A stretch of 64,000 bases of DNA from Sediminicoccus sp. KRV36 (lineage in GTDB: Bacteria; Pseudomonadota; Alphaproteobacteria; Acetobacterales; Acetobacteraceae). Within the stretch, counting starts at the first letter, position 1, and every line of letters starts with the position of its first letter. The stretch lies in NCBI RefSeq assembly GCF_023243115.1, contig NZ_CP085081.1, forward strand, positions 4,490,001-4,554,000. Direction: 5' to 3'. This document shows positions 1 through 64,000 of this stretch, one piece after another. A model generated the notes under the pieces. That model searched no databases. It had not been told where the DNA came from and saw only the letters and a list, made by a program, of their open reading frames with translations. A program made the translations under genes and the position numbers.

Positions 1-1368
1 TTTCTCGGCCAACTCCGAGAGCTCCGCCTCCAGCTTCACCAGGCGATCCCTGGACGCAGCATCCTCCTCGCGCTTCAGCGCCTCGCGCTCGATCTTGAGC
101 TGCAGCAGACGGCGGTCCAGCTCGTCCAGCTCCTCAGGCTTGCTGTCCACTTCCATCCGCAGGCGGGACGCGGCCTCATCCACCAGGTCAATCGCCTTGT
201 CGGGCAGGAATCGGTCAGTGATGTAGCGATTGCTCAGCGTCGCCGCGGCCACCAGCGCGCCATCGGTGATGCGCACACCGTGGTGCAGCTCATACTTCTC
301 GCGAATGCCGCGCAGGATGCTGACGGTGTCCGCGACACTCGGCTCACCCACCATCACGGGTTGGAAACGACGTGCCAGCGCCGCGTCCTTCTCGATATGC
401 TTTCTGTATTCATCGAGCGTGGTGGCACCAATGCAATGCAGCTCACCCCGAGCCAAGGCCGGCTTCAGCAAGTTGGACGCATCCATCGCGCCATCCGCCT
501 TGCCCGCGCCGATCAGCGTGTGCAGCTCATCAATGAACAGGATCACCTGGCCAGCCGCATCTTCGACTTCTTTCAGCAGGCCCTTCAGCCGTTCCTCGAA
601 TTCGCCGCGATACTTCGCACCCGCCACCATGGCGCCCAAATCCACGGACATCACGCGCTTGTTTTTCAGCGCCTCCGGCACGTCGCCCTTGGCGATGCGG
701 ATGGCCAGCCCCTCGACGATAGCGGTCTTGCCCACCCCAGGCTCGCCGATCAGCACCGGATTGTTCTTGGTGCGGCGGGCCAGCACCTGGATGGCGCGAC
801 GAATCTCCTCGTCCCGCCCGATCACAGGGTCGAGCTTGCCGGTCCGCGCGGCCTCGGTCAGGTCGCGGGCGTATTTCTTCAGCGCGTCGAAGCTCTCCTC
901 GGCGGCCGGCGCATCCACCTTACGGCCCTTGCGCAGGCGGGTGATGGCCTCCTCCAGCGCCTCGGGGGTGGCACGGCCAGCCTTCAGCGCGCGCGAGGCG
1001 GCACTTTCGGCAATGGCCAAGCCCAGCAGCATGCGATCCTGCGCCACATAGGCGTCGCCGCCCTTGGTCGCGGCCTGCTGTGCCGCGTCCAGCGCGCGCA
1101 CCAGCTCGGGCGTGAGTTGCGGCGCCTGGCCGGCGCCCCCGCCCTGCACGGCGGGAATCTTGCGCAGCTCGGCCTCGATGGCGCCGCGCACGGCGTTGGT
1201 GTCCCCCCCCGCCGCGGCGATCAGCCCGGAGGCCGCGCCCTGCTCATCATCCAGCAGCGCCTTGAGCAGATGCCCGGGCGTCAGCTGTTGATGATACTCG
1301 CGAATGGCGATGGTTTGGGCGGCTTGGATGAATCCGCGCGCGCGCTCGGTAAACTTCTCGATATCCAT
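1..1368 (-). CDS. clpB: ClpB protein disaggregase, N-terminal part (gene runs off the left edge)
   Basis: The first 456 codons of an ATP-dependent Hsp100 disaggregase that works with DnaK to resolubilise aggregated proteins in the cytosol. The Clp N domain occupies about residues 1-145. The first AAA+ module has Walker A GEPGVGKT near residue 207 and Walker [11 protein letters not shown] near 278, both at the positions usual for ClpB. The visible sequence ends in the charged heptad-rich start of the middle coiled-coil domain, which separates ClpB from ClpA and ClpC. The start ATG at 1368 follows a strong GGAGGGAC ribosome site. The second AAA+ module lies outside the window. No sigma-32 promoter was confidently seen in the short gap to the divergent gene at 1506. 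Confidence 0.97.
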
Positions 1369-1505
1369 AGGTCCCTCCTGGAGGCGACAATTCCCCGCGC
1401 CCGACGGGCGACAGTTCCGGCGGCGTCCCCGATCGGGCAACACCGCCTTGCTGTTATTGTGGTAACGCGCGAGCCTGGGATTCAAGGGCAATCGAGGTCT
1501 GAGCC

Positions 1506-2267
1506 ATGCGTGTCGAACACATCTACCGTTACCCGGTGAAGGGTTTCTCCGCCGAAGCGATGGAGGAGGTGACCCTCACCCCCGGCCAATGCCTGCCGCA
1601 TGACCGGGAATTCGCCCTGGCCCAGGCCGATTCAGGCTTCGATACGGCCGCACCCGTGTGGATGCGCAAGACCAATTTCGCCTGCCTCATGGCCAATGCG
1701 CGGCTGGCGAAGCTGCACACGGCCTATGACCCCAAGACCGGCGAATGGGCCATCCGCCCGGCCGAAGGCCAGCCGCTCATCGCCAATATCCACACGGCGG
1801 AGGGCCGCAACCTCGCCGAGGAATACCTGACGCAATTCATGGGCGAGGAAGCCCGCGGCCGCCTGCGCTTCGTCGAGGCGCCGGGCTACAACTTCACCGA
1901 TATCCCGCAGAAATCCGTCTCGATCATCTCGCTGGCCAGCCTGCACGCCTTGGAACGGGCGGCCGGCATGCGGCTCGATCCGATTCGCTTCCGGGCTAAC
2001 ATCTATGTCTCCGGCGGGAAGGAATGGGGCGATTTCGACCTGATGGGCCAGGAAATCCAGCTGGGCCAGGCGCGGCTGCGCGTCTGGAAGCGCATCGTCC
2101 GCTGCCCGGCCACGGAGGTGAACCCCGAAACAGCCGAACGCGACGCCAAGCCCCCCCGCGTGCTGCGCGAGCATTTCGGCCATGCCGATCTTGGTGTTCA
2201 GGCGGAGGTGCTGGACGGCGGCCGGGTTTCGATCGGGGATTCGCTGGAGGCGCTGAGCCCGACCTGA
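1506..2267 (+). CDS. MOSC domain-containing protein
   Basis: A 253-residue soluble protein with an N-terminal MOSC beta-barrel domain (about residues 1-110, beginning with the typical [13 protein letters not shown]) and a C-terminal MOSC domain (about 115-245). MOSC domains are found at the C-terminus of molybdenum cofactor sulfurases and in mARC-type reductases. The conserved Cys of the RCPATEV motif, which ligates or sulfurates molybdenum in characterised members, is at residue 200. No PLP sulfurase domain is fused, so this is a stand-alone MOSC protein whose substrate cannot be named. It is divergent from clpB and has no operon partner. Confidence 0.9.
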
Positions 2268-2370
2268 CGCATGTTCAAGCCGTGCGGCCTCGCAAGGCGG
2301 CTCGGAAACGGCGTGCGAGCAACGGCCGGGAGGCGTTTCACCCTCCTTGCTTCCCATGGCACGGGTCCGG

Positions 2371-2550
2371 CAGGCAGCCGAAAAAATCCTTGGACGAGAT
2401 CGAGGGGCCAGCCCCTCGAGCACCCCGGCAGGAAACTCGTTTCCTGCACCTTCATCAGCTGGGTTCGCAAAATCGACGATCCGAGAAACTCTGTTTCTTG
2501 GCGAAGTTGGCCGCAAAGCGGAGACAAGGCGAGAGGGCAAAACCGTCTCG
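2371..2550. repeat. Dispersed intergenic repeat, copy 1
   Basis: The 425-bp gap between the MOSC gene and the repeat-protein gene holds a block that matches 46580-46760 over its whole length with scattered differences and small indels. It contains two strong palindromes: CGAGGGGC-CA-GCCCCTCG at 2401-2418 and GCAGGAAAC-TC-GTTTCCTGC at 2428-2447. A shared 3' block reads GGCCGCAAAGCGGAGACAA. No convincing coding potential is seen: the frames through it are short and lack recognisable ribosome sites. It looks like a non-coding repeat family of the REP or MITE type, possibly transcribed. Confidence 0.75.
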
Positions 2551-2692
2551 AAGCCTCGCCTCTTTGAGCAACCTGCCAGCCTGGAGCCAGCCTGCTGAAC
2601 CAGGCACCCGCATGAGCAGGCCGTGCCTCACACCGGAGCCGCATTCCCGTTGGCCCGTCCGCTGAAGCGGCGACCGCCTGGTAGCCGCCGCT

Positions 2693-3397
2693 TCAGGCCC
2701 CTTTCTGCTCGGGCCGGCCCCCCCTTCCGCGTCCGGGCGGATCATTGGGGTCGGTGTCGGTGGGGCCAGTTGGCGCAGGGCGGTTGCCGCCGCGGCCAGC
2801 GCCGGCCGGGTCATTCGGGTCACTGTCGCTCACGCCGCGCGGCTGGCCCTGGCGTGGCGCATTGCCGCCACGCCCCTGGCCGGGCGGATCGTTCGGGTCG
2901 GAATCGCTCTGACCTTGCCGGGGTGCATTGCCGCCGCGCCCCTGGCCCGGCGGATCGCTCGGGTCGGAATCGCTCTGTCCCTGGCCCTGATTGGGGCGTG
3001 GCGCATTGCCACCGCGCCCCTGGCCGGGAGGATCAGTCGGGTCGGAATCACTCTGACCTTGCCGGGGCGCATTGCCGCCGCGCCCCTGGCCGGGCGGATC
3101 GTTCGGGTCGGAATCGCTCTGACCCTGCCGGGGTGCATTGCCGCCGCGCCCCTGGCCCGGCGGATCGCTCGGGTCGGAATCGCTCTGTCCCTGGCCCTGA
3201 TTGGGGCGTGGCGCATTGCCACCCCTGCCATTGCCGGGCTGGTCATTCGGGTCCGCATCGGTCACGCCGGTCTGCGGTGGACGGGGGCCGGATTTGGTTC
3301 CCTGGGCATGACTTTCAGCGGTGACGGCGGTCCCGCCCAGTGCCGCGATGTTCAGCACCAGCAAACGTCGCCTGAGCCTGGGGTCGAATTTGGTCAT
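2693..3397 (-). CDS. Exported low-complexity protein with eight Asp-Pro/Gly-Arg repeats
   Basis: A 234-residue protein of unknown function. Residues 1-32 look like an export signal: basic start RLRRR, hydrophobic stretch LLVLNIAALGGTAVTA, then an Ala-Gln junction. The rest is eight tandem repeats of 22-26 residues with core DSDPxDPPGxGRGGNAPR followed by RQGQ or PNQGQGQ; the last two are diverged. The acidic DxDPxD elements could bind cations and the GRGG elements resemble RGG boxes, but no function is established. ATG at 3397 follows GGAGGCCTAG, so translation is well supported. The repeats are near-identical at DNA level, so copy number is likely to vary between strains. Confidence 0.75.
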   Translation of the reverse strand: MTKFDPRLRRRLLVLNIAALGGTAVTAESHAQGTKSGPRPPQTGVTDADPNDQPGNGRGGNAPRPNQGQGQSDSDPSDPPGQGRGGNAPRQGQSDSDPNDPPGQGRGGNAPRQGQSDSDPTDPPGQGRGGNAPRPNQGQGQSDSDPSDPPGQGRGGNAPRQGQSDSDPNDPPGQGRGGNAPRQGQPRGVSDSDPNDPAGAGRGGNRPAPTGPTDTDPNDPPGRGRGGRPEQKGA

Positions 3398-3499
3398 CTA
3401 GGCCTCCACATTGCTGGTAAGGCTAGGCCGCATCCGCGCTGAATGCACGCCATCCGGCTTTCCGGTCACATTGATTTCCCGTCATGTTGAGGCCGAGGC

Positions 3500-4396
3500 C
3501 TATGGCTGGGCCGCGGTCTGCTCCATGGCGGCCAGCGCGCCCGCCGCACCCAGCAGCCGCAACCGCCCCTGCAGCCGCAGACAGGCCCCCAGGATCAAGC
3601 CGCGCGCCAACAGCCCTTCGGCGCAGCGCTCACCCGCTTCCAGGGCCGCGGCCACCACTTCGGCCGGCAATTCTCCCACCGCCACGGTCACCGGCAAATC
3701 CTTGAGATCGCTGTCGGGATCAAGGTCGCAAGCCCGTTGGCGGGTGATGGCGGGATGGTCGGCATCCACCGCATTGGCGATGATGCTGGCCGCCGCATCC
3801 GCTTCCGGCGCCCGCAGCGCCAGAACCGTCACGGCATCGGCAATGCCCCGGCTGAAGCTGCGCCCGCGCCAGCCTGAGGTGGCGATGCCGCGCACCGCAT
3901 CCCCGCCACGGATCACCGCAAGGCCGCTCGATTCCGCCCGCGCCGGATCCTCGACCAGGCCAACCCGCAAGGTGCTGCTGGGCGAGAGATGCAGCGCGAT
4001 ATCGCCACCATTATTGACATGCGCGAGGCTGATGCCCGGCACCGCGATGATGGCCAGCAGCACATGCTCGGCCACCGCGCCGGCGACCGCCACCATGGGC
4101 GTGACGAAGTGCATGCGGTGCGGCCAGGCGGCCTCGGCCATGCGCTGCGCCACCGGGTGCCGCAGGCTGGGCATCCGGCCGAACAGGGGCGCCCGCAAGA
4201 GAGAGAGTTCCTGCGAGAGCCCAGGCAGCACGCCATGCAGCGCCCGCCAGGCGGCCTCCCGCGCTTCCAGCACGGCCGGGCGCGCGCCTTCAATGCCAAT
4301 CACCAGGTCAATCGGGCCATCCTGCAGGTGCAGCCGCCCATCGGGCAGCAAGGCGCGGCGCGGGGCAGGCCATTCATGATCCGGCGCGCGCGTCAT
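3500..4396 (-). CDS. UPF0280 family protein (ApbE-related fold)
   Basis: A 298-residue protein of the UPF0280/COG2122 family, whose members are structurally related to the FAD:protein FMN transferase ApbE but whose activity is not established. Family hallmarks are RALLPDGRLHLQDGPIDLVI near the N-terminus, HFVTPMVAVAGAVAEHVL and HVNNGGDIALHL in the centre, then GIADAVTVLALRAPEADAAA and DPDSDLKDLPVTV near the end. Its ATG overlaps the stop of the 6-hydroxynicotinate-reductase-like gene (ATGA, 4393-4396), so the two are translationally coupled. Because the partner is a predicted FeS/redox protein, a role in flavin attachment or maturation is an attractive but untested inference. Confidence 0.88.
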   Translation of the reverse strand: MTRAPDHEWPAPRRALLPDGRLHLQDGPIDLVIGIEGARPAVLEAREAAWRALHGVLPGLSQELSLLRAPLFGRMPSLRHPVAQRMAEAAWPHRMHFVTPMVAVAGAVAEHVLLAIIAVPGISLAHVNNGGDIALHLSPSSTLRVGLVEDPARAESSGLAVIRGGDAVRGIATSGWRGRSFSRGIADAVTVLALRAPEADAAASIIANAVDADHPAITRQRACDLDPDSDLKDLPVTVAVGELPAEVVAAALEAGERCAEGLLARGLILGACLRLQGRLRLLGAAGALAAMEQTAAQP

Positions 4397-5862
4397 GTCG
4401 GCGCTGTCGGCCAGGGGTTGCCGGCGGGCCAGGGCGCTTGGGCAGCGGCCGAGCCATATTGTTCCAACAAGGAAGCGAGGCTCAGTGCCTGGCCCAGATG
4501 CCCGCCCATCGCGGCATAGAGGTCGGCCCGCAAGGTGAATTCCAGAGGCGCCACCAAGGCGGGGGTCGGCACATAGCCAAAGGCCTTGTCCGGCAGTCGC
4601 AACACATCGGCCATGAGGGTGATCCCGCCTCCCGGATAGAGGTAGCAGGGCGCTCCCCCCATCGTGATGCGGACTTCACCGCGCTGCACCGCGCGCGTCA
4701 ACAGGATGGGGTTGTCCGTGACGCCCGCCCGCAGCGAGCCCCCCGCCCCGGCCATGAACAGGATGGAGGTCAGCGCCGGTTCGCAATTCTCCCCGATGCG
4801 GGCAACGCTTTTCGCGATGGCGGCCGGAACGGCGGCCGGGATGGGGCGCAGCGCCTCATCCAGTTCCACATAGAGGAAATCCTCGCCCGTGGTGCTGGTC
4901 AGCAGCAGGCGCATGCCGGGCCAGGCGAGCTTGGGGTCAATGCTTTCGATCAGCGTCAGCGGATCGGTCACGTCGGTGCCGCCCCAGCCCGTGCCGGGAT
5001 GCGCCACCTGGAAGTAGCGCCCGGGCGTGGAGCGGCGGCCGCGCACACGAATGCCGGAGGGGCGCATATTCAGGCATTTCCCGGCCTGGTGCTCCGTCAG
5101 GACGCCGGTGATGTGGTCATCCACCACGATCACCTCATCCACATGGCCCTGCCATTGCTGCGCGAAGATGCCCACGGCCGCGCTGCCGCAACCCACCCGC
5201 ATGCGCTGCTCCGGCACGCCGTTCACGATGGGCGCCGCACCCGCTTGCAGCACCAGCTTGGACCCGCCCTCGATCTGCACCTCGATCGCCTGTTTTCCCG
5301 CCAGGGCCAGCATGGCGGCGCAGGTCACATTCCCCTCGCGCTTCGAGCCGCCGGTCAAATGCCGCACGCCGCCGATACTGAGCATCTGCGAGCCATATTC
5401 GGCGGTGGTGACATGGCCGATCTGCTCGCCCTCATGCATCACGCGGGCGGCTTCCGGACCAAGATGGCGGTCCGTATCAATCTTCGCCTTCAGGCCGCAA
5501 TAGCTGAAGATGCCCTCGGTCACGACGGTGACGGTATCCACCCCCGCATGAATGCTGCTGACGATGAAGGGGGCGGGCTTGTAGTCGGGATAGGTGGTGC
5601 CGGCGCCGATGGCGGTGACGAAGGTGTTTTGGGCGATGCCGCCATCCCAAGCCTCGGCGGCGTCGAGGAAGGGCACCAGCGGCTGGTCCGTCCGGGTCAG
5701 CAGCACCAGCGGGTCGGTGCGGACCAGGCGGCCCTCCTCATTGGCGTAGCGATGGCAGGCGCCGGCGCGGCCAGGGCGGATGCGGCAGAGCACGGGGCAG
5801 GCATCGCAGCGGACGATGCCATCGGCCTCGGCGGCGCCGAAGATGGAGGTGCGGTCTACCAC
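4393..5862 (-). CDS. hnr: 6-hydroxynicotinate reductase-like iron-sulfur protein
   Basis: A 489-residue cytosolic protein resembling the family annotated as 6-hydroxynicotinate reductase, which reduces 6-hydroxynicotinate to 1,4,5,6-tetrahydro-6-oxonicotinate. A cysteine cluster near the N-terminus (C19, C22, C26, C36; CDACPVLC then RAGAC) is suited to a [4Fe-4S] centre. The remainder is a Gly-rich region with no simple NAD motif that I can point to. It lies in the leftward operon after the molybdenum hydroxylase genes and overlaps UPF0280. The enamidase gene, the next enzyme of the same route, lies in the divergent operon, which strongly supports the assignment. The true substrate could be a related hydroxylated N-heterocycle. 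Confidence 0.8.
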   Translation of the reverse strand: MVDRTSIFGAAEADGIVRCDACPVLCRIRPGRAGACHRYANEEGRLVRTDPLVLLTRTDQPLVPFLDAAEAWDGGIAQNTFVTAIGAGTTYPDYKPAPFIVSSIHAGVDTVTVVTEGIFSYCGLKAKIDTDRHLGPEAARVMHEGEQIGHVTTAEYGSQMLSIGGVRHLTGGSKREGNVTCAAMLALAGKQAIEVQIEGGSKLVLQAGAAPIVNGVPEQRMRVGCGSAAVGIFAQQWQGHVDEVIVVDDHITGVLTEHQAGKCLNMRPSGIRVRGRRSTPGRYFQVAHPGTGWGGTDVTDPLTLIESIDPKLAWPGMRLLLTSTTGEDFLYVELDEALRPIPAAVPAAIAKSVARIGENCEPALTSILFMAGAGGSLRAGVTDNPILLTRAVQRGEVRITMGGAPCYLYPGGGITLMADVLRLPDKAFGYVPTPALVAPLEFTLRADLYAAMGGHLGQALSLASLLEQYGSAAAQAPWPAGNPWPTAPT

Positions 5863-5904
5863 GTGAAATCTCCGTTGCGCCGATTCATGGCGAGAGACGT
5901 CCGC

Positions 5905-6022
5905 CTCCGGCGGCTGGGGCCATGGGCCCCAGACCCCGTTCCCTGGCGAAGCGCCGCTGCGGCGAAGGTGATGGGCAAACTGAACAATCGGGGTCTGGGG
6001 CCCATGGCCCCAGCCGCCGGAG
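5905..6022. repeat. Perfect 34-bp inverted repeat with a 50-nt spacer
   Basis: Arms at 5905-5938 and 5989-6022 are exact reverse complements; each arm also contains a near-palindromic GGGGCCATGGGCCCC core. The spacer carries a further CGCCGC-T-GCGGCG hairpin at about 5952-5964. The structure fills most of the 171-bp gap between the molybdenum hydroxylase gene and the downstream reductase gene in the leftward operon. There is no T-run, so it is not a standard intrinsic terminator. It may stabilise or attenuate the polycistronic mRNA, or be a degenerate mobile palindrome. Confidence 0.85.
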
Positions 6023-6033
6023 ACCTCTTATCT

Positions 6034-8685
6034 TTACCACCGGCCTTTCCCCTTCAGCGCTTCCAAAACCCGATGCGGCAGCGCCGGAATGCGATGGCAC
6101 TCCGCCCCCGTCGCATCGCGAATCGCCGAGAAGATGGCCGGTGCCGTCGCCACCAGCGCGGGCTCGCCCACGCCCTTGGCGCCATAGGGGCCCAGCGGCT
6201 CACGCTCCTCGATCAGGATGCACTCGATGGGCGGCACGTCGCCGAAGCTCGGGATCAGGTAGTCGTGCAGATTCTCGGTACGGCCGGGGATGTATTCCTC
6301 CATCAGCGCGAGGCCGATGCCCTGGGCGATGCCGCCATGGATCTGTCCCTCCACCAGCGTGGGGTTGATGGCACGCCCCACATCATGCGCGGCGACAAAG
6401 CGTTGCAACTTCACGGTGCCGAGCTTCACATCCACGGCCAGCGCACAGAGCTGCGCCGCGAAGCCATAGGTGGCGTAGGGAATGCCCTGCCCATTCGCGT
6501 CGAGCGGGATCGTCGGCGGGTCAAAACGGCCAAACCCCTCGATGGGCGCGGCCGGCCGGAATGGCGCGCCATCCAGCGTCAGCCCGCCGCTCCAGCCCAA
6601 CACGCCATTGCTGCCGCGCAGGATCTTCGCGCGCAGATCAAGTGCGGCTTCCATCGCGGCGCGGCCACTGACGAAGGTCTGGCGAGAGGCGCTGGTCTTG
6701 CCGGCATCCGGGGTGGTGGCGGTATCGCCATTCACATGGGCCAGTGCCGCGACGGGCAGGCCCAGTGCCTCCGCCGCGATCTGCGCCAGCACGGTGGAGG
6801 AACCCTGGCCGATATCCACCGCGCCATTGAAGAAGGTGATCCGCCCGTCGGTGCCGAGCACCAGGCGCATCTCCGACGGGTTGGACATGCCGGTATTGCC
6901 GATGCCGTACCACATGCCGGCCACACCCACGCCATGCCGCAGCACGCCGCCCTGGGCGTTCTTCGCCGCCGCTTCCGCACGCAGCGCCGTCCAGGCGGGG
7001 CGCAGCGCTTCGAGGCAGAGCCGCTGCCCGGCCGAATGCTCCAGGCGCTGGCCCGTCGCCGTCACGTCGCCCGCCACCAGCGCATTGCGAATGCGGAATT
7101 CCAGCCGATCCAGCCCACAGGCATCGGCGAGGCGATCCCACAAGCCCTCCTGCGCGATGGCCGCCTGCGGCACACCAAATCCACGAAACGCGCCGGCAGG
7201 CGGCTGATGCGTATGCACCGCCCGCGCCCGCGCGCGCACATGCGGCACGCGATAGGGGCCCGTGGCGTGCACCGGCACGCGGCCGGCCACGGTCGGGCCC
7301 CAACTGGCATAGGCGCCGGTGTCGTAAAGCCCCTCGAAATCCAGCGCGACCAGGCGGCCCTCGGCGTCGCATCCGGCGCGGGCGGTGATGCGCGCGGGGT
7401 GGCGCTTGGTGCTGGCCGCCATGCTCTCGGTGCGGGACCAGATGGCCCGCACCGGGTGATCCATCACCCAGGCGGCCACGGCCAGCATGGGCTGGATGCC
7501 CGCATCCAGCTTGCCGCCAAAGCCACCACCACAGGCCGAGGGGATGATCCGCACCGCATCCATCGAGAGCCCAAGCACGCCCGCCACTTCCTCGCGGTCC
7601 ATCGCCGGGGCCTGGGTGCTGGACCAGACTTCGATGCTCTCACCGATGCGGCGCGCGTAACCGGCTTCCGGTTCGATATAGGCATGCTCGACAAACCCCG
7701 TTCGCCAATCGCCCTGCACGACATGCGTGGCCCTGGCCAGTGCGGCGTCCACATCGCCACAGCGCACCAGGCCCTCGGCCAGGACATTGTCGGGGAATTG
7801 GGCGTGCAGCGCCGCCGCCTGCAGCGCCGCGCGCGGATCATCGAGGGCTTTCAGCTTCTCCCAGATGATGGGCAGCGCCTCGAAACGGAGTGCCTCCACC
7901 GCCTCGCGCGTGCCGATCACCGCCGCCACCGCATCACCGCGATACAGCGCTTCGCCATCAGCGAAAACCGGCTGGTCCTTGATGTGCGGGTAGATCCCGT
8001 AGCCATTCCGGCCCGGAGCATCGCGCGCCGTCAGAAGGCGTGAAATGCCAGGATGCGCGGCCAGGAACGCCGCCACATCGGAGATGGTGAAACGCGCATG
8101 GGCATGCGGGCTGCGGATGGCGCGCATCCAGAGCGCATCGGCGGGGGCGAGATCGGCGCCGTAGCGCTCCGTGCCGTCCAGCTTGGACGGGCCATCCACG
8201 CGCGGCAGCCGGGCGCCGACCATGCCAAGCTCGGCATGCGCATCCAGGCCGCGGACAGCGTTGATGATCAGGCGGTAGCCCGTGCAACGGCAGAGCACGC
8301 CGCCCAGGGCCTGTTCCACCTCGGCTTCGCTGGGCGTCGGATTTCGCCGCAGCAATTCCGTGGCCGCGACGATCATCCCCGGCGTGCAGATGCCGCATTG
8401 CGCGGCGCCATGGGCATGGAAGCGCGCCATCAAGGCCTGGCCCTCGGGCGTTGCAGCGATGCCCTCGATGGTCTCGACCTCGGCGCCCGCGCATTGGCCG
8501 AGCGGTGTCAGGCAGGCGCAGGCCTGGGCGCCATCCACCAGCACGGTGCAGGCGCCGCAATCGCCCGCATCACAGCCAAGCTTCGTGCCGGTCAGCCCCA
8601 GCGAATCCCGCAGCGCGTCAGCCAGCCGCGTGCCGCCATCGAGGGCCAGTTCGCGCGGCACGCCATTCACCAGAAGGGCGGTCAT
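6034..8685 (-). CDS. Molybdenum hydroxylase, fused [2Fe-2S] and molybdopterin-binding subunit
   Basis: An 883-residue xanthine-oxidase-family subunit in which the small FeS subunit is fused to the large Mo subunit. Plant-type [2Fe-2S] Cys at 38, 43, 46 and 58 (CDAGDCGAC pattern) are followed by the second cluster motifs CGICTPG and CRCTGY near residues 100-150. The Mo domain has GGGFGGK, the substrate-channel motif AFRGFGVPQ, and the GVGEPALVA motif holding the catalytic Glu near the C-terminus. Together with the FAD subunit encoded just upstream it forms a hydroxylase that inserts water-derived oxygen into a heteroaromatic ring. Context favours nicotinate or a similar substrate. Its start overlaps the FAD-subunit stop (ATGA). 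Confidence 0.9.
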   Translation of the reverse strand: MTALLVNGVPRELALDGGTRLADALRDSLGLTGTKLGCDAGDCGACTVLVDGAQACACLTPLGQCAGAEVETIEGIAATPEGQALMARFHAHGAAQCGICTPGMIVAATELLRRNPTPSEAEVEQALGGVLCRCTGYRLIINAVRGLDAHAELGMVGARLPRVDGPSKLDGTERYGADLAPADALWMRAIRSPHAHARFTISDVAAFLAAHPGISRLLTARDAPGRNGYGIYPHIKDQPVFADGEALYRGDAVAAVIGTREAVEALRFEALPIIWEKLKALDDPRAALQAAALHAQFPDNVLAEGLVRCGDVDAALARATHVVQGDWRTGFVEHAYIEPEAGYARRIGESIEVWSSTQAPAMDREEVAGVLGLSMDAVRIIPSACGGGFGGKLDAGIQPMLAVAAWVMDHPVRAIWSRTESMAASTKRHPARITARAGCDAEGRLVALDFEGLYDTGAYASWGPTVAGRVPVHATGPYRVPHVRARARAVHTHQPPAGAFRGFGVPQAAIAQEGLWDRLADACGLDRLEFRIRNALVAGDVTATGQRLEHSAGQRLCLEALRPAWTALRAEAAAKNAQGGVLRHGVGVAGMWYGIGNTGMSNPSEMRLVLGTDGRITFFNGAVDIGQGSSTVLAQIAAEALGLPVAALAHVNGDTATTPDAGKTSASRQTFVSGRAAMEAALDLRAKILRGSNGVLGWSGGLTLDGAPFRPAAPIEGFGRFDPPTIPLDANGQGIPYATYGFAAQLCALAVDVKLGTVKLQRFVAAHDVGRAINPTLVEGQIHGGIAQGIGLALMEEYIPGRTENLHDYLIPSFGDVPPIECILIEEREPLGPYGAKGVGEPALVATAPAIFSAIRDATGAECHRIPALPHRVLEALKGKGRW

Positions 8686-9431
8686 GCCGCGAGGCTTTCA
8701 CGGGCCCGCGCCACCAGTTCGGCGGCCGCCGCCCGGCGATAATCCGCCGTGCCGCGCACATCATCCATGGGTGTCAGCGCGCCCTCACCCCACAGGCGCG
8801 CCACTTCCGAGCAGGAGCCGATGGCGATGCGCCCCTCGGCATTGGCGGCGACCATGACGATGGAAATCACCAGATGCGCCCGCGCCCCCAGCTTGAGAAA
8901 CACGGAACGCCATGCGGCCCGCGCCATGGGCACATGCAGCGCGACCAGCAGCTCATCAGGCGCGCGCGCCGTGCGGCGATTGCCCAAGATGAATTCCGCC
9001 AGTTTCAGGCGACGGCGGCCGCGCTGGCTGGCCAATTCCACCTCCGCATCGAGCACCAGCAGGGGCGGCACGCCATCCGCCGCTGGCGAGGCGTTGCAGA
9101 GGTTGCCGCCAATGGTCCCGCGTGCCTGCACCTGGCGCCCGCCCACCTGGCGTGCCGCTTCCCGCAGCGCGTCAAAGCCGGGCGGCAGATCCGCATCGCG
9201 CAGGCTGGCCCAGCTGGTGGCGGCGCCGATGCGCCAGGAATCCGGCGCGCGGGTGATGCCGCGCAGCTCTGGAATGGCCGTGATGTCCAGCTGATCAGCC
9301 TGCTCCGGATTGCCCCAGGCCGCCCGATGCGCGCGGGCCGGAAAGAGATCAGTCCCACCCGCCATCACCTGCCAGGGGCCTTGCGCCAGCGCTTCCAACG
9401 CAGCGGACAACTCATGCGGCCTTCGATACAA
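8682..9431 (-). CDS. FAD-binding subunit of molybdenum hydroxylase (CoxM/CutM type)
   Basis: About 249 residues of the xanthine dehydrogenase FAD-binding family (PF00941 plus the CO_deh C-terminal domain). FAD-contact motifs AGGTDLFPAR (near residue 30) and RGTIGGNLCNASPAAD (near 100-115) are present. The subunit would carry electrons from the FeS/Mo subunit at 6034-8685 to an acceptor. I choose the TTG at 9431 because GGAGGGA lies 7-8 bases upstream and translation then begins YRRPHELSAALEAL, as usual for the family; an in-frame TTG at 9446 would lie on top of the ribosome site. It is the first gene of the leftward operon. Confidence 0.88.
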   Translation of the reverse strand: MYRRPHELSAALEALAQGPWQVMAGGTDLFPARAHRAAWGNPEQADQLDITAIPELRGITRAPDSWRIGAATSWASLRDADLPPGFDALREAARQVGGRQVQARGTIGGNLCNASPAADGVPPLLVLDAEVELASQRGRRRLKLAEFILGNRRTARAPDELLVALHVPMARAAWRSVFLKLGARAHLVISIVMVAANAEGRIAIGSCSEVARLWGEGALTPMDDVRGTADYRRAAAAELVARARESLAA

Positions 9432-9514
9432 ACCCAATCCCTCCAACGCGATGGCCCCTTGGCGCGGCGCTCCATCGGCACGTAACCTGTCGTGGCAGCT
9501 TAAGGGGATCGGGC

Positions 9515-10669
9515 ATGGCGCGCATACTGGTGAAGGGGCTTGGCCTCATCTTTTCGGGCGATTTCGCGGCACCGCGTCTCGATGCGGAAGCGATCCTGAT
9601 CGAGGGCGGAAGGATCGTCGGCATCGGAGCGGCGAAGGATTTCGAGGCCGAGACGGTGTTCGACGCCCAGGGCTGCGCCGTCATGCCTGGGCTGATCGAC
9701 AATCACGTCCACCCGGCCTTCGGCGACTGGACGCCGCGGCAAAACCAGCTCGGCTTCATCGAGGCCATGGTGCATGGCGGCACGACAACGCTGATCAGCG
9801 CGGGTGAGGTGCATCTGCCCGGCCGCCCCAAGGATGCGGTGGGGGTGAAGGCGCTGGCCATCGCCGCCCAGCGCTGCTTCTCGGCGTTTCGCCCGATGGG
9901 CGCACGCGTCATCGCCGGCGCGCCGGTGCCCGAACGTGGCTTCACCGAGGCCGATTACCAGGAGATGGCGGCCGGCGGTGTCACGCTGCTGGGCGAAATC
10001 GGCCTCGGCACCCTCAAGGAAGCCGATGAGGTGGTGGAGACCATGGGCTGGGCGCGCAAGGCCGGGCTGAATGCCATGATCCATTGCGGCGGGCCTTCCA
10101 TTGCAGGCTCCAACCTGATGCAGGCCGAGGTGGTGATCGCCGCCGATGCGGATATCGTGGCGCATATCAATGGCGGCCCGACTTCGCTGCCCGCCGCCGA
10201 ACTCACCAAGGTGATCGCCGGCACCCATCGCGCCATCGAGATCGTGCACAATGGCAATCCGCGCAACGCCATCCATGCGCTGAAGGTGCTGACCGAGATG
10301 GGCCGGCTGGACCGGCTGGTGATCGGCACCGACAGCCCCGCCGGCTCCGGCGTGCAGCCCTTGGGCGTGATGCGCACCATCTCGCTGCTCTGTTCGCTGG
10401 GCGGGCTGGATCCGGCCATCGCCATCGCGGCGGCGGGGGGCAATACGGCGCGCTGGCGCAACATCCAGGCCGGCGTGATCAAGCTGGGGGCGGCGGCGGA
10501 TCTGGTGTTCCTGGACGCGCCCATCGGCGGCGCCGGCCGCGATGCGAGCGAGGCCTTCACCTATGGCGAATTGCCCGGCATCGGCATGGTGATGGTGGAT
10601 GGCGAGGTGAAGACCATGCGCAGCCGCAACACCCCGCCCGCGGCCCGCATTCCGGTGGTTCTGTCATGA
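9515..10669 (+). CDS. ena: Enamidase (amidohydrolase superfamily)
   Basis: A 384-residue cyclic amidohydrolase very similar by recall to Eubacterium barkeri enamidase, which opens 1,4,5,6-tetrahydro-6-oxonicotinate to 2-formylglutarate. Shared landmarks are SGDFAAPRLDAEAI at the N-terminus, the metal motif HVH (H64, H66), GGTTTLISAGEVHLPGRPKD, GEIGLGTLKEADEV, HINGGPTSLPAAEL, the metal-binding GTDSPAGSG segment, and the terminal KTMRSRNTPPAAR. The start follows AAGGGGATCGGGC. It heads the rightward operon, divergent from the hydroxylase FAD gene across a gap of about 80 bp, and overlaps the next gene by ATGA. Dihydropyrimidinase-like alternatives are less likely given the specific motifs and neighbours. 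Confidence 0.88.
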   Translation: MARILVKGLGLIFSGDFAAPRLDAEAILIEGGRIVGIGAAKDFEAETVFDAQGCAVMPGLIDNHVHPAFGDWTPRQNQLGFIEAMVHGGTTTLISAGEVHLPGRPKDAVGVKALAIAAQRCFSAFRPMGARVIAGAPVPERGFTEADYQEMAAGGVTLLGEIGLGTLKEADEVVETMGWARKAGLNAMIHCGGPSIAGSNLMQAEVVIAADADIVAHINGGPTSLPAAELTKVIAGTHRAIEIVHNGNPRNAIHALKVLTEMGRLDRLVIGTDSPAGSGVQPLGVMRTISLLCSLGGLDPAIAIAAAGGNTARWRNIQAGVIKLGAAADLVFLDAPIGGAGRDASEAFTYGELPGIGMVMVDGEVKTMRSRNTPPAARIPVVLS

Positions 10670-11244
10670 TCATCCGCAAGATATTCACGAGCGTCGAGGA
10701 AACGCGCCTGGAGATGGGGCGCGAGGTCTCACCCCCCATCCGCCGCGCCATCGCGGCCATGGTGCTGAAGAACCCCTTCGCCGGCCGCTATGTGGAAGAC
10801 CTCTCGGAGCTGATCGAGGCCAGTGTGCCGCTCGGCGCCGAACTCGCCGCGCGCGCCATCGCGGCCCTCGGCATCCCCGGTGACCAGGTGCACAGCTTCG
10901 GCAAGGCGGCCATCGTGGGCGAGGATGGCGAGCTGGAACACGCCGCCGCCCTGCTGCATCCCAAGATGGGGGCGCCCGTTCGCGCGGCACTCGGCAAGGG
11001 GCCGGCGCTGATTCCTTCGGCCAAGAAGCGCGGCGGGCCGGGCACGCCGATTGACATCCCCCTCGGCCACAAGGATGCCGCCTTCGTGCGCAGCCATTTC
11101 GACGCCATCGAGGCGCGGCTCACCGATGCGCCGATGCGCGATGAAATCCTGCTCTGCCTGGCGCTGACCACGGGAGGGCGGCCACTGCCGCGCGTCGGCG
11201 GGCTGACGACGGGCGAGATCATCGGCCAGGATGGCTTGCGATAA
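10666..11244 (+). CDS. Amino acid synthesis (AA_synth, PF06684) family protein
   Basis: A 192-residue protein of the AA_synth family, named historically and without an established reaction. Family motifs visible are IRKIFTSVEETRLEMGR at the start, NPFAGRYVEDLSELI, FGKAAIVGEDGELEHAAALL, LIPSAKKRGGPGTPIDIPLG and the C-terminal GGRPLPRVGGLT. The start ATG overlaps the enamidase stop (ATGA), so the two are translationally coupled. A role close to the enamidase step, such as handling the ring-opened product or an alternative hydrolytic step, is inference from coupling only. A longer open frame exists upstream in the same frame but antiparallels enamidase coding and is not used. Confidence 0.85.
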   Translation: MIIRKIFTSVEETRLEMGREVSPPIRRAIAAMVLKNPFAGRYVEDLSELIEASVPLGAELAARAIAALGIPGDQVHSFGKAAIVGEDGELEHAAALLHPKMGAPVRAALGKGPALIPSAKKRGGPGTPIDIPLGHKDAAFVRSHFDAIEARLTDAPMRDEILLCLALTTGGRPLPRVGGLTTGEIIGQDGLR

Positions 11245-11272
11245 TCTGATGAAACTTCGGTAGGCGTCACTT

Positions 11273-12643
11273 ATGCTGCACTGCATGCATGACGCCATCC
11301 GCTTCACCCTGAACCAGATTCCGCGCGAATTGCCGCGCGAAACCTTGCCCACCCAGACCTTGCTCGACTGGCTGCGCGCGCAAGGCATGACCGGCACCAA
11401 GGAAGGCTGCGCCGAGGGCGATTGCGGCGCGTGCACCGTGGTGCTGGAAGCTGCCGATAGCGCCCGCACGCCCATCAATGCCTGCCTTTGCACGTTGGGC
11501 CAGTTGCATGGCCGCGCCATCCGCACCGTCGAGGGGCTGGGGCCCGATCACCCCATCCCGCGCGCCATGGCCGCGGCGGATGCGACACAATGCGGCTTCT
11601 GCACGCCGGGCATCGTGATGTCCGCCTGGGCGCAAGCAAGCGAGGGCGGCGAGGCGCATGAGGCGCTGGCCGGCAACCTTTGCCGCTGCACCGGATATCG
11701 ACCGATCCTCGATGCCATGGCGAGCCTTGCGGAAGAGGAGGCCGTGCCGCCCGCCCTGCCGCAAAGCTCCAGCGCAAGCTTCGGAGGCTTTCACCTGCCG
11801 GCGAGCCTGGCCGAGGCGCTGGCCCTGCGCGCGGCCCTTCCCGCCGCCTGGCTGCTGATGGGCGGCACCGATCTGGGCCTGCGCTTCGCCGAGCATCGCG
11901 AGCATCCGGCCGAGGTCATCTGCCTGCTGAGCGTGACGGAGATGCAGGGCATCACGCGCAGTGCAACGGGGCTCAGCATCGGCGCCGCCGCCCCCTATGC
12001 GGAACTCCTGGCGGCCTGCCGCGCCGATGTGGATTTCGCGCCGCTTGCACCCTATCTGGCGCGGCTCGGCTCGCGACAGATCCGGGGCCTGGGTACGGTG
12101 GCCGGCAATCTTGGCACCGCCTCCCCCATCGGCGACGCGCTGCCCATCCTGCTCGCGCTGGACGCCGAGGTGGAGCTGGCCGCACCGCGCGCCATACGGC
12201 GCCTGAAGGTGGAGGATTTCATCACCGGCTATCGCCGCAACGCGCTCCAGCCGGACGAACTGATCCTGGCCATCCATCTGCCACGCCCACCCGCCGGCGC
12301 GCTGCTGGCGGCGGAGAAACTCTCGCGGCGGCATGACCAGGATATCAGCGCCGTCTCCCTGGTCGCCTGCCTGAGCTTGCGCGATGGCGTGGTGCAGGAC
12401 GCGCGCCTCGCCTTCGGCGGCATGGCGGCCAGGGCCGAGCGCGCGCCTGCGGCCGAGGCTGCGCTGAAGGGCCGCACCCTGGATGACGCCGCAATGCGCG
12501 CGGCCGGTGCCGCGCTGCATTTCACGCCGATGAGCGATGCGCGCGCCAGCGCCGAGTATCGCCTGGAAGCGGCACGCGGATTGCTGCGCCGCGTGGCACT
12601 GCGCCACACCCATCCGCATCTCGCCGCCGAAGTGCATGCGTGA
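11273..12643 (+). CDS. xdhA: Xanthine dehydrogenase-type FeS/FAD small subunit (XdhA-like)
   Basis: A 456-residue protein with two [2Fe-2S] domains (CAEGDCGAC near residue 48 and CGFCTPG...CRCTGY near 100-145) followed by the FAD-binding domain (LLMGGTDLGLRF near 200, GLGTVAGNLGTASP near 280) and the CO_deh flavoprotein C-terminus. This is the XdhA architecture, unlike the fused FeS/Mo enzyme to the left. Its stop overlaps the start of the Mo subunit (ATGATGG). The start is uncertain: ATG at 11273 or 11285, neither with a strong ribosome site. Canonical xanthine oxidation is possible, but its position behind enamidase suggests another N-heterocycle. Confidence 0.88.
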   Translation: MLHCMHDAIRFTLNQIPRELPRETLPTQTLLDWLRAQGMTGTKEGCAEGDCGACTVVLEAADSARTPINACLCTLGQLHGRAIRTVEGLGPDHPIPRAMAAADATQCGFCTPGIVMSAWAQASEGGEAHEALAGNLCRCTGYRPILDAMASLAEEEAVPPALPQSSSASFGGFHLPASLAEALALRAALPAAWLLMGGTDLGLRFAEHREHPAEVICLLSVTEMQGITRSATGLSIGAAAPYAELLAACRADVDFAPLAPYLARLGSRQIRGLGTVAGNLGTASPIGDALPILLALDAEVELAAPRAIRRLKVEDFITGYRRNALQPDELILAIHLPRPPAGALLAAEKLSRRHDQDISAVSLVACLSLRDGVVQDARLAFGGMAARAERAPAAEAALKGRTLDDAAMRAAGAALHFTPMSDARASAEYRLEAARGLLRRVALRHTHPHLAAEVHA

Positions 12644-14928
12644 TGGATGACGCAACACCCAGGCTGCGCTTTGCCGGCCAGGCGATGCGCCATGACAGCG
12701 CGCTGAAACACGCCACGGGCGAGGCGCGCTTCCTAGATGACCTGCCCGAGCCCGCCGGCACGCTGCATGCGGCCCTGGCACTCTCGCCCGTCGCGCATGG
12801 GCATTTGCTGGGGTTGGAGACCGCGGCCGCGGCGGCCATGCCGGGCGTGGTGCGGATCATCACCGCCCGCGATATTCCGGGCGAGAATGACATCGCACCC
12901 ATTGGCAGCGGCGAGCCGATGCTGGCCGAAAACCTTGTGGAGCATCACGGCCAGGCCATCGCGCTCGTGGTGGCACGGACGCGCGATGCGGCACTTCGCG
13001 CCGCCGCCGCCATCACACCGCGCATCGCGATGCTGCCGCCCATCCTCAGCATCGAGGAGGGCCTGGCCCGCGAGGCCTGGATCATCCCGCCGCAGATCAT
13101 CCGCGAGGGCGATGCCGCCGCCGCATTGGCCCGGGCGCCCCATGCGCTGCGTGGCGAATTCCAGGCCGGCGGGCAGGAGCATTTCTACCTGGAAGGCCAG
13201 ATCACGCTCGCCATTCCAGGCGAGGATGGCGAGATGCTGGTGCATGCCTCCACCCAGCACCCGACGGAGGGGCAGCATGTCATCGCCCGCGTGCTGGGCG
13301 TGCCCTATCACCGCGTCACCGTGCAATGCCGCCGCATGGGCGGCGCCTTTGGCGGCAAGGAAAGCAATGCGAGCTGGGTGGCCGCCGCAGCTGCCGCCGC
13401 GGCCGCGCTGACTGGCCAACCGGTGAAGCTGCGCCTGCCACGCTGCGCCGACATGGCGGCGACGGGCAAGCGGCATCCGTTTCTCTATCGCTGGCACGTC
13501 GGCTTCGATTCCGACGGCAAGCTCCTGGCTCTCGATGCCCTGCTGGCCGGCGATGGCGGGCATAGCCTCGACATGTCAGGCGGCGTGGTGTTCCGGGCCG
13601 TCACCCACGCGCTGAATTGCTACGCCGTGCCGGATGTGACGATCACGGCCTGCGCGGTGAAGACCAACCACGTCAGCAACACGGCATTTCGCGGCTTTGG
13701 CGGGCCACAGGGCGCATTGCTGATGGAGGAGGTGCTCCATGCCATCGCGCGGCATCTGGACCGCGACGTCGAGGATCTGCGTGCGATCAATATCGCCGCA
13801 CGCACACCCTATGGGCAAGCGCTGGAACCGGAGCTGACGCGGCGGGTCTGGGCGGAGGCCAGGCGCGATGCGGGATGGGCCGAAAAGCAGGCCGAGATCG
13901 CCGCCTTCAACGCCGCGCACCCGACGCTGCGCCGCGGGCTTGGCAGCTTCGTCTGCGCCTTCGGCATCAGCTTCGGCATTCCGCATCTGAACCAGGCCGG
14001 GGCGCTGGTGCATATCTATACCGATGGCTCGATCCGCCTCGCGCATGGCGGCACCGAGATGGGGCAGGGCCTATTCATCAAGGTGGCGCAGGTGGTGGCC
14101 GAGGTGTTCTCCGTACCCGTCGGCCAGGTCGGCATCAGCGCGACGACGACGGCGGAAATCCCCAATACCAGTGCCACCGCCGCCAGCACCGGCAGCGACC
14201 TCAATGGCTGGGCCGCCCATGCGGCGGCCACCACGCTGCGCGAACGCATGGCCAGCGTCGCCGCCGCACATTTCGGCTGCGCGGCCGAGGAGGTCATCTT
14301 TGAAAATGGCTCGGTCTTTCCGGCGCGGCCGGGCAGCAATGAGCGGCTGGGCTTCGGGGACCTCGCCAAGCTTTGCTGGAAGGCCCGCGTCAGCCTCTCC
14401 GCCACCGGCTTCTACAAGACGCCCGATATCCATTGGGACGCGCAGGCGATGCGCGGCGCGCCCTTCTTCTATTTCAGCTACGGCGCCGCGGTGGCCGAGG
14501 TGATCCTGGATACGCTGACCGGCGAGCATCGCTGCCTTTCGGCGCATCTCGTGCAGGATTGCGGGCGCAGCCTGAACCCAGCGATTGACCTCGGTCAGAT
14601 CGAAGGCGCCTTCGTGCAGGGGCTGGGCTGGCTGACCAGCGAGGAGCTGTTCTGGGATGCGGAGGGGCGCCAGTGCAATCTTGGCCCCTCCACCTACAAG
14701 ATCCCGGGCTCGCGCGATGTGCCGCCGGTCTTCAGCACCCGCCTCCTGGAAGGCGCGCCCAACCGGGCCGCGACCATCTTCCGCAGCAAGGCGGTGGGCG
14801 AGCCGCCGCTGCTGCTGGCGACCGCGGTGGTCAACGCACTGCGTGCCGCGGCAGGGGTTGCGCATCTGGATTTGCCAGCCACGCCCGAGCGGCTTCTGCT
14901 TAATTTGAGGGCACAAAAAACCGCTTGA
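12640..14928 (+). CDS. xdhB: Xanthine dehydrogenase-type molybdopterin subunit (XdhB-like)
   Basis: A 762-residue molybdopterin subunit matching the XdhB family along its length: QEHFYLEGQ, RRMGGAFGGKE (near 235), NTAFRGFGGPQG with the substrate-contacting Arg (near 350), GGTEMGQGL, NTSATAASTGSDLNG, FYKTPDIHWD, and KAVGEPPLLLA with the catalytic Glu near residue 725. It would pair with the gene just upstream to form an alpha-beta hydroxylase. No xdhC chaperone or guanine deaminase accompanies it, which weakens a purine-only role. The gap to the ABC ATPase gene downstream is only about 95 bp, so uptake genes may be cotranscribed. Confidence 0.9.
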   Translation: MMDDATPRLRFAGQAMRHDSALKHATGEARFLDDLPEPAGTLHAALALSPVAHGHLLGLETAAAAAMPGVVRIITARDIPGENDIAPIGSGEPMLAENLVEHHGQAIALVVARTRDAALRAAAAITPRIAMLPPILSIEEGLAREAWIIPPQIIREGDAAAALARAPHALRGEFQAGGQEHFYLEGQITLAIPGEDGEMLVHASTQHPTEGQHVIARVLGVPYHRVTVQCRRMGGAFGGKESNASWVAAAAAAAAALTGQPVKLRLPRCADMAATGKRHPFLYRWHVGFDSDGKLLALDALLAGDGGHSLDMSGGVVFRAVTHALNCYAVPDVTITACAVKTNHVSNTAFRGFGGPQGALLMEEVLHAIARHLDRDVEDLRAINIAARTPYGQALEPELTRRVWAEARRDAGWAEKQAEIAAFNAAHPTLRRGLGSFVCAFGISFGIPHLNQAGALVHIYTDGSIRLAHGGTEMGQGLFIKVAQVVAEVFSVPVGQVGISATTTAEIPNTSATAASTGSDLNGWAAHAAATTLRERMASVAAAHFGCAAEEVIFENGSVFPARPGSNERLGFGDLAKLCWKARVSLSATGFYKTPDIHWDAQAMRGAPFFYFSYGAAVAEVILDTLTGEHRCLSAHLVQDCGRSLNPAIDLGQIEGAFVQGLGWLTSEELFWDAEGRQCNLGPSTYKIPGSRDVPPVFSTRLLEGAPNRAATIFRSKAVGEPPLLLATAVVNALRAAAGVAHLDLPATPERLLLNLRAQKTA

Positions 14929-15022
14929 TGAAAGGCGCTTGCAAGCCAGTCACAGCCTCGCCATACAGGCGGTAAGGCTGCCCGGAAATGTGGCAAGCCA
15001 AGAGATAAGGGGACAGGTCCGA

Positions 15023-15800
15023 GTGAGCGATACGATCCTTGAAACGGAAGGCCTGACGAAGGAGTTCCGCGGCTTTCTCGCGGTGCAGGGCGTCAACCTC
15101 CGGGTCCGGCGCGGCACGATCCACGGGCTGATCGGCCCGAATGGCGCGGGCAAGACCACCTGCTTCAACCTGCTCACCAAATTCCTGATCCCGACACGCG
15201 GCAAGATCACCTATGACGGGCGCGACATCACCAACATGAAGCCGGCCGAAGTGGCCCGGCTAGGACTTGTCCGGTCGTTTCAGATTTCCGCCGTCTTTCC
15301 GAACCTGACCGTGCTGGAGAATGTCCGCCTTGCGCTGCAACGCGCGCGCGGCAACAGCTTCGATTTCTGGCGCTCCGATTCCATTCTCAAGCAATTTGAC
15401 GGCCGCGGGCGGGAATTGCTCGAGGATGTGGGCCTCACCGAATATGCCGAGGTCCAGGCGGGATCGCTGCCTTACGGCCGCAAGCGCGCGCTGGAAATCG
15501 CCACCACCCTCGCCCTGGAACCTACCATGATGCTGCTGGACGAGCCCACGGCCGGCATGACGCATGAGGATGTGGACCGCATCGTGGCACTGGTGAAGCG
15601 CGTTTCCAAGGGCCGCACCGTGCTGCTGGTGGAACACAATCTCAAGGTCGTCGAAGGGCTTTGCGACACCATCACCGTCCTCGCCCGGGGCGAGGTTCTG
15701 GCCGAGGGAGACTACATGGCCGTCAGCCGAAATCCCGATGTGCAGGCCGCCTATCTCGGCACCGATCCCGCCTCGGTTGGCGTGCCGGAGAGCGCCATCC

Positions 15801-15808
<8 letters not shown>
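15023..15808 (+). CDS. LIV-type ABC transporter ATPase (LivG-like)
   Basis: A 261-residue ATP-binding subunit of a branched-chain-amino-acid-type importer. It has Walker A GPNGAGKTT, the LivG-specific region DITNMKPAEVARLGLVRSFQ, signature-like LPYGRKRALEIA, Walker B MMLLDEPTAGM and the H-loop LLVEHNL. I prefer the GTG at 15023 (VSDTILETEGLTKEF) preceded by AAGGGGACA, to the in-frame TTG further upstream. Its end overlaps the next ATPase start by 8 bases. The unusual signature (PYGRKRALE in place of LSGGQ) is typical of LivG subfamilies. The imported compound is probably the substrate of the neighbouring catabolic genes. Confidence 0.92.
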
Positions 15809-16505
<697 letters not shown>

Positions 16506-16560
16506 CGTGTCGGGACCACGGGATCGGATGGCCAGGGTATCGAAAGAAAGGTGTGAGATC

Positions 16561-17796
16561 ATGACCGAGAGCACTCGCCGCAGCTTGATGGGCGCGGCGG
16601 CCGCAGCGCCGCTTCTGGCCATGCCGCTTTCCGCCCGGGCGCAGGCCGCCAACACCATCCGGGTTGGCGTGCTGACCGATCTCTCCGGCACCTTCCGCGA
16701 CCTGAACGGGCCGAACACCGTGGCCGCCACGCGGCTTGCCGCGCAGGAATTCGCCGGCCGCGGCTTCAATGTGGAAGTGGTGGTCGCCGACCACCAGAAC
16801 CGCCCCGATGTCGGTGTGAACATCGCCCGCCAATGGTTCGACCGCGAGAATGTGGATGTGGTGACCAGCCTCGCTGCCTCCTCCGTGGCGCTGGCCGTGG
16901 CCGATGTCGCCCGCGAACGCAACAAGGTGGCCATCGCGACCTCGACCGCGACCTCGGACCTGACCGGTCGCGCCTGCAATCCCAATACCATCCACTGGGT
17001 CTATGACACCTACATGCTGGCCAAGACCAGCGGTGGCGCCACGGTGCGCGCAGGCGGCGATACCTGGTTCTTCATGACCGCTGACTACGCCTTCGGCCAT
17101 GCGCTGGAGCGCGATACCTCGGCCTTCGTGCGCGCTGCCGGCGGCCGCGTGGTCGGCAGCGTGCGCACGCCGTTTCCGGGCACGACGGATTTCAGCTCCT
17201 TCCTGCTCCAGGCCCAGGCCAGCCGCGCCAAGGTCATCGGCCTGGCCAATGCCGGGGTGGATACCATCAACTCCATCAAGCAGGCGGCCGAATTCGGCAT
17301 CACCCGGCGCGGCGTAAAGATCGCCTCGCTGCTGCTCTTCATCACCGATGTCCATGCATTGGGGCTGGAAGTGGCGCAGGGCCTGGTCTGCGCGAACACC
17401 TTTTACTGGGACGCGAATGACCAGACCCGCGGATTGACGCGGCGCATCCGCGCCATCGCCGGCGGCGACACGCCGGTGGCGATGAGCCATGCGGGCGACT
17501 ATGCCGGCACGCTGCACTATCTCAAGACGGTCGCCGATATGGGCGTGGCCGCGGCCAAGGCGAGCGGCCGCGCGACGGTCGAACGCATGAAGGCGATGCC
17601 GACGCAGGATGACGCCTTTGGCGCAGGCAGCATCCGCGCCGATGGACGCAAGCTGCATCCGGCCTTCCTCTATGAGGTGAAGTCGCCGGCCGAAAGCCGC
17701 CACCAGCATGACTACTATAAGCTCTTGCAGACCTCGACGGCGGAGGAGGCTTTCCGCCCCCTCGCCGAGGGCGGCTGCAGCCTGATCCGCCCCTGA
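16561..17796 (+). CDS. Periplasmic substrate-binding protein 1 of LIV-type importer
   Basis: A 411-residue type I periplasmic binding protein (Peripla_BP_6 class). The N-terminus RRSLMGAAAAAPLLAMPLSA ending ARAQA is a Tat-type signal peptide with predicted cleavage after AQA near residue 26. The mature part starts ANTIRVGVLTDLSGTFRDLN, the ligand-lobe entry of LivK-like proteins, and contains HQNRPDVGVN and YAFGHALERD, stretches shared by all four binding proteins here. AAAGGTGTGAGATC precedes the ATG. It is the most divergent member in the DANDQTRGL region and lacks the NDQSG element of the others, suggesting a different ligand range. Confidence 0.92.
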   Translation: MTESTRRSLMGAAAAAPLLAMPLSARAQAANTIRVGVLTDLSGTFRDLNGPNTVAATRLAAQEFAGRGFNVEVVVADHQNRPDVGVNIARQWFDRENVDVVTSLAASSVALAVADVARERNKVAIATSTATSDLTGRACNPNTIHWVYDTYMLAKTSGGATVRAGGDTWFFMTADYAFGHALERDTSAFVRAAGGRVVGSVRTPFPGTTDFSSFLLQAQASRAKVIGLANAGVDTINSIKQAAEFGITRRGVKIASLLLFITDVHALGLEVAQGLVCANTFYWDANDQTRGLTRRIRAIAGGDTPVAMSHAGDYAGTLHYLKTVADMGVAAAKASGRATVERMKAMPTQDDAFGAGSIRADGRKLHPAFLYEVKSPAESRHQHDYYKLLQTSTAEEAFRPLAEGGCSLIRP

Positions 17797-17836
17797 TCCC
17801 CCCACCGCCTCACTTCACTGAGCAGGACCGCAAAAC

Positions 17837-19084
17837 ATGACCGAAACCAGCCGCCGCAGTCTGATCGGCGCCGCCGCCACCGCCCCCGTCTGGGGCGCGC
17901 TTCCCTTCCGCTCGGCGCGTGCCCAGGCGGCCAATACCATCAAGATCGGCGTGTTGAACGACCAGTCGGGCACCTACCGGGACCTCTCCGGCCCGGGCTC
18001 GACCCAGGCGGTGCGCCTTGCCATCCAGGAAAGCGGCATCACCCAGCGCGGCATCAATGTCGAGGTCGTGCAGGCGGACCACCAGAACCGCCCCGATGTG
18101 GGCAGCACCGTGGTGCGCCAATGGATTGACCGCGACGGCGTGGACCTGGTCATGGACGTGCCGACGAGTTCGGTCGCACTCGCCGTCAACACGATCGTGC
18201 GCGAGAAGAACAAGATCTTCATCAGCTCGGGCGCCGCAAGCTCGGATCTGACGGGCAGCGCCTGCTCGCCCAATACCATCCATTGGACCTATGACACCTG
18301 GATGCTGGCGCGCAGCACCGGCGGCGCCATGGTGCGCGCGGGCGGCCAGACCTGGTTCTTCATCACGGCGGATTACGCCTTCGGCCATGCGCTGGAGCGC
18401 GATACCGGAGAATTCGTCCGCACGGCCGGCGGCCGGGTGCTGGGCCAGGTGCGCACGCCCTTCCCGGGGACGACCGACTTCTCCTCCTTCCTGCTCCAGG
18501 CGCAATCATCCCGCGCGCAGGTGGTCGGGCTAGCCAATGCGGGCGGTGACACCATCAACACCATCAAGCAGGCGGCGGAATTCGGCCTGACGCGCGGCGG
18601 CCGCGTAAAGCTGGCCGGATTGCTCGTCTTCATCACGGATGTGCATTCGCTCGGCCTGCAGACGGCGCAGGGGCTGGTGCTGACCGAGACCTTCTACTGG
18701 GATCTGAACGACAAGACGCGCGCCTTCACGACACGGATGGGCGCCATGCCGGGCAACATCAAGCCCTCCATGGTGCAGGCCGGCTGCTATTCCGGCGCGC
18801 TGCATTACCTGAAGGCCGTGGGCGAGATGGGGATCGCCGCCGCCAAGGCCGGCGGGGTCGAGGTGGTGAACCGCATGAAGGCCATGCCGACCGATGATGA
18901 CGCCTTCGGCCCGGGCAGCATCCGCCCCGATGGCCGCAAGCTGCATCCCTCCTATCTGTTCGAGGTGAAGGCGCCGGCCGAAAGCCGCGCGCCGTGGGAT
19001 TACTACAAGCTGCTGGGCACGACCTCCGCCGAGGACAGCTTCCGCCCCGTGACCGCCGGGGGCTGCGCATTGATCCGCAGCTGA
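17837..19084 (+). CDS. Periplasmic substrate-binding protein 2 of LIV-type importer
   Basis: A 415-residue paralogue of the preceding binding protein. Tat signal SRRSLIGAAATAPVWGALPF ends in ARAQA; the mature protein begins ANTIKIGVLNDQSGTYRDLS. It keeps the shared blocks HQNRPDVG, NTIHWTYDTWMLA, AMVRAGGQTWFFITADYAFG and PAESRAPWDYYKLLGTTSAE. Its gap to gene 1 is only 40 bp, while a strong hairpin (19101-19129) follows it. Differences between the paralogues cluster in segments that line the ligand cleft in LivK-type proteins (after SGTYRDL, and TSSVALAVN), consistent with related but distinct ligands. Exact specificity cannot be read from sequence. Confidence 0.92.
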   Translation: MTETSRRSLIGAAATAPVWGALPFRSARAQAANTIKIGVLNDQSGTYRDLSGPGSTQAVRLAIQESGITQRGINVEVVQADHQNRPDVGSTVVRQWIDRDGVDLVMDVPTSSVALAVNTIVREKNKIFISSGAASSDLTGSACSPNTIHWTYDTWMLARSTGGAMVRAGGQTWFFITADYAFGHALERDTGEFVRTAGGRVLGQVRTPFPGTTDFSSFLLQAQSSRAQVVGLANAGGDTINTIKQAAEFGLTRGGRVKLAGLLVFITDVHSLGLQTAQGLVLTETFYWDLNDKTRAFTTRMGAMPGNIKPSMVQAGCYSGALHYLKAVGEMGIAAAKAGGVEVVNRMKAMPTDDDAFGPGSIRPDGRKLHPSYLFEVKAPAESRAPWDYYKLLGTTSAEDSFRPVTAGGCALIRS

Positions 19085-19100
19085 TTTGCATGACAACCAC

Positions 19101-19129
19101 GGGGCGAGGCGGCAAAGACCGCCCGCCCC
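19101..19129 (+). other. Intercistronic hairpin after binding protein 2
   Basis: GGGGCG-A-GGCGG, a 6-nt loop CAAAGA, then CCGCC-CGCCCC: an 11-bp GC stem with one bulge and no T-run. It lies between the stop at 19084 and the start at 19149. A hairpin of this type downstream of a binding-protein gene commonly protects the upstream mRNA from 3' exonucleases and raises its level relative to the permease genes. Confidence 0.7.
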
Positions 19130-19148
19130 CCAGAGGGAGTTTCCAAGA

Positions 19149-20393
19149 ATGTCCAATGTGAATCGCCGCAGCCTGATCGGTGGCGCCGCCGCCACCGCCG
19201 CCTTCGGCGCCCTGCCCAGCTGGCAGGCGCGCGCCCAGGCCGCGAACACCGTCAAGATCGGCGTGCTGAACGACCAGTCCGGCCTGTATCGCGATGTGAA
19301 CGGCCCGGGCTCCGTCTCCTGCGTGCGCCAGGCCATCCAGGATTCCGGCGTCACCGCGCGCGGCATCAATGTCGAGGTCGTGGTGGGTGACCACCAGAAC
19401 CGCCCCGATGTCGGCGCCACCATCACCCGGCAATGGTTCGACCGGGACAATGTGGACCTGCTGCTGGATGTGCCGACCTCCTCGGTGGCGTTGGCGGTGA
19501 ACCAGATCGCGCGTGAGAAGAACAAGATCCACATCAACTCCTCGGGCGCCACCTCGGATCTGACGGGCGCGCAATGCACGCCGAACACGATCCATTGGAC
19601 CTATGACACCTACATGCTCGCCAAGAGCACGGGCGGCGCCATGGTGCGCGCGGGCGGGGATACCTGGTTCTTCCTGACCGCCGACTACGCCTTCGGCCAT
19701 GCGCTGGAGCGCGATACCTCCAACTTCGTGCGCGCTGCCGGTGGCCGCGTGCTGGGTGCGGTGCGCACGCCCTTCCCGGGCACGGATTTCTCGGGCTTCC
19801 TGGTGCAGGCGCAGGCTAGCCGGGCCAAGGTCATCGGCCTTGCCAATGCAGGTGGCGATACCATCAACTCCATCAAGCAGGCGGCCGAATTCGGCATCAT
19901 GCGGCGCGGCACCAAACTCGCCGCATTGCTGATGTTCATCAGCGACGTGCATTCGCTGGGCCTCGAAACCGCCCAGGGCCTGGTTTGCACCGAGACCTTC
20001 TACTGGGATCTGAATGACCGCACCCGCGCCTTCACCCGGCGCGTCCTGCCCTCCATGCCGCAGCAATTGCGGCCGGGCATGGCGCAGGCCGGCTGCTACT
20101 CGGCCGTCATGCATTACCTGAAGACGGTGGCCGAGATGGGCGTGCCGGCAGCCCGCGCGAGCGGCGTGGAGACGGTGAACCGCATGAAGGCGCAGCCGAC
20201 GGATGATGATGCGATGGGCCAGGGCATGATCCGCCCGGATGGCCGCCGCATCCAGCCCTCCTATCTGCTGGAGGTGAAATCCCCGCGCGAGAGCACCGGC
20301 CCCTGGGACTACTACAAGCTGCTCGGCACCACCCCGGCCGATGAGGCGTTCCGCCCTCTCGCCGAGGGCAATTGCGCCTTCCTCCGCACCTGA
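19149..20393 (+). CDS. Periplasmic substrate-binding protein 3 of LIV-type importer
   Basis: A 414-residue paralogue, closest by eye to binding protein 2. Tat signal NRRSLIGGAAATAAFGALPS ends in ARAQA and the mature chain begins ANTVKIGVLNDQSGLYRDVN. The ATG at 19149 follows GAGGGAGTTTCCAAGA; an in-frame start further upstream would add an unlikely leader. It carries the common HQNRPDVG, STGGAMVRAGG and WDYYKLLGTTPADEAFRPLA blocks. It has one residue fewer in the FPGT-DFSGF loop (FPGTDF, where copies 1, 2 and 4 have a TTDF sequence). Confidence 0.92.
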   Translation: MSNVNRRSLIGGAAATAAFGALPSWQARAQAANTVKIGVLNDQSGLYRDVNGPGSVSCVRQAIQDSGVTARGINVEVVVGDHQNRPDVGATITRQWFDRDNVDLLLDVPTSSVALAVNQIAREKNKIHINSSGATSDLTGAQCTPNTIHWTYDTYMLAKSTGGAMVRAGGDTWFFLTADYAFGHALERDTSNFVRAAGGRVLGAVRTPFPGTDFSGFLVQAQASRAKVIGLANAGGDTINSIKQAAEFGIMRRGTKLAALLMFISDVHSLGLETAQGLVCTETFYWDLNDRTRAFTRRVLPSMPQQLRPGMAQAGCYSAVMHYLKTVAEMGVPAARASGVETVNRMKAQPTDDDAMGQGMIRPDGRRIQPSYLLEVKSPRESTGPWDYYKLLGTTPADEAFRPLAEGNCAFLRT

Positions 20394-20402
20394 TCTTCAA
20401 CC

Positions 20403-20434
20403 GGGGGCAGGTGGGCGCCAGACCTGCCGCCCCC
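20403..20434 (+). other. Intercistronic hairpin after binding protein 3
   Basis: A GC stem GGGGGCAGGT paired with ACCTGC(CG)CCCCC around the loop GGGCGCCAG, no T-run, located between the stop at 20393 and the ATG at 20454. It occupies the same relative position as the hairpins at 19101 and 21704, which suggests a common role in mRNA stability within this operon. Confidence 0.6.
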
Positions 20435-20453
20435 ACCAAGGGAGCAAAGTCCA

Positions 20454-21680
20454 ATGACCGAAATCAACCGCCGCAGCCTGATCGCAGGCACCGCTGCCCT
20501 CGGCGCCCTGCCGAGCTGGAAGGCGCGCGCCCAGGCCGCCAACACCATCCGCATCGGCGTGCTGAACGATCAGTCCGGCCCCTATCGCGATTTGTCGGGC
20601 CCCTATGGCGTGCAATGCACGCTGCAGGCGGTGCAGGAATTCGGCAATCGCGGCTTCAACGTCGAAGTCGTGAATGCCGACCACCAGAACCGCCCCGATG
20701 TGGGCGTGAATATCGCCCGGCAATGGTATGACCAGGGCGTGGACATGATCATTGACGTGCCGACCTCCTCGGTCGGTCTCGCGGTCAACGGTGTCGCGCG
20801 CGAGAAGAACAAGGCCTACGTCAACACAGGCTCCGCCACCTCCGATCTCACGGGCGCGCAGTGCAGCCCGAACACCGTGCATTGGATGTACGACACCTAC
20901 ATGCTGGCCAAGTCCACCGGGGCCGCCATGGTGCGTGCCGGCGGCGACAGCTGGTTCTTCATCACGGCCGACTACGCCTTCGGCCATGCGCTGGAGCGCG
21001 ATACCGGCAATTTCGTCCGCAGCGCGGGCGGCCGAGTGGTGGGCAGCGTGCGCTATCCCTTCCCCGCGACGACCGACTTCTCCTCCTTCCTGCTCCAGGC
21101 GCAGTCGGCCCGGCCGAAGGTCATCGGCTTCGCCAATGCCGGGGCAGACCTGATCAACAGCATCAAGCAGGCGGCGGAGTTCGGCGTGACGCGGCGCGGC
21201 ATCAAGCTCGCCGCGCTGCTGATGTTCCTGCCCGATGTGCATTCCATCGGCCTGGCAACGGCCCAGGGCCTGGTGCTGACCGAGAGCTTCTACTGGGATC
21301 TGAATGACCGCACCCGCGCCCTGACCCAGCGCCTGCAACCCCGCCTCAGGGACCAGGTGCCGAACATGGCTTCGGTCGCCAATTACTCGGGTGCGCTGCA
21401 TTACCTGAAGGCGGTGGCCGATATGGGCGTGCCGGCGGCCAAGGCCTCGGGCGTGGATGTCATCAACCGCATGAAGGCGATGCCCTGCGATGATGACGCA
21501 TTCGGCCCGGGCACCATCCGCGCCGATGGGCGCAAGCTCTGCCCCTCCTATCTGTTCGAGGTCAAGGCGCCCGCCGAAAGCCGCGGCCGATGGGATTACT
21601 ACAAGCTGATCGGCACCACGCCGGCGGAAGAAGCCTTCCGCCCGCTGGCCGATGGCAACTGCGCCTTCCTCCGCACCTGA
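20454..21680 (+). CDS. Periplasmic substrate-binding protein 4 of LIV-type importer
   Basis: A 408-residue fourth paralogue. Tat signal NRRSLIAGTAALGALPSWKA ends in ARAQA; the mature protein begins ANTIRIGVLNDQSGPYRDLS. In the EFGNRGFNVEVV segment it resembles copy 1 (EFAGRGFNVEVV) rather than copies 2 and 3 (TxRGINVEVV), while its C-terminus resembles copy 3. That mosaic pattern hints at duplication with some gene conversion. The ATG follows AAGGGAGCAAAGTCCA. It is the last binding protein before the permeases. Confidence 0.92.
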   Translation: MTEINRRSLIAGTAALGALPSWKARAQAANTIRIGVLNDQSGPYRDLSGPYGVQCTLQAVQEFGNRGFNVEVVNADHQNRPDVGVNIARQWYDQGVDMIIDVPTSSVGLAVNGVAREKNKAYVNTGSATSDLTGAQCSPNTVHWMYDTYMLAKSTGAAMVRAGGDSWFFITADYAFGHALERDTGNFVRSAGGRVVGSVRYPFPATTDFSSFLLQAQSARPKVIGFANAGADLINSIKQAAEFGVTRRGIKLAALLMFLPDVHSIGLATAQGLVLTESFYWDLNDRTRALTQRLQPRLRDQVPNMASVANYSGALHYLKAVADMGVPAAKASGVDVINRMKAMPCDDDAFGPGTIRADGRKLCPSYLFEVKAPAESRGRWDYYKLIGTTPAEEAFRPLADGNCAFLRT

Positions 21681-21703
21681 GGAAAGCGCAGACTTCCCTC
21701 CAT

Positions 21704-21727
21704 GCGGCCGGCCAGTTCGCCGGCCGC
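21704..21727 (+). other. Perfect intercistronic hairpin before the permease genes
   Basis: GCGGCCGGC, loop CAGTTC, GCCGGCCGC: a perfect 9-bp GC-only stem in the 84-bp gap between binding protein 4 and the LivH-like gene. There is no T-run. It separates the highly demanded binding-protein genes from the permeases, a place where differential mRNA decay is commonly imposed. Confidence 0.75.
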
Positions 21728-21764
21728 CGACGCATTGACGACGCAGCCAGGAAACGGACCACGC

Positions 21765-22649
21765 ATGGAAGAGATTTTCGGCATTCCCACGCCGCTGCTG
21801 TTCGGGCAGTTGCTGCTGGGCCTCATCAACGGGGCCTTTTATGCGCTGCTCTCGCTCGGGCTTGCCGTGATCTTCGGCATGCTGAATGTGATCAACTTCA
21901 CCCATGGCGCGCAGTTCATGATGGGCGCCTTCGTCGCCTGGATGCTGCTGAACTATCTGGGCATCGGCTATTGGGGGGCGCTGATCCTGGCGCCGCTGAT
22001 CGTGGGGATCACGGGGGTCATCCTCGAACGCACCATGATCGCCCGATTGTACAAGCTCGATCACCTCTATGGCCTGTTATTGACCTTCGGCGTCGGCCTC
22101 ATCATCGAGGGGCTGTTCCGCAATGAATTCGGCTCCTCCGGCCTGCCCTACCGCATCCCGCCGGAACTGACCGGCGCCTGGGATCTGGGCTTCATGTTCA
22201 TGCCGATCTATCGCGGCTGGGTCGTCGTCGTGGCGGTGGTGATGTGCCTGGCCACCTGGCTGGTCATCGAGAAGACCAAGATCGGCTCCTACCTGCGGGC
22301 CGCGACCGAGAATCCGGCGCTGGTGCAGGCCTTCGGCATCAATGTGCCGCGAATGATGACGCTGACCTATGGCGCGGGTGTGGCACTCGCCGCCTTCGCG
22401 GGGGTGCTGGCGGCCCCCATCTATTCGGTGAACCCGCAGATGGGCAGCAACCTGATCATCATCGTCTTCGCCGTCGTCGTCATCGGCGGCATGGGCTCCA
22501 TCCTCGGCTCGGTCATCACCGGCTTCGGGCTGGGCGTCGTCGAGGGGCTGACCAAAGTGTTTTATCCGGAGGCGTCATCCACTGTGATCTTCGTCGTCAT
22601 GGCGATCGTGTTGCTGGCGCGCCCCGCCGGCCTGTTCGGGAGGAGCTGA
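21765..22649 (+). CDS. LIV-type ABC transporter permease (LivH-like)
   Basis: A 294-residue inner-membrane permease with about eight hydrophobic segments. Characteristic motifs are LINGAFYALLSLGLAVIFGM near the N-terminus, INFTHGAQFMMGAF, and the ATPase-coupling loop RAATENPALVQAFGINVPRM near 190. The C-terminal part GGMGSILGSVITGFGLGVVE is also typical. ATG at 21765 follows AGGAAACGGACC. It would form the translocation pore with the LivM-like product immediately downstream (3-bp gap). Confidence 0.93.
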   Translation: MEEIFGIPTPLLFGQLLLGLINGAFYALLSLGLAVIFGMLNVINFTHGAQFMMGAFVAWMLLNYLGIGYWGALILAPLIVGITGVILERTMIARLYKLDHLYGLLLTFGVGLIIEGLFRNEFGSSGLPYRIPPELTGAWDLGFMFMPIYRGWVVVVAVVMCLATWLVIEKTKIGSYLRAATENPALVQAFGINVPRMMTLTYGAGVALAAFAGVLAAPIYSVNPQMGSNLIIIVFAVVVIGGMGSILGSVITGFGLGVVEGLTKVFYPEASSTVIFVVMAIVLLARPAGLFGRS

Positions 22650-22652
22650 GAC

Positions 22653-23639
22653 ATGGCGGCTCCCGGCGGTTTCAGCGGCACGGATTTCAAGCAGGAGGAA
22701 GGCGTCTTCCTCGGCTTCTCCAAGGCCCAGCTCCTGGCCTTCCTCGCGATGGTCGCGTTCATCGCGATCAGCCCCTTCTTCCTCTATCCCGTCTTCCTGA
22801 TGAAGCTCCTGTGCTTCGCGCTGTTCGCCTGCGCCTTCAACCTGCTGATCGGCTATGTCGGCCTGCTGAGCTTCGGGCATGCGGCGTATTTCGGCATGGG
22901 CGGCTACCTGGCCGGCCATGCGGCGAAGGTCTGGGGTCTCTCGCCCGAGCTTTCGATCCTCATCGGCGGCGCGGTGGGGGCCATGCTCGGCCTGGTCATC
23001 GGCTGGATCGCCATCCGGCGGCAGGGCATCTACTTCGCCATGATCACGCTGGCCTTCGCCCAGATGGTCTATTTCTTCTGCGTCCAGGCGCCCTTCACAG
23101 GCGGTGAGGACGGCATCCAGTCCATCCCGCGCGGCAAGTTCCTGGGCATCGTGGACCTCAGCCCGGATCTGAGCATGTACTGGATGACGGCGGGGATCTT
23201 CCTAATCGGCTTCCTGCTGATTCACCGGATCGTGCATTCGCCCTTCGGCATGGTGCTGAAATCCATCCGCGAGAATGAGCCCCGCGCCACCTCGCTCGGC
23301 TACCGGACGGATGACTACAAGCTGATGGCCTTCATCCTCTCAGCCGGCCTGGCGGGCGTGGCGGGCGGGCTGAAATCCATCGTCTTTGGCATCGCAACGC
23401 TGACGGATGTCTTCTGGACGATGTCGGGTGAGGTGGTGCTGATGTCGCTGGTGGGGGGGCTCGGCACCATCTTCGGGCCGGTGGTGGGGGCCGCGGTCAT
23501 CATCACCATGCAGAACTACCTGGCCGAATTCGGCGCCTGGGTGACCGTGATCCAGGGCGTCATCTTCGTACTCTGCGTGCTGGCCTTCCGCCGCGGCGTG
23601 GTGGGTGAGATCGGCAACTGGTTGCGCGTTCGCCTCTGA
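22653..23639 (+). CDS. LIV-type ABC transporter permease (LivM-like)
   Basis: A 328-residue second permease. LivM features are LIGYVGLLSFGHAAYFGMGG (near residue 65), the FAQMVYFFCVQ helix, the coupling loop SIRENEPRATSLGYRTDDYK (near 210) and GGLGTIFGPVVGAAVI near the end. It is the last gene of the rightward operon: two hairpins follow, the second being a clear intrinsic terminator at 23692-23737. With the LivH-like and two ATPase products it forms one importer that must serve all four binding proteins. Confidence 0.93.
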   Translation: MAAPGGFSGTDFKQEEGVFLGFSKAQLLAFLAMVAFIAISPFFLYPVFLMKLLCFALFACAFNLLIGYVGLLSFGHAAYFGMGGYLAGHAAKVWGLSPELSILIGGAVGAMLGLVIGWIAIRRQGIYFAMITLAFAQMVYFFCVQAPFTGGEDGIQSIPRGKFLGIVDLSPDLSMYWMTAGIFLIGFLLIHRIVHSPFGMVLKSIRENEPRATSLGYRTDDYKLMAFILSAGLAGVAGGLKSIVFGIATLTDVFWTMSGEVVLMSLVGGLGTIFGPVVGAAVIITMQNYLAEFGAWVTVIQGVIFVLCVLAFRRGVVGEIGNWLRVRL

Positions 23640-23652
23640 TCCTGACCTGAAC

Positions 23653-23737
23653 CAGGCCGCCACCTCCCTGCTTTGGGGGCGGCCTGCCTGACCCCGGAGC
23701 CACTCCCCTGTCAGGGACGTGGCGGCCGGGGTTTTTT
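23653..23737 (+). terminator. Operon-end hairpin and Rho-independent terminator
   Basis: A first hairpin AGGCCGCC...GGCGGCCT spans 23653-23685. The second, 23692-23737, pairs CCCCGG and GCCAC with GTGGC and CCGGGG around a CTCCCCTGTCAGGGA-like loop and runs directly into TTTTTT. It ends the long rightward operon that starts with enamidase. Confidence 0.85.
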
Positions 23738-23859
23738 CATGGCTGGAGGCTGGACAGCCGGCACCGGGCCGCCGCGCACCGCGCCAGACGCTTCGCCCGT
23801 CTGAAAACGCATGATTTCATTCAGAAAAGCTCTTTTTTCATATTTTATTGAACCAAGAC

Positions 23860-23888
23860 TTGTCACAGGCGAGTCATTCGTCTAAAAA
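23860..23888 (+). promoter_or_regulatory. Possible sigma-70 promoter for the Flp-type pilin gene
   Basis: TTGTCA at 23860-23865, a 17-bp spacer, then TAAAAA at 23883-23888, within a locally AT-rich stretch (about 23805-23895) of an otherwise GC-rich region. It lies about 95 bp before the pilin ATG. The 344-bp gap 23640-23983 holds only this and the terminator; the -10 match is poor, so the call is tentative. Confidence 0.35.
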
Positions 23889-23983
23889 ATCATTGCCGAG
23901 ACGTCTTATGAGGCGTTTCCGACTCCCCCCAAAGAGCCTCCCGGCAGAAGGATGGCCAAAAGACAGCCGCGTGAGGACTCCCA

Positions 23984-24157
23984 ATGACCAAGATGCTCGC
24001 CGATCTGCGCCAGAGGCTCATCCATCGGGATGAAATGACGTCGCTTGAATATGGATTGGTCGCAGCCTTCGTCGCCATGGCGATGATCGCGGCCATCCCT
24101 GGCCTTGCAGCAGCCATTTCCGCGGCCGCCGAGAATCTTTCCGCACGCTTCGCCTGA
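23984..24157 (+). CDS. Flp/Fap-type IVb pilin-like small protein (orphan)
   Basis: A 57-residue protein, short for a gene caller. After a basic leader (residues 1-17) comes MTSLEYGLVAAFVAMAMIAA, which matches the Flp prepilin core (Glu+5, Tyr+6 and an alpha-helical hydrophobic stretch). Flp pilins are cleaved by a TadV/CpaA peptidase and assembled by the Tad system. Here the residue before the expected cut is Glu17 in place of the usual Gly, so processing at that site is doubtful. No tad/cpa genes are in the window. Codon use and GC3 look native. Identity as a pilin-family protein is good; function as a pilus subunit is uncertain. Confidence 0.75.
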   Translation: MTKMLADLRQRLIHRDEMTSLEYGLVAAFVAMAMIAAIPGLAAAISAAAENLSARFA

Positions 24158-24192
24158 ACCGTCCTTTCGCAGCGCCTTCCCCCCCGAGGAGC

Positions 24193-25236
24193 ATGCCCAT
24201 GTCCAGTTATGTCGTCACCGGCGGCGCCGGTTTCATCGGAAGCCATCTGACCGAGGCCCTGTTGCGCGCCGGCCATGGCGTCCGCGTCGTGGATGATCTC
24301 TCCACCGGGCGGCGTGACGCGCTGGACCCCGCCGTGGAGTTCATCGATGGCGACGTCACGGACCTGGCCGTCATGCGAAAGGCCGTTGCGGGTGCCGCGG
24401 GCATTTTCCACCTGGCCGCCATCACCTCGGACACGCGCTGCCGCGACGACTGGTCGGTGGCGCACCGGGTCAACCAGGGCGGAACGGTCGCGGTGTTTGA
24501 CGCCGCGCGCGAAGCGGGTGGCTTGCCCGTCTGCTACGCATCCTCCGCGGCGGTATATGGAGACCAGGGCAGCCGGGCCATCCAGGAAGGTGCGAAGCTC
24601 CGCCCACGCGGCAGCCTGGGCGCCGACAAGCTGGGCTCCGAGCATCATGGCGCGGTGGCCTTCGCCCAGCATGGCGTGCCGAATCTGGGCCTGCGCATGT
24701 TCCATATCTATGGCCCCCGCCGCGGCAACGCCCTGGGCCACCGCGATGTGGTCTCCATCTTCGCCGAGCGCATCCTGGCCGGCCAGGTGATCACCCTGCA
24801 CGGGGATGGCCAGCAATGCCGGGATTTCGTGCATGTCGCGGATGTCGTGCGGCATTTCTTCGCGGGCATGCAGATGCTGCAGATGCACCCCCAGACGATG
24901 GTCCTGAACCTGTGCACCGGCCGCGGCACGACCATCCGTGGCCTGGCCGACGCGCTGGGCATCGCCGGGGCGCGCATTCCCCTGGTGCAGTTCGGCCCCG
25001 CCCGTCCTGGCGATCTGCGTGCCCTGCTCGGCGATCCGAATGAGGCGATCCATGTGCTGGGCGTCGAGGCCGGGATCGAGCTGGAAAGCGGCCTGAGAAG
25101 CCTGTTCCCCGCACCGCCGCCCTCGGCGCTGGAATGGGCCCGCCGCGCGCCGATGCCACGCATGGAGGCCGAGGCGGCCACGCGAACCCAATCACCCCGG
25201 CGTGCCGGAGCCGGCCTCGCGGTTCATTCCGCGTAA
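24193..25236 (+). CDS. NAD-dependent epimerase/dehydratase family protein lacking the catalytic Tyr
   Basis: A 347-residue extended short-chain dehydrogenase. The Rossmann motif GGAGFIGSH (residues 10-18), the acidic NAD-ribose residue in VVDDLSTG, HLAAITSD, and the catalytic-Ser region CYASSAAVYG (near 115-122) are present. The YxxxK motif reads SLGADK (141-146): Lys146 is kept but the Tyr is Leu142. UDP-glucose 4-epimerases of this fold need that Tyr, so the protein is either a non-catalytic relative or uses another mechanism. The start could be 24193 or the second ATG at 24199, which has better spacing from GAGGAGC. It follows the pilin gene on the same strand by 35 bp. Confidence 0.82.
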   Translation: MPMSSYVVTGGAGFIGSHLTEALLRAGHGVRVVDDLSTGRRDALDPAVEFIDGDVTDLAVMRKAVAGAAGIFHLAAITSDTRCRDDWSVAHRVNQGGTVAVFDAAREAGGLPVCYASSAAVYGDQGSRAIQEGAKLRPRGSLGADKLGSEHHGAVAFAQHGVPNLGLRMFHIYGPRRGNALGHRDVVSIFAERILAGQVITLHGDGQQCRDFVHVADVVRHFFAGMQMLQMHPQTMVLNLCTGRGTTIRGLADALGIAGARIPLVQFGPARPGDLRALLGDPNEAIHVLGVEAGIELESGLRSLFPAPPPSALEWARRAPMPRMEAEAATRTQSPRRAGAGLAVHSA

Positions 25237-25637
25237 GCGGCCTCGGTCATGATGGCGGCGAGCAGTTCGTAGGCGGCGGTCCAGGCGGCCTCGACATCCG
25301 GCGTGAAGCCGGCGCCCAGGCCCTGGCCAAGCGTCCAGAGCAAGGCGGCACCGACGCTCGCATATTGGCGCCTGGTCACGCCGTAGGCGACATGCCGGCG
25401 CGCCATGTCCTGCGCCACCGGAATGACGGACTCCGGGTTGCTCAGGCCGCTCACGACCAGCGCCAGCGCCGCCATCAGCTTATGGCCCTGCAGGCCCATA
25501 TCGCTCTTTTCAAAGAGCGGCGCGGTGGAAGGGTCAATCTCCCAAAGCCTGGCATAAAACAGTTTCGCCGCGGTTTCCCTGATGGCCTCGACCTGCTGAA
25601 AACTCTGCTGCACGAGGATGATCTGGTCCGGCGTCAT
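25224..25637 (-). CDS. Single-domain globin (bacterial haemoglobin-like)
   Basis: A 137-residue haemoglobin-fold protein (family annotated as globin or hemin receptor). The proximal haem ligand is His82 (RRHVAYGV), the distal E7 position is Gln50 (LQGHKLM), and the CD-corner Phe42 is in APLFEKSDM, as in Vitreoscilla-type haemoglobin. Such proteins bind oxygen or detoxify NO. I start at the ATG at 25637, preceded by AAGGAATATTGC; the open frame extends upstream without a better site. No reductase domain is fused. Its 3' end overlaps the 3' end of the epimerase-like gene by 13 bp. Confidence 0.88.
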   Translation of the reverse strand: MTPDQIILVQQSFQQVEAIRETAAKLFYARLWEIDPSTAPLFEKSDMGLQGHKLMAALALVVSGLSNPESVIPVAQDMARRHVAYGVTRRQYASVGAALLWTLGQGLGAGFTPDVEAAWTAAYELLAAIMTEAAYAE

Positions 25638-25726
25638 GCAATATTCCTTCAGAGTGCGTCGCAGCATAGGCGAATAGCTTCTGTCCCGGCAAACCAAACT
25701 GGGCGGGTCAAACCAGACAAGGCCCA

Positions 25727-26203
25727 TCAGACGGGCACCTCCCCCGCTTCCTTCAGCGTGGCCAGGACGAAGCTGCTGCGGGTTTCCTTGACGCCGGGCA
25801 TGCGAAGCAGGCCACGCGTGGCGAAATCCCCGAAGGCCTCCATGTCCGGCGCCAGGACATGCAGCAGATAGTCCATCTCGCCGCTCATCGTGTAGGCGGC
25901 GATGACTTCGGGCCGGGCAGCCAGGGCGGTGTGAAAGCGCTCGGCCACCTCCTCGGAATGGCTTTCCAGCGCCACCTGCACGAAGGCCTGCAGCGGCAGG
26001 CCCACCCGCACGGCACTGACGCGCGCGGCATAGCCGGCGATGACGCCCGCCTCCTCCAGGCGCTTGATGCGGCGCTGGCAGGGTGTCGCGGAAAGCCCGA
26101 CCGCTTCCGCCAGGGCGGTGATCGGCATGCGGCCATCACGCTGCAACGCGCGCAGGATGCGCCGGTCTGCCGCATCGAGGGTGATCTTGCTGGATTCCGC
26201 CAT
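25727..26203 (-). CDS. Lrp/AsnC family transcriptional regulator
   Basis: A 158-residue regulator with an N-terminal winged HTH (LDAADRRILRALQRDGRMPI then AEAVGLSATPCQRRIKRLEE, about residues 10-60) and a C-terminal RAM ligand-binding domain (about 75-150; SGEMDYLLHVLAPDMEAF). ATG at 26203 (MAESSKITLD) is chosen because it begins just before the HTH. It is divergent from the 4-hydroxyphenylpyruvate dioxygenase gene with a 114-bp gap holding an inverted repeat, so control of tyrosine catabolism in response to an aromatic amino acid is the likely job (inference). Confidence 0.92.
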   Translation of the reverse strand: MAESSKITLDAADRRILRALQRDGRMPITALAEAVGLSATPCQRRIKRLEEAGVIAGYAARVSAVRVGLPLQAFVQVALESHSEEVAERFHTALAARPEVIAAYTMSGEMDYLLHVLAPDMEAFGDFATRGLLRMPGVKETRSSFVLATLKEAGEVPV

Positions 26204-26256
26204 AAAACTGGCTCCCGTGGGTGAAATCACTAAACCCATACCCCAACGCGCGGCGC

Positions 26257-26297
26257 ATCAGGTGAGTTTCCCTCGCCAGCCTCAGCTAAAACCTGAT
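26257..26297. promoter_or_regulatory. Candidate operator between Lrp-type regulator and hpd
   Basis: ATCAGGT at 26257-26263 and ACCTGAT at 26291-26297 are perfect inverted half-sites separated by 27 bp, in the 114-bp divergent gap. The second half-site ends about 20 bp before the hpd ATG. The spacing (centre to centre about three helical turns) would suit an Lrp-type octamer or dimer of dimers. Confidence 0.45.
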
Positions 26298-26317
26298 GGC
26301 CAACCAAGGACACCATC

Positions 26318-27442
26318 ATGGACATCCCGCCCGACCGCACCGACATCGCCGGCCGCATCTGCGAGGCCAACCCGATGGGCACGGATGGTTTCGAATTCGT
26401 GGAATTCACCGGCCCCGATACGGCGCATCTGCGTGATGTCTTCGCGCGCCTGGGCTTCACCATGGTGGCGCGGCATCGCAGCAAGGATGTCACGCTCTGG
26501 CGCCAGGGCGATGTGAACTTCATCCTGAATGCCGAGCCCGCGAGCTTTGCGCAGTCCTTCGGCCGCGTGCACGGGCCTTCCGCCTGCGCCATGGCCTTCC
26601 GCGTGGCCGATGTGGCCGCCGCCTTCGAGCGCGCCATCAGCCTCGGTGCCCGCCCCTTCCACGGCCGCGTCGGCCCGATGGAGCTGAACATCCCGGCCAT
26701 CGAGGGCATCGGCGGCTCGCTGATCTATTTCGTGGATCGCTATGGCACGAGGGGCTCGATCTACGACGTGGATTTCCGCTGGGTCGCCCCGGAGGGACGC
26801 CATGGCACCAACGGCGTGGACCCGCACCCCAAGGGCCATGACCTGACGGTGATTGACCACCTGACGCACAACGTCCATCGCGGCCGGATGGACGCCTGGG
26901 CCGGCTTCTATGAGCGGCTCTTCAACTTCCGCGAAATTCGCTATTTCGACATCGAGGGCAAGCTGACCGGGCTGAAATCCAAGGCCATGACCAGCCCTTG
27001 CGGCCAGATCCGCATCCCGATCAACGAAAGCAGCGACGACAGGTCGCAGATCGAGGAATATCTGCGCGCCTATGGCGGCGAGGGCATCCAGCATATCGCG
27101 ATGGGCACCACCGACATCTACGCGAGCGTGGAGGGCCTGCGGCGCGAGGGCGTCGCATTCCTGGACACGCCCGATACCTATTACGAACTCCTGCCGCAGC
27201 GCCTGCCCGGCACGGAGGAGGATTTCGCCCGCATGCAGCGCAACCGGATCCTCATGGATGGCTCCCCCTCCGGCGGGCGGCTGCTGCAGATCTTCACCAA
27301 CACCGTGATCGGGCCGATCTTCTTCGAGCTCATCCAGCGCAAGGGCGACCAGGGCTTCGGCGAGGGCAATTTCCGCGCCTTGTTCGAGAGCATCGAGCTG
27401 GACCAGGTGCGGCGGGGCGTTCTCAAGCCAGCCGCGGAATAG
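26318..27442 (+). CDS. hpd: 4-hydroxyphenylpyruvate dioxygenase
   Basis: A 374-residue non-haem Fe(II) dioxygenase converting 4-hydroxyphenylpyruvate to homogentisate in tyrosine catabolism. Two VOC domains are visible. The C-terminal catalytic half has the iron-binding His in VIDHLTHNVHRGRMD (near residue 183) and in EGIQHIAMGTTDIY (near 260), and the Glu in GPIFFELIQRKGDQGFGEGN near 340. That GFGEGNFRALFESIE tail is diagnostic of HPPD. The start follows AAGGACACCATC. Length is normal for the bacterial family. Downstream homogentisate genes are not in the window. Confidence 0.96.
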   Translation: MDIPPDRTDIAGRICEANPMGTDGFEFVEFTGPDTAHLRDVFARLGFTMVARHRSKDVTLWRQGDVNFILNAEPASFAQSFGRVHGPSACAMAFRVADVAAAFERAISLGARPFHGRVGPMELNIPAIEGIGGSLIYFVDRYGTRGSIYDVDFRWVAPEGRHGTNGVDPHPKGHDLTVIDHLTHNVHRGRMDAWAGFYERLFNFREIRYFDIEGKLTGLKSKAMTSPCGQIRIPINESSDDRSQIEEYLRAYGGEGIQHIAMGTTDIYASVEGLRREGVAFLDTPDTYYELLPQRLPGTEEDFARMQRNRILMDGSPSGGRLLQIFTNTVIGPIFFELIQRKGDQGFGEGNFRALFESIELDQVRRGVLKPAAE

Positions 27443-27628
27443 GCGCGGCGCGGCGTCGAGCCCCACACAGGCTCACCCGGGACGACAGCACGGCGCGGCA
27501 CCGCTGCCCTGCCTGATGTTGCCATGGGGGCGAAGTGCCCAAGCAGAGGGCACGGCCGGTCCGGCACAGGTGCGGGCTCGGAGTTTCCCCCTCTTGCGTT
27601 CGCGGGCGACTGGTTTCATTTCGCCCTC

Positions 27629-28330
27629 ATGACCTGGTCCCTCCTCGCCCACGACCCGCAGAGCGGCGAGTTGGGTGTCATTGTTGCCACGCGCTTCTTC
27701 GCGGTGGGTGCCCTGTGTCCGCGTGTCGAGGCCGGGGTGGCCGCGCTCGCCACGCAGGCATTGATCAACCCGCTCTATGCGCCGCGCGGCATGGCCCTGC
27801 TGCGCGACGGCGCCGGGCCGGACGAGGCCCTGGCGGCGCTGCTCGACGCGGATGCGGGGCGGGAGGCGCGGCAATGCCACATCCTGGCCGCCGATGGCCG
27901 CATCGCCCAGCACACCGGCAGCGATTGCGTGCCCTGGTGCGGCGCAGTGAGTGCCCCGAATGTGTCGGTGGCCGGCAACATGCTGGCCGGCCCGCGCGTG
28001 GTCGAGGACACGCTGGCCGCCTTCCTCGCCGCCGAGCACCTGCCGCTCGACCTGCGGATGATCCAGGCCATGGAAGCGGGCGAGGCCGCGGGCGGCGATT
28101 CCCGCGGCAAGCAATCGGCCGCCCTGGTGGTGGCGTCCAGCAATCCCTATCCCGATCTTGACCTGCGCGTGGATGACCATGCCGACCCGCTGGCCGAACT
28201 CCGCCGCCTGCATGGCGTGGCGCAGGAGCGTTTCGTGCATTTCCGCCGCTTCCTGCCCGGTGCCGATCATCCGGGCGTCTTTGACCGGGGCGTGATTGCG
28301 GCAGCGCTGAAGGCGGCGGGGGTCGCATGA
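27629..28330 (+). CDS. DUF1028 domain-containing protein
   Basis: A 233-residue member of the DUF1028 family, an Ntn-hydrolase-like fold found beside peptide transporters; no reaction is established. Family motifs are MTWSLLAHDPQSGELGV at the start, ATRFFAVGALCPRVEAGVAA, ATQALINPLYAPRGMALL, VAGNMLAGPRVVEDTLAAFL and GKQSAALVVASS. ATG at 27629 fits the family N-terminus. Its stop overlaps the ATPase gene start (ATGA), making it the first gene of the dipeptide-type importer operon. A peptidase or amidase acting on the imported compound is plausible inference. Confidence 0.88.
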   Translation: MTWSLLAHDPQSGELGVIVATRFFAVGALCPRVEAGVAALATQALINPLYAPRGMALLRDGAGPDEALAALLDADAGREARQCHILAADGRIAQHTGSDCVPWCGAVSAPNVSVAGNMLAGPRVVEDTLAAFLAAEHLPLDLRMIQAMEAGEAAGGDSRGKQSAALVVASSNPYPDLDLRVDDHADPLAELRRLHGVAQERFVHFRRFLPGADHPGVFDRGVIAAALKAAGVA

Positions 28331-29292
28331 ACGCGCTGGACGTCGAAGGGCTCTGCATTGATTTCCACACCGAGCGCGGTGTGCTGCGCGCGGTGGACCG
28401 GCTCTCCTTTTCCGTGGCACCGGGCCGGACGCTCGCCATTGTCGGCGAAAGCGGCTGCGGCAAATCCGCGACGGCGCTGGCCATTCTGGGCCTGCTCGCC
28501 GAAAACGCCGAGGTGTCGGGGATGATCCGCCTGGCCGGGCAGCCGCTCTCGCCCGCAGCACAACGCGCTGCGCGTGGCCGCGAATTGGCGATGATCTTCC
28601 AGGAGCCGATGACCAGCCTGAACCCCGCCTTCACCGCGGGCGAGCAGGTGGCCGAAGCGCTGCGCCTACATGAGGGGCTGAGCCCGCGCGCGGCGATGGA
28701 CCGCGCCATCGCCATGCTGGAGCGCGTGCGCATCCCGGATGCCGCGCGCCGCGCCAGGCAATACCCGCACCAGCTTTCGGGCGGCATGCGGCAGCGCGTG
28801 ATGATCGCCATCGCGCTCGCCTGCAAGCCGAAGCTGCTGATCGCCGATGAACCGACCACGGCACTGGACGTCACGGTGCAGGCGCAGATCCTGGCCCTGC
28901 TGGATGAATTGAAGCGCGAGACCGGCACCGCCGTCGTGCTCATCACCCATGACCTCGGCGTGGTGCGCGACCATGCGGATGATGTGGTGGTCATGTATGC
29001 CGGCCGCCTCGCGGAACAGGCGCCGACGGCGCAGCTCTTCGCGCAGGCCGAGCATCCCTACACCATCGGCCTGCTGGGCGCGGCGCCGCGGCTGGATTCC
29101 CGCCGCGCGCGCCTCGCTTCCATCGAAGGCACGGTGCCTGATCTGCGCAACCCGCCCCCTGGCTGCCGCTTCGCACCGCGCTGCCCCTTCGTCATCGCCG
29201 CATGCAACACGGCGCCCCCCCTGGCCGAGACGGCGCCCGGCCACCTCGCGGCCTGCCATCGCGCGCCGCTCGATGCGGTGATTGCGGCATGA
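28327..29292 (+). CDS. Dipeptide/oligopeptide ABC transporter ATPase (DppD/OppD-like)
   Basis: A 321-residue ATPase with Walker A VGESGCGKSATAL (near residue 38), Q-loop FQEPMTSLNPAF, signature LSGGMRQRVMIA (near 155), Walker B LLIADEPTTALDVT (near 178) and H-loop LITHDLGV. The C-terminal oligopeptide-transporter extension carries the Cys-rich motif GCRFAPRCPFVIAAC, which in relatives may bind an FeS cluster. It is coupled to both neighbours by ATGA overlaps. Confidence 0.94.
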   Translation: MNALDVEGLCIDFHTERGVLRAVDRLSFSVAPGRTLAIVGESGCGKSATALAILGLLAENAEVSGMIRLAGQPLSPAAQRAARGRELAMIFQEPMTSLNPAFTAGEQVAEALRLHEGLSPRAAMDRAIAMLERVRIPDAARRARQYPHQLSGGMRQRVMIAIALACKPKLLIADEPTTALDVTVQAQILALLDELKRETGTAVVLITHDLGVVRDHADDVVVMYAGRLAEQAPTAQLFAQAEHPYTIGLLGAAPRLDSRRARLASIEGTVPDLRNPPPGCRFAPRCPFVIAACNTAPPLAETAPGHLAACHRAPLDAVIAA

Positions 29293-30509
29293 CTCCGTCC
29301 GATCGCGTGAGCGCCAGCGAGGGCGTCAATCGGCCGGGCGCAGCGACCGATCGCGTGAGCGCCAGTGGGGGCGTCAATCGGCCGGGCGCAGCGACCGATC
29401 GCGTGAGCGCCAGTGGGGGCGTTAGCCGGCCGGGCGCAACGCCCCTGCTCCAGGCCTCGGGGCTGGTGAAGCACTTCCCCTTCCGCGACAGCCTGGGCCG
29501 GGCGCGGGGCGCGGTGCGCGCGGTGGATGGCGTTTCGCTCAGCGTGCCGCAGGGGCGGGTTCTCGCCATTGTGGGCGAAAGCGGCTGCGGCAAATCCACC
29601 CTCGGCCGGCTGCTGCTGCGGCTGATCGAGCCCGATGCCGGCACCCTGCGGTTCGAGGGCGAGGATGTCCTGGCGCTCTCCCCCGCCGCATTGCGCGCGA
29701 AGCGGCGCGAGATGCAGCTGATCTTCCAGGACCCTTTCGCCAGCCTCGATCCCCGCATGACGGTCGAGGCCGCGATCACCGAGCCGCTGATTCTGCACAA
29801 GCTGCATCGCGGCCGGGAGCGGGCCCGCGTGGCGGAATTGCTGGAGCGCGTCGGCCTGCGCCCCGAACTCGCGCGCCGCTGGCCGCATGAATTCAGCGGC
29901 GGGCAGCGCCAGCGCATTGCCATCGCCCGGGCCCTGGCGTCCGAACCGCGCATGATCATCGGTGATGAGCCGGTCAGCGCGCTCGATGTCTCGGTGCAGG
30001 CGCAGGTGGTCAATCTGCTGGGTGACCTGATCCGTGACCTTGGGCTGACCTTCATCCTGATCAGCCACGATCTCGGCGTCGTGCGGCAGATCGCCGATGA
30101 GGTGGCCGTGATGTATCTCGGCCAGATCGTCGAGCAGGCGCCGGCCGAAGAGCTGTTCCACAGCCCTCGTCATCCCTATACCCGCGCCCTGCTGGCCGCG
30201 GTTCCGGGTCAGGGGGGCGCGTTGAAGCTGCTGGAGGGCGATATCCCCTCGCCCGTTTCGCCGCCTTCCGGCTGCCGGTTTCACACACGCTGCCCGCATG
30301 TGCAGGAGATCTGCCGCACGCAGGTGCCGCTTCTTGCCGCGCCATCGGCCGAGGCCGAAGCCCGCGCCGGTGAACTGGCCGGCCGGCACACCCACCTGGC
30401 CGCCTGCCATTTGCAGGACAGCCTGCCCGCCGCCGCCCCCATCCGCGAGGCCGCCGCCGATGCGCGCCTCGCCCGTCTGCAAGCCTATTTCACGGAGCCC
30501 ACCGCATGA
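29289..30509 (+). CDS. Dipeptide/oligopeptide ABC transporter ATPase (DppF/OppF-like) with N-terminal repeat insertion
   Basis: A 406-residue second ATPase: Walker A VGESGCGKSTLGRL, Q-loop FQDPFASLDPRMT, signature FSGGQRQRIAIARAL, Walker B MIIGDEPVSALDVS, H-loop LISHDLGVV and a C-terminal GCRFHTRCPH motif. Residues 5-52 are three copies of a 16-residue repeat, DRVSASxGVNRPGAAT, not found in the family. Removing them leaves MTP joined to LLQASGLVKHFPF, a normal DppF start, so a 144-bp in-frame insertion right after codon 4 explains the extra length. The ATG overlaps the upstream stop. The insert lies before the first beta-strand, where it should be tolerated. Confidence 0.92.
   Translation: MTPSDRVSASEGVNRPGAATDRVSASGGVNRPGAATDRVSASGGVSRPGATPLLQASGLVKHFPFRDSLGRARGAVRAVDGVSLSVPQGRVLAIVGESGCGKSTLGRLLLRLIEPDAGTLRFEGEDVLALSPAALRAKRREMQLIFQDPFASLDPRMTVEAAITEPLILHKLHRGRERARVAELLERVGLRPELARRWPHEFSGGQRQRIAIARALASEPRMIIGDEPVSALDVSVQAQVVNLLGDLIRDLGLTFILISHDLGVVRQIADEVAVMYLGQIVEQAPAEELFHSPRHPYTRALLAAVPGQGGALKLLEGDIPSPVSPPSGCRFHTRCPHVQEICRTQVPLLAAPSAEAEARAGELAGRHTHLAACHLQDSLPAAAPIREAAADARLARLQAYFTEPTA
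29301..29444 (+). repeat. Three in-frame 48-bp tandem repeats within the DppF-like gene
   Basis: Units begin at 29301, 29349 and 29397. Each has the form GATCGCGTGAGCGCC, a short variable stretch, then GTCAATCGGCCGGGCGCAG; the third is diverged at GTTAGCCGG. Ends CCGATCGCG and AATCGGCC contain the inverted pair CCGAT/ATCGG. A similar end pattern is seen in the intergenic repeats at 32086-32192 of the same operon. Confidence 0.88.
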
Positions 30510-32050
30510 TCCGCCGTCATATCCTGCCCACCGCCATGCGGCTCGGACTTGCCGCCTGCGCCGCGCTGGGCCTTTCCGCCGCTGCCGCGCAGGCCCAGGG
30601 GCCAGCCCAGAACCTCCGCATCGGCCTGCGCGAAGACCCCGACATCCTCGACCCCACGCTGGCGCGCACCTTCGTCGGCCGCATCGTCTTCGCGAGCCTG
30701 TGCGACAAGCTGTTCGACATCAACGACAAGCTGGAAATCGTCCCGCAGCTCGCCACCGGCTATAGCTGGGAGGACCCGCGCACGCTGCTCATCACGCTGC
30801 GCGAGGGCGTGCGCTTCCATGACGGCGATGTGATGGACGCAGAGGCCGTACGCTACAGCCTGAACCGTCACCTGACGATGCAGGGGAGCTTCCGCCGCAG
30901 CGAGATCAACACCATCGAAGCCATGGAGGTGGTCAACCCGCTGCAGATCCGCATCCGGCTGACCGCGCCTTCAGCACCCTTCCTGAGCCAGCTCACCGAC
31001 CGTGCCGGCATGGTGGTCAGCCCGCGCGCCGCTGAAGCCGCGGGCCGCAATTTCGGCAATCGCCCGGTCTGCGCCGGCCCCTTCCGTTTCGTCGAGCGGG
31101 TGGCCCAGGACCGCATCGTGGTGGAGCGCTTCCCGGAATACTGGAATGCCGGCGCCATCCATGTGAACCGCATCACCTACCTGCCCATCCCGGACAGCAC
31201 GGTGCGTCTCGCCAACCTGCAATCCGGCGCGCTGGAGATGGTGCAGACCATTGACCCCGATGACGTGCCCGCCGTGCGCCGCAACTCCCGCCTGCGCATC
31301 TCGATCAGCGATGAGCTGGGCTATCAGGGCATCACCATCAACACCGGCAATGGCGCGCGCGCGCAGACGCCGATGGGCCAGAACCCGCGCGTGCGCGAGG
31401 CGTTCGAGCTGGCGATTGACCGCGATGCCGTGAATCGCGTGGTCTATGAGGGGATGTTCGCGCCGACCGCGCAGCCCGTGCCCCCCGCCAACCCCATGCA
31501 TGTCCGGGATTTCCGCCCCGAGCCGCGCAATCTGGAGCGCGCCCGCGCGCTGCTGCGCGAAGCCGGGATCACGACGCCGCTGCGCGTGGAAATGACCGTG
31601 CCGAACAACCCCGATCTGCGCCAGGCGGGCGAGGTGATCCAGGCCATGGTGCGCGAGGCCGGCTTCGAGCTGCGCCTGAACGCGACGGAATTCGCCACCT
31701 CGCTGCAAGCCGCCACGCGCGGCGAGTTCGAGCTGTATCTGGTGGCCTGGTCAGGCCGGGTGGATATTGATGGCAATCTCTGGGCCTTCACCCATTCGCG
31801 CGGCGCGCAGAATGACGGGCGCTACGCCAATCCCGAAGTGGACCGGCTGCTGGATGCGGGACGCACGGAGGCCAATGCCGATGCCCGGCGCGCGCTCTAT
31901 GCCCAGGCCTATCAGATCGCCTTCCGGCAGGACCGCCATCGCATCTATCTCTGGCACCGCAAGAACATCGTGGCGCATACGGCGCGGCTTTCGGGCTTCG
32001 TCAATGTGGCGGATGGGCTGATTCGGCCGCAGGGCATTCGGCTGCAATAG
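30506..32050 (+). CDS. ABC transporter substrate-binding protein, peptide/opine family (SBP_bac_5)
   Basis: A 514-residue periplasmic binding protein of the OppA/DppA class. A Sec-type signal peptide (LGLAACAALGLSAAAAQA, cut near residue 30) precedes LRIGLREDPDILDPTLARTF, the usual start. The family signature is in WEDPRTLLITLREGVRFHDG near residue 95. The long mature part and the FAPTAQPVPP segment are typical. Its ATG overlaps the ATPase stop. The ligand is probably a peptide or modified amino acid but cannot be specified. Confidence 0.93.
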   Translation: MIRRHILPTAMRLGLAACAALGLSAAAAQAQGPAQNLRIGLREDPDILDPTLARTFVGRIVFASLCDKLFDINDKLEIVPQLATGYSWEDPRTLLITLREGVRFHDGDVMDAEAVRYSLNRHLTMQGSFRRSEINTIEAMEVVNPLQIRIRLTAPSAPFLSQLTDRAGMVVSPRAAEAAGRNFGNRPVCAGPFRFVERVAQDRIVVERFPEYWNAGAIHVNRITYLPIPDSTVRLANLQSGALEMVQTIDPDDVPAVRRNSRLRISISDELGYQGITINTGNGARAQTPMGQNPRVREAFELAIDRDAVNRVVYEGMFAPTAQPVPPANPMHVRDFRPEPRNLERARALLREAGITTPLRVEMTVPNNPDLRQAGEVIQAMVREAGFELRLNATEFATSLQAATRGEFELYLVAWSGRVDIDGNLWAFTHSRGAQNDGRYANPEVDRLLDAGRTEANADARRALYAQAYQIAFRQDRHRIYLWHRKNIVAHTARLSGFVNVADGLIRPQGIRLQ

Positions 32051-32085
32051 ACATGCGCGCGATTTCCGCCCCGACGATCTTCATG

Positions 32086-32192
32086 GCCGGGCCGATTCAC
32101 GCGGCCGTCGAAAGCCGACAGCCGCGATCGGACCTGGATCTCGCCGGGCCGATTCACGCGGCCGTCGAAAGCCGACAGCCGCGATCGGACCT
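32086..32192. repeat. Intergenic doublet of a 50-bp palindromic repeat (57-bp period)
   Basis: Two identical 50-bp units, 32086-32135 and 32143-32192, separated by GGATCTC, fill most of the 147-bp gap between the binding-protein and first permease genes. Each starts GCCGGGCCGATTCACGCGG and ends GACAGCCGCGATCGGACCT, with internal complementarity (CCGATT/ATCGG; TCGAAAGCCGA). On the opposite strand the ends read CCGATCGCG...AATCGGCCCGGC, resembling those of the coding repeat at 29301. Confidence 0.85.
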
Positions 32193-32197
32193 TTAGC

Positions 32198-33145
32198 ATG
32201 TGGCTCTGGCTCCTCCGCCGGCTTGGGCAGGTCATCCCGACGCTGCTCATCCTCTCCATCCTGGTCTTCGGCCTGCAGCAACTGATGCCCGGCGATCCCG
32301 CGCTGATCCTGGCTGGCGAGGAGCGCGGCGATGCGCAGGTGCTGGCGCAGATCCGCGCCGAATTGCGGCTCGACCGGCCGCTGCATGAGCAATATCTGCA
32401 CTGGCTCTGGCGCGTGCTGCATGGGGATTTCGGTTTCTCCTGGCGCATTCGCATGCCGGTGGGCGAGCTCATCCTCACCAAATTGCCGGTCACCTTCCAA
32501 CTGGCGGCGATGAGCTTCGTCATCGGCGTCGCCATCGGCGTCCCCTGCGGCGTGCTGAGTGCGGTCTGGCGCGACAAGCCGGCCGACTGGGCCATCAACG
32601 GCATCGCGCTGTTCGGCATTTCCATGCCGAATTTCTGGCTCGGCATCATGATGATCCTGCTGTTTTCCGTGCAGCTCGGCTGGCTGCCGCCGAGTGGCTA
32701 TGTGCCGCTCTGGGAAGATCCCTGGCTGAGCCTGGAGACGACCATCATGCCGGCCTTCGTGCTCGGCACCGGCGTCGCTTCCGTGCTGATGCGGCACACC
32801 CGCGCCGCCATGCTCGGCGCACTCAGCCAAGATTACGTGCGGACGGCACGGGCCAAGGGCCTCTCGGAGACTTTCGTCGTCGGCAAGCATGCGCTGCGCA
32901 ATGCGCTGATCCCGGTGGTGACACTCGGCACCATCGAATTCGGGCGGCTGCTGGCGGGTGCAGTGCTGACCGAGCAGATCTTCAGCATCCCCGGCTTCGG
33001 CAAGCTCGTCGTGGATGCGGTGTTCAACCGGGATTACCCGGTGGTGCAGGGCGTGGTGATGGCAACGGCGCTGATCTTCGTCACCCTCAGTCTGATCGCG
33101 GACATGCTCTACATGGCCATCAATCCAAGGCTGCGCACAGCATGA
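32198..33145 (+). CDS. Dipeptide-type ABC transporter permease (DppB-like)
   Basis: A 315-residue inner-membrane permease, about six helices. The N-terminus WLLRRLGQVIPTLLILSILV is the DppB hallmark, followed by MPGDPALILAG, and LDRPLHEQYLHWL. The coupling EAA-type loop is DYVRTARAKGLSETFVVGKH (near residue 215). The ATG follows the palindromic repeat doublet directly and has no good ribosome site, so translation may depend on the repeat structure. Stop overlaps the next permease (ATGA). Confidence 0.94.
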   Translation: MWLWLLRRLGQVIPTLLILSILVFGLQQLMPGDPALILAGEERGDAQVLAQIRAELRLDRPLHEQYLHWLWRVLHGDFGFSWRIRMPVGELILTKLPVTFQLAAMSFVIGVAIGVPCGVLSAVWRDKPADWAINGIALFGISMPNFWLGIMMILLFSVQLGWLPPSGYVPLWEDPWLSLETTIMPAFVLGTGVASVLMRHTRAAMLGALSQDYVRTARAKGLSETFVVGKHALRNALIPVVTLGTIEFGRLLAGAVLTEQIFSIPGFGKLVVDAVFNRDYPVVQGVVMATALIFVTLSLIADMLYMAINPRLRTA

Positions 33146-34035
33146 GCAGCCCCCTCCTGAGCAACGCCGGACAGATCGCCATCGAGACGGGCGAGAGCCC
33201 GGGCCGCCGCGCGCTGCGCCGCTTCGCGCAGCACAAGCTGGCCATGTTCGGCCTCGTCATCGTTGTCATCTTCGTGGCCGCGGCGGCCCTCGCCCCCTGG
33301 ATCGCGCCCTTCGACCCGCTGGAGACCAGCTGGTCCCGCCTGCGGCAGCCACCCTCCTGGACGCACCCCTTCGGCACCGATGAAAACGGCCGCGATGTGT
33401 TGAGCCGCGTGCTGCATGGCGCGCGCGCCAGCATGATGGCGGGCGTCATTGCCGTCGGTGGTGCCGTGCTGATCGGCGTGCCCATCGGGCTGCTGGCCGG
33501 CCTCGGCGGCAAATGGATGGACATGGTGATCAGCCGCGTGGCCGATGCCATGCTCTCCATCCCCTTCCTGATCCTGGCCATCGCGCTCGCCGCCTTCCTC
33601 GGCCCCGCGCTGGAGAATGCGATGCTGGCCATCGCCATCTCGGCCTCGCCCATCTTCGTGCGGCTGGCGCGCGGCATGGCGCTGGATGCGCGCAACACGG
33701 ATTGGGTGGAGGCGGCGCGCGCCATGGGCAACCCGCCCTGGCGCATCGGCCTCGTGCATGTGCTGCCCAATATCCTGCCGCCCCTGCTGGTGCAGGCCAC
33801 GCTGGCGATTGCCGAAGCGATCATCGCCGAAGCCTCGCTGAGCTTCCTCGGGCTTGGCCAGCAGCCGCCCAATCCCTCCTGGGGGTCCATGCTGAATTCG
33901 GCGCAGCGCTTCATCGAGTCGGCACCCTGGCTCGCGGTGTTCCCGGGACTTGCGATTTTCCTGGTGGTGCTCGCTTTCAACCTGGTGGGCGACGGGCTGC
34001 GCGACGCTCTCGATCCGCGGAGCCAGAAGCGTTAG
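33142..34035 (+). CDS. Dipeptide-type ABC transporter permease (DppC-like)
   Basis: A 297-residue second permease. DppC features: RRFAQHKLAMFGLVIVVIFV near residue 30, HPFGTDENGRDVLSRVLHGA near 75, the coupling loop TDWVEAARAMGNPPWRI near 190, and the C-terminal LGLGQQPPNPSWG with FLVVLAFNLVGDGLRDALDP. It forms the pore with the DppB-like product. It is followed 29 bp later by an exported hydrolase gene. Confidence 0.95.
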   Translation: MSSPLLSNAGQIAIETGESPGRRALRRFAQHKLAMFGLVIVVIFVAAAALAPWIAPFDPLETSWSRLRQPPSWTHPFGTDENGRDVLSRVLHGARASMMAGVIAVGGAVLIGVPIGLLAGLGGKWMDMVISRVADAMLSIPFLILAIALAAFLGPALENAMLAIAISASPIFVRLARGMALDARNTDWVEAARAMGNPPWRIGLVHVLPNILPPLLVQATLAIAEAIIAEASLSFLGLGQQPPNPSWGSMLNSAQRFIESAPWLAVFPGLAIFLVVLAFNLVGDGLRDALDPRSQKR

Positions 34036-34064
34036 GCTTTTCCCAAAATCCAGGGAGGAACCTC

Positions 34065-35012
34065 ATGACCAGCCGCCGCAACACCCTCACCGCCGGCCTC
34101 GCCGCCGCCGCCGGCCTGCCAGGCGGCGTCACCCTGGCCCAAACGCCGGCGACGCCCGCGCCGGCGGCACCTGCCGCGCCCACTCTGCCGTATCGCCCGC
34201 ACTCCATCCGCACGCCGGATGGGCTGACGCTGGCGGCCTATGAATATGGCAACCCCAATGGCCCCGCGATTCTCTTCATCCACGGCTATGCCCAGTCCGC
34301 CCTCTGCTGGGACCGCCAGACGCGGGACCCGGGCCTGGCGCGGGATTTCCGCATGGTGGCGCTGGACCTGCGCGGCCATGGGATGAGCGACAAGCCTGTC
34401 GGCAATGAGCATTATCGCACGAACAAGCTCTGGGCCGATGACGTGAAGGCCACCATCGACCAGTTGCAGCTGGCCCGCCCCACGCTGGTCGGCTGGTCCT
34501 ATGGCGGGCGCGTCATGGGCGACTACCTGATGGAGTATGGCACCGGCGCGATCGGGGCGATGGACTGGGTGTCCGCCACCTCCTCCACGGCGGACACTTC
34601 CCGCTTTGGTCGGGCCGCGCGGCATCTGGGCGCCATGGGCAGCCCGGACCCGGGGGCCGCCATCGCCTCCACCATCGCCTTCCTGCGCGATTGCTTCGAG
34701 GTGCAGCCCAGCGCCAATGACTTCGAGGTGATGCTCTCCTTCAACATGATGGTGCCGCGCCATGTGCGGCTGGGGCTCGGCGGGCGGCCGATCACCTTCG
34801 AAGAGCGCCTGCGCAGCGTGGATGTGCCGGTGCTGGTCACGCATGGCGTGCTGGACAAGGTTTCCGATATCAGCATGGGCCGGCACACGGCGGCGATCAT
34901 TCCCGGTGCCAGGCTCAGCGAATACAATTTCATCGGCCATGCGCCCTTCTGGGAAGACGCGCCGCGCTTCAACCGGGAATTGGCGGAACTGGCACGCTCA
35001 GCCCGGCGCTGA
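34065..35012 (+). CDS. Exported alpha/beta hydrolase
   Basis: A 315-residue alpha/beta-fold hydrolase. The N-terminus TSRRNTLTAGLAAAAGLPGG is a Tat-like signal followed by a Pro/Ala-rich linker to residue 40. The oxyanion loop is FIHGYAQS, the nucleophile Ser145 sits in GWSYGG, and the general-base His is at about 292 (FIGHAPFWED). AGGGAGGAACCTC precedes the ATG. As the last gene of the peptide-importer operon it may release the imported compound in the periplasm. Esterase, lactonase and haloperoxidase relatives share these motifs, so substrate is open. Confidence 0.88.
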   Translation: MTSRRNTLTAGLAAAAGLPGGVTLAQTPATPAPAAPAAPTLPYRPHSIRTPDGLTLAAYEYGNPNGPAILFIHGYAQSALCWDRQTRDPGLARDFRMVALDLRGHGMSDKPVGNEHYRTNKLWADDVKATIDQLQLARPTLVGWSYGGRVMGDYLMEYGTGAIGAMDWVSATSSTADTSRFGRAARHLGAMGSPDPGAAIASTIAFLRDCFEVQPSANDFEVMLSFNMMVPRHVRLGLGGRPITFEERLRSVDVPVLVTHGVLDKVSDISMGRHTAAIIPGARLSEYNFIGHAPFWEDAPRFNRELAELARSARR

Positions 35013-35026
35013 TCCCCGCCGCCGGA

Positions 35027-35806
35027 TCATCTGGGCGCGCATTGCGCCTGGATGATGCGGCAGGTGAGGGCACCTCGCTCCCGCAGGGTGCAGGCCTCGC
35101 GGGCCTGGCGCTCCGCATCGGCGGGGTTGCTGGCAACGGCGTAGGTGATGGCCCGCACGCGATAGGTCTTGGGGTCGCTGGTCATGAAGAAGGCGCCGGG
35201 CGCACGCCGGACGCCCTCGGCGACCGCGGCACAGGGCAAGGCGAAATCCTGCGCCAATGTGCAATTCGCGCCCGCGTTGCGGCAGGCGCCCTCCGCCACG
35301 CGATGGGCCGTGAGGCGGTCGCGCTGCCCCACCACCATTCCGAAGCCCATATTCGGCGGCGTCGCGAGATAGACCGCGCCATGGATGGGCGGCGCTTCGG
35401 GCGGATCGGCGCGCTGAGCCAGGGGGGCCGCCTGAAGTGACGCGCGCGCGCGCGTCGGCAGCGATGCAGCGGGTTGGGGCGGCGCTGCCCGCGTGACGAA
35501 AGCGGGAACGGCCGGGACCGGGCCGGGCGATGGCACCGCGGGGAAACGGGCGACAGGCAAGGGCGAGGCCTGGCTGGGGGCTGCGGCGGCACCGGCCGGC
35601 CTGGTTTGCCCAGGCGCCTCGCGGGTCAGTGGTTGCCCCGCGAGGCATTGGCTGATGCATTCCTGGCGGCTGGGCGGGGCCGGGTTCTGATCCGCCCGGC
35701 AGGCGATCCGGCAGGCCTGGGCGGATTGCTGCGCCAGCGCCATACCCGGCAAGGCAGCGCCCAGCATGAGGACCCATGCCCCCAGGCTCAGCCGGCCTCG
35801 CATCAA
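35027..35806 (-). CDS. Secreted DUF4189 domain-containing protein
   Basis: A 259-residue protein with a signal peptide (LSLGAWVLMLGAALPGMALA, cut near residue 25), a short Cys-containing segment (CRIACRAD, CISQCLAG), a Pro/Ala-rich linker (about 60-135), and a C-terminal DUF4189 domain (about 140-235) beginning HGAVYLATPPNMGFGMV and containing the paired Cys CRNAGANCTL. DUF4189 is of unknown function and common in exported alphaproteobacterial proteins. Its ATG overlaps the stop of the PH-domain gene by 4 bases. Confidence 0.8.
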   Translation of the reverse strand: MMRGRLSLGAWVLMLGAALPGMALAQQSAQACRIACRADQNPAPPSRQECISQCLAGQPLTREAPGQTRPAGAAAAPSQASPLPVARFPAVPSPGPVPAVPAFVTRAAPPQPAASLPTRARASLQAAPLAQRADPPEAPPIHGAVYLATPPNMGFGMVVGQRDRLTAHRVAEGACRNAGANCTLAQDFALPCAAVAEGVRRAPGAFFMTSDPKTYRVRAITYAVASNPADAERQAREACTLRERGALTCRIIQAQCAPR

Positions 35807-36207
35807 TCGAGTGCTGTCGCGGGGCCTTTGGGACGCGCCACGGCGTTCCAGGCATTGCGGATCACCGCCGAGACGGCGTCCGGTCCGGGCACGCCCTTCA
35901 AGACGTGCAACTCCTCGGAGCGGCCTTCCATGCTCTTGATCACGACATCACCGATGCCGACCATGCGGTGATACAGGCTTTGCTTCACCACCACGTCGCG
36001 GATGCGGAAGATCTCGATATCGTCGCTGGTCTTGGTCCAGAAACCTTGCTGGATGATGATGCGCTGATCCGTGATGGTGATGCGCTGCCGCCCCAGGAAC
36101 GGCAGCCCCAGCAGCAGGAAGGCCACAGCGCCCCAGACCACGCCATAGCTGCGCTTCGACTCATAGGTCAGCAGCAGGGGGGGGCTTTCCGGCGGCGTGG
36201 TGTTCAT
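35803..36207 (-). CDS. PH domain-containing membrane-associated protein
   Basis: A 134-residue protein with a bacterial PH (bPH_2/YdbS-like) domain: TITDQRIIIQQGFWTKTSDD followed by IEIFRIRDVVVKQSLYHRM. One hydrophobic segment (YGVVWGAVAFLLLGLPFLG, residues 22-40) precedes it and could anchor the protein. Function is unknown. It is the first gene of a two-gene minus-strand unit with the DUF4189 gene. Confidence 0.82.
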   Translation of the reverse strand: MNTTPPESPPLLLTYESKRSYGVVWGAVAFLLLGLPFLGRQRITITDQRIIIQQGFWTKTSDDIEIFRIRDVVVKQSLYHRMVGIGDVVIKSMEGRSEELHVLKGVPGPDAVSAVIRNAWNAVARPKGPATALD

Positions 36208-36272
36208 TTCACAAGCATGATGTGGACCCGGCCCGCGCGCAACCGGGAGTTGGATGTTAGGATGCGGGAATC

Positions 36273-36674
36273 ATGCGCTGGCCCGCCATCCTTTTCCTCG
36301 CCCTGAGCTGGCTGCCTCCGGCGCAGGGGCAAAATCTCCCCCGCAATGCAGGCCCGGATCGCCCGGAAATCCGGGGGGCCGGCCGGGCCACGGAGGCGCG
36401 GCCCCTGCGGGCTCCGCGCGTCAGCGCCGCCGCGCTGGCCTCGGCGCGCGCCTATCTCTGCCCGCATGGTGGCACGCCGCAGGGGCGGGGGCGTTGCACG
36501 CGCGGTCCGGGAATTGGCGCGGTGGGCACTGGCTGGCTCGGCGATGACCCCGCAGTGCGGGATTGGGACCAGGGCCTGCCGCCGCCGACGCGCGCCCAAT
36601 TGCCCTGCCCGCCCGGCACCACGGCAACCCAGGCGCGCGACCAGCCCGGCGTTACCCGCTGCGTGGCAGGCTGA
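36273..36674 (+). CDS. Small secreted hypothetical protein
   Basis: A 133-residue protein with a clear signal peptide (WPAILFLALSWLPPAQG, cut near residue 19) and a mature part rich in Gly, Arg and Pro. It has three Cys (CPHGG, GRCTRG, CPPGT) and a C-terminal CVAG. I do not recognise a family. Its 3' end overlaps the convergent hydrolase gene by 23 bp. Support comes from the export signal and codon periodicity only. Confidence 0.6.
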   Translation: MRWPAILFLALSWLPPAQGQNLPRNAGPDRPEIRGAGRATEARPLRAPRVSAAALASARAYLCPHGGTPQGRGRCTRGPGIGAVGTGWLGDDPAVRDWDQGLPPPTRAQLPCPPGTTATQARDQPGVTRCVAG

Positions 36675-37353
36675 GCCAGTCGCTGAGGGCGCCCCGGACG
36701 GCGCCGGGCGCCTCCATCGTCGGCAAATGGCCGCAGCCCTGGAAGCTGATCCGCTGTGCCGCAGGAACCAGCGCGGCCATCTCGTCATGCAGGGCGGGCG
36801 GCGTCAGCGCATCCTCCGCCCCGCAGGCGATAAGAGTGGGCACGCCAATGCCCGGCAGCTCGGCGCGGGAATCCGGGCGGGTCATGATGGCGCGCTGTTG
36901 CCGGAGAAATCCCTCGACGCCGACGCGCTCGGCCATGGCCATCACCTCATCGGCCAGCGGCCCGCCCAGCCGCGAAGGATGCAGCAACAAGGGCAGCAGG
37001 CGGGGCGTCACTCCCTTGAACGCGCCCCGGCCAGAAAGCGCAATGAGGTCCAACCGGCGCTGGGTCTGCTCGGGCGTATCGGCGCGGGCGGAGGTATCGA
37101 GCAGCGCCAGGTGCGAAATCCGCGGCCCTGCCTGGCGCCAGATTTCAAGCGCCACATAGCCGCCCATGGACAGGCCTGCGACTGCGAAGCGCCCCTCGCC
37201 CGCCACAAGTTCCAGCGCCTGCCGGGCCATGGCGGCAATGCTGTCCTGCCGGGTCAGGTCTGCAATGCGGGGCTCCGCACCCGGTGGCAGGCAATCGCGC
37301 CAGAGACGCGCATCGCAGAGCAGGCCGGGCAGCAGCAGCAGGGGAATGGACAT
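36652..37353 (-). CDS. Alpha/beta hydrolase
   Basis: A 233-residue cytosolic hydrolase of the alpha/beta fold, small compared with most. It has LLLLPGLLCDARLW at the start (oxyanion hole), nucleophile Ser in VAGLSMGGYVALEI near residue 100, the acid in LIACGAEDALTPP near 180 and the general-base His in GCGHLPTMEAP near 208. The GLLCDARLW element is typical of a subgroup annotated as hydrolase or BioH-like. Substrate unknown. Confidence 0.88.
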   Translation of the reverse strand: MSIPLLLLPGLLCDARLWRDCLPPGAEPRIADLTRQDSIAAMARQALELVAGEGRFAVAGLSMGGYVALEIWRQAGPRISHLALLDTSARADTPEQTQRRLDLIALSGRGAFKGVTPRLLPLLLHPSRLGGPLADEVMAMAERVGVEGFLRQQRAIMTRPDSRAELPGIGVPTLIACGAEDALTPPALHDEMAALVPAAQRISFQGCGHLPTMEAPGAVRGALSDWLSLPRSG

Positions 37354-37517
37354 GAGAGCGGAATAAATCGCGGGCTATGGCAGCGCAATCCGCCGGTTTC
37401 AGGTTGCAACGGCTTCGCTTCGGGCGCATATGCCGCTCATCGAAGAAGAGGGCGGCAAGACCGCCCGAGCGGCCGTGCGCCTTTCCGCGCCGGCCCCCAT
37501 GGCCAGGATGCCCCATT

Positions 37518-39572
37518 TTGAACGAGACCACCCCGAACGCCACACCGGCGACTGACACGCCCGGCCCCGATATGGCCGCGCCCATGCCGGACATCGCCGC
37601 AACCATGTCCACCGCGGCCGAGCCAGTGGAAGCCGACACGGCGGTCGAGGCGCTGAGCGCCGATGCCGCCGTGATCGAAGCCAGTACAGCCGAAAGCGCC
37701 ATGGACGAGGCCGCGGCGCCGATCGCAGCCAGCGCCCCGGAACATGCCGAGTCCGAACCTGCCACGGAAGACGCGGCGCAGGACGAAGAAGACGCCGAGC
37801 CCGAGGCCCCGCGCACCACCTTCGCCGATCTCGGCCTGTCCGATGAGTTGCTGCGCGCCGTGACCGAGAGCGGCTACATCCATCCCACCCCGATCCAGGA
37901 GCAGGCGATCCCCATCGTGCTGATGGGCCGGGACGTGATGGGCTGCGCGCAGACCGGCACCGGCAAGACCGCCAGCTTCACCCTGCCGATGATGGACATC
38001 CTCTCGGGCAGCCGGGCCAAGGCGCGCATGCCGCGCAGCCTGATCCTGGAGCCGACGCGGGAATTGGCGCTCCAGGTCGCCGAGCAATTCGTGAAGTATG
38101 GCAAGTATCTCAACCTGAACCACGCGCTGCTGATCGGCGGCGAAAGCATGAATGACCAGCGCGATGTGCTGGAGAAGGGCGTGGACGTCCTCATCGCGAC
38201 GCCAGGCCGCCTGCTTGATCTGTTCGACCGTGGCCGCATCCTGATGGCCGATTGCAAGCTGCTGGTGATTGATGAAGCCGACCGCATGCTGGACATGGGC
38301 TTCATCCCCGATGTCGAGCGGATCGTCGGCATGCTGCCGCCGCTGCGGCAGACGCTGTTCTTCTCCGCCACCATGGCGCCGGAAATCCGCCGCCTGGCCG
38401 ATGCCTTCCTGCGCAACCCGAAGGAGATCACCGTCAGCCGGCCGGCCTCGGTCGCGACGACGATCACCACTGGCGTCCTCTATGTGCAGGAACGCGACAA
38501 GCGTGAGGCGCTGCGCCGCCTGATCCGCCGTGAGCAGGTGCAGAACGCGCTGATCTTCTGCAACCGCAAGATCGAGGTGGACGTCCTCTACAAGTCGCTC
38601 AAGCGGCACGGCTTCTCGGTCGGCGCGCTGCATGGCGACATGGACCAGTCCGCCCGCTTCGCGACGTTGAACGCCTTCAAGGCCAATGAAATCCGCCTGC
38701 TGGTCTGCTCCGATGTGGCAGCGCGCGGCCTGGATATTGGCGGCCTGTCGCACGTCTTCAATTTCGACGTGCCCTTCCACTCCGAGGATTACGTCCACCG
38801 CATCGGCCGCACCGGCCGCGCCGGGCGCGAGGGCCATGCCTACACCATCGCGACGGCCGATGACGGCAAGCTGGTCCAGGCCATCGAAAAGCTGACCGGC
38901 GGCGTCATCCCGCGCATGGAAGTCGAAGGCCTCGACCTGGTGACCGAGGCCGAAATCGCCGAGGCGGCCACGCGCCGCCGCGGTCGTGGTGGCGCACGCC
39001 CCGGCGGCAAGCCGGAGCCCGCCCGCGCCGGTCGTGGTGGGCGTGATCGCGGGGAGACCCGTGGCCGCGGCCCGCGCGAGGATCGCCCCCGCACTGACAG
39101 CGCCGAAGCAGCGCCGAGCGTGGCAGAACCGCGCGAGGCCGCCCCGCGCGAAGACCGCCCCCGCCGCGATGATCGGCCCCGAGGCCGTGACCGTGGCGAG
39201 GCCGCCCCGCCACGAGAGGCCCGCCCGCCGCGTGACGAAGCCCGGCGCGACGAAGCCCGGCGCGACGAGGCCCCGCGTCCGCGCCGTGACGAAGCACCGC
39301 GCCCGCGTGACCGCGAGGATGCCCCCCGCGCGCGTGACCGCGACGATTCTCCCCGCGCGCGTGACCGCGACGACTCGCCTCGCGCGCGTGACCGCGACGA
39401 CATGGGCCCCTCCGTGCGTGGCTTCGGCGACAGCATCCCCGCCTTCATGCTGATCCCCATCCCCCGCCCCAAGCGGCCCGTCGCTGAAGCGCCAGTCGCC
39501 GAGGCAATCGTCGCGGACAGCCCGGCCGAATTCGTCGGCGAACCCGTTCAGGATGCCGACGCGGCGGCCTGA
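37518..39572 (+). CDS. DEAD-box RNA helicase with long charged C-terminal tail
   Basis: About 685 residues. An acidic Ala/Glu-rich N-terminal extension (to about 105) precedes the helicase core: Q-motif HPTPIQEQAIPIV, Walker A AQTGTGKT near 143, PTRELALQ, TPGRLLDL, DEAD in VIDEADRMLDMGF near 252, SATM, then HGDMDQSAR, ARGLDIGG and HRIGRTGRAGR. The last 200 residues are Arg/Asp/Pro-rich, with tandem RARDRDDSP units, an RNA-binding or condensate-prone tail like those of RhlE/CsdA-type helicases. I favour the TTG start at 37518 (after AGGATG); in-frame ATG at 37572 is the alternative. Roles in ribosome biogenesis or RNA decay are likely. Confidence 0.92.
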   Translation: MNETTPNATPATDTPGPDMAAPMPDIAATMSTAAEPVEADTAVEALSADAAVIEASTAESAMDEAAAPIAASAPEHAESEPATEDAAQDEEDAEPEAPRTTFADLGLSDELLRAVTESGYIHPTPIQEQAIPIVLMGRDVMGCAQTGTGKTASFTLPMMDILSGSRAKARMPRSLILEPTRELALQVAEQFVKYGKYLNLNHALLIGGESMNDQRDVLEKGVDVLIATPGRLLDLFDRGRILMADCKLLVIDEADRMLDMGFIPDVERIVGMLPPLRQTLFFSATMAPEIRRLADAFLRNPKEITVSRPASVATTITTGVLYVQERDKREALRRLIRREQVQNALIFCNRKIEVDVLYKSLKRHGFSVGALHGDMDQSARFATLNAFKANEIRLLVCSDVAARGLDIGGLSHVFNFDVPFHSEDYVHRIGRTGRAGREGHAYTIATADDGKLVQAIEKLTGGVIPRMEVEGLDLVTEAEIAEAATRRRGRGGARPGGKPEPARAGRGGRDRGETRGRGPREDRPRTDSAEAAPSVAEPREAAPREDRPRRDDRPRGRDRGEAAPPREARPPRDEARRDEARRDEAPRPRRDEAPRPRDREDAPRARDRDDSPRARDRDDSPRARDRDDMGPSVRGFGDSIPAFMLIPIPRPKRPVAEAPVAEAIVADSPAEFVGEPVQDADAAA

Positions 39573-39653
39573 AGCCGTCGGTTCTTGCAATTGGGCGCGA
39601 TTTTTCCTTAGCCTTCCATTCTCGTTCAGCAACGAAATGGAGGAGGCCGAGGG

Positions 39654-40499
39654 ATGCGTCTGCCGGTGCTTTGGGGCCTGATGGCCCTGCTTTGCGTGCC
39701 CGCCTGGGCGCAAGGACCAAACGCCCAGCTGGAGCGCGGCCGCTACCTGGTCGAGGTTGTCGGCCATTGCGGCAATTGCCACGCAAGCCGGGCGCCGGAT
39801 GGCCAGCCCATCGCCGGGCGGGGTCTCGCCGGCGGGTGGGTGATGCAGGAGGGCCCGATGCGGGCCGTCGTGCCCAACATTACGCCCGACCGGGAAACCG
39901 GCATCGGCAACTGGACCCAAGCCCAGATCATCGCGGCCATCCGTGAGGGCCGGCGGCCCGATGGCACCCCAATCGGCTGGCCGATGCCGATTGATTTCTA
40001 CGCCGGCATTTCCGACGCTGATGTGGCCGCCATGGCCGCCTATCTGCGCAGCGTGCCGCCCGTGCGCAACGCCGTGGCCGGGCGCTCCAGCTATCCCTTC
40101 CCCGTGCCGGCGCATCCCGCCGTCGCCTCGGTGCCGCCGCCGGCCGACAATCCCGTCGCGCGCGGCGCCTACCTCGCCGGCCCCATCGCCCATTGCCTGG
40201 ATTGCCATTCGGGCCGCGGGCCGGACATGCGCATCATCCCGGGGCGGGAGGGTGCGCAGGGCCTCTCCTTCACGGGCCCCTGGGGCACGGTGGTGGCACG
40301 GAACCTGACCCCGAGTACCAGCACGGGCATCGGCAACTGGAGTCTCGCGCAATTCACCCGGGCGCTGCGCGAGGAGATCGGCGGCGATGGCCGGCCCCTG
40401 ATGCCACCCATGGGGCGCGGACGGGTCTGGGCCGCGATGACGGATCGGGACATCGCCGATCTCTTCGCCTATTTCCGCAGCTTGCCGCCGCTGGACTGA
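39654..40499 (+). CDS. Dihaem cytochrome c family protein
   Basis: A 281-residue exported protein: signal peptide PVLWGLMALLCVPAWAQ (cut after residue 20) and two cytochrome c domains with haem motifs CGNCH (39-43) and CLDCH (181-185). Both domains contain ITPDRETGIGNW or LTPSTSTGIGNW and later MPMP/MPPM elements supplying axial Met ligands. This double-domain layout is like the cytochrome subunits of alcohol, gluconate or aldehyde dehydrogenases and may pass electrons from a periplasmic or Mo dehydrogenase to the respiratory chain. No dehydrogenase is adjacent. Confidence 0.9.
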   Translation: MRLPVLWGLMALLCVPAWAQGPNAQLERGRYLVEVVGHCGNCHASRAPDGQPIAGRGLAGGWVMQEGPMRAVVPNITPDRETGIGNWTQAQIIAAIREGRRPDGTPIGWPMPIDFYAGISDADVAAMAAYLRSVPPVRNAVAGRSSYPFPVPAHPAVASVPPPADNPVARGAYLAGPIAHCLDCHSGRGPDMRIIPGREGAQGLSFTGPWGTVVARNLTPSTSTGIGNWSLAQFTRALREEIGGDGRPLMPPMGRGRVWAAMTDRDIADLFAYFRSLPPLD

Positions 40500-40581
40500 T
40501 GCCTTGCGCGGGCCATGGTCCTGCCCAACTCAGGCGTGTTAAAGGCTTCGCGCGCCCCAAGTCGCCGGAAGGAAGAAATTC

Positions 40582-41784
40582 ATGAACGTCGTCTCCCCCG
40601 CCATCAAGTCGAAGCCCGCGCCCTTTCAGTGGGACGACGCCTTCCTGCTGGACGAGCAACTCACCGAAGATGAGCGCATGATCCGCGATGCGGCCCGCGC
40701 CTTCTGCCAGGACAAGCTGATGCCCGGCGTGCTGATGGCCAACCGGCATGAGACCTTCGATCGCTCCATCATGAATGCCTTTGGCGAGCAGGGTTTCCTG
40801 GGCGCCACGCTGGAAGGCTATGGCTGCGCCGGCGTTTCCTATGTCGCCTACGGGCTGATGGCGCGGGAGGTGGAGCGCGTGGATAGCGGCTACCGCTCTG
40901 CCTTCTCCGTGCAGTCCAGCCTGGTGATGTTCCCGATCCACGCCTATGGCTCCGAGGCGCAAAAACAAAAGTTCCTGCCGAAGCTGCGCATGGGCGAGTG
41001 GGTCGGCTGCTTCGGCCTGACCGAGCCGGATGCGGGTTCGGACCCCTCCTCGATGCGCACGCGCGCGAAGAAGGTGGATGGCGGCTGGCTGGTCTCCGGC
41101 TCCAAGACCTGGATCACCAATTCCCCCATCGCCGATGTCTGCCTGGTCTGGGCGAAGGATGATGAGGGCACGCTCGGAGGGTTCCTCCTGGAGCGCGGGA
41201 TGAAAGGGCTGACCACGCCGAAAATTGAAGGAAAATTCTCGCTCCGCCCCTCCATCACCGGCATGATCATGATGGATGAGGTCTTCGTCCCCGATGAGAA
41301 CCGCCTGCCCGGCGTGCGCTCGCTGGCCGGGCCCTTCTCCTGCCTCAACCGCGCGCGCTACGGCATCGCCTGGGGCGTGCTGGGTGCGGCGGAATTCTGC
41401 ATGCATGCGGCGCGTGACTACACGCTGAACCGCAAGATGTTCGGCAAGCCGCTGGCCCAGACGCAGCTCATCCAGAAGAAGCTGGCGGATATGGAGACCG
41501 AGATCACCCTCGGCTTGCAGGCAGCACTTCGCGTCGGCCGCCTGTTTGACGAAGGCAAGGCCGCGCCCGAGATGATCAGCCTGATCAAGCGCAACAATTG
41601 CGGCAAGTCGCTCGACATCGCGCGGATGAGCCGCGACATGCATGGCGGCAACGGGATCGTGGACGAGTATCACGTCATCCGCCACGTCATGAATCTCGAG
41701 ACGGTGAACACCTATGAGGGCACGCATGATGTGCATGCGCTGATCCTCGGCCGCGCCATCACCGGGCTGAACGCCTTCGGGTAG
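40582..41784 (+). CDS. gcdH: Glutaryl-CoA dehydrogenase
   Basis: A 400-residue FAD acyl-CoA dehydrogenase that oxidatively decarboxylates glutaryl-CoA to crotonyl-CoA. Diagnostic features are the N-terminal [48 protein letters not shown], and the C-terminal [20 protein letters not shown] with catalytic Glu379. The start follows GGAAGGAAGAAATTC. It serves lysine or tryptophan breakdown and would also serve glutarate arising from reductive nicotinate degradation, whose genes lie 26 kb to the left; that link is only an inference. Confidence 0.95.
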
Positions 41785-41954
41785 CGCACCGTAAGCCCGC
41801 TTGCCTGCTGCTGGGCGCCCGGCTGAGGCGCTCAGTCTTGCTGCCTTGCCAAGCTCTGCTGCCTTGCCCACCCTCATCTGGCCCCGCCACATGAGGGCCA
41901 TTCGGGGCACACCGACGCGGTGATGCCCCGCTCTTGAAGGTTGTACCCGGCCCC

Positions 41955-43214
41955 ATGCTCGAACTCACGGTCACGCAGATGGGCGCTGGCGGCGACGGCA
42001 TCGCACCGCTTCCGGATGGCGGTTCGGCCTTCATCTCCTTCACACTCCCGGGGGATCGCGTCGCGGCGCGGCAGACCACGAAGGACCGCGCCGCACTGGA
42101 CCGCGTGATCACGCCCAGCCCGGAGCGCGTCGAGGCCCCTTGCCGGCACTTCACCATCTGCGGCGGTTGTTCGCTCCAGCATTGGGCCGATGCGCCCTAT
42201 GCCGAATGGAAACGCGGACGCCTGGCTGAAGCCCTTTCGCGCGCGGGCTACCCCGAGGCCGCGGTGGCGCCCATGGTCGCGACGCCGCGCGCCGTGCGCC
42301 AGCGCGCGGATCTGGGGCTGGAGCGCCTGCCGGATGGGCGGGTCGAGATCGGCTTCCACGAACGTGGCGCCACCAACCTGGTGCCCATGCGCGAATGCCA
42401 TGTGCTGCTGCCCGCGCTGGTGGCGTTGCTGCCGGCCCTGCAGGATGCGCTGCGGGGGCTGAATGCGCTGAAGCGCCTGGGCTCGGCCGTCATCAACATG
42501 CTGGATTCCGGCCCGGATATCCTGCTGCGCACCGATGCGCCGCTTTCCATGCCCGACCGCAAGCTGCTGGCCGAATTCGCCGCACGCGTCGGAATTCCGC
42601 GCATCGCCTGGGAGGGCAAGGGCGGCCCGGCGGAGGTGGCGGCCCAGGTGAACCCGGTGCGGCACAAGCTCTCGGGCATCACCGTCTCGCCACCGCCTGG
42701 CGCCTTCCTGCAGGCCAGCGCCGAGGGCGAGGCCGCGATCATCGCCGCCGTCCTGGCCGGGCTGCCGAAGAAGATGTCGCCCCGCGCGCGCATCGCGGAT
42801 CTCTACGCCGGCATCGGCACCCTCTCCTTTCCGCTGGCGGCGCGCCATCTGGTCCAGGCCTATGAGGGGGATGCAGCCTCGGCCGAGGCGCTGCGCGGTT
42901 CGGCCCATGCCGGCCAGGTCTCGCGCCTGCTGGGTGAGCGGCGGGACCTGGTGCGGCAACCCCTGCTGCCGGCCGAGCTCAAGAACTTCGCCGCCGTCGT
43001 GCTCGACCCCCCCTTCGCCGGCGCGCCGGAACAGGTGGCGCAGATCGCCCGCAGCAAGCTGCCGCATGTCATCTACGTCTCGTGCAGCCCGGCGGCGCTG
43101 GGGCGGGATGCGGCCGTGCTGCATGAGGCGGGCTTCGGGCTGGTCTCGGCCGTGCCGGTGGATCAGTTCCTGTGGTCGCCTCATTTGGAGAGTGTGGTTG
43201 TCTTTGCCCGCTGA
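41955..43214 (+). CDS. SAM-dependent RNA (uracil-C5) methyltransferase, RlmD/RumA-like
   Basis: A 419-residue class I methyltransferase of the TrmA/RlmD group that makes 5-methyluridine in 23S rRNA or tRNA. An N-terminal TRAM-like domain (1-55) is followed by the FeS Cys set C63, C69, C72 (HFTICGGCSLQHW) and C148 (MRECH). The SAM motif is ADLYAGIGTLSFPLA, the LDPPFAG motif is present, and the catalytic Cys377 is in YVSCSPAAL. ATG at 41955 is chosen; an in-frame TTG at 41934 is possible. The 170-bp gap before it holds no further feature I can support. Confidence 0.9.
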   Translation: MLELTVTQMGAGGDGIAPLPDGGSAFISFTLPGDRVAARQTTKDRAALDRVITPSPERVEAPCRHFTICGGCSLQHWADAPYAEWKRGRLAEALSRAGYPEAAVAPMVATPRAVRQRADLGLERLPDGRVEIGFHERGATNLVPMRECHVLLPALVALLPALQDALRGLNALKRLGSAVINMLDSGPDILLRTDAPLSMPDRKLLAEFAARVGIPRIAWEGKGGPAEVAAQVNPVRHKLSGITVSPPPGAFLQASAEGEAAIIAAVLAGLPKKMSPRARIADLYAGIGTLSFPLAARHLVQAYEGDAASAEALRGSAHAGQVSRLLGERRDLVRQPLLPAELKNFAAVVLDPPFAGAPEQVAQIARSKLPHVIYVSCSPAALGRDAAVLHEAGFGLVSAVPVDQFLWSPHLESVVVFAR

Positions 43215-43251
43215 GCCCTTATCTCCCGTCTCGTTCCAGGGAGAGATCGTT

Positions 43252-44247
43252 ATGCTGACAACCGACCGCCGCATGCTGTTCGCCGGCTCCGCCGCCCTCG
43301 CCACCGCGCTGGCCCTGCCCGCCGCCGCCCAGCAGGCCGCCGCCCCGGCAGCAGCCCAGCCGGCCACGCAGGCCCCTGGCTTTTATCGCTTCAAGGTGGG
43401 CGCCTGGACCATCACGACGGTGCATGATGGCTTCTTTCGCCGCCCGGTGGAGAACTTCGTGCGCAATGCGCCGCTGGACGATGTCCGCGCCGTCCTGGCG
43501 GACAGCTTCATGCCTGGCGACCAGCTGACCATTCCCTTCACCATCACCTTCGCCCAGCGCGGCGATACCTTCGTGGTGTTCGATGCCGGCAATGGCGTCA
43601 CCGCCGCAACGGCGACCAATGGCCGGATGATCGCCAACATGGCCGCCGCCGGCATCGACCCCGCGCGGATCACCCACGTCATCCACAGCCATTTCCATGG
43701 CGACCACATCAACGGCCTGCTCAATGCCGAGAATGGCCGCGCCTTCCCGAATGCCGAGGTCATCGTCCCCGCGCCGGAATGGGCCTGGTGGGCGGATGAG
43801 GGCAACACGACCCGCAGCCCAGAAGGCCAGCGCCCGACCTTCGCCAATGCGGCGCGCCGCTTCGCCCCCTACCAGGGCCGCGTGCGCCAGATCACGCCGG
43901 GTGGCGAGGTGCTGCCGGGCATCACCTCCATCGCCGCCTATGGGCATACGCCAGGGCACACCATCTTCCGGATCGCGGATGGCGCGGAGCAGATGATCTT
44001 CCTGGCCGATACGATGAACCGCCCGGAAATCATGGCCCGCCGCCCGGAATGGCAGATCGTCTTCGATTTTGACGGCGATGCCGCCGCCACCGGTCGCCGC
44101 CGCATCCTGGACATGGTGGCGACGGACCGCGTTCGCGTGACGGGCTACCACTTCCCCTTCCCGGCCAATGGGTACTTCGCGCGCCATGTCTCGGGCGGCG
44201 TGCAGGGCTTCATGTTCGTGCCCGCCGATTGGTCCAGCGCCGTCTGA
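43252..44247 (+). CDS. Exported MBL-fold metallo-hydrolase, first of a tandem pair
   Basis: A 331-residue metallo-beta-lactamase-fold protein. The N-terminus TDRRMLFAGSAALATALALP ending AAAQQ is a Tat-like signal. The metal motif HFHGDH is at 147-152 (VIHSHFHGDHING), followed by the third His in AYGHTPGHTIF and Asp in FLADTMN. The group resembles AHL lactonase or alkylsulfatase-like quorum-quenching MBL proteins, but the substrate cannot be read. GGGAGAGATCGTT precedes the ATG. Its downstream neighbour is a clear paralogue. Confidence 0.9.
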   Translation: MLTTDRRMLFAGSAALATALALPAAAQQAAAPAAAQPATQAPGFYRFKVGAWTITTVHDGFFRRPVENFVRNAPLDDVRAVLADSFMPGDQLTIPFTITFAQRGDTFVVFDAGNGVTAATATNGRMIANMAAAGIDPARITHVIHSHFHGDHINGLLNAENGRAFPNAEVIVPAPEWAWWADEGNTTRSPEGQRPTFANAARRFAPYQGRVRQITPGGEVLPGITSIAAYGHTPGHTIFRIADGAEQMIFLADTMNRPEIMARRPEWQIVFDFDGDAAATGRRRILDMVATDRVRVTGYHFPFPANGYFARHVSGGVQGFMFVPADWSSAV

Positions 44248-44257
44248 CCACCTGCCC

Positions 44258-44278
44258 GCCGGCGCAAGGCCGGCTTTT
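44258..44278 (+). terminator. Weak intercistronic terminator-like hairpin
   Basis: GCCGGC, loop GCAAG, GCCGGC, then TTTT, between the two MBL-fold genes. The stem is only 6 bp and the T-run only four, so partial termination or processing is more likely than full termination. Confidence 0.45.
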
Positions 44279-44305
44279 GCCAGACACTCCATGAGGAAAC
44301 ATGTC

Positions 44306-45280
44306 ATGACAGAACGCCGTCACCTGCTTGTTGCCAGCGCTGCCTTGCTCGCTGCCCCGGCCTTGATCGGCCGGGCGCGGGCTCAAACCGCGGCGCCAGC
44401 CGGCCCAGCCCAGGCCCCGGGGTTTTATCGCTTCCGGGTGGGCAGCTTTATTGCCACCACCGTGTGGGATGGCTTCGCCCCGCGCCAGAATCCAGGCACC
44501 GGCTGGATCACCAATGCCGACCAGGCCGCCGTCGAGGGTGCGTTGCGGGACGCGATGCTCTCCACCACGCGGCTGGACAATCCCTTCATCGTGACCTTCC
44601 TGGAGACGCCCGCCGGCCTCACCATGTTCGACAGCGGCACGGGCGGGCAATTGGCGCCCACCGCCGGCAGGATGCGGGAGAATCTCACCGCCGCCGGAAT
44701 TGATCCCGCGCGGGTGACGCGAATCGTGGTCAGCCATTTCCACGGCGATCACATCACCGGGCTGACCACGGCCGAGAATGTCGCGCTGTTCCCCAACGCG
44801 CAGGTCTTTGTTCCTGAGGTGGAATGGGCGTTCTGGGCCGATGCCAGCAACGAATCCCGCGTGCCGCAGGCGCAGCGCAGCACCTTCGCCAATGTGACGC
44901 GCCGCTTTGGCCCTTATCAGGGCAAGATCGAGCGCTTCGCGGCCGGGGCGGAAATCCTGCCGGGCGTGCGCGCCGTGGCCGCCTATGGCCACACGCCCGG
45001 CCACACGATCTTCCATGTGGCCGATGGCACGGAGCAGCTTTTCGTCACCGCCGATACCTCTTCCCGCCCCGAGCTCTTCCTGCGCAATCCTGGTTGGAGC
45101 AGCATCTTCGACATTGACGGGCCGACCGCGACCGCCAGCCGCGTGGCCATCTTCACCCGCATCGCGGCCGAGCGCGCGCGGATGACGGCATATCATTTCC
45201 CCTTCCCGGCCAATGGCTTCATCCAGCGCATGGGGGATGGCTTCCGCTTCGTGCCGGCGGATTGGAGCAATGCCATTTGA
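44306..45280 (+). CDS. Exported MBL-fold metallo-hydrolase, second of a tandem pair
   Basis: A 324-residue paralogue of the preceding gene. The signal region TERRHLLVASAALLAAPALI ends in ARAQT and is Tat-like. HFHGDH (144-149), GHTPGHTIF and the late YHFPFPANGF block are shared with its partner, as are the APGFYRF entry and the closing FVPADWS. I start at 44306, six bases after AGGAAA; an in-frame ATG at 44291 would include the ribosome site. Divergence of the WDGFAPRQNPGTG loop suggests a different substrate. Confidence 0.9.
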   Translation: MTERRHLLVASAALLAAPALIGRARAQTAAPAGPAQAPGFYRFRVGSFIATTVWDGFAPRQNPGTGWITNADQAAVEGALRDAMLSTTRLDNPFIVTFLETPAGLTMFDSGTGGQLAPTAGRMRENLTAAGIDPARVTRIVVSHFHGDHITGLTTAENVALFPNAQVFVPEVEWAFWADASNESRVPQAQRSTFANVTRRFGPYQGKIERFAAGAEILPGVRAVAAYGHTPGHTIFHVADGTEQLFVTADTSSRPELFLRNPGWSSIFDIDGPTATASRVAIFTRIAAERARMTAYHFPFPANGFIQRMGDGFRFVPADWSNAI

Positions 45281-45355
45281 TCGGCCTTGCCTATCGCGGC
45301 TATTGATTTCTTGCCCTCACGCCTATTGAGGGCCGCGCGCTAATTCTTCTCTCAC

Positions 45356-45377
45356 CGGCGGGGAAATCCCCCCGCCG
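45356..45377 (+). other. 5' leader hairpin before the small secreted protein gene
   Basis: CGGCGGGG, loop AAAT, CCCCCCGCCG: a very stable GC hairpin about 20 bp before the ATG at 45398. A second inverted pair GCCCTCA/TGAGGGC lies at about 45313-45333. No T-run follows either, so they more likely affect mRNA stability than end transcription. Confidence 0.5.
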
Positions 45378-45397
45378 CCGAGACGAGGAAGATCCCC

Positions 45398-45670
45398 ATG
45401 CGCCGCTTCACCCTGACCGCCGCCCTGCTGATCGCCGGTTTCGCTGGCGCGGCCTTCGCCCATGGCGCCGCCGCGCAGGGCATCGCGCCGAATGGCGTGG
45501 TGTTCGGCCAGGGCTGGAACCTGCCGCAGGATTTCTCGACGCTGGAGCGGATGCAGGCCGCCCAGGGCTCCGGCACCGCGGCCGAGCGCGCCGCCCGCGC
45601 CGCCCGCCAGGCCCAGTTCAACCGCAACTTCCCGGGCACGCCCATCCGCCGCACCAGCGCCAGCCGCTGA
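45398..45670 (+). CDS. Small secreted hypothetical protein
   Basis: A 90-residue protein with a clear signal peptide (MRRFTLTAALLIAGFAGAAF, cut after AFA or AQG at residues 21-27) and a short mature part, GIAPNGVVFGQGWNLPQDFS followed by an Ala/Arg-rich helix. GACGAGGAAGATCCCC precedes the ATG, which supports translation. No family is recognised. The 226-bp gap after it contains only imperfect GC hairpins and nothing I can name. Confidence 0.65.
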   Translation: MRRFTLTAALLIAGFAGAAFAHGAAAQGIAPNGVVFGQGWNLPQDFSTLERMQAAQGSGTAAERAARAARQAQFNRNFPGTPIRRTSASR

Positions 45671-45896
45671 ACTTCGCCGCCCGCCACCGAGCCGGCCGGA
45701 GCAGCCCGGATGCCTCTGCGCCAGTGCCCTGGAGCAGGTGTCCTGGAGCAGGGGCCAGGCAGCATCGCTCCCTGGCGGATGAAGTGCCCAGGGCCTGGGG
45801 CCTTTGTCGTGCCGCATGATCCGGGATGTTCACGCCTTGCCGCCCTTGCAGGCTGATCCGCAAGGCGCGTGATACCAAGCCGGTCGCGCCGCGCCG

Positions 45897-46466
45897 CTAT
45901 CGCGGCAGGCAGGGGCCCAGCAGGGCGCGCAGCCGCGCCGCATCCTCGGCACTGGCCTCCAGCCGCGCCGTGATGGCAGGCCCGCCGGCGCGTGTGTTCC
46001 CCTGGGTCCAGATGAGGTGCGAGGCCCCGGTGGTCAGCGGCGCGAGGAGCCGGCTCAACTCAGCGAGGCGGGCCGCATCGCGCCGGCGCGCCGCATTGAC
46101 GCTGAAGATGAAGGGCGAATCCGCATCCACGCCGATCGAACCGCTGACCATGGCGCGCATCGCGCCTGAGCCGGCTTCCGCTGCGCTCTCCAACTGGGTG
46201 AGGCGTCCCGCCCGTGCATCCGGACCTTCAAAGGGATCAAAATCGAACACCGCGCGCAGCGTGTCATGCGCCGGCACCACAAGGTCCAGGCCAAGCACAC
46301 CCGTGATATCAGGCCCGCGGCTGGCGGAGCAGAGGAAGGTGAAGCGCACCGCGCGCTGATCTGTCCCCGTGCGCGCCTGGCCGCCCAGGGTCATGCTTTC
46401 CGACGATTCCGCAAAGCCGGGGCTGGCCCAGGCAAGGAGAACGGCAAGCCAGAGAAAAGCGCGCAT
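45897..46466 (-). CDS. Secreted hypothetical protein
   Basis: A 189-residue protein with a signal peptide (FLWLAVLLAWASPGFA, cut near residue 19) and a mature part starting ESSESMTLGGQARTGTDQRA. Two Cys (LFCSAS-like FLCSAS and GPCLPR near the end) could form a disulfide. The pattern of a beta-rich exported domain is suggested by alternation of hydrophobic residues, but I do not recognise the family. It stands alone on the minus strand. Confidence 0.65.
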   Translation of the reverse strand: MRAFLWLAVLLAWASPGFAESSESMTLGGQARTGTDQRAVRFTFLCSASRGPDITGVLGLDLVVPAHDTLRAVFDFDPFEGPDARAGRLTQLESAAEAGSGAMRAMVSGSIGVDADSPFIFSVNAARRRDAARLAELSRLLAPLTTGASHLIWTQGNTRAGGPAITARLEASAEDAARLRALLGPCLPR

Positions 46467-46579
46467 CGTTTGGATATTAGAGCATCATGCGTTGAAGCGG
46501 TATCGCTTCGGTCGTTCAGGACATCTGAAAAGCAACCCGCTGGAGCTTGCGCCGCCAACGGCCGCGCGTGGGACGTGCG

Positions 46580-46760
46580 CAGCAGCCGCTGAAAACCCGC
46601 GTGACGAAATCGAGGGGCCAGCCCCTCGAACACCCCGGCAGGAAACGCGTTTCCTGCACCTTCATCAGGGGATTTGTACAAGCGAAGTTCCAAGAAATCG
46701 GGTTTGCTGGTGGGGTTGGCCGCAAAGCGGAGACAACGCGAGGGGGCAAAGCCCTCTCAC
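46580..46760. repeat. Dispersed intergenic repeat, copy 2
   Basis: This block, in the 461-bp gap 46467-46927, matches copy 1 at 2371-2550 in the same orientation. The palindromes are conserved: CGAGGGGC-CA-GCCCCTCG at 46611-46628 is identical and GCAGGAAAC-GC-GTTTCCTGC at 46638-46657 differs only in its 2-nt centre, while the sequence between 46670 and 46705 is diverged. Conservation of stems with drift of linkers suggests that structure matters. No gene is seen in the gap. Confidence 0.75.
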
Positions 46761-46927
46761 CGTCAGACCGGTTTCAGCAGCCCCAGAGGCACGGGTCATG
46801 TCCGGTGAAGTGACCGGATAAGCCGCTCGGATTGCCATGCTCACCCGGACGCGCATCCATCCGGCTCGGTGTATGCCGTGCGGTGGGGCCGCGTTGCCAC
46901 CGCCCGCGGAACGCGGCAAGAAAGGCC

Positions 46928-47959
46928 ATGTCCGAGAGCACCGATATCGAATTCCTGCTGGGCCAGCGCGGCACCTCGCATGCGCTGGGCGCCTGGGTCA
47001 TTGGCCTCGCCTTCGGGCGGGAGGGCCGCTCACTTCATGCCGGCCTTGGTGACGGCACGGTGCGGGTCGCCCAGGTCAGCGCGCCCGCGGATTGGCTGAG
47101 CGTGCCGGCGCATAAAGGCGCCGTGCTCTCCCTCTGCGCCGATGGCCAGGATGGCGCGCTGACCGGTGGCGATGATGGCCGCGTGATGCGCATCGCCCCC
47201 GATGGCACGGCCACGGAACTCGCCAAATTCGGCAGCAAATGGGTGGAGCATGTGGTGGCGCATGAAAGCGGCATCCGGGCCGCTTCCGTCGCCAAGGCCG
47301 TGCATGTTCTCGACGCGAAGGGCGCCACCCTGAAATCGCTGGCGCATCCCTCCACGGTCGGCGGCATTGCCTTTGACATGAAGGGGAAGCGCGTCGCCGC
47401 CAGCCATTACAACGGCGCCTCGCTCTGGTTCGTGAATGCGAAGGAAGACAAGCCGCGCCTGCTGGAATGGAAGGGCAGCCACGCAGCCATCGCCATCCAT
47501 CCCGAGGGGGGGCATGTCGTCACCGCCATGCAGGAAATGTCGTTGCATGGCTGGCGGCTGAGCGATGGGCAGCACATGCGCATGTCCGGCTATCCGTCCA
47601 AGACGCACAGCCTTTCCTTCACGCACAAGGGAAAGTGGCTGGCCACCAGCGGCGCCGAGGCGGTGGTGCTCTGGCCGTTTTTCGGCGGCGGGCCGATGGG
47701 CAAGGCGCCCACCGAACTCGCCGGCGGCGATGGCGTGATGTGCACCCAGGTGCTGTGCCACCCCGTGCATGAGATGGTGGCCGCCGGCTTCGAGGATGGC
47801 CTCGTGCTGCTCGCCGACATCAATACGGGGCGGGTCCTGCCGGTGGCCCCGCCCGGGCATGGGGGGGTTTCCGCCCTGGCCTGGAACCCCGCCGGCTCCC
47901 ACCTCGCCTTCGGAACCGAAAGCGGTTTCGTCGGCATCCTGGACCTCTCCGCCCGATGA
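46928..47959 (+). CDS. WD40 repeat-containing protein
   Basis: A 343-residue predicted seven-bladed beta-propeller without signal peptide. Degenerate WD-type blades can be followed: WVIGLAFGREGRSLHAGLGD, AHKGAVLSLCADGQDGALTG, HPSTVGGIAFDMKGKRVAAS, KTHSLSFTHKGKWLATSG and GVSALAWNPAGSHLAFGTES. Such proteins are scaffolds for protein-protein contact. Stop and start overlap (ATGA) with the aldo/keto reductase gene. ATG at 46928 follows AAGAAAGGCC; related alphaproteobacterial proteins are annotated simply as WD40 proteins. Confidence 0.85.
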   Translation: MSESTDIEFLLGQRGTSHALGAWVIGLAFGREGRSLHAGLGDGTVRVAQVSAPADWLSVPAHKGAVLSLCADGQDGALTGGDDGRVMRIAPDGTATELAKFGSKWVEHVVAHESGIRAASVAKAVHVLDAKGATLKSLAHPSTVGGIAFDMKGKRVAASHYNGASLWFVNAKEDKPRLLEWKGSHAAIAIHPEGGHVVTAMQEMSLHGWRLSDGQHMRMSGYPSKTHSLSFTHKGKWLATSGAEAVVLWPFFGGGPMGKAPTELAGGDGVMCTQVLCHPVHEMVAAGFEDGLVLLADINTGRVLPVAPPGHGGVSALAWNPAGSHLAFGTESGFVGILDLSAR

Positions 47960-48792
47960 GCACGCCCCTGCTGACCACCGCCCGAATGACCATGCCTGCC
48001 CTGGGCCTCGGCACCTGGCCGCTCAAGGGACAGGATTGCGAGGAGGCCGTGGAATCGGCCCTGGGCCTGGGCTACCGGCACATTGATACGGCCGAGATGT
48101 ATGGCAATGAAGCTGCCGTCGGCGCCGGCCTTGCCACCAGCGGCATCCCGCGCGGCGATATCTTCCTCACCACGAAGATCTGGCATGACAAGCCCGAGGG
48201 GCCAGCCTTCCGCGCCGCCTTCACCGCCTCGCTGGAGCGGCTCAAGCAACCTTATGTGGATCTTTTGCTGGTGCATTGGCCCTCGCCCGCGCTGAACCTG
48301 CCCTCCGTGCTGACGGCACTGGCCGAGATCCATGCGGCGGGGCTGGCCCGGGCTGTCGGCGTCTCGAACTTCCCGAGTGCCCTGCTGCGGCAGGCCCTGG
48401 CGCTCGACATCGCCCCCATCGCCTGCCTGCAGGTGGAGCAGCACGCCATGCTCGGCCAGCAAACCCTGCTCGACATCACGCAGCCGGCCGGAATTGTGAT
48501 GACCAGCTATACCCCCCTCGGCAAGGGTGAGGTTCTGGAGCACCCGGTGCTGACCGGCATCGCCGCCCGCCTCGGTGCCACGCCGGCCCAGGTGGCGTTG
48601 GCCTATCTGCTCTCCAAGAACCTGGTCGCGGCCGTGCCCAAGGCCCGCAGCGCAGCCCGCCAGGCGGAGAACCTGGCCGCCACGCGGCTTGTGCTGAGCG
48701 CGACGGATCTCGCGGCCCTCCCGGCCCTGCCGAAGAACCGGCGCTTCGTGAACCCGGAATTCGCTCCGGCCTGGGACCCGCCCTCGGCATAA
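47956..48792 (+). CDS. Aldo/keto reductase (2,5-diketo-gluconate reductase-like)
   Basis: A 278-residue NADPH-dependent AKR. Catalytic tetrad: Asp and Tyr in HIDTAEMYGNEAAVG (near residues 40-50), Lys in FLTTKIWHD and His in LLLVHWPSPALNLPS (near 105). The AKR signature VGVSNFPSALLRQAL and the cofactor-binding end VPKARSAARQAENLAATRLV are present. Reduction of small aldehydes or ketoacids is likely. It is coupled to the WD40 gene. Confidence 0.93.
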   Translation: MSTPLLTTARMTMPALGLGTWPLKGQDCEEAVESALGLGYRHIDTAEMYGNEAAVGAGLATSGIPRGDIFLTTKIWHDKPEGPAFRAAFTASLERLKQPYVDLLLVHWPSPALNLPSVLTALAEIHAAGLARAVGVSNFPSALLRQALALDIAPIACLQVEQHAMLGQQTLLDITQPAGIVMTSYTPLGKGEVLEHPVLTGIAARLGATPAQVALAYLLSKNLVAAVPKARSAARQAENLAATRLVLSATDLAALPALPKNRRFVNPEFAPAWDPPSA

Positions 48793-48861
48793 GCCGAAGG
48801 TCGAAGATTTTCCCCGGGGGCGCTATGATCCGCCCCGGGCAGACACATGGAGGACCTTCAA

Positions 48862-49275
48862 ATGTCGCAAGCGGAGGAAGAGGAGGAGGGCTTCGATCTC
48901 GGCATCAGCCTGGAGATCGTCGCGACCGTCGTAGACCTGGCCAATGCCGTGCAAGAGGCCGAGGAGGCCCGCATCGGCGGCGATGACGATGATGAGGAAC
49001 TCGATGACGACGAGGAAGACGAAATCACCGAGGAGATGCTCACCGATTACATCGACGAGCTGAACGAGGAGCAGCAGGTGGCGCTCATCGCGCTCGCCTG
49101 GATGGGACGCGGCGATTACGAGCCGGAGGAATGGCAGGAGGCGCTGAAACTCGCCGCCGAGCGCAATGCCCGCGGCGATGCCAGCGCCTATCTTTCAGGC
49201 CTGGAAGGCCTGGCCGATCTTCTGACCGAAGGAGCCGGCGCCTTCGGCCTCGCCATCGAAGAAGTGGAACGCTGA
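48862..49275 (+). CDS. DUF3775 domain-containing acidic protein
   Basis: A 137-residue very acidic protein: an N-terminal glutamate run and an Asp/Glu tract at about 40-57, then a DUF3775 domain with LNEEQQVALIALAWMGRGDY and EPEEWQEALKLAAERNARGD. The family is of unknown function and common in alphaproteobacteria. The start at 48862 is chosen because GGAGGACC lies just before it. Confidence 0.85.
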   Translation: MSQAEEEEEGFDLGISLEIVATVVDLANAVQEAEEARIGGDDDDEELDDDEEDEITEEMLTDYIDELNEEQQVALIALAWMGRGDYEPEEWQEALKLAAERNARGDASAYLSGLEGLADLLTEGAGAFGLAIEEVER

Positions 49276-49367
49276 GGCAGGGTTGGCCTGGCTGTTCAGC
49301 CTGAGCGCGTCACGCTGACAGCAGCGCCGCGGCAGAGGCCTTCCAGCCGCTGCCAGGCGCGCGGCGC

Positions 49368-49964
49368 TCAGTCTTTGCGCGGAAACATCGCGGCTTCGAC
49401 CATGGCGCAGATGGCGTGGCCCAGGACCTCATGCCCTTCCTGAATGGAGGGCGTTGATGCGCTGGGGATCCGGATCAGCAGGTCACACAGGGCAGCCAAT
49501 TCCGCCGTCCCGGGTCCGTTCCCGGTAAAGCCCACGGTGAGGATGCCCCGCTCACGCGCGGCGCGCATGGCCGCGTGAATATTCGCCGAGCGGCCCGAGG
49601 TTGTCAGCCCGAACAGGACATCACCCTTCTGGCCCAGCGCCTCCACCTGGCGGGAAAAGACGCGGTCATAGCCATAGTCATTGCCGATGCCGGTCAGGAT
49701 GGAGCTGTCGGTACTGAGCGCGATGGCCGCGAGGCCAGGGCGATCATAATGGAAGCGGCTCACCAACTCCCCCGCCCAATGCTGCGCATCGGCGGCGCTG
49801 CCGCCATTGCCGCAGATCATCACCTTGCCACCCGCGCGAAGGGCGGCGATGCAGGCTTCGGCGGCGCGCGTCGCGGCCTCCTGCATGGCCGTATCGGCTT
49901 CCATCCGCGCCATCAGGGCGGCGGAGGCGCGGACCGCGCCCAGGATCGTGACGGCTTCGGCCAT
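49368..49964 (-). CDS. gmhA: Phosphoheptose isomerase (SIS domain)
   Basis: A 198-residue sugar isomerase converting sedoheptulose 7-phosphate to glycero-manno-heptose 7-phosphate, the first step of heptose synthesis for LPS core or glycans. GmhA motifs are MICGNGGSAADAQHWAGELV (near residue 50), ALSTDSSILTGIGNDYGYDR, LTTSGRSANIHAA and the catalytic C-terminal region IPSASTPSIQEGHEVLGHAI. Length is normal. The glycan-type genes to its right share its strand. Confidence 0.95.
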   Translation of the reverse strand: MAEAVTILGAVRASAALMARMEADTAMQEAATRAAEACIAALRAGGKVMICGNGGSAADAQHWAGELVSRFHYDRPGLAAIALSTDSSILTGIGNDYGYDRVFSRQVEALGQKGDVLFGLTTSGRSANIHAAMRAARERGILTVGFTGNGPGTAELAALCDLLIRIPSASTPSIQEGHEVLGHAICAMVEAAMFPRKD

Positions 49965-50044
49965 GGGTCAGATACCGTTCTGCTCGGCCGCCCCGATCGC
50001 GCAACATGCGCCATGCGGCCAAAGGGTGGGAGGGGCGTGGCGCG

Positions 50045-51124
50045 TCACTGCGCCACATAGCGCTCCAGCCAGTCGAGGTCCGGGCAGAGCAGGAATTCGT
50101 CCCGGCGGTCGGGGCGCATCAGGGCGCGATGCAGGGCGGTATTGATTTCCACGCCATCCAGCAGGGGCTGCGGCTCATGCGCCGCATCGAAGGCGACGAC
50201 ATGCGGGAAGGCCGCCACACAGGCGGCCAGCAAGTCCCGTGGCCCAGGGCCAGCCTCGCTGAGCAGTTCCGCGAGGTCGAAGCTGACGATGGTCAGGACC
50301 CCGCGTTCCAGCAGCCATGGCGCCATTTCGGGCGCCCGGCGCGCGGCATCAGCCTCGTTCAGTCGTAGAAAATCGAGGCGCTGCAGGCTCTCGCGCTGCA
50401 TGGCCTCCTGCACCTGGCCCATCGAAATTGCGCGCGCCGAGGCCGCTTCCAACCCATTATCGGCGAGATTCTCCGCAAGCGCCGCTGCCCGCCGCAGCGA
50501 AGCCTCATGGGCGATCAGCGCGGCATGGCGCGGCGCACCGGCGGCCAGACCGAGCGTGTTGACGCCGATGCCGGCCCCTGCCTCCAGCAGGACGCGGCCA
50601 GCACCACCATCGGGCCAGGCGGCACGCAGCAAGGCGGCCAACCGAGGTGCAAGGCCGGGGGCAGCGATGAATTCGGGCTCGCGGCTGTCGCCCTTCAGTG
50701 AGTAATCCTGGCCAAGCAGCCGGATGCTGCGGCTGCGCGGGCCATCCGGGCGCGGCAGCCGGTGCGCGATCTCAGCGCTGCCGAGCAGGAAGCGCCGCAG
50801 GGCGCGCAAGCTGGGGCAACGCAGCCGCAGCAGCTGAACCTGCTCATCATCCGGCGCCGTCCCGTCGCGCAGCATCAGGCAGGCGCGGACCGCCTCATCC
50901 GTCGCCTGATTGTCAATCCAGCCGCCCCGCTCCGGGAAATCGGCCATCGCAAGTGCCGCCATCTCCGGGCTGACCAGGATCCCCTCGCGCAGGGCCCGCA
51001 GGCTGCCGGCCCCGCACCAGGCCTCGATCACCGCCTCGCTTTCAGGGTCCCGGCCGAGCAGGAAGCGATATCCCCACCGGACCATGGGTGGGGTCAGCCG
51101 CTCATCGGCCTCACTCAATTCCAA
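50045..51124 (-). CDS. FkbM-like protein, probably degenerate methyltransferase
   Basis: A 359-residue paralogue of the next gene to the right. The N-terminal region (VRWGYRFLLGRDPESEAVIE, about 15-35, and the following helices) and the FkbM-like Rossmann start LLEAGAGIGVNTLGLAAGAP are shared. The second methyltransferase motif is altered: where the partner has FEPDERN and LKIDVEGGE, this one has HEASLRR and LRLNEADAA. SAM-binding acids and the catalytic loop therefore appear lost. It may be a non-catalytic partner. Its start overlaps the stop of the partner by 10 bp. Confidence 0.75.
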   Translation of the reverse strand: MELSEADERLTPPMVRWGYRFLLGRDPESEAVIEAWCGAGSLRALREGILVSPEMAALAMADFPERGGWIDNQATDEAVRACLMLRDGTAPDDEQVQLLRLRCPSLRALRRFLLGSAEIAHRLPRPDGPRSRSIRLLGQDYSLKGDSREPEFIAAPGLAPRLAALLRAAWPDGGAGRVLLEAGAGIGVNTLGLAAGAPRHAALIAHEASLRRAAALAENLADNGLEAASARAISMGQVQEAMQRESLQRLDFLRLNEADAARRAPEMAPWLLERGVLTIVSFDLAELLSEAGPGPRDLLAACVAAFPHVVAFDAAHEPQPLLDGVEINTALHRALMRPDRRDEFLLCPDLDWLERYVAQ

Positions 51125-52371
51125 CGCTCCAGCCAGTCCAGCCGGTCGCAGAGGATCAGGTCATCCACGCTGCCGCGCTCCGTCATGACCGTGTGCAGCA
51201 CCCAGAGCAGCCCGTCATGATCCATGATGGGGACGGGCTGCCCCGTCGGGCCGAAGGCCACCATGTGACGGAAGGCGGCGCGCCATTCCTCCAGCACCTC
51301 CATCGGGTTGCGCGCGCCGACGGTCATCTGGGTCCAGAGGTTGAACTCCACGAAGATGAAGGGCTTGTCCCGCGCCATGGCTTCCGCGGCGCCCAGCATG
51401 ACCGAAGTCTCGCCACCCTCCACATCGATCTTGAGCACGTCCAGCCGCTGCACGCCCTGTTCGGCCAGAACACTATCCAGGCGGCGGACCTCGATCTGCT
51501 TGAAGACCGCGCCATTGCTCTGGGCCCGGCTATGCGGCTCGATCAGGACGCTGGTGGCCGCGTTGCCGGCGCCGCAGCGCAGCCGCGCCGTGCCGTCGCG
51601 CTCCGCCAGAGCCACCGGCAGCACGCGCGCCCGGCCCAGGTCATGCGCCGCAAGGTTGCGCCGCAGGAGGGCGTGGTTGCGTTCATCAGGTTCGAAGCAC
51701 AGCAGGTCGGCGTGATAGGGCGCGCCAATCGCCATGGCGAGGCTGGTCAACCCGATATTGGCGCCCGCATCCACCAGGACGCGCCCGGCGCCGCCATCCG
51801 GGAAAGCGGCGTTGAGCAGGCGGGCAAGTCGCTCGAGGCTTGGGTCCGGCGCGCCACCCACAAGGCTGCGCCAATAGGCATCGGCAGGGTCACCGCGCAG
51901 CGTGAAGCTCTGGCCGAGGACGGTGAAGCCGTGCTCCTCGATCTGGCCTGAATTGTCCGGGACGGCACTGGCGGGTTGCGGGACCGCGGCGGGCAGCCTG
52001 GCGGCCGCGGCGGCGCTCGCCTCCGGACTGGCCAGCAAGGCGCGGCGAAAAGCGGCAAGGCTGCGATGGGCCGCCACCTCAACAGCGATTTCCTCGGCCG
52101 AGGGGGATGCATTGAACCGCAGATGATACGCGGCCTGGATCGCATCCGCTGTCAGCGGGCCCGCGATCCAGGCGCCATGCGCGGGAAAGCCCGCCGCCTG
52201 TTGCGTCAGGGCCTCTGGCGATTGAACAAAATAGGCGAGGATGACACGCCCATCGGCAAGCGATGCCCAATGGGCCAGGACCGCCTCATTCTCCGGTTCG
52301 CGGCCCAGGATGAAGCGATAGGCCCAGCGCACCGTCTCGACATTCGGGGTATTCTCGAGAATGGGCTCCAT
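51115..52371 (-). CDS. FkbM family methyltransferase with N-terminal helical domain
   Basis: A 418-residue protein. Residues 1-110 hold a helical domain starting VRWAYRFILGREPENEAVLA, which recalls the YRxxLGRxPD motif of DUF4214-type surface proteins. The methyltransferase domain has SAM motif VDAGANIGLTSLAMAIG (near 210), LCFEPDERNHALLRRNL, and VLKIDVEGGETSVMLGA (near 310), all FkbM hallmarks. FkbM enzymes O-methylate sugars or hydroxyl groups in glycans and polyketides. In this locus modification of a surface polysaccharide is likely. Confidence 0.88.
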   Translation of the reverse strand: MEPILENTPNVETVRWAYRFILGREPENEAVLAHWASLADGRVILAYFVQSPEALTQQAAGFPAHGAWIAGPLTADAIQAAYHLRFNASPSAEEIAVEVAAHRSLAAFRRALLASPEASAAAAARLPAAVPQPASAVPDNSGQIEEHGFTVLGQSFTLRGDPADAYWRSLVGGAPDPSLERLARLLNAAFPDGGAGRVLVDAGANIGLTSLAMAIGAPYHADLLCFEPDERNHALLRRNLAAHDLGRARVLPVALAERDGTARLRCGAGNAATSVLIEPHSRAQSNGAVFKQIEVRRLDSVLAEQGVQRLDVLKIDVEGGETSVMLGAAEAMARDKPFIFVEFNLWTQMTVGARNPMEVLEEWRAAFRHMVAFGPTGQPVPIMDHDGLLWVLHTVMTERGSVDDLILCDRLDWLERWN

Positions 52372-52402
52372 CCCACCTTTTTCCGCGCCGCGCGGCGGGG
52401 CG

Positions 52403-53092
52403 TCAAGCGATCTCCCGGATCAATTTGCGTCGCACCGCCGTGCCGAAGGCGTCGAAATCCTCCGCCACGATCATGAAGGCGCCCGGACCGCCGATCACGC
52501 TCTGCTGGAAATACTGGTCCAGCGGAACCTGGGGCATCCGGCCGAAGGTGGGCCGGTCATTGATGATGGGCAGCCCGTTGATGACGATGCCTTGCGCCAC
52601 GGCCTCATCCCGCGCGAGTTCAGCCGGCCGTCCGGAATTGTTCACGCCATCGCCTGAGACATCAATCACCCGCCGCGTGCCCTCGAAAGGCGCCTCGGCC
52701 AGGGCGCGCCGCGCGAAATCAATGCCACCCGAAATGGAAGTCCAGGAGAGCGAGGCACGCGGCGCCTCCGCCAGCGCCGAGGCCCAGGCATCGGCCTCGC
52801 GCTGCGCGCCGATACGCGTCCAGGGCAACACCAGGCGCTGATACTCAAAGCCCGCCCATTCGACATAGGCGAGGCCGATGGCGCCAATCATGCCGCGGCG
52901 GATGACCTCCACCACGCGCGGATCGCTGACGGCGTTGCGGTAGCCCTCGCGCTGCAGCCGCGCTTCATCCTCGTCAATCGAGCGGCTGACATCCACGGCC
53001 AGCACGAGGAGCACATCCACCGGTTCGGGCGCCTGGGCCCGCGCACCCAGCGGAAGCGCAGCCGAGGCGGCAAGCAGGGAACGGCGGCGCAT
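52403..53092 (-). CDS. DUF1194 (von Willebrand A-like) exported protein
   Basis: A 229-residue protein with a Tat-like signal (MRRRSLLAASAALPLGARAQ, cut after residue 20) and a VWA-like domain whose MIDAS motif DVSRS is at 34-38 (LAVDVSRSID), with a later SGDGVNNSGRPAEL segment. DUF1194 is of unknown function; the MIDAS implies metal-dependent ligand or protein binding in the periplasm. Why it sits inside a glycan locus is unclear. Confidence 0.88.
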   Translation of the reverse strand: MRRRSLLAASAALPLGARAQAPEPVDVLLVLAVDVSRSIDEDEARLQREGYRNAVSDPRVVEVIRRGMIGAIGLAYVEWAGFEYQRLVLPWTRIGAQREADAWASALAEAPRASLSWTSISGGIDFARRALAEAPFEGTRRVIDVSGDGVNNSGRPAELARDEAVAQGIVINGLPIINDRPTFGRMPQVPLDQYFQQSVIGGPGAFMIVAEDFDAFGTAVRRKLIREIA

Positions 53093-53152
53093 GGCACTGA
53101 ACCTCCATCAGGAGCTGCCATGAAACCGTCACCAGGAGGCGAATTGCAATCC

Positions 53153-54394
53153 TTAGTTGCGCGGTGCGGCGGTCTGACCCAGACCACGCAACACCGCCCC
53201 GCATACGCGATCCACCTCGTCCTCGGTCAGATAGGGGTGCATGGGCAGCGACATCACCTGGTGGCACAGCGCCTCGCTCACCGGCAGCGGGGGCGCGCCG
53301 CCGGCCAGGGCCTCGGCATGGCTTGCCGCATAGGCCGGCTGATGATGCAGCGGCTTGGGGTAGTAGACGCCGAAGGGAATGCCCTCGGCCTTGAGCGATT
53401 CCTGCACGCGCGCGCGCTCGGCCGCGTCCCGGCAGCGGATGGTATAGAGGCCCCACGCGCTCTGCGCCTCATTCGGCACGCGCTGCAAGGCGACACGGCC
53501 CGCCAGGCGCGCGCCATACCAGGCGGCGACCTTGGCGCGGTCCTTCAGCTCCTGGTCGAAGAGATCCATCTTGCAGAGCAGGATGGCGGCCTGGATCGTA
53601 TCGAGGCGCCCGTTCATGCCGATGCGGAGCACCTCATACCGCCCACCACCCTCACCATGGGTGCGCAGGGAGCGATACAGCGCCGCGCGCTCCTCCGATG
53701 GGGTCAGGATTGCGCCACCATCGCCGTAACAGCCCAGGGTCTTGGTGGGATAGAAGCTCAACGTCGTCGCATCGGCATGCTGGCCGAGGGACTTGCCGTG
53801 CAGCGTGGCGCCGAAAGCCTGCGCCGCGTCATCCAGGGTGAACATGCCATGCCGGGTGGCGATCATCCGGATGGCATCCCAATCCGCCGGAAGGCCGAAC
53901 AGATCCACCCCCACAATGGCGCGCGGCCGGAGCTTGCCCTCGGCGAGGACGAGCGCAATCCGGCGCTCCAGATCCGCGAGATCCATGTTGAAGCTGTCCG
54001 CGTCCACATCCACGAAGACCGGCGTGGCACCCAGCACCAGCGGCACCTCGGCTGTCGCGGTGTAGGTGAAAGCGGGCAGGAAAACGGCGTCACCCCGGCC
54101 GATCCCTTCGGCCATCATGGCGATCTGCAAGGCATCGGTGCCGGACGAGACGCCGACCGCATGCACGCCCGAGAACGCCGCGAGGCGGGCTTCCAGCTCG
54201 GCCACCTCAGGCCCGTTGATGAAACGGCCCGAGGAGATGACATGCTCCACACGGCGGTCCAGCTCGGTCCGGATCAGGGCCTGCTGGGCCTGCATGTCGA
54301 AAAGCGCGATGGGCCGCGTGGCGTGGTTGGCGGATGGGCCAGCGGAAGGGCCAGTGGATGGGCCAGTGGACGGGATCGGGGGCGTGTGGTTCAT
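53153..54394 (-). CDS. DegT/DnrJ/EryC1/StrS family PLP aminotransferase
   Basis: A 413-residue nucleotide-sugar aminotransferase. PLP Lys218 is in SFYPTKTLGCYGDGG; other family blocks are GVSSGTDALQIAM (near 85), LPAFTYTATAE and LDDAAQAFGA (near 190). It would aminate a 4-keto or 3-keto nucleotide sugar, probably the product of the adjacent membrane dehydratase. The N-terminus before residue 28 is an odd Gly-Pro-Ser tract (STGPSTGPSAGPSA) from 12-bp DNA repeats. I choose ATG 54394; an in-frame TTG at 54445 is weaker. Confidence 0.92.
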   Translation of the reverse strand: MNHTPPIPSTGPSTGPSAGPSANHATRPIALFDMQAQQALIRTELDRRVEHVISSGRFINGPEVAELEARLAAFSGVHAVGVSSGTDALQIAMMAEGIGRGDAVFLPAFTYTATAEVPLVLGATPVFVDVDADSFNMDLADLERRIALVLAEGKLRPRAIVGVDLFGLPADWDAIRMIATRHGMFTLDDAAQAFGATLHGKSLGQHADATTLSFYPTKTLGCYGDGGAILTPSEERAALYRSLRTHGEGGGRYEVLRIGMNGRLDTIQAAILLCKMDLFDQELKDRAKVAAWYGARLAGRVALQRVPNEAQSAWGLYTIRCRDAAERARVQESLKAEGIPFGVYYPKPLHHQPAYAASHAEALAGGAPPLPVSEALCHQVMSLPMHPYLTEDEVDRVCGAVLRGLGQTAAPRN

Positions 54395-54474
54395 CCCAGC
54401 TTCGTGATCCACCGCCGCGGATGGATCAAGCCCCCGGGGATTCAACCCGTGTGACCGAAGGTGTCAGCCCGTCG

Positions 54475-56403
54475 TCAAAGGCTGCTTTTTTGCGCAGCCT
54501 TGCCGTCCTGATGGTCGAATTCCGGCACCAGCCGCGCCAGCTGCGCCAGGGCCATGCGCCCATGCCCACCGCGCGCCGCGGCGGCGATCTCGTCCAGCGC
54601 GCGGCCGACCAGTGCGGCATCGGCCGTGCGCGGCGTGGCCACCAGCAAGCCATCGAATTGGGTGGGGCGCGGCGGCTCCTGGCCGTGGAACATTTCCTCG
54701 AAGAGTTTCTCGCCGGGGCGCAGCCCGGTGAAGCGGATTTCCACATCCTCCTCGGGCCGCAAGCCGGCGAGCCGGATCATGCGCCGCGCGAGGTCCACGA
54801 TCTTCACCGCGCTGCCCATGTCGAGCACGAAAATCCCGCCCTCGCGGAGTTCCGGGGGCGCATCGTCACGGTCCACGGCACCGACCACGGCGGCTTGCAG
54901 CACCAGGCCCACCGCCTCGCGCACGGTCATGAAATAGCGCCGCATATCGGGGTGCGTGACTGTCAGCGGCCCACCGCGCTCCAATTGCCGGCGGAACAGC
55001 GGCACGACGGAGCCGGTGCTGCCCAGCACATTGCCGAAGCGCACGGTGATGCAGCGCATGCCCTGGCCCGTGGCGCGCGCATCCCGGTCCAGCGCCTGGC
55101 AATACATTTCGGCGAGGCGCTTCGAGGCCCCCATGACGCTGGTCGGGTTCACGGCCTTGTCGGTCGAGATGAAGACCATCAGCCCGCAACCGGCCGCCCG
55201 CGCCGTATCGGCCACGATGCGCGTGCCATGCGCATTGGTGAGCAGACCCTCCAGGGGATCATTCTCAACCATCGGCACATGCTTGAGGGCCGCCGCGTGG
55301 AAGACCAGCTCGGGGCGGATTTCCTCCATCAGACGGCGCATCCGCGCCTCATCCCGCACATCGGCGAGCATGGCGCGGCGCGGCACATTGGGATGGCGCT
55401 CGGAGAGTTCCAGGTCAATCTCGTAGAGCACGTATTCGCCGTGATCGAGCAGCGTCAGCATGGCAGGCCCGAGGGCGGCCACCTGCCGCGCCAATTCGCC
55501 ACCAATCGTGCCGCCCGCGCCGGTAACCAGCACGCGGCGCCCCTGCACCAGCCGGGCCATCCCCTCACGGTCCAGTGGAACCTGCGGACGGTCGAGCAAT
55601 TCCTCGATCGAGACGGGGCGCAGATCGATGCGCGTCGCTTCATCCCTGCCGCGCGCGGCATGGCCGAGGGCTGTAGGCTGGGGCGCGCGACGGATCGGCA
55701 CGCCGTGGCGGTCCGCTGCATCCAGCACCGCCTCCAGCGCTGCGCCGTTGAGATCGGGGGAAGCAAGCACCAGAAGCGCCGGCAGGCGGCTTTCGGCGCG
55801 CAGGCGTTCCAGCACGGCGTCGGTCTCTTCCAGCGTGCCGAGGATGGGATGGCCCTGGATCCGTCGGCCGGATTGGCGCGAGCGCCGCGCCAGGATGCCC
55901 TGGACGCGATAGGCGGGCCGGCGCTCCTGCGCCAGTGCCCGAATGAAGAGATCAGCCTGATCCACCCCGCCGACCACCAGCACGGGCTGCGTCCCGCCCT
56001 CCTCGGCGGCGCGGCGGATGGCGCGGACGCGGCCGACCAGGCGGGGCACACCCAGCAGCCCGGTCAACGCCACGGCATGCAGCGCCGGAAACGCCAGATT
56101 GGGCGAATGCCACTGGCCGGCCAGCCAGAGCGTCGCGGTGAAGAGCAAGGCCGCGACCACGCATGCGCCAAGCACGGCCAGCAGATCCTGCACGCCGGAA
56201 TAGCGCCAATACTGGCGCGGCAAGCCCAGGGCCCAGCCGGGCGGCGCCAGGACCAACACCGCGAGAGGCAAGGCCAGACCCCACCATCCATGGGGCGGAG
56301 TGCTTCCCGGGCCGGCCAGCAACAGGGCAAGCGGCAGCGCAAGGACGGCCAGCAGGCCATCCAGGGACAGGTTCAGCAGGACGCGCGAAGAGGCCCAGGG
56401 CAT
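54475..56403 (-). CDS. Membrane-bound nucleotide-sugar 4,6-dehydratase (CapD/FlaA1/WbpM family)
   Basis: A 642-residue protein with four hydrophobic segments in the first 130 residues, a CoA-binding-like Rossmann domain (near 140-260), then the C-terminal catalytic domain: VLVTGAGGTIGGELARQVA, FHAAALKHVPMVE, ISTDKAVNPTSVMGASKRLA and RYFMTVREAV. As in WbpM and PglF, Met replaces the Tyr of the YxxxK motif (VMGASK), which is normal for this group. It makes UDP-4-keto-6-deoxy sugars for surface glycans. ATG at 56403 starts just before the first membrane helix. The DegT gene follows after 80 bp. Confidence 0.93.
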   Translation of the reverse strand: MPWASSRVLLNLSLDGLLAVLALPLALLLAGPGSTPPHGWWGLALPLAVLVLAPPGWALGLPRQYWRYSGVQDLLAVLGACVVAALLFTATLWLAGQWHSPNLAFPALHAVALTGLLGVPRLVGRVRAIRRAAEEGGTQPVLVVGGVDQADLFIRALAQERRPAYRVQGILARRSRQSGRRIQGHPILGTLEETDAVLERLRAESRLPALLVLASPDLNGAALEAVLDAADRHGVPIRRAPQPTALGHAARGRDEATRIDLRPVSIEELLDRPQVPLDREGMARLVQGRRVLVTGAGGTIGGELARQVAALGPAMLTLLDHGEYVLYEIDLELSERHPNVPRRAMLADVRDEARMRRLMEEIRPELVFHAAALKHVPMVENDPLEGLLTNAHGTRIVADTARAAGCGLMVFISTDKAVNPTSVMGASKRLAEMYCQALDRDARATGQGMRCITVRFGNVLGSTGSVVPLFRRQLERGGPLTVTHPDMRRYFMTVREAVGLVLQAAVVGAVDRDDAPPELREGGIFVLDMGSAVKIVDLARRMIRLAGLRPEEDVEIRFTGLRPGEKLFEEMFHGQEPPRPTQFDGLLVATPRTADAALVGRALDEIAAAARGGHGRMALAQLARLVPEFDHQDGKAAQKSSL

Positions 56404-56483
56404 GCTGCACTTATAGGCGGTTCCAGGCCGGCGCCGAAAGAGCCAGCTGCACGATGCGCCACGGGCTGGACCCGTGCAGCCAC

Positions 56484-56514
56484 AAAAAAGGCGTGCCACC
56501 GAAGCGGCACGCCC
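56484..56514 (-). terminator. Rho-independent terminator of the RTX gene
   Basis: Reading the minus strand: GGCGTGCC, loop GCTTCGGT, GGCACGCC, then TTTTTT. It lies 26 bp after the RTX stop and before the dehydratase start, isolating the RTX gene as its own transcription unit. Confidence 0.85.
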
Positions 56515-56539
56515 CAGAGCTCATCGAGCTCCAATGTCG

Positions 56540-57586
56540 TCAGACGAAAAGATAATCGGATGCGTGGATCACCGCGCCGCCCAGATTGATCGTCTCGGTG
56601 GCACCGCCATCCACGATCTGCCACAGCCCGCCGCCGGCGAAACTGAAGGTAGCCCCCGGACCGAAGCCCGTGAAGCGCAGGACATCACCGGCACCCGCGC
56701 CATTGCCGAAGAAGTCGTTGATGACGTCCCCGGCAGCCTGGCCCTTGGCGAAGATGAAGGTGTCATTGCCGGGGCCGCCGTTCAGCACATCCGGGCCGGC
56801 GCCGCCGTCAATGCGGTCATTCTCGGTGCCACCATAGATGGTGTCGCTGCCCGTACCGCCCAGGATGGAATCCGCACCGGCGCCACCATCCACGAAATCA
56901 TTGGCCGTACCGGCATCGATCGTATCGTTGCCGAGACCACCATAGATGCTGTCATTGCCGCCGCCGGAGGAGAACCAGTCGTTCCCGCCATCGCCCTGCA
57001 TGAAATCCGCGCCGTTACCGGCCGTCATGCTGTCGGCGCCCTCGCCACCATAGACGAAGTTGGTCCCATTGCCGGCGATGATGGTGTCGTTGCCATCGCC
57101 GCCGGAGACGAAGTCATTCTCGTGCCAGGTGGTGATGCGGTCATTGCCGGTGCCGCCATACACGGTGTTGTTGCCGCCGCCAGCGTCGATCACATCATTA
57201 TCAGCGTCGCCCGAGATGAAATCGGCCCCGTTCGCGGCCGTGATGATGTCCGCGCCGTTGCCGCCGTAAATCGTGTTGTTGCCACCGTCACCAGCGAGCG
57301 AATCAGCGCCGTCCCCGCCAATCAGGTAATCATTGCCGATGCCGCCGAAGAGCGTGTCATTGCCGATGCCGCCGTCGAGCACGTCATCGCCAGCGCCACC
57401 CTTGAGCAGATCATTGCCGCCATAACCGTAGAGCGAGTCGTTGCCGTCACCGCCGCTGACAATATCCGCAACTGCCGATCCGAAGAACGCGTCATTGCCT
57501 GCGAGCAGGTCGAAGAGCGTAATTCCCGGAGGCAGTGTCCCGGACGAGATGAAATCCGCAAGCGCTGTACCGCGAAAAACAACCAT
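56540..57586 (-). CDS. RTX-type calcium-binding repeat protein
   Basis: A 348-residue protein with no N-terminal signal. From about residue 45 to 280 it is made of RTX nonapeptides (GGxGxDxLx; for example GGDGNDSLYGYGGNDLLKGG), about 20 in number, which fold into Ca-binding parallel beta-rolls. The C-terminus (NDFFGNGAGAGDVLRFTGF and the final HASDYLFV) resembles the type I secretion signal of such proteins, so export by an ABC-MFP-TolC system is expected; none is in the window. There is no recognisable enzymatic domain, which suggests a structural or surface role. GAGGTAAAACC precedes the ATG. Confidence 0.92.
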   Translation of the reverse strand: MVVFRGTALADFISSGTLPPGITLFDLLAGNDAFFGSAVADIVSGGDGNDSLYGYGGNDLLKGGAGDDVLDGGIGNDTLFGGIGNDYLIGGDGADSLAGDGGNNTIYGGNGADIITAANGADFISGDADNDVIDAGGGNNTVYGGTGNDRITTWHENDFVSGGDGNDTIIAGNGTNFVYGGEGADSMTAGNGADFMQGDGGNDWFSSGGGNDSIYGGLGNDTIDAGTANDFVDGGAGADSILGGTGSDTIYGGTENDRIDGGAGPDVLNGGPGNDTFIFAKGQAAGDVINDFFGNGAGAGDVLRFTGFGPGATFSFAGGGLWQIVDGGATETINLGGAVIHASDYLFV

Positions 57587-57926
57587 GGTTTTACCTCACA
57601 TTATGAGGCCTCGAACGCCCCGATACCGCTCCAGCTAGAGCCCATCGGGGCCTGAAAAAAACCAACCCCCGATGGTGAAAACCGTATCTCAAACATCCCT
57701 GGGTTGCAAATTTCTAGGGCATCCATTTCTAGAGAAAGGGGCGTTTCAATTTTCGAGTAAATTCTTCCAAAGCGCGACTGCTGAGAGGGAGTTTGTCCAT
57801 TATTGTGAAAAATCTATCAGATGGGCAGAATCATCTCAGGCAGCTATGCGCTCGCAGCCGCAACAGGTTGCACTGTTGCGGCCATTCATCGAATTAAATT
57901 TCAGTAATTTTTTGCGAGCATGCCCG
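57587..57926. promoter_or_regulatory. AT-richer intergenic region upstream of the RTX gene
   Basis: This 340-bp gap is visibly less GC-rich than the flanks, especially 57660-57910. It contains a direct pair of ATTTCTAG (about 57711 and 57726) and TATTGTG/TTGAAAAA-like tracts. It must hold the leftward promoter of the RTX gene. The product of the thiamine-diphosphate gene ends at its right edge, so the region is between the RTX start and a convergent-side stop. I see no small gene in it. Confidence 0.45.
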
Positions 57927-59468
57927 TCAGATCACCAGTTCGATCAGGAAGGGGCCGGCGCGCGAAAAGCTCTGCGCCATCAGATCCGCCACCTGGTCCA
58001 GCGTCGTTGCCTGGGCGGCTTCCACCCCCATCGCCTCGGCCAGCTTCACCCAGCCGATATCGGGGTTGCCCAGATCGAGCATGTTCATCGCCGTCGGCCC
58101 CGGATTGGCGCCGACATTCTGGTATTCGCCAATCAGGATCTGATATTTGCGATTGGACAGGATGATCGTGGTGACCGGCAGCTTTTCCCGCGCCTGGGTC
58201 CAGAGTCCCTGCACGGTGTACATGGCCGAGCCATCGGCCTGCAGCGCGATCACCCGGCGGCCGCCACCACCGATGGCCGCCCCCGTCGCCAGCGGCACGC
58301 CGCAGCCGATGGCACCGCCAGTGATCTGCAGCCAGTCATGCTTGGGTGCGGCATGCGTATGCGGGAAGAAGCCACGCCCATAGCTGACCGCCTCATCCAC
58401 GATGATGGCGCCTTCGGGCATCATCGCCGCCACGGTGCGGGCCAGGCCCTCGGGCGTGGGGGCGCCTCGCTCGGCCTGCGGGCGCGGGCCGGGGTCCGGC
58501 ATCTCCACGTGTGGCGCACTGATTTCCTCGGCCAGGGCGCGCAGGGCGGATTCGGCGTCCTGCTCCGGCCGTGTCAGCACGGTGATGGAAGCGCCTTCGG
58601 GGTAATGCTTCGAGGGCATGTTGGGATAGGCGAAGAACCCGACCGGCGCCTTGGAACCAACCAGGATGATATGCTCGACGGCGGCGAGATTCTTGATCGC
58701 CATGTCGGCGGGATAGGGCACGCGTTCGAGCTGCAGCCGCCCGCGACCGCGCTGGAACTTGGCGTTCGACGTCTCGGCCAGCAGCCGCGCGCCGGTCGCC
58801 ACCGCGATCCGGTTGGCCTGGATCTGCGCGCCCTCGCTCGTGCCCATGGTGCCGCCGAGCAGCACCAGCACATTCTTCTTGTCCCGCAGCACGCGCGCCG
58901 CGTTGCGAACGGCATGCATCTCCGCCTGGGGCACGCCGGGCACGGGCAGTGCCTCGGCCACCACGCCGCCCTCATCCCAACATGTGTCGGAGGGCAGGAT
59001 CATGGTGGCGATCTGCCCGGGTGAGGTGCGGGCCGCCTGCACGGCCGTCGCCGCATCAGCGCCCACCTCGGTCGCCTTCGTGCTGGTGCGGACCCATTGC
59101 GAGACACCGCGGGCGAAGCCCTCGGTATCGGCGGTGAGCGGCGCATCATAGGGGCGGTGATAGGTCGCCTGGTCACCCACGCAATTGACGATGCCGGAGC
59201 GCGCACGCCGCGCATTGTGCAGGTTGGACAACCCGTTCGCGAGGCCCGGGCCGCAATGCAGCAGCGTGACGGCCGGCTTGCCGGTCATGCGCCAGTAGCC
59301 ATCGGCGGCACCGGTCACCACATTTTCCTGCAAGCCGAGGACGCAGCGCATGCCCGGGATGCGGTCCAGCGCCGCCACGAAATGCATCTCGCTGGTGCCA
59401 GGATTGGAGAAGCACACCTCAACGCCGCTCTTCAGCAGGCTGTGCACAAGACTTTCGGCACCGTTCAC
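57927..59468 (-). CDS. Acetolactate synthase large subunit-like thiamine-diphosphate enzyme
   Basis: A 513-residue ThDP-dependent enzyme. Catalytic Glu is in LQENVVTGAADGYWRMTG (near residue 50), the N-terminal part begins NGAESLVHSLLKSGVEVCFS, and the ThDP/Mg motif runs from LQADGSAMYTVQGLWTQARE to IILSNRKY near 425-455 (ADG in place of the usual GDG). This subgroup is annotated as acetolactate synthase large subunit but lacks a regulatory-subunit gene nearby; benzoylformate-decarboxylase-like or 2-keto acid decarboxylase activity is equally possible. The GTG at 59468 follows GGGAGAATTCGC; the frame continues far upstream without a better start. Confidence 0.87.
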   Translation of the reverse strand: MNGAESLVHSLLKSGVEVCFSNPGTSEMHFVAALDRIPGMRCVLGLQENVVTGAADGYWRMTGKPAVTLLHCGPGLANGLSNLHNARRARSGIVNCVGDQATYHRPYDAPLTADTEGFARGVSQWVRTSTKATEVGADAATAVQAARTSPGQIATMILPSDTCWDEGGVVAEALPVPGVPQAEMHAVRNAARVLRDKKNVLVLLGGTMGTSEGAQIQANRIAVATGARLLAETSNAKFQRGRGRLQLERVPYPADMAIKNLAAVEHIILVGSKAPVGFFAYPNMPSKHYPEGASITVLTRPEQDAESALRALAEEISAPHVEMPDPGPRPQAERGAPTPEGLARTVAAMMPEGAIIVDEAVSYGRGFFPHTHAAPKHDWLQITGGAIGCGVPLATGAAIGGGGRRVIALQADGSAMYTVQGLWTQAREKLPVTTIILSNRKYQILIGEYQNVGANPGPTAMNMLDLGNPDIGWVKLAEAMGVEAAQATTLDQVADLMAQSFSRAGPFLIELVI

Positions 59469-59558
59469 GCGAATTCTCCCTGGGACTGGACGTCTCGCGC
59501 AGCCTGGGCCAGAGATGCCTGACGGGCAAGATGCGGGGCGCAAGGGAAGCGAGCTCGA

Positions 59559-60020
59559 ATGGCACATTCGGTCAAACGCAAGACGCTGCTCTTCGGCTTC
59601 CTCTGCGGGGCGATCTCGGTCATCGCCTTTCATCAGACGACGCAGCTGCTGCTGCATTATCACGCGGCCAAATTGCCGATCCTGATCGAATGGTTCGGCC
59701 AGGCGCCGCAGCCCTACAATTTCGCGCCGGTGGCACCCTGGGGCGTGCCTGCGATTGCGTCCCAGGCGTTCTGGGGTGGGCTGTGGGGCGTGCTGCTCGC
59801 CATCCTCATCCGGTATTTGCCCTTTGACGACCTGCCCTTCGGCTTCATCTTCGGCGCGCTGGCGCTGACGGCCACGGCCGTCACCCTGGTCGCGCAGCTC
59901 AAGGACCTGCCGCTTTATGCCAGCGGCAATCAGCAAACCCTGCTTCGGATCGCGTTTCTGAACGGCGCCTGGGGCTTCGGCACCGCCTTCCTGCTGCGGC
60001 CCTTTGCCGTCCGGGGCTGA
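59559..60020 (+). CDS. Integral membrane hypothetical protein
   Basis: A 153-residue inner-membrane protein with four predicted helices: LLFGFLCGAISVIAFHQTTQ near the N-terminus, then ASQAFWGGLWGVLLAILIRY, LPFGFIFGALALTATAVTLV and a last one in LRIAFLNGAWGFGTAFLLRP. Start MAHSVKRKTLLFG has positive-inside residues. I do not recognise a characterised family. The fdhD gene begins 19 bp later and could be cotranscribed. Confidence 0.75.
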   Translation: MAHSVKRKTLLFGFLCGAISVIAFHQTTQLLLHYHAAKLPILIEWFGQAPQPYNFAPVAPWGVPAIASQAFWGGLWGVLLAILIRYLPFDDLPFGFIFGALALTATAVTLVAQLKDLPLYASGNQQTLLRIAFLNGAWGFGTAFLLRPFAVRG

Positions 60021-60039
60021 TGGCCCCATATCGGCGGCG

Positions 60040-60912
60040 ATGGACACCCCCGACCTCCTGGTCCGCCCCGACCCCGCCGACCCCCGGCTGACGCGCCGCG
60101 TCAGCGGCCTCGATCACAATGGCGCCGTGATCGAGACCAGCGTCACGATGGAACGTCCCCTCACGCTTTATCTGAACGGGCAGGAGATCGTGACCATGAT
60201 GACCATCCTCGATCGCCCGGAGGATCTGGCGGTGGGCTATCTGCTCAACCAGGGCATGTTGCAGCCCGAAGATCGGCTGACCCATGTCGAATACGACGAA
60301 GATCTCGGCGTCGTCGTCGTGCGCACCGAGGGGCGCACCGATTTCGAGGAGAAGCTGAAGAAGAAGACCCTCACCTCCGGCTGCGCCCAGGGCACCGCCT
60401 TCGGGGATTTGATGGAGGGGTTTGCCGCGGTGAAGCTCTCCACCGCCGTCATGCTGCGCACCAGCGATCTCTATCGGCTGCTGCACCGGATCAACACCAT
60501 CCCCTCGCTCTATCTCGAAGCGGGTGCGATCCATGGCTGCGCTCTGGCCCGGGCCGACCAGCCGCTGTGCTATATGGAGGATGTCGGCCGCCACAACGCG
60601 GTGGACAAGATCGCCGGCTGGATGTTCCGCGCGGGCATCAGCGGCGATGACAAGATTTTCTACACCACCGGCCGCCTCACCTCCGAGATGGTGATCAAGA
60701 CGGTGCGCATGGGCATTCCCATCCTGCTCTCACGCTCGGGCTTCACCGCCTGGGGGGTGGAACTGGCGCGCGAGGCGAATCTGACGCTGATCGGCCGCTG
60801 CAAGGGCAAGCGCTTCACCGTGCTGGCGGGCGAGGCGCGCGTCGTCTTCGACGCCGACCCGCGCTATGTCGAGGAAGAGAGTGCCAGGCATTGGCGCAAG
60901 AACAGTGACTGA
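60040..60912 (+). CDS. fdhD: Formate dehydrogenase accessory sulfurtransferase FdhD
   Basis: A 290-residue FdhD family protein that carries sulfur from IscS to the Mo-bis-MGD cofactor before insertion into formate dehydrogenase. Motifs: RPLTLYLNGQEIVTMM, LAVGYLLNQGML, the loop TSGCAQGTAFG, EDVGRHNAVDKIAGW and LSRSGFTAWGVELA. The sulfur-carrying CxxC of E. coli FdhD appears as C115-A-Q-G118: the first Cys is kept, the second is Gly. Its stop overlaps the mobA start. No formate dehydrogenase genes are in the window. Confidence 0.93.
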   Translation: MDTPDLLVRPDPADPRLTRRVSGLDHNGAVIETSVTMERPLTLYLNGQEIVTMMTILDRPEDLAVGYLLNQGMLQPEDRLTHVEYDEDLGVVVVRTEGRTDFEEKLKKKTLTSGCAQGTAFGDLMEGFAAVKLSTAVMLRTSDLYRLLHRINTIPSLYLEAGAIHGCALARADQPLCYMEDVGRHNAVDKIAGWMFRAGISGDDKIFYTTGRLTSEMVIKTVRMGIPILLSRSGFTAWGVELAREANLTLIGRCKGKRFTVLAGEARVVFDADPRYVEEESARHWRKNSD

Positions 60913-61510
60913 AAGCTTCGGCGTGATCCTGGCCGGCGGCCTGGCGCGGCGCATGGGCGGTGGCGACAAGCCTTTGCGCCTGCTGGCCGGCCGGCCGATG
61001 CTGGATCATGTGATCGCGCGGATCGGCCCGCAATGCGCCGCCCTGGCGATCAACGCCAATGGCGACCCGGCCCGCTTTGCCGCCTATGGCCTGGCCGTTC
61101 TGCCGGATACGCTGCCGGATCATCCCGGCCCGCTGGCCGGAATCCTCGCCGCCATGGAGACCTCGCCCCTGCCCTGGGTGATCACTGTGCCGGGCGACTC
61201 GCCCTTCCTGCCGCTGGATCTGGTGGCGCGGCTGCACGCGGCGCGGGAGGCCGCGGGAACGCCCATGGCCTGCGCCGCCTCGGGCGGCTTCACCCATCCG
61301 CCCATCGCCCTGTGGCCGCGCGAATTGGCCGCGGCCCTCAGGGCAGCCATCACCGCGGGCGAGCGCAAGATTGACCGCTGGACCGCCCGCCACGGCGTTG
61401 CCGTCGCGGAGTGGCCGGACGCGCCGCATGACCCGTTTTTCAACGCGAATACGCCCGAAGAACTGGCCGAGGCCGCGTTACTCTTGCTCAGGCAGGGCGT
61501 TTGGCCGTAA
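60905..61510 (+). CDS. mobA: Molybdenum cofactor guanylyltransferase MobA
   Basis: A 201-residue nucleotidyltransferase that joins GMP to molybdopterin, forming the MGD cofactor of DMSO-reductase-family enzymes. It has the signature GVILAGGLARRMGGGDKPL (residues 7-25), the VPGDSPFLPLDLV metal-binding segment near 100 and a C-terminal NANTPEEL. The GTG at 60905 overlaps the fdhD stop; frame extends a little upstream. Note that the xanthine-oxidase-type enzymes of the island use MCD or MPT, so MobA serves other Mo enzymes such as formate dehydrogenase. Confidence 0.93.
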   Translation: MTESFGVILAGGLARRMGGGDKPLRLLAGRPMLDHVIARIGPQCAALAINANGDPARFAAYGLAVLPDTLPDHPGPLAGILAAMETSPLPWVITVPGDSPFLPLDLVARLHAAREAAGTPMACAASGGFTHPPIALWPRELAAALRAAITAGERKIDRWTARHGVAVAEWPDAPHDPFFNANTPEELAEAALLLLRQGVWP

Positions 61511-61545
61511 CCCACAGCCAGTTTATTGCTTTGGGAGGCAAGATC

Positions 61546-61671
61546 ATGAAGTCCGTCATCACCGGCATCATTGCCGCTGCGATCCTCGCCGCTGCCGCCG
61601 CCTTCGTGCTCGACACCCGCGTGCAGGAAAGCGTGGATGAGCGCTTCGCCACCACGGGGGTTCGCCTTTAG
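61546..61671 (+). CDS. 41-residue single-pass membrane protein
   Basis: A 41-residue protein: MKSVITGIIAAAILAAAAAF forms one hydrophobic helix, followed by a charged tail ending FATTGVRL. TGGGAGGCAAGATC precedes the ATG, a strong ribosome site. The tail DTRVQESVDERFAT is not low-complexity, which argues for a real gene. It lies 35 bp after mobA on the same strand. I do not recognise a function; a small membrane regulator or assembly factor is conceivable. Confidence 0.65.
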   Translation: MKSVITGIIAAAILAAAAAFVLDTRVQESVDERFATTGVRL

Positions 61672-61820
61672 GCCAAAGAATAAATCGCTCCCGAGCGCCT
61701 TGTGGCGCCGAGGGCAGAGCCGCCCGGCCGCGCGCTTCCCCTGGGTGAGCCGCCGCGGTTGCGCCCAGGGGTGCGAAGCGCGAGACTGGGGCCAATCAAT
61801 TCCTCGGAGGGTTTTCGCCA

Positions 61821-62993
61821 ATGGACATCGTCATCGCATCCGCCGCGCGCACGCCGGTCGGCAGCTTCAACGGGGCCTTTGCCAGCCTCTCCGCCCATGC
61901 CCTGGGCCAGGTCGCGATCGAGGCCGCGCTGTCGCGCGCGGGCGTGGCCGCCGCCGATGTGGATGAGGTGATCCTGGGCCAGATCCTGTCCGCTGGCGCG
62001 GGGCAGAACCCGGCGCGCCAGGCCGCCGTCAATGCCGGCATCCCGGCCTCGGCCACCGCTTTCGGCATCAATCAGCTCTGCGGCTCCGGCCTGCGGGCCG
62101 TCGCACTCGCCGCCCAGCAGATTTCCAGCGGAGACGCGACCATCGTCGTTGCCGGCGGGCAGGAGAGCATGACCCAGGCGCCGCATTGCGCGCAGATGCG
62201 CTCGGGCACGAAGATGGGCAGCCTGGAACTCGTGGACACCATGCTGCGCGACGGGCTGATGGACGCTTTCCATGGCTACCACATGGGCAACACGGCCGAG
62301 AATGTGGCCCAGAAATACCAGCTCACCCGGCAGGAGCAGGATGAATTCGCCGCCAACAGCCAGCGCAAGGCGGGAGAGGCGATGGCCGCCGGCCGCTTCA
62401 AGGCGGAGATCGCGCCCGTCACCGTGAAGGGCCGCAAGGGCGACACCATCGTCACCGAGGATGAATATCCCAAGCCCGAAACCACCGCCGAGGTGCTGGC
62501 CAAGCTGCGCCCCGCTTTCAACAAGGAAGGCACCGTCACGGCGGGCAATGCCTCGGGCATCAATGACGGCGCGGCCGCCGTCGTGGTTATGTCGGCCGAG
62601 GAAGCGCGCCGCCGTGGCATCACGCCGCTGGCCCGCATCGTGAGCTGGGCGACGGCGGGTGTTGACCCCTCGATCATGGGCACGGGGCCGATCCCGGCCA
62701 GCCGCAAGGCCCTGGCCAAGGCCGGCTGGACGGTGGGCGACCTGGATCTGATCGAGGCGAATGAGGCCTTCGCCGCCCAGGCCTGCGCCGTGAACAAGGA
62801 TCTCGGCTGGGACACCGACAAGGTGAATGTGAATGGCGGCGCCATCGCGCTCGGCCATCCCATCGGCGCCTCGGGCGCGCGCGTGCTGACCACGCTGCTC
62901 TACGAGATGCAGCGCCGCGATGCGAAGCGCGGCCTGGTGACCTTGTGCATCGGCGGCGGCATGGGTGTCGCCATGTGCCTGCAGCGGGACTGA
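61821..62993 (+). CDS. Acetyl-CoA C-acetyltransferase (thiolase)
   Basis: A 390-residue biosynthetic-type thiolase: acetoacetyl-CoA formation or cleavage. Active-site Cys87 is in [15 protein letters not shown], His near 348 in [18 protein letters not shown] and the second Cys near 378 in [11 protein letters not shown]. The sequence [20 protein letters not shown] begins as in PhaA/AtoB. GGAGGGTTTTCGCCA precedes the ATG. Roles in PHB synthesis, ketogenesis or beta-oxidation end steps are possible; no phaB or phaC is adjacent. Confidence 0.94.
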
Positions 62994-63010
62994 GCGCAGC
63001 AGACTGGCTT

Positions 63011-63038
63011 GCGGGGGCGCCTTCATGGCGCCTCCCGC
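63011..63038. other. Hairpin between thiolase and LysR gene 3' ends
   Basis: GCGGG(G)GCGCC, loop TTCAT, GGCGCCTCCCGC: a strong bulged stem in the 67-bp convergent gap. It lacks a T-run but could act as a bidirectional pause or 3' stabiliser for both convergent genes. Confidence 0.5.
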
Positions 63039-63060
63039 TGCTGGCCGTGTGATCCGCCGG

Positions 63061-63903
63061 TCAGCTCACCGCACGCAGGTCATTCAACAGCGGCTCGACC
63101 AGGGGCGACTGGCCGGCGGCGTCGCCAAAGAGGCACATTTCCGCGGTGCCGAGCGGCGGCAGGCCGTCCAGCTCCACCAGGCCATCGGGCAGCCCGGTGC
63201 GCCCCATCACGCTGAGGGCGAAGCCAGCCTGCGCGGCGGCGGCGATGCCCATCAGGCTGGGTGACGTGTAGACCACCTCATGCCCGATGCCGGCGCGGGC
63301 CAGGGCCGCCAGGGCGCGGTCACGGAACATGCAACCCTGCGGCAGCATGGCCAATGGCAGCGGCCTTTCGCGCGCCAGTTCAAAATCGGGGGCGGCGACC
63401 CAGACCACCGCTTCGGCGAAGATCACGCGGCCCTCCGTCTCGCCATCCCGCCGCTTGCCGAGGACGAGATCCAGTTCCTCCCGGCCCAAGGCCGCGCGGA
63501 GGTCATGGCTGCGGCCCACCTCCACCTCGATGCGGACATCCGGCCAGGTGCGGGTGAAGCGCGCCAGGGCCGGGGCCAGGTGGCGCGGCACGAAATGATC
63601 CGCGACGCCCAGGCGCAGCTTGCCCGCCATGGGCGGGGCGACAAAACGCCGCACCGCCTCCTCGTTCAAGGCCAGCATGCGGCGGGCATAGGCGAGCAGC
63701 GTCTCGCCCTCACGCGTCAGCGCCACCTGCTTGGCCCCGCGCGTGAAGACCGGCTTGCCCAGCAACTCTTCCAGCCGCTTGACCTTCAGGCTGATGGCCG
63801 ACTGGGTGAGGCCCAGGGCCAGCCCGGCCGCAGTGAAGCCGCCGCGCTCGGCCACGGTGACGAAGCCGCGCAGCAGGTCGAGATCAAGATCGGGAATGCG
63901 CAT
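63061..63903 (-). CDS. LysR family transcriptional regulator
   Basis: A 280-residue LTTR. The HTH is near the N-terminus (DLDLLRGFVTVAERGGFTAA, then ALGLTQSAISLKVKRLEELL, residues 5-50) and a substrate-binding domain follows (about 90-280; KLRLGVADHFVPRHLAPALA). ATG at 63903 (MRIPDLDLDLL) gives the standard LysR length; the frame extends about 20 codons upstream. Its partner gene is not evident: the downstream neighbour is convergent and the upstream region runs out of the window. Confidence 0.93.
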   Translation of the reverse strand: MRIPDLDLDLLRGFVTVAERGGFTAAGLALGLTQSAISLKVKRLEELLGKPVFTRGAKQVALTREGETLLAYARRMLALNEEAVRRFVAPPMAGKLRLGVADHFVPRHLAPALARFTRTWPDVRIEVEVGRSHDLRAALGREELDLVLGKRRDGETEGRVIFAEAVVWVAAPDFELARERPLPLAMLPQGCMFRDRALAALARAGIGHEVVYTSPSLMGIAAAAQAGFALSVMGRTGLPDGLVELDGLPPLGTAEMCLFGDAAGQSPLVEPLLNDLRAVS

Positions 63904-63930
63904 GCGACGCTTATCGGCCGTGCCGCGCAG

Positions 63931-63960
63931 AAAAAAAAGGGCGGCCGAAGCCGCCCTTTT
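63931..63960 (-). terminator. Intrinsic terminator for a leftward gene beyond the window
   Basis: AAAAAAAA, then GGGCGGC, tetraloop CGAA, GCCGCCC, TTTT. On the minus strand it reads stem then T-run, so it should end a transcript entering from the right of 64000. The LysR gene starts just to its left. Confidence 0.75.
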
Positions 63961-64000
63961 CAACCCGGCGCCGGAGCCCGGGAGGCCAACACGGCCTAGA

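Follow-up and report, generated by a model that had tools for sequence, protein, structure and literature searches.

Four paralogous binding proteins in a LIV-type ABC importer operon of Sediminicoccus sp. KRV36, probably serving one membrane complex

The window analysed here is a stretch of 64,000 nucleotides from Sediminicoccus sp. KRV36 (contig NZ_CP085081.1). It contains an ABC importer operon in which four genes for substrate-binding proteins, SBP1 to SBP4, lie between ATPase and permease genes, downstream of several catabolic genes:

4393..5862, minus strand: 6-hydroxynicotinate reductase-like protein; name borne by close relatives, no Pfam or NCBIfam match
6034..8685, minus strand: single-chain molybdenum hydroxylase combining Fe-S and Mo parts; matches to xanthine dehydrogenase-type models, none reaching its cut-off
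8682..9446, minus strand: molybdenum hydroxylase FAD subunit; models below cut-off
9515..10669, plus strand: enamidase-like amidohydrolase; matches the enamidase PDB 2vun (E 4e-102, residues 1-381)
10666..11244, plus strand: PF06684 (AA_synth) protein; Pfam match
11273..14928, plus strand: xanthine dehydrogenase-type small and large subunits; large subunit exceeds the TIGR02965 cut-off (947 against 849.5 bits), small subunit falls short of that of TIGR02963 (401.5 against 467 bits)
15023..15808, plus strand: ATPase 1 (LivG/UrtD-like), with a probable GTG start codon at 15023; UrtD scores best among the models, its 217.9 bits falling short of the cut-off of 304.1
15801..16505, plus strand: ATPase 2 (LivF/UrtE-like); UrtE 219.2 bits, below the cut-off of 285.8
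16561..17796, plus strand: SBP1, clade H (support 0.998); 411 aa, PF13458 308.2 bits
17837..19084, plus strand: SBP2, clade D (support 0.883, sub-clade 0.953); 415 aa, PF13458 335.1 bits
19082..19151, plus strand: GC-rich stem-loop in the SBP2-SBP3 gap; MFE -27.7 kcal/mol, z -3.8, stability matched by 0 of 200 shuffles
19149..20393, plus strand: SBP3, clade G, ATG at 19149; 414 aa, PF13458 324.5 bits
20391..20456, plus strand: GC-rich stem-loop in the SBP3-SBP4 gap; MFE -26.7 kcal/mol, z -1.6, stability matched by 11 of 200 shuffles
20454..21680, plus strand: SBP4, clade A (support 0.958); 408 aa, PF13458 327.3 bits
21765..22649, plus strand: permease 1 (LivH/UrtB-like); next-best relative within the genome 40% identical
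22653..23639, plus strand: permease 2 (LivM/UrtC-like)

Two ATPases of the LivGF kind and two permeases of the LivHM kind in one cluster identify a LIV/HAAT importer. Its parts score below the equivalog cut-offs, and the label therefore denotes the kind of importer only and implies no substrate. As the sequence-only reading had described, a single ATPase pair and a single permease pair accompany the four binding proteins. The ATPases lie 5' and the permeases 3' of the array. More than one binding protein is encoded with one membrane complex, which makes this a several-binding-protein importer. Promoter and terminator scans gave site counts no higher than in shuffles.

The same reading had reported four consecutive intact paralogues of 408 to 415 residues sharing the blocks HQNRPDVG and YAFGHALERD, and both observations hold: the four plus-strand reading frames all match PF13458 (Peripla_BP_6), and the two blocks are present in all four translations. 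The matches reach 308 to 335 bits against a curated cut-off of 31.7 and span profile positions 1 to 339 of 343, and the proteins have the type I periplasmic binding protein fold of LIV-type binding proteins. The NCBIfam equivalogs PRK15404, UrtA and archaeal UrtA were not reached, the best score of the SBPs being 40.6 bits against a cut-off of 494.8. Pairwise identities are 67.1-72.9% for amino acids and 70.8-76.5% for nucleotides, and direct repeats run in register across the array with spacings of about 1288/1312/1287. SBP3 belongs to an inner clade of nine proteins, all from the same genus, with a support of 0.993, while clade G as a whole has only 0.18. The AlphaFold2 model of SBP4 has a mean pLDDT of 91.7, and its residues 6-7 form a twin arginine, a candidate Tat export signal, with a conservation of at least 90% among 71 aligned proteins. 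An assembly artefact was ruled out, because the genome (G000) is a single contig and arrays of four copies occupy the corresponding site in two relatives (G005 and G009).

Comparison with orthologues indicates purifying selection on SBP1 to SBP4, with dN/dS of 0.06-0.19 for SBP1, SBP3 and SBP4 and of about 0.18-0.31 for SBP2, the latter calculated from its dN and dS values. Synonymous divergence was useless as a duplication clock, as dS is 0.54-0.84 between the paralogues of the window versus 0.40-0.85 between orthologues.

Copy number was surveyed in 120 genomes of the family, picked independently of array size. The importer is present in 70 of them; at least two binding proteins occur in 43 of 68 closed arrays and at least four in 12. 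Intact arrays range from none to seven binding proteins in nearly the same order, with two arrays having none in cis and seven copies in G145, where the array adjoins trigger factor and DUF1028 genes. For 199 of 200 array members tested, the closest match is a protein of another array and not a neighbour; the sole exception is a pair inside the seven-copy array. Clade order is nearly fixed, with 10 of 290 pairs discordant against a shuffle mean of 98. Since the arrays share descent, the individual pairs do not represent independent events. Because of the cross-array kinship and the nearly fixed order, the data point to an array that was inherited and then pruned differently by lineage. The earlier idea of one expanded importer is right about the multi-copy array, but the expansion is family-wide rather than local to this genome.

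Residues specific to single clades are concentrated in loops facing the predicted cleft, chiefly in one loop. With a cleft mask that was drawn after the list of variable columns had been viewed, only 7 of 358 shifted masks do as well. Much of this enrichment comes from residues 299-307: when everything from residue 290 on is left out, an equal or better result is obtained with 42 of 258 shifted masks. SBP1 shares 60-63% identity with the other copies in the cleft-side loops and 69-70% elsewhere, whereas pairs among SBP2 to SBP4 show 69-76% in these loops versus 71-76% elsewhere. The proposal that the copies differ in segments facing the ligand is therefore borne out clearly for SBP1 only; between SBP2, SBP3 and SBP4, divergence in the cleft barely exceeds that of the remainder. 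Differing ligand preferences are likely, because the clade-specific residues cluster in predicted cleft-side loops. Clade D, which includes SBP2, and clade F have nearly identical loop signatures, so that a separate ligand for every clade is not required.

SBP4 had also been described as mixing features of SBP1 and SBP3. The local resemblance is real, but it does not extend to a significant recombination tract: the longest identical runs in the six SBP pairs have permutation p values of 0.0175-0.175, and no recombination or conversion tract remains significant at 0.05 once the six tests are corrected for. In the block concerned, both the absence of the two-residue insert and the residues that SBP1 and SBP4 have in common represent the most frequent state in most of the other clades. 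Gene conversion as the origin of a mosaic SBP4 was rejected on these grounds, and its likeness to SBP1 and SBP3 is better explained by shared common states.

The anatomy of the locus, the intact frames, the arrays in relatives, the kinship across genomes, the clade order and the concentration in cleft loops were computed directly. One importer served by several paralogous receptors appears well supported, because the array lies inside the operon, its members are under purifying selection and the loops are clade-specific. The favoured explanation, which we consider probable, is a LIV-type importer fed by interchangeable binding proteins. The two ATPases and two permeases would form a single membrane complex on which all four SBPs dock, each combining a common framework with what is probably its own ligand preference. 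The array would be ancestral, with lineages keeping or losing members. Its ligands may be small acids that are imported to be catabolised; in this genus, ring acids of the nicotinate type are probably among them.

The reductive nicotinate pathway includes 6-hydroxynicotinate reductase and enamidase. The neighbouring genes fit such a pathway, with an enamidase relative of 2vun (a matter of sequence likeness, not activity), a putative 6-hydroxynicotinate reductase, so named in close relatives, and Mo-hydroxylase-type genes; its tie to the array consists of gene neighbourhood alone, and some arrays are without it. These neighbours would suit an importer whose copies catch only nicotinate and pathway intermediates such as 6-hydroxynicotinate, and in 13 of 19 genomes of the genus examined, the stretch around the array includes an enamidase gene. 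Such a dedicated nicotinate importer is unlikely, however, given that G004 and G011 retain the importer, with two binding proteins in the former and three in the latter, and yield no match to reductase or enamidase (completeness is listed as 100% for both genomes, with G011 split into 440 contigs). In G011 a xanthine dehydrogenase-type gene lies beside the importer. Across the family, an enamidase-like gene is found in the examined stretch of 20 of 65 complete arrays, and none in the 20 kb examined for the seven-copy array of G145. Pfam matches of 10 genes flanking three of the arrays revealed no common substrate clue. Because G004 and G011 keep the importer without the key nicotinate genes, ring compounds are plausible rather than established as its ligands. 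The suggestion that one importer catches several ring compounds stands as regards several paralogous receptors in one operon, while its ring part derives from the neighbours and, as a general rule, is contradicted by G004 and G011; the setting of the G145 array also speaks against it.

Alternatively, the copies could share one ligand, the extra genes simply providing more binding protein. All copies keep the same framework, the cleft-side identity of SBP2 to SBP4 is close to that of the remainder, and the intergenic stem-loops could raise binding-protein expression. Yet dosage should favour recent, alike copies within an array, contrary to the cross-array best matches; in addition, the clades retain their own loop residues and no conversion tract survives the six-test correction, which leaves this explanation quite improbable. 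The best-match count, which is clade-free, was substituted here for the number of repeated clades per array, which was dropped as evidence because the clade-cutting rule itself limits repeats. That some copies are receptors or sensors no longer feeding the importer, for instance serving TRAP transport or signalling and merely co-expressed by the operon, is very improbable despite a family member in a TRAP operon, as all four copies are flanked by the ATPase genes of the importer on one side and its permease genes on the other, in an order conserved in relatives, and no TRAP family match occurs among the neighbouring proteins scanned.

That fifth relative of the SBPs lies in a TRAP operon without ABC parts, both in this genome and in relatives. 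Together with the interchangeable receptors proposed above, it allows a tentative wider reading, to which we give slightly less than even chances: a receptor hub, in which a near-constant importer is combined with a varying complement of binding proteins (between none and seven in the intact arrays, others scattered through the genome, one of these in the TRAP operon), and, as part of the same reading, the uptake range would shift through gain and loss of receptor genes while the membrane complex stays unchanged. The spread from none to seven binding proteins in nearly the same order suggests that these bacteria may alter uptake by swapping binding proteins while retaining the same importer. 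If so, a single membrane complex would allow docking surface and ligand-setting residues to be told apart directly, with the clades as ready-made natural variants sharing one partner. For annotators it would follow that binding proteins rather than importers have to be counted to judge how many compounds such bacteria can take up, and that the partner of an orphan binding protein may be an importer encoded far away.

In Escherichia coli, the two amino-acid binding proteins LivJ and LivK share the membrane complex LivHMGF. The present system resembles it in having two ATPases, two permeases and more than one type I binding protein per complex, but comprises four binding proteins instead of two, and seven in the largest intact array, from different clades in conserved order. 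Importers served by two or three such proteins are already known; ordered arrays this large look like a new form, and no description of them was found in searches of open-licence papers. In one study, 61 of 72 ABC gene clusters of Rhodopseudomonas palustris contain one binding protein, nine contain two and one contains three (PMC3223731), fewer copies each than in the importer family described here, with its at least four in 12 of 68 closed arrays. The same study reports differing binding profiles for RPA3723 and RPA3724, proposed to broaden the range of one importer (PMC3223731). The aromatic-acid binding proteins of R. palustris (RPA0985 4evs, RPA0668 4evq, 4eyg and CouP 4jb0) are only 14-25% identical to the SBPs, and ligand residues are not transferable by sequence. 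CouP is present only in the structural listing and not among the 30 profile-search matches at E <= 10, and mapping by sequence of its contact residues, as given in PMC3610893, was rejected for this reason. Closer solved relatives are 3i09 (BMA2936) and 3n0w (Bxe_C0949), whose structural alignments show 47% and 36% identity, respectively; they leave specificity unsettled, because their listings name no ligand. Solved relatives of the same fold include binders of amino acids and of urea.

The importer of the window is encoded by ATPase and permease genes that enclose an array of four LIV-type binding-protein genes, arranged as follows.

15023-16505, two ATPase genes, upstream of SBP1-4
16561-21680, + strand, SBP1-4, four full-length binding-protein genes, head to tail between the ATPase and permease genes
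21765-23639, two permease genes, downstream of SBP1-4

In a profile search all four proteins score far over the PF13458 cut-off, and their pairwise identity is 67-73%. The genome, a single contig of 4.91 Mb, contains 13 PF13458 matches, and an SBP4 query against it retrieves SBP1-4, a fifth relative (62%) and a single weak match. The sequence-only reading of four paralogous binding proteins in one operon is correct and was too modest; arrays with up to seven intact copies occur in relatives. One importer with several receptors is supported here and is of a kind already known; as far as the open-licence literature shows, the new part lies in how large the array is, how it is ordered and how it seems to have been pruned.

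Array size was surveyed in 120 family genomes (completeness at least 90%) with permease 1 as query, because arrays are then not picked by their resemblance to SBP4. A match at E <= 1e-115 was found in 70 genomes, each represented by one importer stretch (in G038 and G083, one of two matches). Two stretches run to a contig edge, and among the 68 closed arrays 43 contain at least two binding proteins and 12 at least four. A study of R. palustris (PMC3223731) describes 72 clusters with one binding protein in 61, two in 9 and three in 1; copy numbers there are lower than in the family census, with its 12 arrays of four or more. A second set of 65 complete arrays, the window included and nine repeated loci omitted, was picked by SBP4 similarity and array size and is biased upward.

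Binding proteins per array: number; closed census arrays (n = 68); biased set (n = 65)
none; 2; –
one; 23; 8
two; 23; 13
three; 8 (in G040, one is a 56-residue piece); 18
four; 6; 13
five; 2; 9
six; 2; 2
seven; 1; 1
eight; 1 (G107, interrupted copies included, nearer six genes); 1 (G192, interrupted)

The loci L060 and L137 (Siccirubricoccus sp. G192, G107) contain several interrupted copies, reflecting decay or sequencing error. The largest intact array, with seven binding proteins, is L130 (G145), which has trigger factor upstream and DUF1028 downstream.

The copies of an array are rarely each other's closest kin. When 200 full-length members from 57 arrays with at least two copies (biased set) were compared with 269 proteins, the best match lay in another array for 199 and in the same array for one; the sole pair of copies nearest each other (85%) is in L130. 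A FastTree phylogeny was built from 269 of 322 extracted proteins (267 distinct), excluding 53 that came from repeated loci, fell outside 380-440 aa or had an internal stop. In it SBP1-4 fall into clades H, D, G and A, with supports of 0.998, 0.883, 0.18 and 0.958. Clades H, D and A include well-supported members from other genera. SBP3 belongs to a strong group of nine proteins from this genus only (0.993), beyond which its links are poorly supported (0.585, 0.758, 0.18). Clades were cut so that at most 6% of arrays have two members, and clade repeats per array are few because this rule limits them. Clade order was compared across the 57 complete arrays that contain two or more clades: 10 of 290 pairs prove discordant, against a shuffle mean of 98; leaving out F, G, K and N, the larger clades that are weak, gives 5 of 180 against 62. 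Since the arrays share descent, the order is inherited and gives no count of independent events.

Within the genus, relatives are present in all 21 genomes. Arrays were taken as 20 stretches from 18 other genomes plus the window, with G008 and G015 outside this count. In 15 of the 21, window included, the array is complete, with two to four binding proteins flanked by ATPase and permease genes; four genomes (G010, G014, G016, G018) show array parts only, on broken contigs. Four-protein arrays like that of the window are found in G005 and G009, and the parts in G014 are compatible with four. The window carries one sub-clade of D, G005, G009, G012, G014 and G018 carry the other, and G011 has both, adjacent in its array; the G005 cluster genes other than those for binding proteins are 84-98% identical to those of the window. 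Judged from these comparisons, common ancestry with unequal loss is the simplest reading of the array differences; transfer between lineages may be another source.

The copies are under purifying selection, with dN/dS of 0.06-0.19 for SBP1, SBP3 and SBP4 against orthologues in G005 and G009, SBP1 and SBP4 against G014, and SBP4 against G159; the transporter genes give 0.04-0.08 against G005. Neither G005 nor G009 has a close orthologue of SBP2, which shows about 0.18-0.31 against sub-clade copies 71-84% identical. Duplication ages are unreadable from synonymous change because it is near saturation.

Receptors also occur away from the importer. In L182 (G022) and L176 (G076), the ATPase and permease genes are spaced by about 32-42 bp with no binding protein between them, and other contigs contain 12 and 3 family members, respectively (E <= 1e-60; 39-63% identical to SBP4). 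One of these 15 (G022, contig C133) shares its contig with another permease match (E <= 1e-30), a count weakened by the draft state of both genomes (hundreds of contigs). The fifth member in the genome of the window is also separate.

L150:9416-10717, - strand (own genome C1:1587418-1588650), fifth family member, clade J

It sits in a TRAP operon (DctP, DctQ, DctM) with an adjoining PF00144 protein, and importer genes are near it at none of 13 same-genus loci (this genome and 12 chosen). DctM adjoins it in nine, starts about 5.6 kb off in three and is missing from the stretch in one. The scattered members may use the distant importer. The locus L061 (Methylobacterium sp. WSM2598) contains a clade A relative (75%) and no importer genes within its 21 kb stretch.

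The genes upstream of the array include one for an enamidase relative (2vun, E 4e-102), one whose product has close relatives bearing the name 6-hydroxynicotinate reductase, Mo-hydroxylase-type genes and a PF06684 gene. Of the 21 genus genomes, 16 carry the reductase (in G016 as a weak piece only) and 17 an enamidase-like gene (in G017 as a 47% relative only). G004 and G011 match neither, yet keep the importer, and an enamidase-like gene is inside the fetched stretch for 20 of 65 complete arrays; the importer is therefore untied to the nicotinate genes. In G011, a xanthine dehydrogenase-type gene adjoins the importer. Of the earlier proposal that one importer had expanded to catch several related ring compounds, the several receptors hold; ring compounds are plausible ligands for the array in the window and do not extend to arrays in general.

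GC-rich stem-loops occupy two gaps that separate binding-protein genes, at 19082-19151 and 20391-20456. In same-genus arrays, 16 of 36 gaps of this kind fold with z < -2 (60 mononucleotide shuffles each), and those 3' of clade H genes are short and fold weakly. Downstream of permease 2, a long GC-rich hairpin at 23637-23740 (MFE -52.1, z -3.7) followed by a T run is terminator-like, and is absent from the listing of the terminator scan. A short frame at about 23900-24200, between the operon and 24193, may encode a small Flp-type pilin, judging by eye from its motif. Further on, 26318-34035 carries oligopeptide-type ABC genes together with those for 4-hydroxyphenylpyruvate dioxygenase and DUF1028; of the 65 array loci, 12 have related binding proteins of the oligopeptide type and 6 have DUF1028.
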